This document shows, one piece after another, positions 1-49,473 of a DNA stretch of 49,473 bases (the first letter of the stretch is position 1; each line of letters begins with the position of its first letter). A program made the translations under genes and the position numbers. The notes under the pieces were generated by a model. It searched no databases. It had not been told where the DNA came from and saw only the letters and a list, made by a program, of their open reading frames with translations. The stretch comes from Gammaproteobacteria bacterium (GTDB lineage: Bacteria; Pseudomonadota; Gammaproteobacteria; GRL18): assembly GCA_027012135.1 (NCBI GenBank), contig JALUZF010000269.1, positions 1-49,473 on the forward strand, written 5' to 3'.

Positions 1-176
1 ACTTAGAAGGGCTTAATACAAAACAGCATTAATGTTACATACACTTGGAACAAGCTAAATTTTGTTGTAGTATAAAAATCATTAGTTCCAAAAATAACCA
101 AAAATCATGTCAAATTTACTATAAACATCTCAGTTAAAAACATTACAGATCAATTCTTTTAATAAATGGACTTACC

Positions 177-1010
177 ATGAATAAAAAATATCTTCTATCT
201 GCCTTAATTGTACCAGCCTTTATAACCGGCTGCCAAACAACTAATTTGACCAAAGAAGATTATGGTCAATATGGTGGTGCACTTCTGGGCGCTATTGGTG
301 GGGCAGCCATCGCAGATGACAATAGATGGCTTGGTGCAGCAATAGGTAGTACAGTCGGTTATTTTGCAGGTCAAATGATAGGTAAATACCTGGATGAACA
401 GGATCAAAAAGAATTAGCAGCTGAAACGGTTTATACTCTTGATAAAAAAAACTCAGGTTCAACTACCTGGAAAAGTGATCGCAATAACTCAAGGGCAACC
501 ATTAAAACCGGTGATATTTCCTATTCAACTCAATCTAAAAAAATTAAACATTTAAAAACTGTACAGACAGTTCCTGACATCAGGCTGGAAAAAAGAGAAT
601 ATAAAACAACAGCCTCTTTAAAGCTTCGTTCCGGTCCTGGGACTCAATATTCAACGCTAAAAGTCCTAAAACCTGGAGATATTGTCCTCTCTTCCGGACG
701 GACTAAAAATAACTGGTTAATGCTATCAAAACAGGGAGTTACTGTTGGATATATTTCTGCTGCCTATGTCACACCCTATAGTCCGCTTAAACAGGCAAAA
801 GCTCAGGGGATTGCTCTTGATAGCTTAGAAATACCAGAACAGACAGCCTTTGAAGGAATTGATCTGGATGCAGTAGAAACAACATCGTCAACCGTTTCAG
901 TACAAAAGGGATGTCGCGATATACAAATCAGTGTAACTACAGACAAAGGTTCTGAAACTGAAAATACTCAGGCTTGTCAGAATGACAATGGGGTTTGGGA
1001 GTTAGGATAA
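177..1010 (+). CDS. Glycine-zipper and SH3-domain lipoprotein
   Basis: Predicted envelope lipoprotein of 277 aa. The N-terminus is a signal sequence ending in an ITGC lipobox, with the acylated Cys at residue 19. Residues 33-70 are rich in Gly and Ala with small-residue spacing (GGALLGAIGGAAIA and a second run), which looks like a glycine-zipper membrane segment. Residues 143-198 look like a bacterial SH3 domain, with a LKLRSGPGT stretch and a later W and GYI. The tail holds two Cys (residues 246 and 267) that could pair. Such proteins often bind peptidoglycan or stabilise the outer membrane; here that is inference. The next gene starts 4 bases after this stop, so the two are probably one transcript. 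The domain calls are from reading only. Confidence 0.8.
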   Translation: MNKKYLLSALIVPAFITGCQTTNLTKEDYGQYGGALLGAIGGAAIADDNRWLGAAIGSTVGYFAGQMIGKYLDEQDQKELAAETVYTLDKKNSGSTTWKSDRNNSRATIKTGDISYSTQSKKIKHLKTVQTVPDIRLEKREYKTTASLKLRSGPGTQYSTLKVLKPGDIVLSSGRTKNNWLMLSKQGVTVGYISAAYVTPYSPLKQAKAQGIALDSLEIPEQTAFEGIDLDAVETTSSTVSVQKGCRDIQISVTTDKGSETENTQACQNDNGVWELG

Positions 1011-1014
1011 AACA

Positions 1015-2430
1015 ATGTTTTTTTCTAGTCGATACTGGCTGATTGTTCCTGGTATATTGATTTTTTTATGCAGTACAGCTAATGCTGACGAGGTTTTTGC
1101 TCATAGCAAGTCACTTAATATGTCCTTTACTGCTATTGGTTATCCCTGGTGCAAGTCCCATGTTAATATGCAAATATCAGCTAAAGATAATGATAAATAT
1201 GAATCAACACAGTTTTATACCATATTAAAAAAACTAACCTACGTCCTGGCTCAGAAATGTCCAAAAGCAAACTCTATTTCTCTTCAGAGCACGTCTGCAG
1301 ATGGTTCCAGTATCTGGCTTGGAAGAGCGGAAAAATCCGATGATTGGAAAATACATAGAGTCAGGACAGATAAACCAAAAGAGAAAAATATAATTTCAGA
1401 ACAGTCTGAAAAAAAACCAGATGTTAAACCAGTGATGCCTCAATTGAATAACATTTCTGCTACAGTCAAACAAAAACAATCCATCAGATCTCAACAGACA
1501 CCTGAGCCTAGAATTAATAAACCTGCAATCAGTATAGATGGTTTTAGTACTGATGCTTTAAATTACGAATCTGAACTTATGGCAATTTACCTGGGCGATT
1601 TTGAACATTCCAGACTAGAACGTAATAGCATTGCGGTAAGTTCAATTTTTTCAAAATATTTACAGGTTTATGGTCAGCTTTGTTCAGCATATCTCCCAAA
1701 AAACAAAGTCCCTATCACACAAACCAAGTGCGCTACTGAACAGGTTACAACTAATGGGTACGGGATGGAAACAGATAGGGTTTGTGTAAAATGGGTTAAA
1801 ATTCCAACCGGTCTATATGCTGATCCTGTTCTATATAAGTCCAGTGTTGAGGCATCTGCAAACACTGAAAGAAAAATTACCCGTAATATGTTTTCCGGAA
1901 ACCCATATAGCAATCTTGCTTTGGTAGATGATGTACTGTCAATTGGTACTGACATGGAAAACCTTATTAAGAAGAACCATTGTGGCAGTGACCAATTAAA
2001 ACGATTTGAATCCAATTTATATCGTTTTGTTGAAAATGAAGCACCTTTACTTCTACCCGGAAAACCAAATCTGGCTTCAATAATTCAAACAGATTCTACA
2101 AAGTTTAAAGCTAGAGAATTAAATTTAAATAAGCTTTTGGATGATCTAATTATAGAAAACTCACGTGGCTGGATGATGAACCGATACCAACAAGGTAGTA
2201 TTTCTAATGTGTCAGTGGAGCCAGATAGTAATAGTCCTCCTCAATCAGTAAAGGCTAATTATTCTTATACCGGCTTGGGAGGAGTACTTAATGGTTATGT
2301 AGTGCTTTCTTTTAAACAAAATGTTCCAAAATGTCTTTATTTTTATGACGCGCCAAATACCTGCAGATCCCCATCCAGAAAAGTGATTAACAAATACGAA
2401 AGAGGTGGTTATTTGAAGTCTAAATATTAA
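1015..2430 (+). CDS. Exported protein of unknown function
   Basis: I do not recognise this 471-aa protein. It starts with a basic-hydrophobic signal peptide, probably cleaved after the ANA at residues 23-25. The first ~120 residues contain two Cys. A Gln/Lys/Pro-rich linker (about 125-170) follows, then a larger domain (about 180-471) with several Cys, among them a CSAYL and a CATE stretch and a closely spaced pair (YFYDAPNTC region) near the end, suggesting disulfides in the periplasm. The start lies 4 bases after the lipoprotein stop, and the purine-rich GGAGTTAGGA at the end of that gene can act as its ribosome binding site, so translation is probably coupled. A joint envelope role with the lipoprotein is inference from position. 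Confidence 0.7.
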   Translation: MFFSSRYWLIVPGILIFLCSTANADEVFAHSKSLNMSFTAIGYPWCKSHVNMQISAKDNDKYESTQFYTILKKLTYVLAQKCPKANSISLQSTSADGSSIWLGRAEKSDDWKIHRVRTDKPKEKNIISEQSEKKPDVKPVMPQLNNISATVKQKQSIRSQQTPEPRINKPAISIDGFSTDALNYESELMAIYLGDFEHSRLERNSIAVSSIFSKYLQVYGQLCSAYLPKNKVPITQTKCATEQVTTNGYGMETDRVCVKWVKIPTGLYADPVLYKSSVEASANTERKITRNMFSGNPYSNLALVDDVLSIGTDMENLIKKNHCGSDQLKRFESNLYRFVENEAPLLLPGKPNLASIIQTDSTKFKARELNLNKLLDDLIIENSRGWMMNRYQQGSISNVSVEPDSNSPPQSVKANYSYTGLGGVLNGYVVLSFKQNVPKCLYFYDAPNTCRSPSRKVINKYERGGYLKSKY

Positions 2431-2451
2431 TTACAATGTATAATATGACAA

Positions 2452-2529
2452 GTATTGGTATCAATACGTACATTTATATATTTTCTGTAGTTCTTCATAA
2501 TCTGCCGTCTTTTCTCTGTTATAAAAGAC
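2452..2529. terminator. Two small hairpins between convergent genes
   Basis: Two inverted repeats lie between the stop of the exported protein and the 3' end of the ABC permease operon. The first is GTATTG-GTAT-CAATAC (2452-2467). The second is GTCTTTT, nine bases, AAAAGAC (2507-2513 / 2523-2529). Either could end transcription, the second from both sides. Stems are short, so this is tentative. The rest of 2431-2616 shows nothing else. Confidence 0.35.
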
Positions 2530-2616
2530 CTCAATATTTTTAAATATCAACTACTTAGTTCCCTAGTTCTAAATTTCTGATGATGTACCCGCTCAGTTTT
2601 CAGGTTATAAAAAACT

Positions 2617-3726
2617 TTAATACATCCTGTGCTTAAACAACCAGCCTGCAAATGTCAGCGATATCAGACCAATTAAAGTCATGGGCCAGAACTGGCTGAC
2701 CAGATCACCATAGCTGTTTCCTTCCAGATAGATGCCACGCACAATAATTAAAAAATAACGCATGGGGTTAATATAGGTTAAATCCTGTACCAGTTCCGGC
2801 ATATTGGCAATGGGTGTGGCAAAACCTGAAAGGATAACGGCAGGTACCAGAAACAGGAAGGCTCCCATTAAGCCCTGTTGCTGAGTGACGGAGAGCGATG
2901 AAATCATCAGCCCAATTCCAACGGTAGACATTAAAAACAGGGTCAGGCCCAGGTACAGGGTACCAATACTGCCCAGTAAGGGAATATTAAACCATAACAC
3001 CGTCAGGGCTATAATCACTGTTCCCTGAACCAGACCTATAACAATACCGGGAATGGATTTACCTACCAGTATCTGAAAAGGGGACAGGGGAGTGACCAGG
3101 ATTTGATCAAAGGTGCCGGCTTCTCTTTCCCTGGCAACCGACAGTGCTGTAACAATCAGCGGAACCACTAAAGTCAGCAGGGCCACAATACCGGGAATAA
3201 TAAACCAGCGTGATAATAAATTGGGGTTAAACCAGGAGCGGATTTCCAGTACTGCAGGCGGTGGATGTTGTCCCCGATCATTAAGATACTGCTGATTAAA
3301 ATCAATTAACAGAGTGCGAATATAATTTAAGGACAGTAAGGCGGTATTAGAGTTTCGACCATCTACAATAACCTGAACTTTGGAGCTGTAATCGACTGCC
3401 TGCTCAGTAGAAAAGTCTGACTTAATGTGAACAACCATTAAGGCTTTTTTAGTCGTTATGAGTGGGGCAATTTCATCATCCTTCTGAATATTTTTAACCA
3501 GCTGAAAGTGCGGGCTGCCAGTAATATGGCTGACCAGTTCCCTGGATAAATAGGAATTATCCTGGTTGTAAATCGCCACCGGAATATTATTCAGGTCAAA
3601 AGTGGCCGCATAACCAAAAACCAGTAACTGGGCAATGGGCGGTCCAATCAGTACCAGGCGACTTTGACGGTCACGGAGTATGGCCTGAAATTCCTTTAGA
3701 GCAAGCGCTAAAATCTGGTAAAGCAT
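2617..3726 (-). CDS. ABC-2 type exporter permease (YhhJ/YbhR-like)
   Basis: Inner-membrane permease of 369 aa. One transmembrane helix lies near the N-terminus (about 22-42), then a large periplasmic loop (about 45-170), then five or so hydrophobic helices to residue 365. This is the usual ABC2_membrane_3 layout of the YhhJ/YbhR family. The AREREAGTFDQILVTPL stretch, just before the helix cluster, is the typical coupling region of this family. It is the last gene of the operon, 6 bases after the second permease gene. With that permease, the double ATPase and the HlyD-type protein it should form a tripartite exporter for drugs or other small hydrophobic compounds. Substrate cannot be read from the sequence. 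Confidence 0.9.
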   Translation of the reverse strand: MLYQILALALKEFQAILRDRQSRLVLIGPPIAQLLVFGYAATFDLNNIPVAIYNQDNSYLSRELVSHITGSPHFQLVKNIQKDDEIAPLITTKKALMVVHIKSDFSTEQAVDYSSKVQVIVDGRNSNTALLSLNYIRTLLIDFNQQYLNDRGQHPPPAVLEIRSWFNPNLLSRWFIIPGIVALLTLVVPLIVTALSVAREREAGTFDQILVTPLSPFQILVGKSIPGIVIGLVQGTVIIALTVLWFNIPLLGSIGTLYLGLTLFLMSTVGIGLMISSLSVTQQQGLMGAFLFLVPAVILSGFATPIANMPELVQDLTYINPMRYFLIIVRGIYLEGNSYGDLVSQFWPMTLIGLISLTFAGWLFKHRMY

Positions 3727-3732
3727 TATGAT

Positions 3733-4884
3733 TTACTCCAGGCTTTTATGGGATTTTTTGATAATCAGTATAAAAAATACGGCTGACATCAGAATTAAAT
3801 AGGCACAGTTTTTTAAAATAATCGGCCAGACATTACCAGCCAGAAAGATACTTTGAATAATATCGACAAAGTAGCGGGCCGGTACCAGATGGGTCAGCCA
3901 CTGGATTACTACAGGCATAGAGTTAATATCAAAAATAAAACCGGACAAAATAAATGCAGGCAGAAAACTGACCAGAATAGATATTTCCCCGGCCACAAAC
4001 TGGCTGCGGGTAATGGTGGAAATAAACAGGCCAAGGCCCAGACAGGTCAGCATAAACAGCGCCGAGGCAAAAAACAGCACAGAAAAGCTGCCCCTGAAGG
4101 GAACATCAAACTGCCAGTAAGCCATGGCAACCGACAACAGCATACCGCCCATACCCAGTATAAAATAAGGGATCAGCTTGCCCAGTAAAAATTCTTTTAA
4201 ACGCACCGGGGTGACTAATATGGCTTCCATGGTACCGCGTTCCCATTCACGAGCCACTACCATAGCGGTCAGCATGGCGCCGATTAAAGTCATAATAACC
4301 GCAATAAGACCGGGTACCAGGTAATTCCGGCTTTTTAAAGCCGGGTTAAACCAGACTCTTTGTTCAATGGTTACAGGGATGTGCAAAGGTTTACCCTGCT
4401 CCTGCGCTGTCCGGCTCATCCAGAGCTGCCAGATACTTAAGATATAGCCTTCTGTGATCCTGGCCTGGTTGGCATCCACGCCATTAACAATCAGTTCTAT
4501 AGGGGCTTCTCCAAAAGACAGCAACTGGTCACTAAAATCACTTCTTAAGCGCACAATACCAAATATTTTGCGGGCTTTAAGGGCCTGTTTGGCTTCATGA
4601 GTGGTTATAAAACGCTGTGGTTCAAAATAATCGGAATGTTTAAACATGCCGATAAATGACTGGGTATTGGCATCAGGGTTATCAACCACAAAACCAATGG
4701 GGACATGCTTGGCATCCAGGGAGACACCGTAGCCGAACAGCAGCAGCAGTACTACAGGTAAAACAAAAGCAATGGCGATACTGGAAGGGTCGCGTATGAT
4801 CTGCAGTGACTCCTTGCGCACAATGCCTTTAAGACGTTGTGGACTGAATGACTGCTGTCTTGGTGCAGGTGCATGTTCATTCAT
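3733..4884 (-). CDS. ABC-2 type exporter permease (YbhS-like)
   Basis: Second permease of the exporter, 383 aa. Layout matches its neighbour: an N-terminal helix (about 34-55), a periplasmic domain (about 60-185), a cytoplasmic coupling stretch AREWERGTMEAILVTPV, and a C-terminal bundle of about five helices ending in a basic tail. The two permeases are paralogous and likely form a heterodimer, as E. coli YbhS and YbhR are thought to. The start codon overlaps the ATPase stop by 4 bases (ATGA), a strong sign of translational coupling. Confidence 0.9.
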   Translation of the reverse strand: MNEHAPAPRQQSFSPQRLKGIVRKESLQIIRDPSSIAIAFVLPVVLLLLFGYGVSLDAKHVPIGFVVDNPDANTQSFIGMFKHSDYFEPQRFITTHEAKQALKARKIFGIVRLRSDFSDQLLSFGEAPIELIVNGVDANQARITEGYILSIWQLWMSRTAQEQGKPLHIPVTIEQRVWFNPALKSRNYLVPGLIAVIMTLIGAMLTAMVVAREWERGTMEAILVTPVRLKEFLLGKLIPYFILGMGGMLLSVAMAYWQFDVPFRGSFSVLFFASALFMLTCLGLGLFISTITRSQFVAGEISILVSFLPAFILSGFIFDINSMPVVIQWLTHLVPARYFVDIIQSIFLAGNVWPIILKNCAYLILMSAVFFILIIKKSHKSLE

Positions 4885-6680
4885 GATTGTTGTCCCTGTT
4901 GTGTTTTTGATTCAACCAGTGCAATAAAGGTATCTTCCATACTGGGCTGAGGATTCTGTTCTGTTTTAAAACGGCTTCTTAATTCTTCCGGACTGCCGGT
5001 AGCCAGTTCTGTTCCGGAGGCCATAATAATCAGGCGATCACAATAGTTAGCCTCATCCATAAAATGTGTAGTGACCAGGACAGTGACACCGGATTCAGCC
5101 AGTGCATTGGTTCGTTGCCAGAACTCACGACGGGCCAGAGGATCAACGCCAGAGGTGGGTTCATCCAGGAACAAGATATCCGGTTCATGCATCAGGGCCG
5201 CAGCAAAGGCCAGACGTTGTTTATAACCCAGAGGCAGGTCATTACTATTAGTATTTAAATACTCTTCAAGTTCAAACTCATCCAGCGCCCACTGGATACG
5301 TTCCTGCTGCTTTTTTCCCCTGAGTCCATAAGCTTTGGAAAAAAACATAAGGTTCTGTTTAATGGTTAAATTGGTATAAAGGGAAAAACGTTGTGCCATA
5401 TAACCAATGTGTGCCCTGGCCGTGGCAGAGGCTGTGCGTAAATTATGTCCTGCTACTTCAACTCTGCCGTCACTGACAGGCAGTAAACCGCATAACATTC
5501 TGAACAGGGTAGATTTACCGGCACCGTTGGCACCCAGCAGACCAAAAATTTCGCCTTTTTTTACATCAAAACTGATCCCCTTAACTGCGTAAAAATCACC
5601 AAAACGGCGTACGACCTTATCTACTTTAATAATACTTTCTGTTGTATCCTTAGAGATATTATTTGAAGTATCCTCTGTTGATAAAGAGGTTTTATCTTTA
5701 TCCACTAAGTTTGTAGTGGCTATTGAAGTAGTTTTTGAAACTGGATTTTTTTTCAGTAAGGCAATAAAGGCATCTTCAAAATGAGGCCGGGTAGGGTGTA
5801 TCGTTAAATTATCAATATCTTTAAATAGAGGAAGGCCATCCGAAACGGGTTCCTGCATCACGAGGTGTATATCATCATTATCTATCAGGGCATCCAGAAC
5901 TCCGGGTTCTCTGGATAATCGGAACTGTAAATGACGTTTGGATAATGTATCTGAATGAGCCACAAAGGTTCGGTTGTGCATTTTTTCACTAAAATCATCC
6001 GGGCTGGCCTGATCAAGTATCCTGCCTTCATGCATCAGGATAACATCATCACAGCGCTCTGCTTCATCCAGGTAAGCGGTACTCATTAGCACACTGATGT
6101 GTTCTTCCTGCAGCATCTGGTTAATAATCTGCCATAATTCACGCCGGGATACGGGGTCAACTCCAACGGTCGGTTCATCAAGGATCAGCAGGCGGGGAGG
6201 AGAGACCAGGGCGCAGGCCAGGCCCAGTTTCTGTTTCATGCCCCCGGAAAGTTTACCAGCCAGACGAGAGGTAAAAGGTGCCATCTGGCTCATGGATAAT
6301 AATTTTTCATAGCGTGAAGCACGCTGACTGACGGGTATATTATGCAGATCTGCATACAGGTCCATATTTTCCTGTACAGTTAAATCTTCATATAAACCAA
6401 AACGCTGTGGCATATAGCCGATAATAGACTGAATGTCCTGGGGGCTTTTGACAACATCCATACCCAGAACAGTGGCCTGCCCGCTGTCGGGCCTGAGCAG
6501 ACCGGATAACAGCCTCATTAAGGTGGTTTTTCCGGCTCCGTCAGGACCAATCAGACCAGTGATCTGACCGGCTTTAACATCCAGGGAAATGTTATCCAGT
6601 GCGGTAATGATTCTACCGGGCAGGGTAAAACTCAGACTGATATTTTTCAGCTGAATTATGGCCTCTGAGATATTCTTCAT
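4881..6680 (-). CDS. Fused double ABC ATPase (YbhF/YhiH-like)
   Basis: Cytoplasmic ATPase of 599 aa with two ABC domains in one chain. Domain 1 has Walker A GPDGAGKTT (45-53), signature LSGGMKQ (144-150) and Walker B LLILDEPTVGVD. Domain 2 has Walker A GANGAGKST (383-391), a degenerate signature LPLGYKQR (about 482-489) and Walker B ILFLDEPTSGVD. A Ser/Thr/Asp-rich linker of about 40 residues joins them. The intact first and altered second signature are usual in the YbhF group. It overlaps the permease gene by 4 bases downstream and shares one base with the membrane fusion gene upstream (TAATG). It should energise the two permeases. Confidence 0.93.
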   Translation of the reverse strand: MKNISEAIIQLKNISLSFTLPGRIITALDNISLDVKAGQITGLIGPDGAGKTTLMRLLSGLLRPDSGQATVLGMDVVKSPQDIQSIIGYMPQRFGLYEDLTVQENMDLYADLHNIPVSQRASRYEKLLSMSQMAPFTSRLAGKLSGGMKQKLGLACALVSPPRLLILDEPTVGVDPVSRRELWQIINQMLQEEHISVLMSTAYLDEAERCDDVILMHEGRILDQASPDDFSEKMHNRTFVAHSDTLSKRHLQFRLSREPGVLDALIDNDDIHLVMQEPVSDGLPLFKDIDNLTIHPTRPHFEDAFIALLKKNPVSKTTSIATTNLVDKDKTSLSTEDTSNNISKDTTESIIKVDKVVRRFGDFYAVKGISFDVKKGEIFGLLGANGAGKSTLFRMLCGLLPVSDGRVEVAGHNLRTASATARAHIGYMAQRFSLYTNLTIKQNLMFFSKAYGLRGKKQQERIQWALDEFELEEYLNTNSNDLPLGYKQRLAFAAALMHEPDILFLDEPTSGVDPLARREFWQRTNALAESGVTVLVTTHFMDEANYCDRLIIMASGTELATGSPEELRSRFKTEQNPQPSMEDTFIALVESKTQQGQQS

Positions 6681-7711
6681 TATTGGCAGCGTTCTTCAAT
6701 GGATTTGTTTGCCTGAACCTCGTTGTGTTTGAGAGCAATTTTAACGGTAGCCGGCATACCCAGGCGTAACTCATTATCATTATTGCAGGTATAAATTCTA
6801 ACCTGGTACACCAGATGGGTTCTTAATTCCGGTGTTTCAATATTTTTAGGGGTAAATTCAGCGGTAGGTGAAATATAGCCTATCCAGCCGGAATAGGACT
6901 TGTCTGGATAACTGTCAGTATGAATAGTGGCAGCCATACCGGGTTTAACCTTGCCCAGATCAGTTTCAGACAAATACGCACGTACCCATAGCGGATGATT
7001 TAAGGCCAGGGTTAATACCGGTGTCTGAGGTGAGACCATATCGCCTTCTTCCAGAATACGATTACGTATAACGCCGGCATTGGGTGCATACAGGGTGGCG
7101 TTTTTTAAATTCTGTAATGCCAGGGTATATTCTGCCTGACGTGCCAGTAATAGTGCTCTGGCCTTTGCAATATCTTCCTTACGCGGCCCGGCAATGGCCA
7201 GATTAAGTGCGGCTTCCAGAGCATGAACATCGGCTTCATATGAATTTGCCGTGGCACGAGCCTGTTCAGCTTCATCTTCAGAGGCCATTTTTTTACTGGC
7301 CAGTTTAGTAAGGCGTTCTGCCGTGCTTCGGGCACTGACCAGTTTGGCTTTTACAGCTTCCAGGTCGGCTCTGGCTTTTTCAATATCTTCTGGACGGGTA
7401 CCGGCTAACATGGCGGCCAGCTCCTGCTTCTGCGCCTCAACCATGGCCTTGGCCTGAGCCGATCTGGCCTGCAGCAGTTCAGTATGCAAAAAAGCGAGTT
7501 CCTGACCTTTTGTTACAGAATCACCTTCCTGTACCAGAATAGAATTTATGTGCTCATTACCGTTAAAACTCAGTTTAACTTCCCGAATATCGATATTACC
7601 ATAAAGAATAATCTCATCTGTCGGCTGCTGAGTATCTATTTTTTTATAGAAAAAAAAGCCAGCTGTGATCAGTACAAGTAAAATTACAATCGGGATAATT
7701 TTCTTTTTCAT
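6680..7711 (-). CDS. HlyD-family membrane fusion protein (YbhG/YhiI-like)
   Basis: Periplasmic adaptor of 343 aa and first gene of the ABC exporter operon. One N-terminal anchor helix (about 5-22) is followed by a half lipoyl motif (about 50-75), a long alpha-helical hairpin rich in Ala, Glu, Lys and Arg (about 80-200), a second half lipoyl motif with a YAPNAGVIRNRI stretch, and a beta-barrel domain. It should bridge the permeases to a TolC-type outer membrane channel. No such channel is encoded in this operon, so a TolC from elsewhere would be needed. Its start follows a clear ribosome binding region, and 224 bases upstream are free for a promoter. Confidence 0.9.
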   Translation of the reverse strand: MKKKIIPIVILLVLITAGFFFYKKIDTQQPTDEIILYGNIDIREVKLSFNGNEHINSILVQEGDSVTKGQELAFLHTELLQARSAQAKAMVEAQKQELAAMLAGTRPEDIEKARADLEAVKAKLVSARSTAERLTKLASKKMASEDEAEQARATANSYEADVHALEAALNLAIAGPRKEDIAKARALLLARQAEYTLALQNLKNATLYAPNAGVIRNRILEEGDMVSPQTPVLTLALNHPLWVRAYLSETDLGKVKPGMAATIHTDSYPDKSYSGWIGYISPTAEFTPKNIETPELRTHLVYQVRIYTCNNDNELRLGMPATVKIALKHNEVQANKSIEERCQ

Positions 7712-7892
7712 TGGGGTTCCGTAGAGATTTATTATTAAATTTTTTTAATGAGGACTTTTAAATTTCAATACTATCACCTTGCAAATCCATTACAAGGGTA
7801 AACTGTTATTTATGATAATAGTATAACAATAAGGTGTACGGTTCAGTAACCTATATTACAAAAAAGGTTATATAAAAAGAAATGTTATGTGG

Positions 7893-7917
7893 AAGTGCGG
7901 GCAGAATTCCCGCACTT
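7893..7917 (-). terminator. Hairpin terminator after mlaA
   Basis: Perfect 9-bp stem AAGTGCGGG (7893-7901) and CCCGCACTT (7909-7917) with a 7-base loop, 18 bases past the mlaA stop on the minus strand. Read leftward, the stem is followed only loosely by T-rich sequence (ACATTTCTTTTTATA some 10 bases later). The rest of 7712-7935 is AT-rich and probably holds the promoter of the ABC exporter operon. Confidence 0.6.
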
Positions 7918-7935
7918 AGTGGTAAATAAAACAAT

Positions 7936-8715
7936 TTAGTCTGCAATTAACACTTTACGGCCTTCGGTATATAAAAGGCGAACCGTTTCATATTCAAAGG
8001 GTGAGCCAGACTCATAATAACGGAACGGAATGGCCGCACGGGTATCGATGCCCAGCATAATATAATAGAATGCTTCCCAGCCGGAATCATAGTTTAGGCC
8101 CACTTCGTCAAGAAAGTAACTGCTGACAAGAGAATCCGTGATCAGGCCAGTGGTATCACGCAGATTTGAGGGACCGAAAAACGGTAACACCAGGTAAGGT
8201 CCTTCTCCAGCACCCCAGTAACCCAGGGTCTGCCCAAAGTCCTCTTTCTTCTCTGGAAAGCCCATACCAGTGGCCACATCAAACACCCCTAACAGGCCAA
8301 TAGTGGTATTGGAAACAAAACGTACACCATTATTAAGGGTCTTCTCGCCTTTTAACTGCAGACCGGAATTAAGAATATCCGTTACGGTAGCGATATTGCT
8401 AAAGAAATTATGCACACCCTGACGTAACAGAGAAGGTACATAAGAGGTATAGGTATTAACCACGGGAATGAGTAGATTTTCATCTAATTGTGCATTAAAG
8501 ATATAAATATTACGGTTCATACCTTCAAAGGGGTCATAGATATCAATAGCGTATTCCACATCATCCTTAACCAGTTCTTCTACAGGATGTATTGCTTCAG
8601 GAGCATCTTCCGGTACCACGGGCTGAACGGCACTACAGGCAGGTAAAAGTACAATGGCCAGAACTACAAAATACATACGACGGGATTTTAATTTCTGAAT
8701 AATAGTATCAATCAT
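7936..8715 (-). CDS. mlaA: MlaA phospholipid-binding lipoprotein (VacJ)
   Basis: Outer-membrane lipoprotein of 259 aa that in E. coli removes phospholipid from the outer leaflet and passes it to the Mla pathway. A signal sequence ends in LLPAC (Cys 27). Family hallmarks seen: DPFEGMNRNIYIFN, the GVHNFFSNI region, FGQTLGYWGAGEGPYLVLPF and a following GPSNLRDTTG. The length is normal. The start ATG shares a base with the stop of the upstream hydrolase gene (TAATG). None of mlaB-F is nearby, so this copy is not part of a complete mla operon. Confidence 0.95.
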   Translation of the reverse strand: MIDTIIQKLKSRRMYFVVLAIVLLPACSAVQPVVPEDAPEAIHPVEELVKDDVEYAIDIYDPFEGMNRNIYIFNAQLDENLLIPVVNTYTSYVPSLLRQGVHNFFSNIATVTDILNSGLQLKGEKTLNNGVRFVSNTTIGLLGVFDVATGMGFPEKKEDFGQTLGYWGAGEGPYLVLPFFGPSNLRDTTGLITDSLVSSYFLDEVGLNYDSGWEAFYYIMLGIDTRAAIPFRYYESGSPFEYETVRLLYTEGRKVLIAD

Positions 8716-10070
8716 TACTTCATACTCCCGTTATTGATTGAGGCAACGGTTGCAGTATTGTCACTACCGGTTTTAAAGTAATTAACCATATACTCTACAT
8801 TATCCCTGTATTCCATATTACCGCAGTGTCCTCCGGTAGGATAAACCATGGCCCGACCGGGAAATAAACTTTTTATCTGGTCGATTTCTCCCGCCTGTAA
8901 AATAGGATCATTTTCATTATGCATTAAGCCAATTTTGTCTGTATTTATCAGGTAGTCCCTGATGCTTAACAGGCTGGTATCATTGACCAGTGATGCTTTA
9001 TCTTCACCTGTTTTGCGATTGAAATAGGGTACATATACCTCATTAACATAATCAACAAAGCCTAAACGGCGTGTTGCTTTAGAATATTCAGTTAAAGATG
9101 TGGTGCTGGTTAGCTCTGTACCTTTAGGAACCACATAACCGAGATTGTTTGCAACATCGGTAACAAAGATAAGATTGGCCGATGATAACCGAAAGGCAAC
9201 ACCAATCAGGGCCTGCATACTGTAATTACCTGGATCCTTGTCTTTATAGGCAGAATACAGAAAATCTGAACTAAGCAGGTTAATATCAGGGTTATCCTTG
9301 TGATATTGAGTAAGGTTATTAATCAGGTTTCTGAAGTAAGTGTTGAAATTATCCATGCCGCCTGGAATATTATCTTCAAGCATTCTGTCAAGCTTCTGTA
9401 CTGAATTATACAGATTCAAAGGTGGGTTAATCATCATAACTTTATTGAAGTTAAAGGCTTTTTCCTGTTCATCAAGACGGGCAACAAAAGCCGCATGAGA
9501 GGCGCCCAGGCTGTAACCTATCAGATCATATTGACTTACATCCAGTTCAGGATGCTGCTCAATAATTAACTTCATGACCTTATATAAATCTTCTGCATCT
9601 TCTTCCAGGTTTCCGGGAATAGCTGTTTCGGATGCATTAAGCATAAAGTTGGATACAGTAGGAGAATTTATACTGACGACATGAAAGCCGGCATTGTAAA
9701 ATGCCCGCTGAAAGAGCTTCATTTTGCTGCTTAAATGAGTAGCTCCGGTACCGGCTATAGCAAACACCAGCGGGGCTTTATGTTTCTGAGCCGTTAAAGT
9801 GTATTTAAGTCCTTTCTTTTCATACCAGAAAACATCCGGGATAGAGTCTGTTTTACCGGGTTCTTTTAATGCATATTCTTTAGCCGGTATATCGGTATAT
9901 TCAGGTAATTCAGCCTTATAACCATTAGGTGTACCAATAATGGTGGCGGCATAGGCATTATCGATAGGGTATGCATAGCCTGCAGCACCTTCACTTGCAT
10001 TAGCAAAGGTCGTCGCTAATGTTCCCGCAGCCAATAGCAGGGCTGCGCCAAGCTTTTGTATTTTCAGCAT
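8715..10070 (-). CDS. Exported alpha/beta-hydrolase paired with MlaA
   Basis: Secreted or periplasmic serine hydrolase of 451 aa. A signal peptide is cleaved near residues 23-26 (ANA). The nucleophile elbow is GYSLG with Ser 187. A plausible triad is completed by Asp 388 (NENDP) and His 415 (GGHCG), at the right spacing for an alpha/beta-hydrolase. The catalytic region follows an APLVFAIAGTG strand and a likely oxyanion hole around residues 106-109. It is upstream of and translationally coupled to mlaA, which suggests work on lipids or acyl chains at the outer membrane; that role is inference. Substrate is unknown. Confidence 0.85.
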   Translation of the reverse strand: MLKIQKLGAALLLAAGTLATTFANASEGAAGYAYPIDNAYAATIIGTPNGYKAELPEYTDIPAKEYALKEPGKTDSIPDVFWYEKKGLKYTLTAQKHKAPLVFAIAGTGATHLSSKMKLFQRAFYNAGFHVVSINSPTVSNFMLNASETAIPGNLEEDAEDLYKVMKLIIEQHPELDVSQYDLIGYSLGASHAAFVARLDEQEKAFNFNKVMMINPPLNLYNSVQKLDRMLEDNIPGGMDNFNTYFRNLINNLTQYHKDNPDINLLSSDFLYSAYKDKDPGNYSMQALIGVAFRLSSANLIFVTDVANNLGYVVPKGTELTSTTSLTEYSKATRRLGFVDYVNEVYVPYFNRKTGEDKASLVNDTSLLSIRDYLINTDKIGLMHNENDPILQAGEIDQIKSLFPGRAMVYPTGGHCGNMEYRDNVEYMVNYFKTGSDNTATVASINNGSMK

Positions 10071-10243
10071 ATAGTATTCCGTATTTTGTTTAAACCATTA
10101 ATTATTTATATCTGAAATCATCTGATTTTCAGCTGTAAAAACCCTGTAATTATATAATAAGCCAGAAAAAATAGCAGATAATCCTGGCACTATAGCCCCG
10201 GCTGACCCTGTTATGGAAGGGATTAATGACTAAACAGTATTTT

Positions 10244-10480
10244 TTAACCTGTTATCCATTCCCGGATCTGATCCGGGCCGGGTAAGCCCCCGGCATGAAC
10301 AACTTTCTCATCCACTACCACCCCGGGCGTGGACATTATGCCGTATGCCATGATTTCTGCCATATCAGTGACTTTTTCCAGATTAATCTCAACGCCAGCC
10401 TGTTCAGCGGCAATTTTTATCAGGTTGGCTGTGGTTTCACAGTTTTTACAGCCTGAACCCAGTACTTTAATGTTTTTCAT
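10244..10480 (-). CDS. Mini-thioredoxin (CxxC redox protein)
   Basis: A 78-aa thioredoxin-fold protein of the redox-active disulfide protein 2 type. The active site GCKNC has Cys 11 and Cys 14 directly after strand 1, and a cis-Pro motif STPGVVVDE follows at about residues 51-59. No signal peptide, so cytoplasmic. It lies 12 bases after the ACR3 gene in the same direction. Such proteins often sit beside arsenic or permease genes, and a role in supplying thiols for arsenate reduction or in protecting Cys of the regulator is inference. No arsC gene is present in the window. Confidence 0.85.
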   Translation of the reverse strand: MKNIKVLGSGCKNCETTANLIKIAAEQAGVEINLEKVTDMAEIMAYGIMSTPGVVVDEKVVHAGGLPGPDQIREWITG

Positions 10481-10492
10481 ATAAGGGATTCC

Positions 10493-11560
10493 TTAAGTTT
10501 TTTTGACTCGAATTCCAGACTCATACCAGCCTTTGGAACGGTTAACAATTTTAACGACTGAAAGCATTACAGGGACTTCAATTAATACCCCGACTACGGT
10601 TGCGAGTGCCGCCCCGGACTGAAAGCCAAATAATACAATGGCGGTGGCCACGGCCAGTTCAAAGAAATTACTGGCACCAATCAGGGCAGAAGGGGCGGCA
10701 ACATTATGAGCCTCACCCAACTGCCGGTTGAGGAAATAGGCCAGACCGGAGTTAAAATAAACCTGGATCAGGATAGGAACGGCCAGCATGGCAATAATCA
10801 TAGGCTGGGCAATGATCTGCTCACCCTGAAAACCAAACAGCAGTACCAGGGTGGTTAATAAGGCCATAAGAGACAGTGGCCCAAGCACAGATAATGTTGA
10901 TTCCAGTCGTCTGGAACCATCGCCGTCTTTTAACAGCCAGTAACGCCATAACTGGGATAGTATAACAGGGATAACAATGTATAAAATTACCGAGAGAAGC
11001 AGAGTGTCCCAGGGAACTGTTATTGAAGACAGGCCTAATAATAGTCCCACAACAGGCGCAAAGGCAAAAATCATAATAAAATCATTTAAGGCCACCTGAG
11101 TCAGGGTAAAATGAGGTTCGCCATCAGACAGGTTGCTCCAGACAAACACCATGGCAGTACAGGGTGCAGCGGCCAGTAAAATAAGTCCGGCAATATAGCT
11201 GTCTATCTGATCAGCTGGCAGCCAGGGGGCAAAGACGCCGCGAATAAACAGCCAGCCAAGTAAGGCCATGGAAAAGGGTTTGACGGCCCAGTTAATAAAC
11301 AGCGTTACACTGACACCACGCCAGTGTTCTTTTACCCGATTAAGTGCCTTAAAATCAATTTTTAATAACATCGGAATGATCATCAGCCAGATCAACAGTG
11401 CAACAGGCAAATTAACCTGAGCAATTTCCATGGCAGCCAGCGCATGAAAAGGGGCAGGGAACCAGTGACCGGCAATAATACCGATAATAATGCATAAAAA
11501 AACCCAGAGCGTCAGATAATGCTCAAAAAAACCGATTTTTGCAGATTTTTCAGTAGTCAT
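10493..11560 (-). CDS. acr3: Arsenite efflux permease, ACR3 family
   Basis: Inner-membrane carrier of 355 aa with about ten hydrophobic helices. It expels arsenite (and perhaps antimonite) using the proton gradient. The family signature AAPCTAMVFVWSNL, with the conserved Cys in the fourth or fifth helix, is present, as is the GASNFFELAVATAI segment near the C-terminus. Length is normal for ACR3(1)-type proteins. It lies between arsR and the mini-thioredoxin gene, all on the minus strand, making a small arsenic resistance operon. Confidence 0.95.
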   Translation of the reverse strand: MTTEKSAKIGFFEHYLTLWVFLCIIIGIIAGHWFPAPFHALAAMEIAQVNLPVALLIWLMIIPMLLKIDFKALNRVKEHWRGVSVTLFINWAVKPFSMALLGWLFIRGVFAPWLPADQIDSYIAGLILLAAAPCTAMVFVWSNLSDGEPHFTLTQVALNDFIMIFAFAPVVGLLLGLSSITVPWDTLLLSVILYIVIPVILSQLWRYWLLKDGDGSRRLESTLSVLGPLSLMALLTTLVLLFGFQGEQIIAQPMIIAMLAVPILIQVYFNSGLAYFLNRQLGEAHNVAAPSALIGASNFFELAVATAIVLFGFQSGAALATVVGVLIEVPVMLSVVKIVNRSKGWYESGIRVKKT

Positions 11561-11581
11561 TTTCTCTCTTTAAAAAACAGG

Positions 11582-11650
11582 GTTAAGTGCTAAGCGTTAA
11601 GTAAGAGCTAAGAGCATTAAATCCGGTAATGCTTTTTGTTAACACTTAAC
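11582..11650. promoter_or_regulatory. Inverted repeats between arsR and acr3
   Basis: The 106-base gap inside the arsenic operon holds nested inverted repeats. GTTAAGTG (11582-11589) pairs with CACTTAAC (11643-11650). Inside it AGCATTA (11613-11619) pairs with TAATGCT (11627-11633). The 5' part also repeats a TAAG-type word several times. In the leftward transcript this could form a branched structure that attenuates or stabilises mRNA between regulator and pump; function is unknown. Confidence 0.4.
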
Positions 11651-11666
11651 GTTTTTTTTCGCTTTC

Positions 11667-12023
11667 TCAGGCACTACAAAGATTTGCCGGGCGATCAGGC
11701 ATTTGTTGCAGTCTAACATCATCATCATAAAACGGTGCTGTATGTTTTATATTGTTAACAGATAAAATCATCATTTCTGTTATCCATGCGGGTAAGTCAG
11801 GGTGCAGACGATAATAAATCCATAAACCGTTTTTTGTGTCGCTGACCAGCCCGGATTTGCGTAAATTTGCCAGGTGGTGAGATATTTTGGGCTGTGGCAG
11901 ATCCAGGGCATGGGTAAATTCACAGACACAAAGCTCACCGTGCTGTAGCAGTAAGGCAAGACAGCGTAGACGGGTTTCATCAGAAAGTGACTTAAATAAT
12001 TGAGCTGGAGCTATGGCAGTCAT
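11667..12023 (-). CDS. arsR: ArsR-family arsenic-responsive repressor
   Basis: Winged-helix repressor of 118 aa. The ELCVCEF motif (Cys 32 and Cys 34) matches the As(III)-binding ELCVCDL of classic ArsR proteins, and a further Cys at residue 21 precedes it. The DNA-binding helix-turn-helix is about residues 37-60, with QPKISHHLANLRKSGLV as recognition helix and wing start. Known ArsR proteins leave DNA when arsenite bridges the Cys. It heads the acr3-thioredoxin operon and faces a perfect palindrome just upstream, a likely autoregulatory operator. Confidence 0.95.
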   Translation of the reverse strand: MTAIAPAQLFKSLSDETRLRCLALLLQHGELCVCEFTHALDLPQPKISHHLANLRKSGLVSDTKNGLWIYYRLHPDLPAWITEMMILSVNNIKHTAPFYDDDVRLQQMPDRPANLCSA

Positions 12024-12064
12024 TAATTATCCTGTTAAGATATATTAAATACATCTAAGGAAAT

Positions 12065-12088
12065 CTATATTTATATATATAAATATAG
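12065..12088. promoter_or_regulatory. Candidate ArsR operator, 24-bp palindrome
   Basis: A perfect 24-base palindrome, two CTATATTTATAT half-sites, lies 42 bases upstream of the arsR start, in the divergent region with the ynfA-like gene. ArsR-family operators are typically AT-rich palindromes overlapping the promoter. Its place fits control of arsR-acr3 and possibly of the divergent gene. Some AT-rich palindromes arise by chance, so binding is not proven. Confidence 0.6.
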
Positions 12089-12145
12089 TACGGCGGGTTA
12101 TTTATTAAGTCAACCTGTAAAATGTAAATACTGGAATTATTGATA

Positions 12146-12481
12146 ATGAGTTTAATACAAACTGGTTTGCTTTTTGTTTTAACGGCAATTGCTGAAATTA
12201 TTGGTTGTTACCTGCCTTATATGTGGCTAAGAGAAAATGCTACTATGTGGCTTTTGCTACCAGCAGCATTGAGCCTGGCAGTTTTTGTCTGGTTACTCAG
12301 TCTGCATCCAACTGAATCCGGACGGGTCTATGCCGCTTATGGCGGTGTTTATGTCAGTGTCGCTATTGCCTGGTTATGGTTAATTGACGGTGTTCAGCCA
12401 ACCCGATGGGACTTTATTGGTATGGTTTTTATGCTGACCGGCATGTTGATTATTATTTATGGAAGTTTAAATTATTCATAG
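12146..12481 (+). CDS. ynfA: YnfA/UPF0060-family membrane protein
   Basis: Small inner-membrane protein of 111 aa with four hydrophobic helices. Typical UPF0060 motifs are [14 protein letters not shown] near residue 15, [16 protein letters not shown] and a final GAxI-like helix. I place the start at the ATG at 12146; an in-frame TTG two codons earlier would give 113 aa, but E. coli YnfA is 108 aa. YnfA is related to small multidrug resistance transporters. It is divergent from arsR across the palindrome, so co-regulation by metal is possible but unproven. Confidence 0.9.
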
Positions 12482-12528
12482 AAATCATTAATATATATAA
12501 TATATCTAGAAAAGCCCTCTCTTATTCT

Positions 12529-12615
12529 CACGCTCCCTCGTAGGAATGCATACATTGTGTAATTTAAAACCAGAACAAACGTCTTGAAGGTTTCCACGCA
12601 GGAGCATGGGAACCC
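12529..12615. repeat. Degenerate intergenic repeat with CACGCTCC/GGAGC cores
   Basis: The 241-base gap 12482-12722 has no gene. It holds CACGCTCC (12529-12536) followed by GTAGGAATGCATAC, then TTTCCACGCAGGAGCATGGGAA (12591-12612), itself an imperfect hairpin (TTTCCACGC / GCATGGGAA). This resembles CCCACGCTCC-GCGTGGGAA type intergenic repeats common in gammaproteobacteria of this kind. The reverse complement of its CACGCTCC core recurs at 45874-45881. The rest is AT-rich, with an ATATATAATATAT run just after ynfA. Confidence 0.45.
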
Positions 12616-12722
12616 AGTACCCAGAGAGCTAGAGTTAGGATTTCAAAATTTATTATTGCCAAAGTTGATTACTTGCGATATAGTGCAACTTAATCTATAA
12701 CCTAAAGATAAGAAAATCCTCT

Positions 12723-13073
12723 ATGTTTATTCGTCAACTGATAATTAATTTATTGGTTTTAAATATTGTCCTAAGTAACTTTGCCTGGGCAATAGACGAG
12801 TGTGCCTATGATTTCAGTAATAGTGATGCAATTATTTTTTCAATAAGCAGTGATCAGTCTGCTGGAAATTCCTCACTTGATAAGGATAGTGATAATAACG
12901 CTTCTACCAATGTTAGCTGTGACAGTCATTGTTTTGCCAATGTCAGACTGGTTTATTTTGCTTTTGATCTCACTGACATTCCATTTCTTGATAACCATTC
13001 CACCATTAATTCCCGGCAAGTCAACTGGCATTCTGTAAATACTCAGCCGCCTGTAAAACCTCCCAGAGTCTGA
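12723..13073 (+). CDS. Small exported Cys protein heading metal efflux operon (CzcI-like position)
   Basis: Protein of 116 aa with an N-terminal signal peptide cleaved after AWA (about residue 23). The mature part is acidic and has four Cys, including a CDSHC cluster (about residues 65-69), which could hold metal or form a disulfide. I find no clear family. It sits where small periplasmic regulators such as CzcI precede czcC in other RND metal operons, and the gene order alone suggests that role. A 117-base gap to the czcC-like gene leaves room for a separate promoter. Confidence 0.6.
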   Translation: MFIRQLIINLLVLNIVLSNFAWAIDECAYDFSNSDAIIFSISSDQSAGNSSLDKDSDNNASTNVSCDSHCFANVRLVYFAFDLTDIPFLDNHSTINSRQVNWHSVNTQPPVKPPRV

Positions 13074-13190
13074 ATCTTTTAAATTGTAGTTCGTAAACAG
13101 TAGTAATAGTACCTGGGTCAAATTTATTCCTGATCGGTATTTATTCATTTGCTTACGAATAGTTTTTATTTTTAAGATCAGGACTTTTTT

Positions 13191-14465
13191 ATGTTTAAGA
13201 TTATATTTATTGTCTCTTTAATGACAGGGGTAATTCTGTCAACGGTGTCTGCAGCCGATATCAGTCAACGTTTTAACCAAAATCAGAGGGTTTTTACCCA
13301 GAATACCAGCCGTCTTAGCGCGCTGGTTGATGAGTTATTAACAACTAATCCAGCCCTACAGGCAAAACAGGCCAGAGTAGAAGCCTCATCAGCCCAGTAC
13401 CAGGCTGATTCACAGGCTTTATATAACCCGGAACTGGATATTGATTATGAAAATACTGATACCGATACCAGCAGTATCGGTATTTCACAGGCCATTGACT
13501 GGTCTGATAAAAGGGGAGGTCGAAAAAAACTGGCTCAGTTTAGACAACAGCAATCCACTGCTGAGTTACAGCTTGCCCGACAGTCATTATCTGCACAACT
13601 GCTACAGAACTTATCCAGTTACCATTCCGCAAAAGATAAAAATGATCTTATTCAGGTGCGTATTGAGCTATTAAGTGAGTTTGTCTCCATTGCCAGAAAG
13701 CGTTTTCAAAGCGGTGATGTCAATCAGGCCGAGCTTTCACTGGCCCGCCTGGCTTTTGCAGACGCTTCTATGCAACGCTCCAGGGTTGCCAGTGAACTAA
13801 TGTCTGCCAGGCAATCATTAATTACCTTAATGGGTAAAAGCATCAATCAATGGCCCGGACTTCCCTTTACATTACCTGCTATCAATTTTCAGGAAGAACA
13901 CATTCAGACCATTATAAACAGACACCCTGAATTGTTGGTGCAGTCTGCCAGAATAGAATCTGCCATGGCTAAAGTCCAGTTGCGCCGACTGGAACAAAAT
14001 GCCGATCCGGTGATAGGAGTAAGGGCGGGTCGGGATGACTCCAATGATCTGGTGGGGTTTAATTTCTCTATACCGCTTAATATTCGCAATAGCTATAAAG
14101 CTGAAGTCAATGTTGCCAATGCTGAATTGATTGAGTCCGAGTTTCAAAGCAGGAATCTTTCCCGCCAGCTTAAATCACAGCTAATTACTACAGCAAGCCG
14201 CTATCAACTGGTTCGAAAAACCTGGATGGACTGGCAGAAAATTGGGCAAAGCAGTATGGATAAACAGTTTAGTCTTATCCGTAAACAATGGCAGGCCAGC
14301 GAAATCAGCAGCACCGAGTATTTTTTACAACTTAACCAGTCCCTTGAAACCCGTCTTAGTGCCATAGAATTAAGACAGGAATTCTGGAGTGCATGGATAG
14401 ACTGGTTAGAAGCTTCTTCAGGCATTATGCAATGGCTTAATTTGAACAACAAAACAGAGAAATAA
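13191..14465 (+). CDS. czcC: Outer-membrane channel, CzcC/TolC family
   Basis: Outer-membrane efflux protein of 424 aa. A signal peptide ends at about residue 22 (VSA) and there is no lipobox Cys. Two repeats of the outer membrane efflux domain show as long alpha-helical stretches rich in Gln, Ala, Ser and Leu (about 35-215 and 235-410), with a LVGFNFSIPL strand between them. It forms the exit duct for the RND pump. It ends 2 bases before the adaptor gene, so the genes are one operon. Confidence 0.9.
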   Translation: MFKIIFIVSLMTGVILSTVSAADISQRFNQNQRVFTQNTSRLSALVDELLTTNPALQAKQARVEASSAQYQADSQALYNPELDIDYENTDTDTSSIGISQAIDWSDKRGGRKKLAQFRQQQSTAELQLARQSLSAQLLQNLSSYHSAKDKNDLIQVRIELLSEFVSIARKRFQSGDVNQAELSLARLAFADASMQRSRVASELMSARQSLITLMGKSINQWPGLPFTLPAINFQEEHIQTIINRHPELLVQSARIESAMAKVQLRRLEQNADPVIGVRAGRDDSNDLVGFNFSIPLNIRNSYKAEVNVANAELIESEFQSRNLSRQLKSQLITTASRYQLVRKTWMDWQKIGQSSMDKQFSLIRKQWQASEISSTEYFLQLNQSLETRLSAIELRQEFWSAWIDWLEASSGIMQWLNLNNKTEK

Positions 14466-14467
14466 CT

Positions 14468-15583
14468 ATGAGACTATACAGACAGCAAAATTTATTTACA
14501 TTGTTAATTATACTATTAATAACAATGCTCAATCCCAGCGTTTATGCTGAAGAAGATGGTGAAGAATCAATCGATATCTCTGAGCTAAACCAGGAGCAAC
14601 GTCAGGAACTGGGCATTGAAGTCAGTACGGTTAAAAAAGAGCAGTTGGTCAGCCAGCTCATTGCTCCCGGTGAAGTGCGTATAAATATTTACCACAGTTC
14701 CCAGATCAGTACTCGTATCAGTGCCCAGATTTTAAAACGTTATGTAAGGATGGGGGATGAGGTTAAGACAGGACAGGCGCTGATCAACCTGTCCAGTGTA
14801 CAGATGGCCGATGCACAGGGTGAGCTGTTTATTGCTGACAAGGAATGGCAACGAGTCAAAAAACTGGGGCGTAAGGTCGTTTCTGAGCAACGCTATATAA
14901 AAGCCCAGGTTACCCGTCAGCAGGCTTATGCCAAAGTACTGGCCTATGGTATGACGCAGTCTCAGGTTAACTCCTTGCTTAAAAGTAACAATGCCTCCAA
15001 TGCCACCGGAAATTTTGATCTGTTAAGTATTCAAAACGGCAGGGTGATCAGTGATGACTTTGTTCCTGGTCAGGTTGTTCAACCCGGTGATGTCCTGATG
15101 GAAATCAGTGATGAATCAAAATTATGGGTACAGACCCGGATTAACCCTGAAGATATTGCCAGCGTTAAAACCGGTGCTCCAGCTGATATTTTTGTCACTG
15201 ACAAAGACATCCTTCAAGGCAGGGTGATTCAGATACATCATAAAATAGATGAAGCCACCCGTACATTGCCCGTTAGAATTGAGGTGGATAATAAACAGGG
15301 TTTATTACATCCCGGTCAGTTTGTAAAAACTGCTCTGGAAGTTTCTACTGGTAAAAAAGTTGTGGCGGTACCGGTATCTTCTGTGGTGTTACTACAGGGC
15401 AACCAGGTGGTTTTTCAGTTAAAAAATAACCGTCTGGAAGTTCAGTTTGTAGAAACCGGTGAAGTACGTGATAACTGGGTGGAAATTAAATCCGGTTTAA
15501 AAGCCGGGGAGCAGATCGTGACTAAAGGGATGTTCCTGTTAAAGTCCTTTATGCTCAAGTCACAAATTGGCGATTCGGATTAG
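14468..15583 (+). CDS. czcB: Periplasmic adaptor, CzcB family
   Basis: Membrane fusion protein of 371 aa linking the RND pump to the outer membrane channel. A signal peptide ends near residue 28 (VYA), followed by an acidic stretch. The barrel-sandwich hybrid halves flank a short helical hairpin (about 100-165), with GRVISDDFVPGQVVQPGDVL as the second half. A beta-barrel and a membrane-proximal domain with VPVSSVVLLQGNQVVF follow. No His-rich N-terminal metal-binding region as in Cupriavidus CzcB is present. It ends at a TAG directly before the ribosome binding site of czcA. Confidence 0.9.
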   Translation: MRLYRQQNLFTLLIILLITMLNPSVYAEEDGEESIDISELNQEQRQELGIEVSTVKKEQLVSQLIAPGEVRINIYHSSQISTRISAQILKRYVRMGDEVKTGQALINLSSVQMADAQGELFIADKEWQRVKKLGRKVVSEQRYIKAQVTRQQAYAKVLAYGMTQSQVNSLLKSNNASNATGNFDLLSIQNGRVISDDFVPGQVVQPGDVLMEISDESKLWVQTRINPEDIASVKTGAPADIFVTDKDILQGRVIQIHHKIDEATRTLPVRIEVDNKQGLLHPGQFVKTALEVSTGKKVVAVPVSSVVLLQGNQVVFQLKNNRLEVQFVETGEVRDNWVEIKSGLKAGEQIVTKGMFLLKSFMLKSQIGDSD

Positions 15584-15593
15584 GAGAACAGCT

Positions 15594-18500
15594 ATGTTAA
15601 ATAAACTCGTAGAAAGTTCTCTGCATTATAAGTTTCTGGTACTGGTCGTCTTCGCCGTTGTTGCCTTTCTTGGCTGGCAGGCGGTTACTCGTATCTCCAT
15701 GGATGCGTTTCCCGATGTGACACCGGTACAGGTTAATATTTATACCGAATCAGACGGTCTGGCGGCAGAAGATATAGAACAGCTGCTGACCTTTCCTGTG
15801 GAATCCGGTATGGCTGGTCTGCCCGGGGTCAGAGAAATTCGCTCTGTCAGCCTGTTTGGTCTTTCCTATGTGTCCGTTTACTTTGAAGATGATATCGATA
15901 TTTATTTTGCCCGTCGTCTGGTCATGGAACGTCTGCAGGAAGTCAGTGACCGGATCCCGGAAGGTTATGGGACACCGGAAATGGGGCCTAATACTTCCGG
16001 CCTTGGACAGGTTTTCTGGTACACCGTTGAACGTGCCGATGAAAAGCTAAAAGATGCGGTAACTGATATGGACTTACGCACCATACAGGACTGGAATATT
16101 CGTTTAATGTTACGTACCGCACCCGGTGTTGATGATGTCATGTCCTGGGGTGGTCAGGAACTGCAGTACCAGGTCATTATTGAACCGCTGAAACTGATTG
16201 AATTTGGCCTGACATTCAGTGATGTTATTGAAGTACTTGAAGCTAACAATCGTCAGGTGGGAGGCCAGTACATTAATCAGGGTTCAGAACAATACCTGGT
16301 ACGCGGTCTTGGTCTGGTCGAAAATGAAACGGATATTGGTAATATTGTTGTTAAGGTTGATGATGGTACACCCGTTTATTTAAAACAGGTTGCCAGTATC
16401 TCTACCAGACCCTCGCTGCGTTCCGGAGCCGTTACCCGGGACGGTAAAGAAGTGGTACTGGGTATGGCACTGGCCCGTATTGGTGAAAATGCCAAAAATG
16501 TGGTTGAAGCGGTTAAGGAAAAAATGGCTGTGGTACAGTCGGCCTTACCCGAAGGCGTGGTTGTAAAACCCATTTATGATCGAACCGTACTGGTCGATAA
16601 AGCCATTAAAACCGCCACCAACGCCCTGATTGAAGGCTCAGTACTGGTCGCCATTATTCTGTTTTTATTTCTGGGTGAAATCCGTTCCGCACTGGTGGTT
16701 ATTACGGCATTACCCCTGGCCATGCTGATTGCCTTTATTATGATGTCCCAGCTTGGACTGAGTGCCAATCTGATGTCCCTGGCAGGTCTTGCCATTGGTA
16801 TTGGTATGATGGTGGATGGCGCCGTGGTGTTGACTGAAAATGCCTTTAGAATTATGGCCGAACGACGTGAGCAGGGAGAAAAAGTGGATCGTACCGCTGC
16901 CGTGCTGGCAGCAGCCCGAGATGTGGCCAATCCGATTGCTTTTGCCATATTAATCATTATTGTGGTGTTTCTGCCGCTGTTCAGTTTAACCGGACTGGAA
17001 GGTAAGTTATTTAAACCTATGGCTTTTAATATTACCTTTGCCATGGCCGGTTCATTAATATTGACCCTGACCATTATCCCGGTACTGGCAGCCATGATCC
17101 TTAAACCCAAAGAAGAAAAGGATACCTGGCTGGTGAGGATTCTCAAAAAGATTTATTTACCCACTTTAGCCTGGTGTCTGAAGAATAAAAAGAAAGTGGT
17201 CAGCAGTGCGGTAATTCTGTTAATGGCCAGCCTGGCCCTGTTTCCCATGCTGGGTAAGGAATTTATGCCTCAGCTACAGGAAGGCTCTATTATGTGGCGT
17301 ATTATTTCCATACCTTCAACTTCACTGGAAAAATCTATTGAAATCTCTAAAAAGGTTGAGAATATCCTCACTGAATTTCCTGAAGTTAATACAACTATTG
17401 CCATGATTGGGCGTGCTGAAAAAGGCGAAACCGCAGATGTCAATTACATGGAAATTTATACTGATATTAAACCTCATGAGCAATGGGGTAACAATAAAAC
17501 CATGGATGAACTGGCCGTAGAAATGCGCGAAAAACTGGAACGTGCTGTACCGACCTCAGTCATCAGTTTTACCCAGCCTATTCAGATGCGGGTTGAAGAA
17601 CTTATATCAGGAGTACGTGCCACATTAGCACTGAAACTGTATGGACAGGATCTTAACGAACTGGACAGCCTGAGTAAAAAAATCAAGGATACTATCTCAC
17701 AGGTTCCCGGTGTCAGTGATCTGGCCCTGGAAGCCAATCTGGGTAAACCGCAGATTAAAATCAAGGTAAACCGGGAAGCCCTGGCTCGTTATGGTATGAA
17801 TTCTGATGAGGTTATGACCATAGTAAGAAGCGGCATAGGTAACGAAGCTATAACCACCCTGATCCAGGGCGTCAGACGTTTTGATATTACCCTGCGTCTT
17901 GCTGACAGTGCAAAAGCCTCAGTAGAAACCATTAAGAATATTCCATTAAAAACCGCCAGCGGAGTGATTATTCCTCTGAAACAGGTCGCGGATATTTCAG
18001 TGGCTGAGGGCTATTCCTTTATTCGCCGGGAACAGCTGCAGCGTTACGCAGTTATACAGATGGATGTCAGAGGCCGGGATATAAATGGTTTTGTAGAGGA
18101 GGCTAACAAACTGATAACAAAACAGATCACCCTGCCTCCCGGCTACTGGGTAGAGTGGGGCGGTGCTTTTGAAAATCAGCAAAGAGCCTTGAAACGGCTT
18201 TCTATTATTGTTCCCTTAACCGTGTTTTTTATTTTTGTATTACTGTATACCGCCTTTAATTCCATTAAGTATGCAGCTTTAATTATAGCTAACGTACCAT
18301 TTGCTACTATTGGAGGACTGATATCTCTGTTTATTACCGGACAGTATCTATCAGTTCCTTCAGCTATCGGCTTTATTGCCGTATTTGGTGTAGCCATGCT
18401 TAACGGTATTGTCTTAATCAGTTTCCTGAATGAACTCAGAGAAAAAGGATTATCAGTACATGATGCTGTTCGCAAAGGTACCGAGCTCAGGCTCAGGCCG

Positions 18501-18731
18501 GTTATGATGACTGCCAGTGTGGCTATTCTGGGTCTTATACCCATGCTGCTCTCCAGCGGTGTAGGAGCAGAAACACAACGGCCGCTGGCCACCGTGGTGG
18601 TAGGCGGGTTAATCACTTCAACTTTACTGACACTGATCCTGTTGCCGGTCATTTACGAGTGGATGGAGACACGTCCGAAACGATCCGCCAAAAAAGCCAG
18701 TCAAAAAGGGGAAAAAGGGGAATTAATATGA
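15594..18731 (+). CDS. czcA: RND heavy-metal efflux pump, CzcA/CusA family
   Basis: Inner-membrane proton-driven pump of 1045 aa. I set the start at the ATG at 15594, after AGGAGA at 15582-15587; an in-frame TTG 27 bases earlier overlaps czcB and is unlikely. Twelve helices and two periplasmic loops are as in HME-RND pumps. In the helix 4 motif, Asp 408 and Glu 415 are present (MMVDGAVVLTEN), but the position of CzcA Asp 402 is Gly. The third Met of the CusA copper triad aligns by eye with Glu (RVEELISGVR), so classic Cu/Ag export is unlikely. A divalent cation is my guess. Its stop overlaps the PII-like start (ATGA). Confidence 0.93.
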   Translation: MLNKLVESSLHYKFLVLVVFAVVAFLGWQAVTRISMDAFPDVTPVQVNIYTESDGLAAEDIEQLLTFPVESGMAGLPGVREIRSVSLFGLSYVSVYFEDDIDIYFARRLVMERLQEVSDRIPEGYGTPEMGPNTSGLGQVFWYTVERADEKLKDAVTDMDLRTIQDWNIRLMLRTAPGVDDVMSWGGQELQYQVIIEPLKLIEFGLTFSDVIEVLEANNRQVGGQYINQGSEQYLVRGLGLVENETDIGNIVVKVDDGTPVYLKQVASISTRPSLRSGAVTRDGKEVVLGMALARIGENAKNVVEAVKEKMAVVQSALPEGVVVKPIYDRTVLVDKAIKTATNALIEGSVLVAIILFLFLGEIRSALVVITALPLAMLIAFIMMSQLGLSANLMSLAGLAIGIGMMVDGAVVLTENAFRIMAERREQGEKVDRTAAVLAAARDVANPIAFAILIIIVVFLPLFSLTGLEGKLFKPMAFNITFAMAGSLILTLTIIPVLAAMILKPKEEKDTWLVRILKKIYLPTLAWCLKNKKKVVSSAVILLMASLALFPMLGKEFMPQLQEGSIMWRIISIPSTSLEKSIEISKKVENILTEFPEVNTTIAMIGRAEKGETADVNYMEIYTDIKPHEQWGNNKTMDELAVEMREKLERAVPTSVISFTQPIQMRVEELISGVRATLALKLYGQDLNELDSLSKKIKDTISQVPGVSDLALEANLGKPQIKIKVNREALARYGMNSDEVMTIVRSGIGNEAITTLIQGVRRFDITLRLADSAKASVETIKNIPLKTASGVIIPLKQVADISVAEGYSFIRREQLQRYAVIQMDVRGRDINGFVEEANKLITKQITLPPGYWVEWGGAFENQQRALKRLSIIVPLTVFFIFVLLYTAFNSIKYAALIIANVPFATIGGLISLFITGQYLSVPSAIGFIAVFGVAMLNGIVLISFLNELREKGLSVHDAVRKGTELRLRPVMMTASVAILGLIPMLLSSGVGAETQRPLATVVVGGLITSTLLTLILLPVIYEWMETRPKRSAKKASQKGEKGELI

Positions 18732-19060
18732 AAGAAATAAAAGCGTTTATTCATAAAAATCGAGTGGCTGATGTGATTCATGCACTTAAAATCAATAATT
18801 TTTGCAGCAAGCCCTGTAATATTTCAGTGGTTGATGTGTACGGGACCTTACACCCAATAGATAACAGGGAAAAAAATTATTCCCTGGAACTGGGTGAAGG
18901 CATTATTAATGAAATGAAACTGGAATTAATCTGTAAGGATGAATTGCTTGAGCGCGGTATAGAGATTATCCATAAAAATGCCCAAACCGGACAGGATATT
19001 GCCGGGTATATATATGTTACGGATATTAGCATTGCTATTCCCATTAAAAAGACTAACTAA
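18728..19060 (+). CDS. PII-like protein linked to metal efflux (PII-NG type)
   Basis: Protein of 110 aa with the PII fold: an N-terminal KEIKAFIHKNRVADVIHAL strand-helix, a central region in place of the T-loop, and a C-terminal ATP-fold strand pattern with QTGQDIAGYIYVTDI, close to the B-loop TGxxGDG area of PII but without its usual residues. A FCSKPC stretch (about residues 23-28) and a later Cys in LELICKDE are unusual for nitrogen PII proteins. I recall a PII subgroup (PII-NG) described as neighbours of RND metal pumps. The start overlaps the czcA stop by 4 bases. A metal- or nucleotide-sensing role on the pump is inference. Confidence 0.85.
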   Translation: MKEIKAFIHKNRVADVIHALKINNFCSKPCNISVVDVYGTLHPIDNREKNYSLELGEGIINEMKLELICKDELLERGIEIIHKNAQTGQDIAGYIYVTDISIAIPIKKTN

Positions 19061-19072
19061 AGAGTGAAAGAT

Positions 19073-19309
19073 ATGATGAATAACGGATATTATAATATGG
19101 ACTGGGGCTGGGGATTTCCTTTTATGGGGATCATCTTTTTTATATTGTTTGTATTGCTGATTGTGTATCTGATAAGAATAATCAGTTCAGGTGGTGATAA
19201 TAACACAGCATCATCCGACTCAGCGATTGAGATACTCAAACAACGCTATGCAAGAGGAGAAATAGACGAAAAAACCTATGATGAAATGTTAAAGCGGATA
19301 AATAAATGA
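19073..19309 (+). CDS. Small membrane protein with SHOCT domain
   Basis: Protein of 78 aa. One transmembrane helix (about residues 15-38) follows an aromatic, Gly-rich start (GYYNMDWGWGF), and a C-terminal SHOCT motif reads AIEILKQRYARGEIDEKTYDEMLKRI. I choose the ATG at 19073, 8 bases after an AAGAG; a GTG 9 bases earlier is in frame and possible. It is the last gene of the metal efflux operon. SHOCT motifs occur in short membrane proteins and are thought to mediate oligomerisation. No function is assigned. Confidence 0.8.
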   Translation: MMNNGYYNMDWGWGFPFMGIIFFILFVLLIVYLIRIISSGGDNNTASSDSAIEILKQRYARGEIDEKTYDEMLKRINK

Positions 19310-19351
19310 ATCAGTTTATTTTTTTCCTGTATTGAGCCAAAGGAAAAATTT

Positions 19352-19381
19352 TGCTCTTTGAAAAAGGAAGCTCAAAGAGCA
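19352..19381. terminator. Perfect 10-bp hairpin before enolase
   Basis: TGCTCTTTGA (19352-19361) pairs with TCAAAGAGCA (19372-19381) around a 10-base loop. It separates the metal operon from eno. Downstream on the plus strand there is no T run, whereas on the minus strand AAATTTTT follows. It may thus end leftward readthrough or act as an mRNA-end stabiliser. Confidence 0.5.
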
Positions 19382-19420
19382 TAATAGATAACAGTTGCTA
19401 CTTTACATGAAGGATAAATA

Positions 19421-20698
19421 ATGAAACAGGCACATATTAGCGCAATTAACGGTATGGAAATTCTGGATTCTCGCGGTAACCCCACAGTTCGGGTCTTTAT
19501 TGAGCTGGATGATGGGACCTGTTCTGTAGCTTCGGTGCCGTCCGGAGCAAGTACCGGGGAAAATGAAGCCATTGAACTGCGTGATAAGGATATGGCTCGT
19601 TATGCCGGTAAGGGTGTTCTGCAGGCGGTGGAGAATGTAAATAATATTATTGCGCCGGCACTGTGTGGTATGGATGTTACTCGCCAGTCAGCTATTGATA
19701 AAACGATGCTGGAACTGGATGGTACAGCCAATAAATCTAAACTTGGTGCCAATGCCATACTGGGGGTTTCCATGGCCGTAGCACGGGCTGCGGCTAAATC
19801 CTCTCACCTGCCTCTGTATCAATACCTGGGTGGAGCAGGGGCAAGACGTTTGCCGGTTCCCTGTATGAATATACTTAATGGCGGCGAACATTCTGATAAT
19901 AATGTGGATATTCAGGAGTTTATGGCTGTTCCTGTCGGTGCACCCAACTTCAGGGAAGGGCTGCGCTATATTGCTGAAACCTTTCATGTACTCAAGAAAA
20001 TACTTAATCAACGCGGTCTGGCCACCAGTGTGGGTGATGAGGGCGGTTTTGCCCCTAACCTGGACAGTAATGAAGATGCCATAGAAACCATTGTGCAGGC
20101 TATAGAGCAGGCCGGTTATAAACCTGGGGAAGACATTGCCATTGCACTGGACAGTGCAGCCAACTCTTTTGCAGTTGATATGAAGGGTGCATATGATCTT
20201 AAATGGTCCGGTGCCGGTAAAATGCAAAGCCGTGATTTAATAGACATGGCTAAACAATGGCTGGATAAATACCCTGTTGTGCTCTGGGAAGATCCGCTGG
20301 CAGAAGGGGACTGGGATGGTTTTGTTCAGTTTACCAGTAAGCTGGGGAATAAAATTGAAGTAGTTGGTGATGATATTTTTGTTACCAATACTCAGTATAT
20401 ACAAAAAGGTATTGAGCAGAAGGCAGCCAATTCAGCCTTAATTAAACTCAACCAGATTGGTACAGTATCTGAAACCATAGAAGCTGTCAGAATGTGCCGT
20501 GATGCAGGCTGGCGTTATTTTATTTCACACCGCTCCGGAGAAACTTCAGATACCTTCCTGGCTGACTTTGCTGTAGCTATGGACGGCGGACATCTTAAAT
20601 CCGGTTCAGCAAGTCGCAGCGAACGTATTGCAAAATATAACCGTCTGCTTGAAATTGAACAGCAACTGGGTGACTCAGCCTTATATTACTGGGAGTGA
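19421..20698 (+). CDS. eno: Enolase
   Basis: Phosphopyruvate hydratase, 425 aa, converting 2-phosphoglycerate and phosphoenolpyruvate in the cytoplasm. Family motifs are intact: [13 protein letters not shown] at the start, [15 protein letters not shown] (loop with catalytic Ser and Glu), GDEGGFAPN, the [10 protein letters not shown] Lys, and the signature [18 protein letters not shown] near residue 365. The family often has TEDT where this has TSDT. In many gammaproteobacteria eno follows pyrG; here it stands alone, convergent with the pyruvate dehydrogenase operon, overlapping pdhC at the 3' end by 13 bases. A second, housekeeping eno elsewhere is possible. Confidence 0.96.
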
Positions 20699-21858
20699 GT
20701 CCAGTGCTCTGGTAATTCAAGCAGTTCCGCAAAATACTCCAGGAAACGGGCGGCATCTGCACCATAAACGACTCGATGATCACAGCTCAGAGTAAATGCA
20801 GCATAGCCGTCCTGTTCTGCCCCGACCGCAAGAATAGCCGCAGAACCCGGCGGCACAATCGCTTCAAACTGGGTGACTCGTTTAAATACCCCCAGATTAG
20901 ACAGGTAAATTGTGGCGCCTTTATAATCGGCCGGTTTAATACGACGGGCTTTTATTTTAGCTTTAAGTGAATCCCACTGCTTATTTAATTCTGCTATGGA
21001 CTGTACTGCTGCATCCCGTATTACCGGAGTCAGCAGACTGCCGGGTCTGTCTACTGCAATACCGACGTCCACCTGTTTGCGTTGTGCCAGTCCATAAGGT
21101 GTATAGGCCGCATTAAACTGAGGATATTTCTGTACGGTCATTGCCAGTGCTTTGCTTAAGAGTAAAGTCAGGGAGGTTTTTTGCTTCTCAGCAGTTTCTA
21201 TAAGTTTTGTCATGGCAATTCTGGCACTGACCCTGAATGTCGGGATCCCCAGAGTTGCGTTCATATTATCTGCAATGGCCCGATGCATGGGGGTAAATAA
21301 TTTATAGTGCCATTCGGGTCCATCATCCAGATTGGGCTGGCTGCCCTGTAAGGCGGCTGCCAGAACCTGTGGGCTATGAATAATGCCGTCTGCATCCGGC
21401 TTGATACTGGCAGGATCTATATTAAGTTCCTGGGCCAGGCCTCTGGCATAGGGGGAAATTTTTAGGGAGAGGGGATGATCCGAAGCCTCAAGTGTATTAC
21501 CTGGTGTTGATAGTTTGGCGTCAGGTATTGCTTCTGATTTTACTTCCAGTTCTATCTGCTGTTTTTTCTGTTCAGGTTCAGCAATTGTTTGTTCGACAGG
21601 CTGTTCTTCGGAGGACTTTGAATCAGCGATATAAGCAATGGTTTCACCAATAGGGATATCCACACCAGTCGGGGCCAGAGGGCCTGCAAGAAAACCATCC
21701 TTAAATGCTTCCACTTCCATAATGGCTTTATCGGATTCAACTTCTGCCACGGCTTCCCCTTTTTTAACCGGGTCGCCGGGCTGTTTTAACCATTCACTGA
21801 GTTGTCCGGTTTCCATGGTATCTGAAAGAACCGGTAATTTTAATGCTTCTCGTGACAT
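20686..21858 (-). CDS. pdhC: Pyruvate dehydrogenase E2 (dihydrolipoamide acetyltransferase)
   Basis: Acyltransferase core of the 2-oxo acid dehydrogenase complex, 390 aa. One lipoyl domain (about 1-80) has the ESDKA motif with lipoyl Lys 44. An E1/E3-binding domain (about 133-167, [11 protein letters not shown]) follows a Glu/Gln/Pro-rich linker, and the catalytic domain (about 185-390) ends with [13 protein letters not shown] holding His 361. It is the last gene of the minus operon, 14 bases after pdhB. The last 13 bases overlap enolase in the opposite direction. The E3 (lipoamide dehydrogenase) gene is not in this window. Confidence 0.95.
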
Positions 21859-21872
21859 AATGACTCTCCGGC

Positions 21873-22847
21873 CTAAACGATCTGTTTTACTGCGTTAATA
21901 ATACTGGATACGGTTGGGATACTTGCCGCTTCCAGGGTTCCATTATAGGGAGTAGGGAGGTCCAGTCCGGTATGACGTTGTACCGGAGCATCCAGCTCAT
22001 AAAAACAGCGTTCACTTAAGGTGGCGGCTAATTCAGCACCGGCTCCGGCAAAACCGCAGTCTTCTTCAACAATTAACAGGTGATGAGTTTTACTGACAGA
22101 GTCAATACAGGTCTGCCAGTCAATCGGGCTGAGGCTGCGCAGATCAATCACTTCAATATCTATCCCGTCTTCAGCCAGTTTATCAGCGGCCTGTTGTGCC
22201 AGAACAGCTGTGCGCGAATAGCTGATCAGTGTCAGGGCGCTGCCTGCTCTGCGCACTGCGGCCCGATGCATTGGCAGTGCTTCAAGCGCCGTATCCAGCG
22301 GCCCTTTGCTAAAATACAGCAGTTCATGTTCCAGAATAATAACAGGTTCGTTGCTTTGAATGGCCTGGCGTAACTGCCACCAGGCATCCTGCGGTGTTGA
22401 CGGTACGGCAATGCGCAGACCGGGAACATTCATCAGAGTATGTTCCAGCCTTTGAGAATGCTGAGCTGCCAGCTGTTTGGCCACACCGCCCGGCACCCGT
22501 ATAACCAGAGGCATAGGAAACTGACCGCCGGACATAAAGGGGATCTTGGTGGCCATATTAATAATGGCATCCAGAGCCAGCAGGGCAAAGTTAATGGTCA
22601 TAATTTCTATAACCGGGCGCATACCTACCATGGCTGCGCCGACACCCAGACCGGTAAAGCCGCCTTCAGAGATAGGAGTGTCACGTACCCGCCATTCACC
22701 GTATTTTGCATACAGGCCTTCGGTTACCCGGTAACTGCCGCCGTACAGCCCGACATCCTCACCCATAGTAAAGACACTATTGTCAGCTGCCATTTCAATG
22801 TCCATGGCTTTATTTAATGCCTGCCAGAGTAATACTTCATCAGTCAT
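21873..22847 (-). CDS. pdhB: Pyruvate dehydrogenase E1 beta subunit
   Basis: Beta subunit of the thiamine diphosphate-dependent E1, 324 aa. Typical stretches are FTMGEDVGLYGGSYRVTEGL, RVRDTPISEGGFTGLGVGAAM (with the conserved Glu that activates thiamine diphosphate), and IDLRSLSPIDWQTC followed by the C-terminal VEEDCGFAGAGAELAA. Length is normal. Its start shares one base with the pdhA stop (TGATG), as expected for an obligate alpha2beta2 pair. The two-gene E1 rather than the single AceE is found in Gram-positives, mitochondria and many autotrophic proteobacteria. Confidence 0.95.
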   Translation of the reverse strand: MTDEVLLWQALNKAMDIEMAADNSVFTMGEDVGLYGGSYRVTEGLYAKYGEWRVRDTPISEGGFTGLGVGAAMVGMRPVIEIMTINFALLALDAIINMATKIPFMSGGQFPMPLVIRVPGGVAKQLAAQHSQRLEHTLMNVPGLRIAVPSTPQDAWWQLRQAIQSNEPVIILEHELLYFSKGPLDTALEALPMHRAAVRRAGSALTLISYSRTAVLAQQAADKLAEDGIDIEVIDLRSLSPIDWQTCIDSVSKTHHLLIVEEDCGFAGAGAELAATLSERCFYELDAPVQRHTGLDLPTPYNGTLEAASIPTVSSIINAVKQIV

Positions 22848-23899
22848 CAGATTAATACCTCCTGTCCACGATTGCAGTTAAGCGCTGACCAGGCATCATC
22901 CATAGAGGGTTCCGGGCTGGCTGCAGCATATTGTACAGCCTGCTCAACAATTTCCTTTACCTGTTCTTTCATGTTCTGAATTTCCTGGGGATTAATTAAA
23001 TTTTCCCGATGCATATGGTTGCTTAAATGTTCAATATTATCCCTGCCGACGGCACTGATCTTTTCGGCATCAGGATATTCCGGAATACTGTCCTGCAGCA
23101 TTACAGTCACAGGATCTTCATCCTTAAATGCCTGTACTTCTACTTTAGGCCTGTAACTGCCGGGATCAGCCATGGAGTGCCCCCGGAAACGATAGGTCTC
23201 TATTTCCAGAAACTGCGGGCCGGTACCTTCCCGGATCCTCAGTAAGGCTGACTGAGTGGCTTTATAAACCTCAATAACATCCATACCGTTTACCTGCTCA
23301 GCAGGAATTTTATAGCCGCAGGCCCGTTTGTACACTTCAGTCACTTTTGAGTGACGGTGTATTTCTGTACCAATCTGATAACGGTTATTTTCACAGATAA
23401 ATAAAACCGGCAGGTTCCATAAAGCCGCCATATTCAGGGATTCATGGAATGTCCCCTGGTTAACAGCGCCGTCGCCAAAAAAGCAGATCACCGCTTCCGG
23501 TAGATTGCGCATGGCAATGGCATAGGCAATGCCCGTAGATACCGGATAGGTTTCACCGACAATTCCATAACCGCCCATAAAACGCCGCTGCTGATCAAAC
23601 AGGTGCATTGAGCCGCCCATGCCACCGCTGCAGCCGTCTTTGCGGCCAAACAGTTCTGCCATGATCTTACCGGGAGGAACACCGCGTACCAGGGCATGGA
23701 CGTGTTCCCGATAGGTGCTGACGACATAATCACCGGGTTCTGATGCATGCAGTACGCCGACGGCTACGGCTTCCTCACCGGGATAAAGGTGCAGAAATCC
23801 GGAAATATTGCCCTGAGTGTATTCATAGGCCGCCCGTTCTTCAAAGGCTCTTGCCAGCAGCATGTCTTTAAGCATGGCTTTTAAGATGTCACGTTCCAT
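22847..23899 (-). CDS. pdhA: Pyruvate dehydrogenase E1 alpha subunit
   Basis: Alpha subunit of E1, 350 aa. The thiamine diphosphate motif runs from GDGAVNQGTFHESLNM to CENN (about 142-172). The STYREHVHAL stretch with its His pair, the GGMGGSMHLFD loop and YRFRGHSMADPGSYR match PdhA of branched alpha2beta2 dehydrogenases. With pdhB it decarboxylates a 2-oxo acid and transfers the acyl group to E2. Pyruvate is the likely substrate, but acetoin cannot be ruled out by eye. It starts 1 base after the PRPP synthetase stop. Confidence 0.94.
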   Translation of the reverse strand: MERDILKAMLKDMLLARAFEERAAYEYTQGNISGFLHLYPGEEAVAVGVLHASEPGDYVVSTYREHVHALVRGVPPGKIMAELFGRKDGCSGGMGGSMHLFDQQRRFMGGYGIVGETYPVSTGIAYAIAMRNLPEAVICFFGDGAVNQGTFHESLNMAALWNLPVLFICENNRYQIGTEIHRHSKVTEVYKRACGYKIPAEQVNGMDVIEVYKATQSALLRIREGTGPQFLEIETYRFRGHSMADPGSYRPKVEVQAFKDEDPVTVMLQDSIPEYPDAEKISAVGRDNIEHLSNHMHRENLINPQEIQNMKEQVKEIVEQAVQYAAASPEPSMDDAWSALNCNRGQEVLI

Positions 23900-23900
23900 T

Positions 23901-24800
23901 TCAGTTTTCCTGTGTAAAATTATCGGCCAGGGACTGCGCCAGTTTAACTACATTGGTTGAATGATTAATTGAATCACAGCTCCAGATATTAGTGACGCCT
24001 GCCTGTGTCAACTGTTCCATGGCATCATCAACAAACAGGGCATGGGTAACCAGAACTGATATTGAAGCCGGCTGATATTCAGCCAGGGCTTTGGCCGCTT
24101 CCAGCAGGGTTTTGCCGGTACTGGCAACATCATCCACCAGAACAATATTACGACCCTGATAAGGGCCGGCGGGTATATTAACTTTAACATTTCTGTCTCC
24201 GTAACGTTCCTTGGTAGCGACCCCATAATCCATCTGGTAACGGACGGCAATATCAGAAACCCATTGTTCTGATTCTCCGTCAGGTCCTAACAGATAGGGA
24301 TGGTCTATATGCTGATTAATATATTGAGCCATAGCATCGGTAGCGGTTATATTTATGGCTGCAGCAACCGGTATGGCCTCCGACAGATTATGTACCCGGT
24401 GTAAATGTGCATCCACAGTCAACACCTTGTCAAAATAACTGGCCAGCAGCCGGCCAATAACCTGCTGACTGATCACTTCGCCTTTATGAAAGGCTTTATC
24501 CTGACGCATATAACACAGGTAAGGCGCCACCAGGGCAATCTGTTTTGTGCCCATGGTTCTAGCCCCGGAGGCGGCCAGTATAAGTTTGATCAGTTTTGCA
24601 TTGGGTCTGTCCAGGCTGTAGAAAAGAACGACCTGGTCAGGTAATTGTTCCGGCAGTTGAATTTTGCTTTCACCATCGGGGAAATGATGGATATCCACAC
24701 TCTGACAGGGCAGGTTTAAAGCCTCGGCAAACTGCTCTGCCTGGTTTATATAATCTGGGAAACCTAATACAATACTGGTTGTCTGTTTCTTGTTATTCAT
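23901..24800 (-). CDS. prs: Ribose-phosphate diphosphokinase homologue (PRPP synthetase)
   Basis: PRPP synthetase-family protein of 299 aa. The PRPP-binding loop reads [11 protein letters not shown] (about 221-231) and the ATP-side [10 protein letters not shown] and [15 protein letters not shown] motifs are present. DAHLHR replaces the bacterial DLHAQ-type motif, so it resembles the archaeal or class III form rather than housekeeping Prs. It overlaps the upstream phosphorylase gene by 4 bases and is followed by pdhA after 1 base. The pairing with a phosphorylase suggests salvage of ribose phosphates from nucleotides, forming or consuming PRPP. The exact reaction is inference. Confidence 0.88.
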
Positions 24801-26338
24801 TTGATACTCTCAATGGTATAACCGGAATTCCTTAAAGCAGCAGATTTTGCAAATTGATAGTCCGCATGAAACTCAGCATAAATGGTGTACAGAGGTTCAC
24901 CTTCTGCAACTCGATCGTTTACTTTTTTATGCAGGTCAATACCCGCTGTTTTGTCCATGGGCGCTCCAGCCAGACGGGCAATATGGGCAATCTGTAAATT
25001 ATCAATTTCCTTAACACGCCCCTTAATAGGAGAAATAATTTCAAATTTAAATTTAGCCGGTTCAGTTGATAATGTATTAGGGCCCTGATGTTCAATAATT
25101 TCCTGCATTTTCTGCAGTGCACGACCTGATTCAAGCAGATCCCGGGCCAGATGATATCCCTGTCCGCCCCGGACATCCGGATCAAATTCCAGGATCCGTC
25201 CAGCCATCTGCAGGGCTTTTTCCTTTAAATCCACTGGAGCCAGAGGATCATTATTTAACACCTGCATAACATCCCGTGCTTCAAGAGCCGGGCCAATGCC
25301 ATTGCCAATGGGTTGATGACCATCGGTAATAATCACTTCAATATCCAGCCCGGTTCGGTCTCCAATGTATTCAAACAGTTTACGCAGTTTCAGTGCTTCA
25401 GTTTGAGTATGAACTTTTGCGGTAGGACCAATGGGGATATCAATCAGCAGGTGAGTGGAACCGGCAGCAATTTTTTTGGATAAAATGGATGCTATCATCT
25501 GTCCCCTGGAATCCAGAGCCAGGGGCCGTTCAACTGAAATTAAAATATCATCCACTGGGGCCAGGTTGGCCGTTCCGCCCCAGGCGATAAAACCACGTTG
25601 ATGATGCGCAATAGTACGTAATTCTTCAGGTTCCAGGTTAACTTTTGCCAGCACTTCCATGGTGTCAGCCGTTCCGGAAGGGGAGGTAATTGCCCGGCTG
25701 GAGGTTTTTGGCATTAACATACCATGCGCAGAAACAATGGGAACTATTAACATGGTGGTGCGGTTACCGGGGATCCCGCCAATACAATGCTTATCCACCA
25801 CCATAGGTTCACCCCAGCTAAGGGTCTTGCCGGTTTCGACCATGGCCCGGGTTAAATAAAGCATTTCATCCCGTTCCAGGCCGCCTTCTGCACAACCCAC
25901 CAGAAACGCTGAAATTTCAATTTTTGAATAACGGTTATTAACAATATCTTTACAGATATGCAGAAAGTCCTGCTGCTGAAGACGATTACCGGCAATTTTG
26001 GCATGGACTAATTGAATGGAAGTAGGCGGTGAAGCATGATCCACAAAGACAGAACAGTTTTCACTGGCATTAAACTGCGTAAAAGTCTGTTCACTTAAAC
26101 CCAGTTCATCCACTGCAACGATATTTTCATCATCAACAATATTCAGGACAGCTATTACCGGAGTTGTATCTTTTCCGTCCCTGATTTCAATTTTATTAAG
26201 AGCCTGGAAACCTTCACTGCGGTACAGGGGACAGTCACGATGCAGGTAGGCCACGTTTTCCTTATAGGTATCAATAGACACTTTTCGAAGTTTTAAGGTT
26301 TTCATATCAGGACTCTTCATTATATTTGTTTTGGTCAT
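24797..26338 (-). CDS. AMP/thymidine phosphorylase family enzyme
   Basis: Nucleoside/nucleotide phosphorylase of 513 aa with the DeoA-like fold. An N-terminal extension (about 1-100), absent from E. coli DeoA (440 aa), resembles archaeal AMP phosphorylase. The core has [38 protein letters not shown] and a C-terminal domain with [10 protein letters not shown]. By family knowledge it cleaves AMP (or a pyrimidine nucleoside) with phosphate, giving base and ribose 1,5-bisphosphate (or pentose 1-phosphate). Three Met lie in the first 12 residues; the first, in TAATG with the permease stop, is coupled to it. Substrate is undecided. Confidence 0.88.
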
Positions 26339-27729
26339 TATTCTTTTGTTCTTTTAAATTTGTCCAGAACATCTTTTTCAATGGTTTTTATTTCGCTTTC
26401 TATTTCATTTTCTAATTTAGAGACAATCTGTTTTTCTATTGTTTTATCATTAAAAATTCTCAGCAGTACCTCAAAGACGATAGCCAGTATAAAAGCACCT
26501 GGAATATAATAGTAAATACCGGGTATAGCATGTGAGGTATGCTGGATTGAGAACAATGCAGCGCCGACTGAACCGATAATTGCCGCCAGGATTAAGCTGA
26601 GTCTGGCACCGGTCTGTTGTCTTTTTGTAATATGACCGGCATGAGTAAAACCCTGAATAAGCAGCACGGCAATAGCTGCAATGGCGGCAATCTGACCGAG
26701 GTTTAAAAATATTATCATGGGTAGAATCAGCAGACCGGAAATAATCAGTCCCTCAGTATTATGAAATACATTGTATTCATAGACTTCGGGGAGATCGCCA
26801 TCTTTAGCCAGGGTATAGCTGATCTGAGTAACGGCATACAGGGTGGCATTAATGGCCGAGGCCGTTGCCAGCAAAGCGGTAATAGTAATAATTTTAAAAC
26901 CCCACTCACCAAATACCGGTTTAGCTGCTTCGGCCAGTGCGAAGTCCTTATCTTTGATAATGGTTTCCAGGGAGAGGTTGCCGAATACGGCAATGGATAC
27001 AGAAATATACAGCACCGCCACCAGAATAATAGCTCCGAACATTGAGCGGAGCATATTTCTCTGTGGATTGCTCATATCTTCTACACTGTTAGTAATAACA
27101 CTGAATCCCTGAAAGGCAAAAAATGTCAGTCCAAGGGCGCTAAAAATATTAATAATATGTGGAGACAGGGCAAGACTCAGGTTCTCAGGTTTTATAAAAT
27201 AAAGTGCGGCCAGGGTAAAAATGATCAGTGCTGTCAGCTTTATAATAACAATCAGGTTTTCTGCTTTGGCTACCACTGATGTGCCCACCAGATTAATTAA
27301 TACAAAAAACACCACAATACCGACAGCAAAAACATTACTGTAAAGGGGATCGGCAGAACCGCTCATAAACGCAGCACCATAAGTGCCAAAGGATTTGGCA
27401 ACCGCAGCAAGAGAAATTAACTGGGCAAAATAAAATAAAATACCTAATGAACCGGAAAAAACGCCCTGGCCATAGCTTTGAACCAGGTATTCTATAATGC
27501 CACCGCGACTGGGGTAACGTATGGCCATTTTACTCAGAGAGTAACCACATAATAAGGCTATAATGCCCCCGATTAAAAATGAAACTGTGACCAGATTGCC
27601 GGCAATAACACCGGCTTCTCCAATAACAATAAAAATACCGGCACCCACCATAGAGCCAATACCAAGAAAAATAGCACTCCACAGGCCAAAGGCTTTATTG
27701 GTTTCAGTTGATGATTTTATGATACCCAC
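26338..27729 (-). CDS. APC-family amino acid/polyamine permease
   Basis: Inner-membrane transporter of 463 aa with about twelve hydrophobic helices. Helix 1 carries the APC unwound-helix motif [18 protein letters not shown], and [23 protein letters not shown] in the middle of the protein is the next hallmark. The tail is charged (Glu/Lys-rich, about 430-463). It is first in the operon with the phosphorylase, prs and pdhABC, sharing a base with the phosphorylase start. The substrate may be an amino acid, and why it is linked to pyruvate oxidation is unclear. Confidence 0.9.
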
Positions 27730-27891
27730 AATTGTTTACCTTCTTACAAAACTCATTAAGTTATTTTTTAACTTTTGGCAGTAAAATACATACTGTTCTT
27801 CTGACTTTTTCCTGCTAATGTTATCAGTTTTGTGCTCTAATGTATTTACTGGAAGTGGCTTTGTGAGCAATACTTCAAGAATTATTATATT

Positions 27892-27898
27892 AGGAGGT
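27892..27898 (+). promoter_or_regulatory. Strong ribosome binding site of the CoA-transferase gene
   Basis: AGGAGGT lies 4 bases before the ATG at 27903. It is a near-consensus Shine-Dalgarno sequence, unlike the weaker sites of most neighbours, and decides this start. The 173-base divergent region 27730-27902 must hold promoters in both directions; I recognise no operator in it. Confidence 0.7.
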
Positions 27899-27902
27899 AA
27901 TA

Positions 27903-30218
27903 ATGAGTCAACCACCATACTCTGGTCTTCGTATTATTGAGTTAAGTAAAACATTAACGGGTCGTCTCACAGGTCTGATGTTTGCTGATCAGGGAGCTGA
28001 AGTACTGATTGAACGTGATTTATCATTTCAACCCAATGAACATGATGGTTATTTTGACCGAAATAAAATATCTGTACCGCCAGGTTCTCTTGAAGATACA
28101 GATTCTGCAGATGTTATCATAGTGGATGGTGATAAGAAGATAAACTCCAGGGTATCACAAATAGTACTTCACGTTACAGCCGCTTTACCCGATGATGAAA
28201 TTTATGGTGATCTTGAAGCAGATTGCAGTGAAGACTTACTCAATGCACTGGTGGGTTTTTTTACTGATATGTCAACAACCGGCAAATTTATTGGTCGTCC
28301 GGTCATCTATACGCCATTACCTCTTTGTTCAGTTTATGCAGGTGTGACTGGCGCTATTGCAGTTGCAGCCGCTTTAGTTGACAGAACACGATGTGGAAAA
28401 GGGCGGGAAATTACCTCTTCCAGGATTGCCGGTGGTTTATCAGCAATTGGAGCATTATCACTTATTACCAAAGGTGAGCCTGAGCATCTTAAACCCGCTG
28501 ATTTAACCGGACTACCTGAAGACGTTGATCCTGAAGCCGCAAAAAAAGTACTCAAAGATGCCGCAACTGATCCGGCAAAACAATTATGGCTGGAACAGCG
28601 TCTAATACCATTAAATGCTCCCTATGTTGCTTCTGATGGACGTTTTATTATGGCCATTGCAGGTGTCAATCGCCGTCTGGCTCAACGGTTTTGCCAGACC
28701 ATTGGCATTTGGGATCAGGTAATGCAGTCAGGCATGGTTGATGTTAATCCCTATGATCCGCAGAACCTTAAATATCGTGGTCGTAATATTGCAGATGCCG
28801 GTTCCCTTGATTTTAATATGAATAAACTGCTGGCCGATCTTATCACACCAATAATGGCTCAAAAAACAGCATTAGAATGGGAAAAAGAACTCTGTAATGA
28901 CGGTATACCCGCGGTTATGATCCGTAGTTTTGATGAATGGATGAAAGATAGTGAGGCACGGCATGCAGCATTAACAGTGCAGATTGATGTGCTCAAACAA
29001 GTACAGCTTGGTCGAACAGCATGGTTGGAGAGTGCCCAACCTTACGATGATCTTAAAGCCTGCAAACAGATAGATTTTGTACCTGAACGTACAGAAATGA
29101 TGATTAAAGAGACTGAACATACTGTTACACCTCGACCATTAGAAGGATTTGTATTAGTTGATTTTGCTAATGTTATTGCAGGTCCTAACTGTGGACGAAT
29201 ATTCTCTGAATTAGGTGCAACAGTATACAAGGTTGATCCAGTTAATCCACAACACGCCCCCGTTGTTATGGTCACCTGGGCGGCTGAACATGGAGTTGGT
29301 AAACAGTCTATTATTCTAGATATAAAAACGGACAAGGGTAAGGAAATCATGAACAAGCTTGTTTCTGGTGCAGATATGATTCTGGCTAATAAACGTGATG
29401 ACCAGTTCAAACGGATGGGGCTTGATCACAACTCATTGAAGAAACTGAATGCCAGGCTGATTGGCATTCAGTTAACAGGTTATAAGGGTGAGAAAACATC
29501 AGCACGTGATGATTATCCCGGCTATGATCCAGCCCTTCAGGGGGCAACAGGACTGATGGAACGTTTCGGTCCAGAAGGTTGTCCTACGTTTCATGGCGTA
29601 GCTTCCTGTGTTGATTATCTGTGCGGTTATCTTGGAGCATGGGCTGGAGTCAGTGCACTTTATAGTCGGGAAATCAGACAGGATGGACAGGGTGACTGGG
29701 CGCAGTCATCATTAGCTGCTGCCGCTTCACTGACTCAGCTTCTCCTGCAACAAACACCTGAGCCAGAGTCAGCACGTGGTCCTTATGCCACTGGTATGAA
29801 TAAAGGTGAGCGTATTTATAAACTTACTGATGGCTGGATCTTTGCTCAGGGCCAATCTGATTTAACAGAAAAATTATCCGGCTTTACTATTGAACAGGCG
29901 CTATCCTACTTAAAGGATAAGAATATTAAGGCTGTACCTGTTCAAACTTGTGAGACTCTAGCACAACGCCATAAGGAGAATCCCTGTAAAACGGTAACAT
30001 TTGAAATGCGTGAGAGAGATGGCTGGATAAGTGAAAATTTTGCTCCCACATGGCTGGTCTTTGACGGAAAACCGGTAGAATGCCCAGGACCAGCAGCCCG
30101 TATTGGTTCAGATGCACCTAAAATTTTAACAAATCTTGGTTATTCTGCTGCTGAAATTAAGCAATTAATATCAGCTAATATTGTTGGACGTGTAGAGTGG
30201 ATGCCTGAGCAAAAATAG
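27903..30218 (+). CDS. Fused double family III CoA-transferase (CaiB/BaiF)
   Basis: Two CoA-transferase domains in one 771-aa chain, about 1-390 and 408-771; single-domain members are about 400 aa. The second domain has FANVIAGPNCGRIFSELGATVYKVDP and PGYDPALQGATGLM, with Asp 571 in CVDYLCGYLGAW at the position of the catalytic Asp. In the first domain the equivalent position looks like Ser 143 (LCSVYAGVTGA), so that half may be inactive. The family moves CoA between carboxylic acids; the acid is unknown. Domain 1 has an extra charged segment near 195-235. It has a strong ribosome binding site and is followed by an amidohydrolase. Confidence 0.88.
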   Translation: MSQPPYSGLRIIELSKTLTGRLTGLMFADQGAEVLIERDLSFQPNEHDGYFDRNKISVPPGSLEDTDSADVIIVDGDKKINSRVSQIVLHVTAALPDDEIYGDLEADCSEDLLNALVGFFTDMSTTGKFIGRPVIYTPLPLCSVYAGVTGAIAVAAALVDRTRCGKGREITSSRIAGGLSAIGALSLITKGEPEHLKPADLTGLPEDVDPEAAKKVLKDAATDPAKQLWLEQRLIPLNAPYVASDGRFIMAIAGVNRRLAQRFCQTIGIWDQVMQSGMVDVNPYDPQNLKYRGRNIADAGSLDFNMNKLLADLITPIMAQKTALEWEKELCNDGIPAVMIRSFDEWMKDSEARHAALTVQIDVLKQVQLGRTAWLESAQPYDDLKACKQIDFVPERTEMMIKETEHTVTPRPLEGFVLVDFANVIAGPNCGRIFSELGATVYKVDPVNPQHAPVVMVTWAAEHGVGKQSIILDIKTDKGKEIMNKLVSGADMILANKRDDQFKRMGLDHNSLKKLNARLIGIQLTGYKGEKTSARDDYPGYDPALQGATGLMERFGPEGCPTFHGVASCVDYLCGYLGAWAGVSALYSREIRQDGQGDWAQSSLAAAASLTQLLLQQTPEPESARGPYATGMNKGERIYKLTDGWIFAQGQSDLTEKLSGFTIEQALSYLKDKNIKAVPVQTCETLAQRHKENPCKTVTFEMRERDGWISENFAPTWLVFDGKPVECPGPAARIGSDAPKILTNLGYSAAEIKQLISANIVGRVEWMPEQK

Positions 30219-30291
30219 TCATATTAATATAAATGGTTATGCTATTGTAAAATAAACTGGAACGAAATATAAAAACTAAAGGACTTTTATT

Positions 30292-32157
30292 GTGCTAAAA
30301 CAAACAGTGAATCTACTATTATTAATAATGATTAGCAGTTACAGCTTTGCTTCTGAGTCATTGTATCAAACGCTTTATTTTGGTGGTGATATTATAACCA
30401 TGGATGGCGATGAGCCCGCTTATGTCGAAGCCGTTATTGAGCGTGATGGAAAAATTATTTATGTGGGTGATAAAGCCGGCGCGGTTAATAATTTTGCAGG
30501 CAAAACCATTGAAGTTAACCTGGAAGGCAAAACGATGTTACCAGGCTTTTTAGATCCACATGGTCATTTTATGTCAGCTTTAATGATGGTCAACCAGGTA
30601 AATGTGGCGTCACCGCCTGTTGGTACAGTAAAAAATATCCCCCAGATGATTGAAAAGCTAAAAGCCTATCAAAAAGAAAAAAACATTCCTAAAGGCGGCT
30701 GGATAGTTGGTTGGGGTTATGACCAGGATTTATTAGATGAACAGCGACATATCACCAAAAAAGATCTGGATGCTGCCTTTCCAGATAATAAAGTCCTGAT
30801 TGTCCATGTGTCCATGCATGGCGCTGTACTTAATTCAAAAGCATTAGAATGGGCTAACATTGACAAAAATACCAGGACTCCAGCAGGAGGTATTATTGCA
30901 AGAATGCCCGGCAGTACTGAGCCTGCCGGTTTATTAATGGAAATGGCTTATCTCCCTGTGATGGAAAAACTACCGCAACCAGACGATGAGGAAATGCTTG
31001 AATTAATGAAACCGGCTCAAATGATGTATACCCGTGAAGGATATACTCAGGCTATTGAAGGTTTTACTCATTTTAAAGATTTGAATTTTTTAATGAAAGC
31101 CGCGGCACAAGGTAAAAACTTTATTGATATTATTGCCTTACCTTCTTTTACGGAAATGGATAAGTGGCTAAATAAGCCAGAATATAAATTCGGTGAATAC
31201 CATAATAAATTTAAAATTCAGGCATGTAAAATTACTCTGGATGGTTCACCACAGGGCAAAACAGCACTGGTTTCCAAACCTTATTTAACGGGCGGCCCTG
31301 CAGGTGAAAAAGACTGGAAAGGAAATGCTTCTATTACTCAGGAACAACTTGATGGTTTGACAAAAAAATTATTTGATAATCATATTCCAATACAAATTCA
31401 TGCCAATGGGGATGGCGCTATTGATATGATGATCAAAACGGTTGAACATGCTGGCATTACAGCAAAAGATGATCGTCGTACCTTGATTGTGCATTCACAG
31501 TTTCAACGTCCTGAACATTTACCAAAATATGTTGAACTGGGTCTGTTGCCTTCTTATTTTACCCTGCATACCTTTTTCTGGGGTGATGTTCACATCAAAA
31601 ACATTGGCAAAGAAGCGGCCTTTTTTATTAGCCCAATGAAAGCAGCTAAAGAGGCAGGTTTGATCACTTCTAATCATTCAGACTTTAATGTGACACCATT
31701 AAATCCATTTTTTATGATGTGGACAGCGATGGCCAGAGAATCCAGATCGGGTGTTATTATTGGTCCTGATCAACGAGTTGATGCTTATACCGCATTGCAG
31801 GCTCTTACTACAGGTCCTGCCTATCAGTTTTTTGAAGAAAATCGTAAGGGTAAAATCAAAGTCGGTATGCTGGCTGATTTTGTTATTATTGAAAAGAACC
31901 CATTAAAACAAGCGGTGTCTGATATTAAAAACAACGAGGTTGTTCAAACAATAAAAGAAGGTAAGACTGTGTACTCTAAAAAGGAAGATAATTCGAAAAA
32001 AAAATTAGCGGGTGCCGAACGCGATTCACATGGTTGTATTGGTTCTGCTGGTTATTCATGGTGTGCAAAAACGAATCAGTGTGAACGACCCTGGGAGTTA
32101 ACTAAAATAAGGGGATTTGAAAATTCACAATCTGCATTTAATTCTTACTGTAAGTAA
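30292..32157 (+). CDS. Exported amidohydrolase (YtcJ-like) with Cys-rich tail
   Basis: Metal-dependent hydrolase of 621 aa. The start is GTG, and a signal peptide ends near residue 20 (SFA). The metal motif DPHGHF has His 90 and His 92, with further hydrolase landmarks QIHANGDGAIDMMIKTVEHA, a SNHSDFNVTP stretch with the catalytic Asp and a MLADFVIIEKNPL end typical of the amidohydrolase-3/YtcJ group. After the usual end (about residue 575) comes an unusual tail with CIGSAGYSWCAKTNQC and a last Cys at 620. The substrate is unknown. It follows the CoA-transferase by 73 bases. Confidence 0.88.
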   Translation: MLKQTVNLLLLIMISSYSFASESLYQTLYFGGDIITMDGDEPAYVEAVIERDGKIIYVGDKAGAVNNFAGKTIEVNLEGKTMLPGFLDPHGHFMSALMMVNQVNVASPPVGTVKNIPQMIEKLKAYQKEKNIPKGGWIVGWGYDQDLLDEQRHITKKDLDAAFPDNKVLIVHVSMHGAVLNSKALEWANIDKNTRTPAGGIIARMPGSTEPAGLLMEMAYLPVMEKLPQPDDEEMLELMKPAQMMYTREGYTQAIEGFTHFKDLNFLMKAAAQGKNFIDIIALPSFTEMDKWLNKPEYKFGEYHNKFKIQACKITLDGSPQGKTALVSKPYLTGGPAGEKDWKGNASITQEQLDGLTKKLFDNHIPIQIHANGDGAIDMMIKTVEHAGITAKDDRRTLIVHSQFQRPEHLPKYVELGLLPSYFTLHTFFWGDVHIKNIGKEAAFFISPMKAAKEAGLITSNHSDFNVTPLNPFFMMWTAMARESRSGVIIGPDQRVDAYTALQALTTGPAYQFFEENRKGKIKVGMLADFVIIEKNPLKQAVSDIKNNEVVQTIKEGKTVYSKKEDNSKKKLAGAERDSHGCIGSAGYSWCAKTNQCERPWELTKIRGFENSQSAFNSYCK

Positions 32158-32197
32158 AGCATTTATTGGTTACCCCTTAATCTTTTCTCATTCATGT

Positions 32198-32232
32198 ACG
32201 GTATATTGTAAGGGAATATGCCGTAATTTTTT
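32198..32232 (+). terminator. Intrinsic terminator after the amidohydrolase
   Basis: ACGGTATATT (32198-32207), a 7-base loop and AATATGCCGT (32215-32224) form a stem with a single T-G mismatch, followed by AATTTTTT. It stops rightward transcription from the amidohydrolase before the convergent DUF202 gene. Confidence 0.75.
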
Positions 32233-32243
32233 ACTTTCATAAA

Positions 32244-32654
32244 TTAACTTCCTCCGGAAGTCAAAATCATATCAACCAATGCCAGCAGTGAACACCCGGA
32301 CAGAAAAATGCTCAGTGTTTTTACCACCCATACCGGCATTAAATCCACTTCAAGATGAGCCATCTGAACATGAAGGTGGTTATAGCGCCAGGCGGAAATT
32401 AAAAAAGCGGCTGCACTAAAAAATAATAAGATAATAGTGACCACCATTAACGGCCATACCGGTTCAATATCATTCATGAATTTATTAATACCCAGGCCGG
32501 ATATTAAAGCGGCAAGCCCGGTTCTGATCCATGCCTGGTAAGTTCTTTCATTGGCCAGTACGGTTCGATCAATAGCCAGACTGTTTCTATCCGGTTCATT
32601 TACTTTCGAATTGTTTGATTCTAACTTATCCGAACTGTTCTGTGTTAATGACAA
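32244..32654 (-). CDS. DUF202 (YidH-type) small membrane protein
   Basis: Protein of 136 aa with the DUF202 motif RTVLANERTYQAWIRTGLAALISGLG and then three hydrophobic helices. I place the start at the TTG at 32654, after AGAGG at a spacing of 9. A longer form starting at ATG 32729 would add 25 residues overlapping the end of glgP. It is the last gene of the yvlD-xfp-glgP operon. Function is unknown; YidH-like proteins are often annotated only as membrane proteins. Confidence 0.8.
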   Translation of the reverse strand: MSLTQNSSDKLESNNSKVNEPDRNSLAIDRTVLANERTYQAWIRTGLAALISGLGINKFMNDIEPVWPLMVVTIILLFFSAAAFLISAWRYNHLHVQMAHLEVDLMPVWVVKTLSIFLSGCSLLALVDMILTSGGS

Positions 32655-32682
32655 GATCGCTATCCTCTGGTGGCCTGAGTCA

Positions 32683-35184
32683 TTAATGTTGCCATAGAAT
32701 AAGATTGCACTCCAGTGGTACCACAACATCAGGATGATATGGAATAACTCTCAGAGTATAATCTTCAACAGGACGATGTGCCTGTATTTCAAGCCTGTAA
32801 AGATAACTGTTTACTGCACCAATAAGCGTTTCCATGCGTTGCAGAGTATGTCGTTCAGGTTCTTCCTTCTCTGCTGCTTCAGCATACAGCTCTACTTTTA
32901 TAAATTCAGGATTCAGCTCACCCAGGTAAAGCTGTACTTTAAATTCAATATTCTGCGGGTTCTGCAGGATTTCCAGGTTACTGAAATGAATAGCAGACCA
33001 GTATTGCCGGATTTGTCTATGCCAGTCATGAATTATCCTGGCCTGTTGCCCCTTATTATCACAGCGCTGATACCATTGTTCGGCCAGCGGCAGGTAATAA
33101 TTTTCAGTATATTCACGCAACATACGATTGGTAGAAAACTGAGGGGTCAGCTCAGCCATGCTGTGGCGCATTAATTTTAACCATTGTTCTGGAATGCCCT
33201 GCTGATTACGTTGATAAAAAGCCGGGATTATTTTCTGCTCCAAGGTATCATAAAGAATTTCAGCCTCATGGGCATCCCAGGCCGGATCGCTGTCATGTTC
33301 CTGACCGTCACCCAGCGCCCAGCCGACATTTTCGTTATACGCTTCAGCCCACCAGCCATCCAGTTCAGCGAAATTCAGGCCGCCGTTCACCAGAACTTTC
33401 ATACCACTGGTTCCACTGGCTTCCCAGGGGCGACGGGGGGTATTAAGCCATAAGTCAACGCCAGCAACCAGTTGCTCTGCAATCAGTAAATCATAATCAA
33501 CCAGAAAAACCAGATGTTTACCCAGCTTATAATCCTGGATAAAACGGATCCATTGCTGAATCAATGTCTGGCCCTTAAAATCTTTAGGATGAGCCTTACC
33601 GGCAATAACAATCTGAACGGGTTGATCAAACCGGGTTAGCAGGCGGGCAAGACGGTCAGGATCATGTAATAGAAGGTTAGGGCGTTTGTAGGTGGCAAAG
33701 CGGCGGGCAAACCCCAGGGTAAGCACATTGGGATCAAGTACATCACCATCAGACTCATAAATGGCCTGATGTTCAGGCTGACGCTGACGGATCCACTGGA
33801 TTAAATTAAGTCGGTTATTCAGGCGCATTTCCCAGAGCCTGTCATCCGGGAGTTCCATAATGGATGCCCGTAATGCCTGTAGTTCCTCTCGCCAGCGTTC
33901 CTTACCGCAAACCTCTGTCCACAGCTGATCCGATTTAGCGGAATCCCAGCTGGGGATATGAACACCGTTGGTAATATGTCCCACGGGAACTTCAGCTGCG
34001 GGCCAGCGTGGAAACAGGCTCTGAAAAAGTGTCCGGCTGACCTTGCCGTGTAATTTACTTACGCCATTCACGGCGATGCTGCCGTGAATGGCCAGCCAGG
34101 CCATATTAAAGGCTTCATGGGAGTTTGTCCGGGACTTACCAAGTACCAGTATCTCAGATAGATCAATACCGCAATGTTCTGCCCAGGGGGATAAATAATA
34201 CTGGACGAGTTTATTATCAAAACGGTCAAAACCGGCTTCAACAGGTGTATGGGTTGTAAACAGATTACCTGCACGGGTTGCCATTAGCGCGGTACTGAAA
34301 TTCACATCCTGTTCCTGCATGAACAACCTGGCACGTTCAAGAATAGCGAAGGCGGCATGGCCTTCATTTAGATGACAGACTTCCGGCTGCAGACCCAGTT
34401 GATTTAACAGGCTGTAACCACCAATACCTAATACCATTTCCTGTTTTAAACGTAATTCTGTATCACCACCGTATAGTTCACTGGTGATCCCCCGGTCGGC
34501 AGGATTATTAAGTGGATCATTACTATCAAGCAAATAAAGGGTAATGCGACCAATCTGTACCTGCCAGGTGCGAAGGCGAAGAAGCCGACCGGGAAACTGA
34601 ATACTGATGTTAAGCCATTCACCGTTTTCATCACGTACCGGTGTTACCGGCATCTGGCTCGGATCATTAAAGGGATAAAATTCTCTCTGTTCTCCCTGGC
34701 GATTAATAGTCTGGCGAAAATAACCCTGCTGATACAGCAGGCCGACAGCCACCAGGGGAATACCCAGATCGTTAGAGGTTTTCAGATGATCACCGGCCAG
34801 TACACCCAGTCCGCCGGAATAAAGGGGCAGTGCTTCACTGAGACCGTATTCCATGCAAAAGTAGGCGACTAGATTAAGATGACTTTGGGGATACTTCTGG
34901 CTAAACCAGGTTTCACGGTTTAGTGCAAAATTCTGTTCGTCGTGCAGTTGCTTTAACAGCTGATTAAAATGTTTGTCCTGGACCAGTTCATTAAGTCGTT
35001 TTATACTTACAGTCTGCATAATCATCCACGGATTATGCGTTTGCTGCCATAATTTATTATCAATGCAGGACCAGAGCTGATCCGCTACATGACTCCATGA
35101 CCAGCGAATATCCAGGGCCAGACGCCGTAAATCACTTAACTGTGCAGGCAGATCCGGGCGCAGTTCATAAGGCAGGGTATTCAT
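32683..35184 (-). CDS. glgP: Alpha-glucan (glycogen) phosphorylase
   Basis: Glycosyltransferase 35 enzyme of 833 aa. It releases glucose 1-phosphate from glycogen using phosphate and pyridoxal phosphate. The N-terminus (about 1-110) is the DUF3417 type of short alpha-glucan phosphorylases. The cofactor Lys is Lys 596 in EASGTSGMKVLVN. Catalytic surroundings HLNEGHAAFAI, FTTHTPVEAGFD and NGVHIPSW are intact. It starts 3 bases after the phosphoketolase stop and shares the operon; glucose 1-phosphate must be isomerised elsewhere, since no phosphoglucomutase is in the window. Confidence 0.95.
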   Translation of the reverse strand: MNTLPYELRPDLPAQLSDLRRLALDIRWSWSHVADQLWSCIDNKLWQQTHNPWMIMQTVSIKRLNELVQDKHFNQLLKQLHDEQNFALNRETWFSQKYPQSHLNLVAYFCMEYGLSEALPLYSGGLGVLAGDHLKTSNDLGIPLVAVGLLYQQGYFRQTINRQGEQREFYPFNDPSQMPVTPVRDENGEWLNISIQFPGRLLRLRTWQVQIGRITLYLLDSNDPLNNPADRGITSELYGGDTELRLKQEMVLGIGGYSLLNQLGLQPEVCHLNEGHAAFAILERARLFMQEQDVNFSTALMATRAGNLFTTHTPVEAGFDRFDNKLVQYYLSPWAEHCGIDLSEILVLGKSRTNSHEAFNMAWLAIHGSIAVNGVSKLHGKVSRTLFQSLFPRWPAAEVPVGHITNGVHIPSWDSAKSDQLWTEVCGKERWREELQALRASIMELPDDRLWEMRLNNRLNLIQWIRQRQPEHQAIYESDGDVLDPNVLTLGFARRFATYKRPNLLLHDPDRLARLLTRFDQPVQIVIAGKAHPKDFKGQTLIQQWIRFIQDYKLGKHLVFLVDYDLLIAEQLVAGVDLWLNTPRRPWEASGTSGMKVLVNGGLNFAELDGWWAEAYNENVGWALGDGQEHDSDPAWDAHEAEILYDTLEQKIIPAFYQRNQQGIPEQWLKLMRHSMAELTPQFSTNRMLREYTENYYLPLAEQWYQRCDNKGQQARIIHDWHRQIRQYWSAIHFSNLEILQNPQNIEFKVQLYLGELNPEFIKVELYAEAAEKEEPERHTLQRMETLIGAVNSYLYRLEIQAHRPVEDYTLRVIPYHPDVVVPLECNLILWQH

Positions 35185-35187
35185 AAA

Positions 35188-37578
35188 TTACTCCCGATGA
35201 TTATCGGTTGGCCAGGTCCAGTTTTTAATTTCAGGCATATCCTCTCCATATTTTATTATGTATTCCTGGTGTTCAATGAGTTTGTCATTCATTGCCTGAT
35301 GAATATGGCCGGCCCGATCGTTTAATGACTCAACCCGGTCAGCAACATCTATTACCAGGTGAAAGCGGTCCAGTTTATTACGCACAACCATGTCAAAAGG
35401 TGTGGTGGTTGTGCCTTCTTCTATATAACCCCTAACATGAAGATTATGACTGAATACACGCCGATAGGTCAGTCGATGTATTAACCAGGGGTAGCCATGA
35501 AAAGCAAAAATTACAGGAATGTCTGTTTCAAACAGGGCATTAAAATCTGAATTAGTCAGACCATGGGGATGTTCTTCATGCGGCTGCAGGGTCATTAGAT
35601 CCACTACATTAATAACCCGGATCTTAATTTCCGGTGCATACTGGTGCAGTAAATCCACAGCAGCCATAGTTTCCAGCGTCGGTACATCTCCACTGCAGGC
35701 CAAAATAATATCCGGCCTGGAATCCTGATCATTACTGGCCCATTCCCAAATCCCGATGCCTGCAGAACAATGCTTAACGGCCTGTTCCTTGTTCAACCAC
35801 TGCAGTTCCGGTTGTTTACCGGCGACAATAATATTCACCAGGTTTTTTGAATTAAGGCATTTATGGGTGACATTTAACAGGGTATTAGTATCAGGCGGCA
35901 GATAAATGCGCACAATATCGGATTTTTTATTAACAACGTGATCAATAAAGCCCGGATCCTGGTGAGAAAAACCATTATGGTCCTGACGCCAGACATGTGA
36001 AGTTAAGAGTATATTCAGGGAGGCAATATCCGCCCGCCAGGCAATTTCATTACACACTTTTAACCACTTGGCATGCTGATTAAACATGGAGTCAACAATA
36101 TGAATAAAGGCTTCATAGCAGGAGAAAAAACCGTGTCGCCCTGTCAGCAGATAGCCTTCCAGCCAGCCCTGGCAGGTATGTTCAGAAAGAATTTCCATTA
36201 CCCGTCCATCGACAGCAAGGTGATCGTCATAGCTGAACAGTTCTGCAGTCCAGGCCCGGTTGGTGACTTCAAACAGTGCGGATAAACGGTTGGAAGCTGT
36301 TTCATCGGGTCCCATAACTCTGAAATTGGCTTCTTTGGCATTTAAGGTCATGATGTCCCTGAAATATTCGCCCATATGCCGGGTTGCCTCACCATAGCTT
36401 GTGCCCGGCTGCTCAATTTCCAGACAATAATTACTATAATCAGGCAAGTGCAGGGGTTTTAATAACAGACCACCATTGGCATGGGGATTAGCACCCATGC
36501 GTAATGTACCTTCCGGTGCCAGGTCTCTGATGCAGGCTAAGGGACGGCCGTCCGTATCAAAAAGTTCTTCCGGCTTATAGCTTTTCATCCAGCTTTCCAG
36601 AATTTTAATATGTTCCGATTGCCTGACATTGGGTATAGGTACCTGATGTGCACGCCAGTAGCCTTCAACTTTCAAACCGTCAATTTCTTTTGGGCCTGTC
36701 CAGCCTTTTGGTGTTTTAAGAATGATCATGGGCCAGCGGGGCAGCCTGGTATCACCGTTTTCCCTGGCATTTTTCTGGATAGTCTTAATTTGAGCAATGA
36801 CAGTATCCATAGCAGAGGCCATTAACTGATGTATTTTCTCCGGATCATCACAATCAACCAGACAGGGCTGGTAGCCATAACCTTCAAATAAATGCATTAA
36901 ATCTTCGGTATCAATACGAGCAAGTACCGTAGGATTGGCAATTTTATAACCGTTAAGATGCAGGATGGGTAAAACCGCTCCGTCCTGTACCGGATTAAGA
37001 AATTTATTACTATGCCAGGAGGTGGCCAGGGGGCCGGTTTCCGCTTCACCATCACCTACTACACAGACTGCCAGCAGATCAGGATTGTCAAAGACCGCAC
37101 CAAACGCATGGGACAGAGAATAACCTAATTCACCGCCTTCATTGATAGAACCGGGAGTTTCCGGTGCACAGTGACTGGGAACACCGCCGGGAAATGAAAA
37201 CTGCTTAAAAAGCTTTTTCATCCCGGTTTTATCCTGAGATACTTCAGGATAAATCTCGCTATAGCTGCTTTCCAGCCAGGTACTGGCAACCAGTGCCGGA
37301 CCGCCATGACCCGGCCCGGTAATAAAAATAGTATTTAATGATTCACGATTTATAATACGGTTAACATGGGCATAAATAAGATTTAGTCCCGGCGTAGTCC
37401 CCCAGTGCCCCAGACAACGGGGTTTGATATGCTCGGCCTTAAGCGGTTGCTCAAGCAGAGGATTGTCCATAAGAAATATCTGCCCGGCAGATAAATAATT
37501 AGCGGCGCGCCACCAGGCATGAATATTCTGAACCTCATCATCGGTTAAAGGGTTCTGTGTTGAATTGGTATTGTCCAT
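35188..37578 (-). CDS. xfp: Xylulose-5-P/fructose-6-P phosphoketolase
   Basis: Thiamine diphosphate-dependent enzyme of 796 aa. It splits xylulose 5-phosphate or fructose 6-phosphate with phosphate into acetyl-phosphate and a shorter sugar phosphate. Family signature 1 ([15 protein letters not shown]) and signature 2 ([15 protein letters not shown]) are intact, as are GHGGPALVA and the catalytic His region HCAPETPG. Length is as usual. Acetyl-phosphate would need acetate kinase or Pta, neither in the window. It heads the xfp-glgP-DUF202 run, after yvlD. With glgP it could turn stored glycogen to acetyl-phosphate without pyruvate dehydrogenase. Confidence 0.97.
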
Positions 37579-37640
37579 AATAGTTCACCGGAAATTAAAA
37601 TTGTTAGGGATCAGAACGCTTGAATATAAAGCAACAGAAT

Positions 37641-38045
37641 TTACATTTGAAACGCCGGATGCATATTATTCATCTGCAACCAGAATACGTTGTCAAATAA
37701 AAACCACTGTATAAAAATAAAACCGGTAATAACCAGTAATATCATAATAACCGTTGCCAGCAGGGCGCTGGCAAAATTATCCACTTCAAAGCCTGGTACG
37801 ATCATTGATGTCAGCTGGATCATAAAGGCATTAACAAATAGCGCAAACAGGCCAAAGGAAAGTACGGTCAACGGCCAGGTCAGAAACCACAGCAGGGGAC
37901 GGATAAAGGCATTCATCAGGCCAAGGATAAGAGAAGCCAGAAACAGGTCGCCAGCAGAACGAACCCGGATACCCGGTACAATCGCAGTGATAATCAGTAA
38001 GCCAATGGTGCTGAATAACCAGAGGATCAGAATTCCGAATATCAT
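37641..38045 (-). CDS. YvlD/phage-holin 4 family membrane protein
   Basis: Inner-membrane protein of 134 aa with four hydrophobic helices. It fits the DUF360/YvlD-type family, often called phage holin family protein: early helix, RPLLWFLTWPLTVLSFGLF, and a VNAFMI..TSMIVPGF stretch. Members are usually about 110-120 aa; this has a C-terminal aromatic/Met tail. It is upstream of xfp in the same direction, 62 bases apart. Its start is only 19 bases from a MITE-like element, so its leader, and perhaps its promoter, lies inside that element. Confidence 0.8.
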   Translation of the reverse strand: MIFGILILWLFSTIGLLIITAIVPGIRVRSAGDLFLASLILGLMNAFIRPLLWFLTWPLTVLSFGLFALFVNAFMIQLTSMIVPGFEVDNFASALLATVIMILLVITGFIFIQWFLFDNVFWLQMNNMHPAFQM

Positions 38046-38064
38046 TAATAGGGCACCTTTGAAG

Positions 38065-38150
38065 TAGTCTCTGTCCGGAAATTACCTTCCTGGCAATGAT
38101 CCGAAACGTAAATGAAAAAACGTGTGTATCAATAAATGGATGCACACCAG
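38065..38150. repeat. MITE-like element, copy 1
   Basis: 86 bp that match the element at 46210-46300. The first 31 bases differ at only 4 positions, and the last 20 bases differ at 1 (AATAAATGGATGCACACCAG). The middle is diverged. No reading frame is carried. It lies between the divergent yvlD-like gene and crp-like gene, close to the former. The remainder of 38151-38525 is AT-rich promoter DNA, with one palindrome described separately. Confidence 0.65.
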
Positions 38151-38384
38151 CCAGGCGGTAAATAAGAGCTATAGTACTATTTTAACGGGCAAACTTAAAC
38201 AGAGCATTTATTATTATCTGAAATGTACTTAATAATATTATTGACCATAAAATTCATTATTAATTCAGTATTCCTGATACTGTTTGCATCATATTACTCC
38301 TTTAAAGATTAAACAGTATATAATAATATAAAGTGAAGGTTTGTACTTTATAGCATAAGTATTACCTATAATGATAAAATCAAT

Positions 38385-38400
38385 TGTCATTTATATGACA
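38385..38400. promoter_or_regulatory. Crp/Fnr-type palindrome TGTCA-N6-TGACA upstream of regulator
   Basis: TGTCATTTATATGACA is a palindrome with 6-base perfect arms, 125 bases before the crp-like start. The layout (5-base half-sites, 6-base spacer) is that of Crp/Fnr family sites, but the half-site TGTCA differs from TGTGA (Crp) and TTGAT (Fnr). A second TGTCA-N6-TGACA occurs at 39314-39329, beyond the regulator gene. It may be its own autoregulatory site. Confidence 0.55.
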
Positions 38401-38525
38401 CCAGAATTATTTATGCACAGAAGCCGGTTGTAGTTTGACTCTATTTTGATTCTAATTGAGTATTTAACAATAACCGAGGGATAAGGTAAAAACAATTCAA
38501 TTACTTATAAGATAAAACGCTTTAT

Positions 38526-39275
38526 ATGAATGCTGATTCACCCCTTTATAATCATTATAAAAATGAACTGTCAAAATCACCTATATTCAGTGGTTTGTCT
38601 GAACAGCTCCTGGATAATATGCTTGAGCAGTTTCAATATACTACCTGGCGGCGTACCAATATTTCCAGTAGTACCGCCTTAATGGAACGTTTCCATCTTA
38701 TTATTAATGGACGAGTTAAAATTGAACATATTGATCCCCAATCCGGTGATCAGGTCACACTTTTTATTCTTGGTTCAGGAGACGGGTTTGATGTTATTTC
38801 CTTACTGGACGGGAAACCCAGGGATATCAGGGCGGTGGCTATTGAAGATCTCCATCTTCTTACAGCACATACCCAAACCGTACGGGAGTGGATAAATCAT
38901 TACCCGGAATTTAATATTAATTTTCTGCCTTATCTGGGTGTCCAGATGCGCACCATGGAAACCCTGGCAGCCGATCTGGCTACCAAAGATACTATAACCC
39001 GCCTGGCTCGATTAATTTTACGCCATACGGCTCATAATAACCATCACTCGGAAAATAACAGGGCAAAAAACAATCATCATCAAATAAAATTAATTCATGA
39101 TTTATCCAATACAGCACTGGCACAAATGATTGGCTCCACCCGTCAGGTGGTTAACCATCACTTGCAGGCATTAAGACATAAAGGCATTCTTATTAACCAG
39201 TCTAAAAATCTGGCCATAAAGGAACTGGAAGGCTTACATGAAATTGCGGATAAGTTTTTATCCCGTAATAAATAG
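38526..39275 (+). CDS. Crp/Fnr-family transcription regulator
   Basis: Regulator of 249 aa. The cyclic-nucleotide-binding-like domain is about residues 20-130, the dimer helix about 135-166, and the winged helix-turn-helix about 190-235 with recognition helix STRQVVNHHLQALRHKG. No Fnr-type Cys cluster is seen, so it is not an Fe-S sensor of that kind; the usual cAMP residues are also not obvious. A His/Asn-rich insert (residues about 167-186, HTAHNNHHSENNRAKNNHHQ) precedes the DNA-binding domain and could bind metal. It lies between the xfp-glgP operon and the rightward stress/carbon genes and probably controls both. The palindromes flanking it fit that. Confidence 0.88.
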   Translation: MNADSPLYNHYKNELSKSPIFSGLSEQLLDNMLEQFQYTTWRRTNISSSTALMERFHLIINGRVKIEHIDPQSGDQVTLFILGSGDGFDVISLLDGKPRDIRAVAIEDLHLLTAHTQTVREWINHYPEFNINFLPYLGVQMRTMETLAADLATKDTITRLARLILRHTAHNNHHSENNRAKNNHHQIKLIHDLSNTALAQMIGSTRQVVNHHLQALRHKGILINQSKNLAIKELEGLHEIADKFLSRNK

Positions 39276-39313
39276 ACGATGCTTTTTTTAGTCTCTGGAA
39301 ATTCTTTTTTGAG

Positions 39314-39337
39314 TGTCATATGCCTGACACTCAGGCA
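39314..39337. promoter_or_regulatory. Second TGTCA-N6-TGACA site, overlapping another hairpin
   Basis: TGTCATATGCCTGACA (39314-39329) lies inside GAGTGTCA-TATGCC-TGACACTC (39311-39332). A second inverted repeat, TGCCTGA-CAC-TCAGGCA (39321-39337), overlaps it. The two hairpins cannot form together. The first keeps the spacing of the site at 38385. It could be the terminator of the regulator gene, an operator for the next gene, or both. Confidence 0.5.
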
Positions 39338-39410
39338 GGCCGGCTGATTTTATAATTATTCTTCTGGATCATATTGTGTGCTTAACAGACAAGATAGCAG
39401 GAGACAGGGC

Positions 39411-39829
39411 ATGTACCGGGATATTAGCAATGATAATAATAGTTGCGTTGCTATTTATAAAATCCTCTCTGAAGTAGAACAGAGCATAAGACAGTTGAGC
39501 CAATCAGACTTTGATTTAACTCACTTATCCATTCTGGCTAACGGCTATCATAGACATGAAAATATTATAGGTTATTATAATACCGGTGAGCAGATTAGAT
39601 TCTGGGGCCAGCAGGGGGCTTTCTGGGGTAGATTATGGCGTCAGTTGTCAGGTTCAGCTTTTTTCTGGATTCCGGGCATTGGGCCTCTTGCTGTTGGCGG
39701 CCCCCTGGCAGGTTTTTAGTTATAATTCATGGCGATCAGGACGAAGTGTTTCGAGCCGGTGATCTTCTGAGAAGCAATAAAGAGACGGATATATCCGTAC
39801 ATATAAAAACCAATTTCATAAAGAGCTGA
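39411..39829 (+). pseudogene. Broken stress-protein gene with internal deletion and frameshift
   Basis: A frame from the ATG at 39411 (ribosome site GGAGACAGG) reads 102 codons and stops at TAG 39717-39719, after GIGPLAVGGPLAG. Immediately behind, another frame reads FLVIIHGDQDEVFRAGDLL, ending at 39829. From memory of the family (YflT/DUF1269-like membrane proteins of about 165-175 aa), the first part matches the N-terminal half and the second the C-terminal end, so about 50 residues are missing at a GGCAGGTTTTTAG junction together with a frame change. I infer an ancestral gene that was deleted internally. A longer GTG-start frame from 39378 exists but has no support. Confidence 0.7.
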
Positions 39830-39923
39830 GTTATTACTTAGCAATAACACTTAACAATAAATAGCATTATAATGACCTTTTCCCGGTGTAGATTCCGGCT
39901 TACCCATTATGAGGAAATAAACC

Positions 39924-40460
39924 ATGTCAGATCTGCTCAGCAACAATGATTTACTTAAATCCGCACACAAATCTTTTTTTACCATAGGTGGACTTCTGAT
40001 AATACTGGGTGGTGTGGGTATCTTCCTGCCGAATCTGTTATCAATGGCCATTGAAATATTTCTTGGCTGGCTGATGTTGTCAGGGGGTATCTTATGGGCC
40101 TGGTATACCTACCAGTGGTACAGGGGCTTTAATAACTGGCTGAAACCTCTCATCCTTATAGCGGGCGGCATCTTATTACTGGTCTACCCTGTAACCGGGA
40201 TCGCGGCTATAACCCTGATGATAGCCTTTTACCTGTTTATTGATGCCTTTGGCAGCTTTGCTCTGGCATTACAGCGTCGGCCGATGTCCGGCTGGTTCTG
40301 GTTAATTATTAATGCCGTTATTTCACTATTGCTGGCCTTATTGCTACTTACGGGCTGGCCTGTAACTTCTCCAATCTATCTTGGCATTATTGTCGGTATC
40401 AGCCTGTTGTTTGATGGTTTAACTTTAATCATGTTAGGCTGGGCAGTTAAACCGGAATAA
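39924..40460 (+). CDS. HdeD-family (DUF308) membrane protein
   Basis: Inner-membrane protein of 178 aa, with six hydrophobic helices. The GGLLIILGGVGIFLPNLLSMAIEIFLGWLML opening, then repeats of small-residue helices with PVTGIAAITLMIAFYL, fit the HdeD/DUF308 family. HdeD in E. coli gives acid resistance at high cell density; role here unknown. It lies next to ppsA in the carbon/stress island, with its own ribosome site (GAGGAAA) and about 95 bases upstream. Confidence 0.85.
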   Translation: MSDLLSNNDLLKSAHKSFFTIGGLLIILGGVGIFLPNLLSMAIEIFLGWLMLSGGILWAWYTYQWYRGFNNWLKPLILIAGGILLLVYPVTGIAAITLMIAFYLFIDAFGSFALALQRRPMSGWFWLIINAVISLLLALLLLTGWPVTSPIYLGIIVGISLLFDGLTLIMLGWAVKPE

Positions 40461-40541
40461 TACCGATATCGAGTATATCATGAGCCTCAATTCCTATCTT
40501 AATAATTTTTTATCTCCATTTACAACCAGGTACTTATTATT

Positions 40542-42962
40542 ATGAGCATGAAATCACCCGCCTATATTCAATGGTTTAAAGATCTCGGTATCAATGATGT
40601 GCCCCTGGTCGGCGGTAAAAATGCATCGCTGGGAGAAATGTATCGTAGTCTTACTCCGGAAGGGATCAAAGTTCCCAATGGCTTTGCTGTTACTGCACAG
40701 GCCTACCGGGATATGCTAGACCAGGCAGATGCCTGGCCGCAACTGCATAAGCTATTAGATAATGTTGATAAGTCCGATGTGGATGATCTGGCCGAACGTG
40801 CTCATAAAGCCAGAGAACTTGTTTATGGTATTGGTTTTTCTGAAATCTTACGAGAGCAGGTTCTACAGGCTTATCATGCTTTAATTGAAGAATATGGAAA
40901 TGATCTGACCCTCGCGGTACGCAGTTCTGCAACCGCTGAAGATCTGCCTACCGCCAGTTTTGCCGGACAGCATGATACCTATCTGCATATCAAGGGCGAT
41001 GAAATGCTTATTGATGCCTGTCGCCGTTGTTTTGCCTCCTTATTTACTGAACGTGCCATTGCCTATCGTCTTGATAAGGGATTTGATCATTTTAAAGTCG
41101 CCCTGTCCATTGGTATTATGAAAATGGTGCGCTCGGATCTGGATGCCAGCGGGGTAATGTTCAGCCTGGATACTGAATCCGGATTTCGAGATGTGGTATT
41201 TATTACCGGCTCCTATGGCCTGGGTGAAAATATCGTACAGGGGGCTGTTGATCCGGATGAATTTTACGTACATAAAACCGGCTTAAACAGGGGCTACAGG
41301 GCAGTATTAAGACGTAACCTGGGTGAAAAGAAAATAAAAATGGTTTATGCCCATGCCCGAAGTGCCCAGACTACACGCAATATTCCCACCCCCAAAGCGG
41401 ATCAGGAGCGTTTCTGTATCAGTGATGAAGACGTACTCACACTGGCTGAATATGCCATTAAAATAGAAAACCATTATACCCGGGAGGCGGGTCAGTCCAG
41501 ACCGATGGATATGGAATGGGCTCGGGATGGAGTGGACGGCAAGCTTTATCTAGTTCAAGCCAGGCCTGAAACTGTGGCTTCCCAGAAAACTGGCACCAGT
41601 CTGGAAGAATACCGGCTTAAGGGTAAAGGGCCGTTGCTGGTTTCCGGACGTTCTGTCGGCAGCAAGATAGCGACTGGTCGGGCACGAATTATTTCTGATG
41701 TCCATCACCTTGCTGAATTTCAACCCGGAGAAATTCTTATTGCTGATATGACTACCCCTGACTGGGGACCTGTTCTGAAAATTGCTGCCGCTATTGTCAC
41801 AAACCGGGGAGGGCGCACCTGTCATGCTGCCATTGTTGCCAGGGAACTGGGTATACCTGCAGTGGTCGGAGCCGATGATGCTACAGAGATTATTAACGAT
41901 GGTGAAATGATCACAGTTTCCTGTGCTGAAGGTGATGAAGGCCGAGTCTATCAGGGTGAACTGCCCTATGATGTTGAAGTGACTGATCTTAAAAATATTC
42001 AGACACCTGCAACTAAAATTATGCTTATTCTGGGCAATCCTGATCTGGCATTTAAAAGCAGTTTTCTGCCCAATGACGGTGTCGGGCTGGCCCGGATGGA
42101 ATTTATTATTAATGATGAAATCAAAGCCCATCCCATGGCGCTTATTCATCCGGAAAAAGTTCAGGATGATAATGAACGTAAACAGATAGAACAATTAACT
42201 AAAGGCTATGATAATCCAGCCGATTTTTTTATTGAACGGCTTTCTGAAGGGGTAGGCACGATTGCCGCGGCATTTTACCCTAAACCGGTTATTGTGCGTA
42301 TGTCTGATTTTAAAACCAATGAATACGCTTCCTTATTAGGCGGCCGCTGGTTTGAACCTGAAGAAGATAATCCCATGCTCGGGTTTCGAGGTGCTTCCCG
42401 CTATTATCATCCTGATTATGCTGAAGGTTTTGCCCTGGAATGTGCAGCCATGAAACGGGTCAGGGATATCATGGGGCTGGACAATGTCAGGCTGATGATC
42501 CCGTTCTGCCGACGAGTTAAGGAAGGTGAACAGGTACTTGAAGTAATGGCTTCTCATGGTTTAAAGCGCGGTGAAAACGGCCTTGAAATCTATGTTATGT
42601 GTGAAATACCTAATAATGTTATCCAGATTGATGCCTTTGCTCAGTTATTTGACGGTTTTTCTATTGGCTCTAATGATCTAACCCAGCTAACATTGGGTGT
42701 GGATCGGGATTCTGATATTGTTGCTTTTGATTTTGATGAACGTGATAACGGTGTTAAGGAAATGATAAGGCTGGCGGTTGAGGGTGCCAGACGCAATCAG
42801 AGACATTCCGGTCTGTGCGGCCAGGCTCCATCCGATTATCCTGAAATGGCAGAGTATCTGGTTGATATTGGAATTGATTCTATCAGCCTTAATCCAGACA
42901 CGGTCATTAAAACCATACTGCATGTACTGGACGTTGAAAAAAAGTTAAATAAAAAGTTATAG
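40542..42962 (+). CDS. ppsA: Phosphoenolpyruvate synthase
   Basis: PEP synthase (pyruvate, water dikinase), 806 aa. It makes PEP, AMP and phosphate from pyruvate and ATP, feeding gluconeogenesis. N-terminal ATP-grasp-like domain (about 15-345) opens with VGGKNASLGEMY. The swivelling domain has phospho-carrier His 428 in GGRTCHAAIVARELGIPAVVG. The C-terminal PEP-binding barrel has GSNDLTQLTLGVDRDS and SGLCGQAPSDYPE with the catalytic Cys. Its length (about 790-800) excludes pyruvate phosphate dikinase. Two start codons, MSM, are possible; the first is used here. The next gene is the aldolase. Confidence 0.96.
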   Translation: MSMKSPAYIQWFKDLGINDVPLVGGKNASLGEMYRSLTPEGIKVPNGFAVTAQAYRDMLDQADAWPQLHKLLDNVDKSDVDDLAERAHKARELVYGIGFSEILREQVLQAYHALIEEYGNDLTLAVRSSATAEDLPTASFAGQHDTYLHIKGDEMLIDACRRCFASLFTERAIAYRLDKGFDHFKVALSIGIMKMVRSDLDASGVMFSLDTESGFRDVVFITGSYGLGENIVQGAVDPDEFYVHKTGLNRGYRAVLRRNLGEKKIKMVYAHARSAQTTRNIPTPKADQERFCISDEDVLTLAEYAIKIENHYTREAGQSRPMDMEWARDGVDGKLYLVQARPETVASQKTGTSLEEYRLKGKGPLLVSGRSVGSKIATGRARIISDVHHLAEFQPGEILIADMTTPDWGPVLKIAAAIVTNRGGRTCHAAIVARELGIPAVVGADDATEIINDGEMITVSCAEGDEGRVYQGELPYDVEVTDLKNIQTPATKIMLILGNPDLAFKSSFLPNDGVGLARMEFIINDEIKAHPMALIHPEKVQDDNERKQIEQLTKGYDNPADFFIERLSEGVGTIAAAFYPKPVIVRMSDFKTNEYASLLGGRWFEPEEDNPMLGFRGASRYYHPDYAEGFALECAAMKRVRDIMGLDNVRLMIPFCRRVKEGEQVLEVMASHGLKRGENGLEIYVMCEIPNNVIQIDAFAQLFDGFSIGSNDLTQLTLGVDRDSDIVAFDFDERDNGVKEMIRLAVEGARRNQRHSGLCGQAPSDYPEMAEYLVDIGIDSISLNPDTVIKTILHVLDVEKKLNKKL

Positions 42963-43135
42963 TAACGCTATAGTTAACAAGTAAATAACAAGTAAAAATT
43001 ATTTTTAATTTCATACTTGATAAGCATCATGGCATAAATGATAGCTTTAGTTTTATACTTAATTATTAGTTAATAAAGATCCACAACTATTGCCCTGATT
43101 TTTCCAGTTCCATTCTTTCAAACAGGAGTGCAACA

Positions 43136-44155
43136 ATGTCTATCCAAACTGAACTTCAACAGACCATTGAAGATATGATTGACAGTACGCGGGGTATTCT
43201 TGCTGCTGATGAAAGCAGCCCCACCATTGCCAAACGTTTTAAATCCATAAATGTTGAATCAACTGAAGAAAATCGCAGAGCCTATCGAAGCCTGATCCTC
43301 TCTACCCCTGATCTGGGAAAGTATATCTGCGGGGTGATTTTATTTGAAGAAACGCTGGCTCAGAAATCTGATGATGGAGTACCTTTACCTGAAGTTTGTA
43401 TTCAGCAGGGCATTGTGCCCGGAATAAAAGTAGATAAAGGTAAAATACCTTTGGCCAATGCGTCCGGTGAAGAAATCACCCAGGGTCTGGATGGCCTGGC
43501 ACAACGACTCGAACAGTATAAAACACAGGGTGCCCGTTTTGCCAAATGGCGAAATGTTTATCATATTTCAGACCGTACACCGACTCACCAGGCTGTTATT
43601 GCTAATTCAGAAGTACTGGCCCGTTATGCAGCCATCTGTCAATCCAAGGGTGTGGTGCCCATTGTTGAACCGGAAGTTCTGATAGACGGTGATCACACAA
43701 TTGAACGCTGCTCAGAAGTCAGCCAGTTTGTTTTTCATGAACTGTATCATGCCCTGCAACGCCATCATGTGGTTCTGGAGCATACTATTTTAAAACCCAA
43801 TATGATGGTTGCCGGAAAAAACTTCGCACATAAAGAATCGCCAGAACGGGTTGCTGAAGAGACTATTAAAATATTGCGCCGTACGGTACCGGCGGCTGTA
43901 CCCAGTATTAACTTCCTTTCTGGCGGTCAGACACCGGAAGAGGCTACGGCTAATTTAAATGCTATTAATCAAGCGGGATCACAGCCCTGGGAATTATCTT
44001 TTTCCTATGGCCGTGCTTTACAGCAACCCGCCCTAAAGGCCTGGCAGGGTAAAGCTGAGAACAGTGACAAAACACAGGCTGCACTGTTTCAGCGAGCCAG
44101 GCTTAATAGTCTGGCACGTACAGGCAAATATACTTCAGATATGGAAAATAACTAA
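43136..44155 (+). CDS. fba: Class I fructose-bisphosphate aldolase
   Basis: Schiff-base aldolase, 339 aa, of the eukaryote-like class I group. It joins or splits dihydroxyacetone phosphate and glyceraldehyde 3-phosphate. GILAADESSPTIAKRF near residue 20 and the Schiff-base region LEHTILKPNMMVAGK with Lys 220 (muscle Lys 229) are intact. It ends in SDMENN, not the tyrosine of animal aldolases. No metal ion is needed, unlike class II. With ppsA and enolase it completes pieces of gluconeogenesis or glycolysis. The 173-base gap before it has no clear operator. Confidence 0.95.
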   Translation: MSIQTELQQTIEDMIDSTRGILAADESSPTIAKRFKSINVESTEENRRAYRSLILSTPDLGKYICGVILFEETLAQKSDDGVPLPEVCIQQGIVPGIKVDKGKIPLANASGEEITQGLDGLAQRLEQYKTQGARFAKWRNVYHISDRTPTHQAVIANSEVLARYAAICQSKGVVPIVEPEVLIDGDHTIERCSEVSQFVFHELYHALQRHHVVLEHTILKPNMMVAGKNFAHKESPERVAEETIKILRRTVPAAVPSINFLSGGQTPEEATANLNAINQAGSQPWELSFSYGRALQQPALKAWQGKAENSDKTQAALFQRARLNSLARTGKYTSDMENN

Positions 44156-44182
44156 TATTGAAAATAACAAAGGACATTATTA

Positions 44183-45592
44183 ATGCATATTTCTTTTCAT
44201 GGTGCTGCAGAAAACGTTACCGGTTCCTGTCATTTGCTTGAATGTGCAGGCAAGCGGATCCTTATTGACTGCGGCATGTTTCAGGGCGGCAGGGAACTGG
44301 CGGAAGAAAACTTCGATGCCTTTGGCTTTGAGCCGGAATCCATCGATTATATTTTACTGACCCATGCCCACCTTGATCATTGTGGACGGATACCTTTGCT
44401 TGTTAAACGCGGATTTACCGGTGAAGTCATCACCACCCCGGCATCTGTAGAATTAGCCCGCCTGGTCATGCTTGATGCTGCTGGTTTGCAGGAAGAAGAA
44501 GCCCGCTACCAGCAACGCAAGGCCAAACGTCGTCACGGCAGCAACCATAACCATAAAAATGCCAATGAAATAGAGCCTTTATATACAACCCTGGATGCCC
44601 TAAACAGTCTGGAATTTTTTAAGCGAAGAGCTGCGTATAATGAGCCTGTAGATATTGCACCCGGTATTCGCGCAACATTCCTGGACGCTGGTCATATCCT
44701 GGGTTCGGCCAGTATATTTTTAGAACTTAAAGAGGGTGATCAGGAGCATCGCCTGTTATTTTCGGGTGATCTGGGTTATAGCAACCGGGCCATTTTACGT
44801 AATCCTGCAAAGCCGCCCGAAGTTGATACGGTTGTAATGGAAACCACCTATGGTGATCGACTGCATAAACAGCTGGAACCTTCTATTAGTGAACTTTACG
44901 ATATTATTAATACTACCGTAGGTCGTGGTGGTAATGTGATCATTCCCACTTTTGCTCTGGAGCGTGCCCAGGAAATTCTCTATTACTTAAGAGAGGGGGT
45001 TTATGCAAAAAAAATTCAGCACTATACGACGGTATTTCTTGATTCCCCCATGGCTATTTCCGCCACTGAAATTTTCAGAAGACATCCTGAATGTTATGAT
45101 GCAGACACCATGAAAATATTTGATAAGGGAAATGATCCCTTTTACATACCCGGTCTGCATTTTACCCGTGAAACCTCTGAATCCATGGCTATAAATATGG
45201 TAGAGAGTGGGGCCGTTATTATGGCCGGTTCCGGTATGTGTACTGGCGGCAGAATTCGTCATCACCTTAAACATAATTTGTGGAATAAACATAATAGCAT
45301 TGTATTTGTTGGTTATGCCGCTCAGGGCACACTGGCACGGCGTATTGTTGATGGAGCTGATACGGTTAAAATCTTTGGTGAAGTGATCCCGGTAAAAGCC
45401 GATGTGTATACAATCGGTGGTTTTTCTGCCCATGCGGATCAGGCTGAATTACTGCAATGGCACAGCCAGACCGGTAACCCGGCAACCACATTCCTGGTAC
45501 ACGGGGAAGAAAAAAGTATGCATGTGTTTGCTAAAAAGCTACAGAATTACAATGTAAAAATTCCAGAACTGCATCAGAAATATACTTTATAA
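44183..45592 (+). CDS. Metallo-beta-lactamase fold hydrolase with beta-CASP domain
   Basis: Protein of 469 aa in the MBL-fold RNA metallo-hydrolase family (CPSF73/YSH1-like). The zinc motif HAHLDH has His 61, His 63, Asp 65 and His 66, followed by the later His and Asp ligands (DAGHILGSAS and FSGDLGY). A beta-CASP domain (about 230-350) is followed by GTLARRIVDGA and a final GGFSAHADQAELLQW with C-terminal His motifs. The expected activity is RNA processing or decay, but family members in such carbon/stress islands lack a proven role. It is 27 bases after the aldolase. Confidence 0.92.
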   Translation: MHISFHGAAENVTGSCHLLECAGKRILIDCGMFQGGRELAEENFDAFGFEPESIDYILLTHAHLDHCGRIPLLVKRGFTGEVITTPASVELARLVMLDAAGLQEEEARYQQRKAKRRHGSNHNHKNANEIEPLYTTLDALNSLEFFKRRAAYNEPVDIAPGIRATFLDAGHILGSASIFLELKEGDQEHRLLFSGDLGYSNRAILRNPAKPPEVDTVVMETTYGDRLHKQLEPSISELYDIINTTVGRGGNVIIPTFALERAQEILYYLREGVYAKKIQHYTTVFLDSPMAISATEIFRRHPECYDADTMKIFDKGNDPFYIPGLHFTRETSESMAINMVESGAVIMAGSGMCTGGRIRHHLKHNLWNKHNSIVFVGYAAQGTLARRIVDGADTVKIFGEVIPVKADVYTIGGFSAHADQAELLQWHSQTGNPATTFLVHGEEKSMHVFAKKLQNYNVKIPELHQKYTL

Positions 45593-45657
45593 TAATCTTG
45601 CACTTATAAGGCACTAATTTTTACTTTCTAAACAATAAATCAGGAGATTTAACAATA

Positions 45658-45846
45658 ATGACTGATATGCAGCATATAGAAATTAACCGTTATAAAGATG
45701 AAATCATAGATGATGTTAAACAGTTAATTGAAAAATATCGAAAAGCTATGGACTGGGATATCCCTGAAAATGATGATAAAAAATCAGACCGGGTTATTTT
45801 TGAAGCTATTGAAACAGCTCTTGCACAAATAAAAAAAGACAGCTGA
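45658..45846 (+). CDS. Small protein of unknown function
   Basis: Protein of 62 aa, helical and charged (YKDEIIDDVKQLIEKYRKAMDWD followed by an acid-lysine rich stretch and a second helix). It has a good ribosome site (CAGGAGAT) before its ATG and follows the MBL gene by 65 bases, so it is probably expressed. I recognise no family. Confidence 0.6.
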   Translation: MTDMQHIEINRYKDEIIDDVKQLIEKYRKAMDWDIPENDDKKSDRVIFEAIETALAQIKKDS

Positions 45847-45877
45847 TCTGAATAAAACCCTATCGATACCCTTGGAG

Positions 45878-45896
45878 CGTGGGCATTTTGCCCACG
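45878..45896 (+). terminator. GC-rich hairpin after the small gene
   Basis: CGTGGGCA (45878-45885), TTT, TGCCCACG (45889-45896): a perfect 8-bp stem 31 bases past the stop of the small gene. No T run follows. The GGAGCGTG next to it is the reverse complement of the CACGCTCC in the repeat at 12529-12536, so it may be a repeat-derived terminator. Confidence 0.5.
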
Positions 45897-45940
45897 TACT
45901 CAATAATATCCAATCTCATTCACTTGTCTAAAAGATTCTT

Positions 45941-46199
45941 ATGGATTTTGACTATGCTGACTATTTTGAGGAATCCAATACGGCCAGTGGCTATGAAACC
46001 CTGATTATGATTGGGTGATGCACCTTGTTTAAACGCGCTGATAACATTGAAGACTGCTGGGAATTTTTTTCCAATCTATTCTGGATGTCTGGAAGTCCTT
46101 ACCACCCCGTGACTTTCCCAATTATCCTGCGGTAGCAATGGCCCGGAAGAGGCTGATGAACTTTTAGCCCGGGATGGTTTTAGCTGGAAAAACAAGTAG
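45941..46199 (+). pseudogene. zwf: C-terminal remnant of glucose-6-phosphate 1-dehydrogenase
   Basis: Read by frame, the piece spells MDFDYADYFEESNTASGYET LI, then (after frame changes) TLFKRADNIEDCWEFF, SILDVWKSLPPRDFPNYPA and SNGPEEADELLARDGFSWKN. This matches the C-terminal ~85 residues of Zwf. At least four single-base indels break it: a TGA after MIG with a compensating loss within 8 bases, an extra T in GAATTTTTTTCC, and a missing G before AGCAATGGC. The frame ends at TAG 46197-46199. The upstream ~400 residues are absent; the sequence before 45941 shows no match by eye. The fragment is directly followed by a MITE-like element. Confidence 0.85.
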
Positions 46200-46209
46200 T
46201 TAACCTTGT

Positions 46210-46300
46210 TAGTGTCCATCCGAAAATTACCTTCCTGGCACTTGTGAAACGCAAAAGAGAAAGAGGTGATTTTTCCAGGTTAATAAATGGATGCACACTA
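46210..46300. repeat. MITE-like element, copy 2
   Basis: 91 bp bordered by TAGTGTCCATCC (46210-46221) and GGATGCACACTA (46289-46300), near-perfect inverted ends (11 of 12). It matches copy 1 at 38065-38150. It encodes nothing. Its right end provides the stop codon (CTA, read as TAG on the minus strand) of the small gene at 46298-46516, and its left end begins 10 bases after the zwf remnant. Confidence 0.7.
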
Positions 46301-46516
46301 GTTTTTTCCAAAAGCATGACAGGTATCTATAACTTTCCAGCGACGATTTTCATTGTTCGGTGTATGTTTACAGATCCAGTTTTCAGCTTCTTCAGAAGTG
46401 TTAAAATTTAAATAATCATTGCTATCGGGGTCGGTCACAAATGACCAGCCTAATAAGCCAAACTTTTCTACACGGTATATTCCGCTATCTTCGTTAAAAA
46501 CTTTTCGATATAACAT
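46298..46516 (-). CDS. Small protein of unknown function, possibly truncated by a repeat
   Basis: Protein of 72 aa with no signal or helix of note. It has tryptophans (GLLGWSF, ENWICKH, RRWKVID) and two Cys, and no family I recognise. Its stop codon is in the terminal repeat of the MITE-like element, so its natural C-terminus may have been longer. A ribosome site (GGAGGAGTAT on the minus strand) precedes its ATG, which supports expression. Between it and heme O synthase (46517-46648) I see nothing else. Confidence 0.6.
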   Translation of the reverse strand: MLYRKVFNEDSGIYRVEKFGLLGWSFVTDPDSNDYLNFNTSEEAENWICKHTPNNENRRWKVIDTCHAFGKN

Positions 46517-46648
46517 AATTATACTCCTCCATTAAACAAGAAACTTTATTATTTAATAATATTGGTTGAGTTTGAAATATTTCAAGCTATTAAGGGTGAT
46601 GAAGGTTACAAATAATGACCATTAAGCGGCAGATTATTAATCTTTTTA

Positions 46649-47605
46649 TTAACTTTGAATTTGGAGATATAAGAAGTGATCGGCAAGTAAAAAGCCAAAT
46701 AATAGCATTAAGTAGATAATTGAATACCCAAAGAGGCGCATGGCTCCCTGGTTTTCAGGACTATAATAGAGACGATAGACATAAAATCCAAATAAGACAT
46801 TTAGTCCTAATACGGAAATAAAATAAGCCAGACCACTCATGCCAACCAAAAAAGGTAAAAGAGTAACCATAAACAACAGTCCGGAATAAATTACTATTTG
46901 TTTTTTTGTGTAGGCAATACCATGGGTAACCGGCAACATGGGGAACTCGGCTTTTCGATATTCCTCAACTCGCTGGATTGCCAATGGCCAGAAATGCGCA
47001 GGTGTCCAGAAAAAAATGATGGCAAATAAAATAATTGCTTCAATACTGACTTCTCCCGTCATTGCAGTCCAGCCTAACAAAGGGGGGACTGCACCGGCCG
47101 CACCGCCCCAGACAATATTTTGCGGTGTGGTTCGCTTTAAAAACATAGTATAGATAACTGCATAGCCCACCATGGCAATAAAGGTTAACAGAGTGGTCAA
47201 TGGATTGGTTTGCCAGAGCAGGATAGAGATCCCAAGTATCATCCAGACCATGGCAACTAAAAAAGCGTTGGTTCGGTTTAGTCGTCCCGTAGGTAAAGGA
47301 CGTTGGTGGGTGCGATTCATTTTAGCATCGGCATAATGATCGACAATATGGTTAATAGCTGCACCCGCAGAAGACATGAATCCAATACCGAGAGTTGACC
47401 AGAATATTTTAAGCCAGGGAAGATAGCTAAATTGATAGGGAAGCGCGAGAATCATACCAACAAACGTCGTGAACATAATAAGCATTACAACCTTAGGTTT
47501 CCCCAGTTCGTAAACGGCTCTTATTCTTTCAATATAGTCACTGGCGTGGCTATTGACACTGACCCTGTTAGCTATGAAAGCATTGATTCTCAGTATTTTC
47601 TGCAT
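46649..47605 (-). CDS. ctaB: Heme O synthase (protoheme IX farnesyltransferase)
   Basis: UbiA-family prenyltransferase of 318 aa with nine or so helices. It converts heme B to heme O for cytochrome oxidases. The first Asp-rich motif, NHIVDHYADAKMNRTHQRPL, is intact, as is the second region near HFWPLAIQRVEEYRKAEFPMLPV. It is the third gene after fccA and fccB on the minus strand, 24 bases from fccB. No oxidase gene is nearby. Alternative internal Met starts exist, but the first gives the usual length of about 300. Confidence 0.94.
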   Translation of the reverse strand: MQKILRINAFIANRVSVNSHASDYIERIRAVYELGKPKVVMLIMFTTFVGMILALPYQFSYLPWLKIFWSTLGIGFMSSAGAAINHIVDHYADAKMNRTHQRPLPTGRLNRTNAFLVAMVWMILGISILLWQTNPLTTLLTFIAMVGYAVIYTMFLKRTTPQNIVWGGAAGAVPPLLGWTAMTGEVSIEAIILFAIIFFWTPAHFWPLAIQRVEEYRKAEFPMLPVTHGIAYTKKQIVIYSGLLFMVTLLPFLVGMSGLAYFISVLGLNVLFGFYVYRLYYSPENQGAMRLFGYSIIYLMLLFGFLLADHFLYLQIQS

Positions 47606-47629
47606 AAAAAATGATACTTAATGGTTATT

Positions 47630-48952
47630 TTATTCAAAAATATCTTTGCGGAAAGTTCGCTGCCAGTTTTCAGCCACTTGTTGTCGGATGATCTGTTTGG
47701 CTTTATTAGATTCTGGCCCCAGGATATGATAGTGCTCCCCTAATTTTTTGCCTTTGCCGGCATAACGGAAGGTTTCAGATAAAGCCATTCCATAATCCTT
47801 ACCGGCCATTGCAACACAGTCGTTAATAATGAATGGCGTACCCACCTCTCGTCCATGCAGTTCATCATTAATGGCCTGGGCAACAACCCGTGCCTGATTG
47901 CTGGCTATATAGCCAGTTTTTGGCATGGGGTCGCCATCTACACTATCACCAATGACATAAACATGATCCTGTTTAAAAGAACTGAAGTCTAAAAAGTCAA
48001 CAGGGCACCAGTCACCCTCAGACAGATCATTCTGCAAGGCAAACTGTCCTGCCTTTTCCGGTGGAATAATATTAATAACATCGCCCTTGTGAACATGCCC
48101 GTCTGCCGTAATGACTGAATGATTAGTTGCATCAAGTTTTACTACCTGGCCGCCATCTTTTCTGGGCACCCATTCAATCATGCTTTGGTCCGTACCGTAA
48201 CCAAAACGATCTTTCCAGTAAACAGGGTAGACATTGGAAAAAATAAAGTCATTTTTACTATCGAGAATCAATACTTTTGCGGTAGGATTATTTTCTTTTA
48301 GCATCGCTGTAATATATGAGGCACGTTCATAAGGTGCAGGAGGGCAGCGATAGGGATCTTCAGGTGAAGAAATAATAACCGTCCCGCCTTTTTTCATGGA
48401 GAAAAGTTGATTATGTAAATTCATTGTTTGACGGCCAGCCGTATAGGCTGAGGGAAAATCCCCTTCAGCCAGTGTATCGTTAAAGCCGTCTATGGCTTCA
48501 TAATTATGCGTAGGGCCTGGAGAAACTATGAGTTTGTGATAACTCAGAATATCGCCTTTTTCCAGCTTCAACTGTTTTTTGTCGTAGTCTATGGTGGCCG
48601 CTTTATCATGAATAACATTAATATGATAACGGGATTTTAAAGTGCTATAGGTGACCATCAAATCTTCCAGTGTCACCCAGCCCGGTAATACTTCATTACT
48701 GCCGGGACAGAAAATATATTGAGATTTTGGCTCAACAATTGTAATTTTAACATCGGCATTGAGCAATCGAAGATATTTGGCGGCTGCTGCTCCGCCGATA
48801 CCGCCGCCAACAATTACAATATGAGCTGCACTTTTTGAGAATGCTTTGCTGGATGCTCCGAATAATCCATAAGATGCAGCGCCTGCACCTAATATGCGTA
48901 GCATTTGACGACGAGTGATACCGGCTTTTTTATTCAGATTTTTGTTATCCAT
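47630..48952 (-). CDS. fccB: Flavocytochrome c sulfide dehydrogenase flavoprotein subunit
   Basis: FAD-dependent sulfide oxidoreductase of 440 aa. A twin-arginine signal is visible (TRRQMLRILGAG, Arg 14-15), so it is exported folded. A GGGIGG Rossmann motif is at residues 49-54. The Cys pair expected at the active disulfide is Cys 203 (YRCPPAPYER) and Cys 316 (WCPVDF), matching the Allochromatium FccB positions. FAD-end motif VIGDSVDGDPMPKTGY follows. It transfers electrons from sulfide to the heme subunit encoded just upstream, in the periplasm, yielding polysulfide or sulfur. Confidence 0.93.
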   Translation of the reverse strand: MDNKNLNKKAGITRRQMLRILGAGAASYGLFGASSKAFSKSAAHIVIVGGGIGGAAAAKYLRLLNADVKITIVEPKSQYIFCPGSNEVLPGWVTLEDLMVTYSTLKSRYHINVIHDKAATIDYDKKQLKLEKGDILSYHKLIVSPGPTHNYEAIDGFNDTLAEGDFPSAYTAGRQTMNLHNQLFSMKKGGTVIISSPEDPYRCPPAPYERASYITAMLKENNPTAKVLILDSKNDFIFSNVYPVYWKDRFGYGTDQSMIEWVPRKDGGQVVKLDATNHSVITADGHVHKGDVINIIPPEKAGQFALQNDLSEGDWCPVDFLDFSSFKQDHVYVIGDSVDGDPMPKTGYIASNQARVVAQAINDELHGREVGTPFIINDCVAMAGKDYGMALSETFRYAGKGKKLGEHYHILGPESNKAKQIIRQQVAENWQRTFRKDIFE

Positions 48953-48957
48953 ATTGA

Positions 48958-49401
48958 TTACTCAGCCTCTTTTTTCATTTTTGCCCATTCAGGTACAACC
49001 AGATCCATATGGTTTTTTTTATGCCTCAGAGGCACGGCTTTCTGTTTAGCAAAGAAACCCGCCATGGCTTCAATTTCCTCATCGGTTAAGGGCTGCGTGA
49101 TGATCCCCATAACAATAAAATGACTTGCATCCTGGGTTTTATATTCCTGCATCTTGTCAATAAACTCCTGCTTATCCATGCCAGCCAGAGGAGGAATAAT
49201 ATCGTTGAATTCTGTCCCAAACGTACCATGACATGCAGAACATTGAGCCGCTAAAAGCCAGGGAGAAGGCATAGGAAATTGCTTAGCGAGCTCAAAATTT
49301 TTTTTAAGCGTTATGCCTCCTATCATATCGTCTGAAGCCAGGGAATTGGAACTGCTCAGACTGCCTGTAATAAGCAAAAGAGGAAATAAAAGCTTTTTCA
49401 T
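48958..49401 (-). CDS. fccA: Cytochrome c subunit of sulfide dehydrogenase
   Basis: Periplasmic monoheme cytochrome c of 147 aa. A signal peptide ends at about residue 22 (LAS). Heme attaches at CSACH (Cys 54, Cys 57, His 58), and Met 98 (FIVMGI) is a candidate distal ligand. The C-terminal helix region LTDEEIEAMAGFFAKQ is typical of class I cytochromes. It is 5 bases upstream of fccB in the same operon and is its likely electron acceptor. Dihaem FccA exists in Allochromatium; only one CxxCH is seen here. Sequence 49402-49473 should hold the promoter. Confidence 0.9.
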   Translation of the reverse strand: MKKLLFPLLLITGSLSSSNSLASDDMIGGITLKKNFELAKQFPMPSPWLLAAQCSACHGTFGTEFNDIIPPLAGMDKQEFIDKMQEYKTQDASHFIVMGIITQPLTDEEIEAMAGFFAKQKAVPLRHKKNHMDLVVPEWAKMKKEAE

Positions 49402-49473
49402 TTTCCAATCCTTATAAGATGCAAAAAAATATTTACTATACTAAATGTATTGAAGTGAACAAATCAATTAATA

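Follow-up and report, generated by a model that had tools for sequence, protein, structure and literature searches.

A decayed zwf remnant at the left edge of a putative inserted respiratory island in a gammaproteobacterial sugar-metabolism cluster

Genomic islands for ba3-type oxidase and heme A are the closest described counterparts of the respiratory genes reported here. Heme-A oxidases are served by two consecutive enzymes, heme o synthase and heme A synthase. The present locus resembles these islands by the combination of a ba3-like subunit I, subunit II, an SCO protein, a Cu ATPase and ctaA on one contig (C153) with ctaB in the window, the whole 49,473-nucleotide contig of the same gammaproteobacterial genome. 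Unlike them, it is distributed over two contigs and has REP-like palindromes at both edges, while no integrase, mobility gene or attachment site was seen at the island edges or in the parts read. The putative left edge carries a relic of zwf followed by a short element that can be compared to bacterial MITEs (Table 1).

Table 1. Coordinates of the features at the split of the cluster (window numbering).
Feature	Position	Strand	Remarks
smallORF1	45658..45846	+	62 aa; last gene collinear with the sister cluster; blastn collinearity with G004:C337 ends at 45857
REP-like palindrome	45870..45906	.	GTGGGCATTTTGCCCAC core at 45879-45895; left edge of the split
zwf relic	45941..46199	+	last ~85 codons including the stop; at least 5 indels, in-frame stops, 5' part absent
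MITE-like element	46212..46298	.	87-bp internally shortened copy; TIRs GTGTCCATCC / GGATGCACAC; flanks TTGTTA / TAGTTT
smallORF2	46298..46516	-	72 aa; stop codon overlaps the MITE end
ctaB, heme o synthase (protohaem IX farnesyltransferase)	46649..47605	-	NCBIfam TIGR01473; in the inferred inserted block
flavocytochrome c sulfide dehydrogenase flavoprotein-like	47630..48952	-	PF21706, E=1e-37
cytochrome c, probable partner subunit	48958..49401	-	PF00034; window and contig end 72 bp upstream of the start

The neighbours of the relic in the window code for alpha-glucan phosphorylase, phosphoketolase, PEP synthase and class I aldolase, the four enzymes that the first-pass annotation had assigned to the same island. 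In the sister genome G004 a single contig (C337; JALVDE010000337) carries, in this order, glgP, xfp, ppsA, fba, MBL, smallORF1, ETHE1 (reverse), an intact zwf, and genes for a HlyD-like protein and RND. Window positions 32581-45857 are collinear with the left part of this contig at 93% identity. Its right part, which begins with ETHE1, includes zwf and extends to RND, matches C153 at 94-95% identity. Since G004 is collinear first with the window and then with C153, the cluster is split between smallORF1 and ETHE1. Palindromes similar to the REP-like sequence of Table 1 are found on C153 at its split edge, immediately ahead of ETHE1; the unsplit intergenic region of G004 has one, and dispersed intergenic copies occur in the congener G003. 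The proposal that zwf once belonged to the cluster and was lost at a rearrangement point is borne out for membership and for the rearrangement by the sister order fba-MBL-smallORF1-ETHE1-zwf on one contig. It fails for the loss: the gene is intact on C153, in the sister arrangement ETHE1-zwf-RND. Judged by gene order, the cluster's own zwf is moved, not lost, and survives beyond the split.

Identification of the relic relies on protein and DNA matches. The Pfam domain G6PD_C (PF02781) is detected at window positions 45917-46081 (E=5.6e-5) despite the broken frame. Positions 45941-46193 align to the 3' end of the intact C153 zwf with 82% DNA identity over 263 columns (E=5e-67), and the relic is 81-83% identical to the intact zwf of three congeners. 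A full Zwf query in tblastn recovers residues 415-507 as three overlapping frame pieces (protein E=5.8e-18), in agreement with the translated similarity to Zwf expected at this site. Some 85 zwf codons had been read across at least four indels, with the remainder of the gene missing; five or more indels are indeed aligned (-1, -7, -1, +2 and -1, with an alternative +1/-1 pair relative to C153), and nothing precedes residue ~415. Similarity begins at the codons for MDFDYDDYF and reaches the end of the gene, the last zwf codon and the stop TAG (46197-46199) being kept, so that the first ~414 residues (~83% of zwf) are missing. Besides the two intact genes described below, tblastn with full Zwf found no loose zwf pieces, N-terminal ones included, elsewhere in the genome. 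An Rfam search over 45500-46700 returned only a sub-threshold chance match. Compared to zwf (TIGR00871, PF02781), the relic thus has a recognisable terminal segment close in DNA sequence to the copy of the same genome, but its missing 5' part, indels and in-frame stops mean that it cannot encode the enzyme. Read from its broken frame, it is a non-functional zwf pseudogene remnant, and it has no metabolic role. Biologically it is an ordinary pseudogene, and the presumed respiratory insert merits more attention than the relic.

The genome assembly (3.9 Mb in 325 contigs, rated 100% complete, 4.59% estimated contamination) contains zwf twice as a full open gene, on C153 (507 aa) and on C258 (506 aa). 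Both score above the TIGR00871 cut-off, and the C258 copy adjoins a full gnd. A decayed fragment sited in a sugar-metabolism cluster could be taken to mean that the only zwf of the cluster was destroyed there and that phosphoketolase took over the supply of sugar phosphates. Two intact zwf genes with one gnd, together with preservation of the cluster's own zwf on C153, leave this explanation next to no probability, and loss of zwf was rejected. The genome-wide search for full zwf and gnd that had been suggested as a check therefore ended with both genes found, gnd beside the C258 copy. The first-pass annotation had also proposed phosphoketolase as the main route for sugar phosphates if no other zwf exists; with two intact zwf genes that condition is false and the inference falls. 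This removes a tempting but wrong conclusion, that the oxidative pentose-phosphate route was lost and phosphoketolase is relied upon: the sugar metabolism of the bacterium is not rewired. We consider it likely that the relic, the split and the intact zwf elsewhere all hold jointly.

The congener G002 deserves a separate mention. Its only zwf match is partial (G002:C201:11828-12220; domain positions 165-296, E=3.5e-28) and has an in-frame TAG, and similarity of G002:C201 to the C258 region stops at this match. G002 may really be a genome without zwf, or its contig may be broken or chimeric.

The 82% identity between the relic and the C153 zwf might suggest a recent partial duplication of the latter, drifting since then as a dead copy. 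This is very improbable and was rejected on the third-position bias of their differences: mismatches at the three codon positions number 6, 4 and 24, with 24 of 34 at the third (binomial p=1e-5), while drift of a dead copy is expected to spread them evenly. Relative to the G005 zwf the corresponding counts are 3, 3 and 29 (29 of 35 at the third position; p=2e-9). Furthermore, over the relic's columns identity reaches ~97% between the zwf genes of C153 and G004, against ~85% for the relic. The third-position bias, in place of the even drift of a dead copy, traces the relic to a zwf functional for most of its separate history. Its substitution pattern indicates long evolution under coding constraint, with decay afterwards, and marks it as an extra zwf copy of long-diverged functional origin, not a recent duplicate. 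Identity of the relic to the zwf genes of the genus, all roughly equidistant from it, is 85-87%, and to those outside the genus 67-77%. In a tree it groups with the zwf genes of the genus with 88% support, its placement inside the genus having only 56%.

Beyond the relic, both sides of the split carry respiratory genes. On the C153 side, positions 1-9959 preceding the split code for oxidase subunit II, subunit I, a cytochrome c, a Cu-type heavy-metal P-type ATPase, an SCO-like protein, heme A synthase (ctaA) and an Fnr/Crp-type regulator. The best PDB matches of subunit I are ba3-type oxidase (E~1e-108); the SCO and cytochrome c products are putative assignments read from sequence, and the SCO-like protein has no NCBIfam match at 1e-20. 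The facing ends of the window and C153 are each the upstream region of a gene, the two genes being divergent, and no overlap was found between the right end of the window and the left end of C153. Five congener assemblies (G001-G005) were searched for this DNA. Window positions 46301-49473 have no DNA counterpart in them save 215 bp over smallORF2 (G005) and patches of 34-56 bp from distant FCSD paralogues, and C153:7399-9959, the stretch searched on that side, has none. Nor was a true ctaB found in the five assemblies, which gave only matches to UbiA-like proteins at 27-30% identity, or nothing. As completeness is only 91% for two of the five, absence refers to the assemblies searched. G004 keeps the flanks joined, and both ends of the presumed insert are visible here on two separate contigs, its middle falling in the unsequenced gap between them.

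The ctaB of the window complements the ctaA and ba3 oxidase genes of C153, ctaB and ctaA coding for sequential enzymes; the content of the two sides is thus in keeping with a single inserted module. The best reading is an inserted respiratory island whose left edge holds the relic, both sides probably belonging to a single insertion. A chimeric or contaminated assembly at ~45,860, which would turn the split and the relic into artefacts, finds some ground in the fragmentation into 325 contigs and the 4.59% contamination. Three observations make it improbable: two different contigs break the sister gene order at the same place, the genes beyond the break complement each other within one pathway, and the intervening MITE belongs to this genus while smallORF2 has a congener homologue. 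The latter, at 72% DNA identity, is found in G005:C598 only; smallORF2 has no Pfam match.

How the relic came to lie at this edge admits two explanations. In the one that we favour, the respiratory block would have inserted between smallORF1 and ETHE1-zwf, splitting the ancestral sugar-metabolism cluster, and the relic would be passenger DNA brought along from a related species whose block lay downstream of zwf. We infer this to be the most likely origin, with a confidence that stays somewhat short of an even chance. Among 80 zwf loci inspected with flanks of up to 9 kb, none has respiratory genes beside zwf, the arrangement expected of the donor. The second explanation is that an older zwf following smallORF1 was truncated from its 5' side when the block inserted, and that a second copy behind ETHE1 took over. 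The relic agrees in position and strand with the intact G005 zwf, which lies 116 bp after the smallORF1 homologue directly upstream of it; smallORF1 itself has no Pfam or NCBIfam match. The third-position-biased divergence of the relic also fits an old paralogue. We nevertheless judge such an in-situ remnant unlikely: no sampled genome has two genus-type zwf genes here, G004 has a single one after smallORF1 and no remnant, and the C153 and G004 zwf behave in the tree as the orthologue of the G005 gene. Passenger origin is preferred because the relic lies at the edge of DNA absent from the congeners and no sampled genome has two genus-type zwf genes at this place.

The third element of this junction is the repeat that the first-pass annotation had noticed close behind the fragment; it starts 12 bases past the relic stop. 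It is like bacterial MITEs in its shortness, its TIRs and the many copies present in the genus. In full copies of the family, TIRs GTGTCCATCC and GGATGCACAC, which are imperfect by one base, bound a stretch of 152-153 bp; most of these copies have 6-bp target duplications of the form TANNTA. The window copy is unlike them in being shortened to 87 bp and in having flanks that agree at 4 of 6 bases only; a decayed TAGTTA duplication could account for these flanks. The family has 25 matches in this genome and occurs in all five congeners searched, some of the matches being partial; none was found in G006 and G007, the two nearest other genera searched. Since the element lies 12 bases past the relic and supplies the stop codon of smallORF2, it probably inserted once relic and smallORF2 were already adjacent. 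We consider that the MITE probably inserted as a unit, which would have occurred after arrival of the block, just 3' of the zwf remnant. As the cutting agent of the truncation it is an unlikely candidate, given its position 3' of the stop and flanks that fit a decayed 6-bp duplication. Within the genus the copy number varies between 43 matches in G005 and 3 in G002. A second short member of the family is found at window 38065-38150, in the same cluster, intergenic on the xfp side.

The coding-then-decay pattern of the relic and the unsplit sister cluster suggest that insertion postdates the separation from G004, which points to an oxygen-respiration module acquired within the genus at a time that can be dated. 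A wider scenario, which we put forward tentatively and hold to be possible rather than probable, is that one species of a genus whose other sampled members lack ctaB gained a complete ba3-oxidase/heme-A/sulfide-dehydrogenase island by recombination between REP-like palindromes, the relic being donor DNA that records the source lineage. As a minor observation on these palindromes, a frame resembling the start of an IS200-like/RAYT transposase was read by eye in G005:C407 at ~7080-7204, ~200 bases past the intact zwf, and is possibly related to them.
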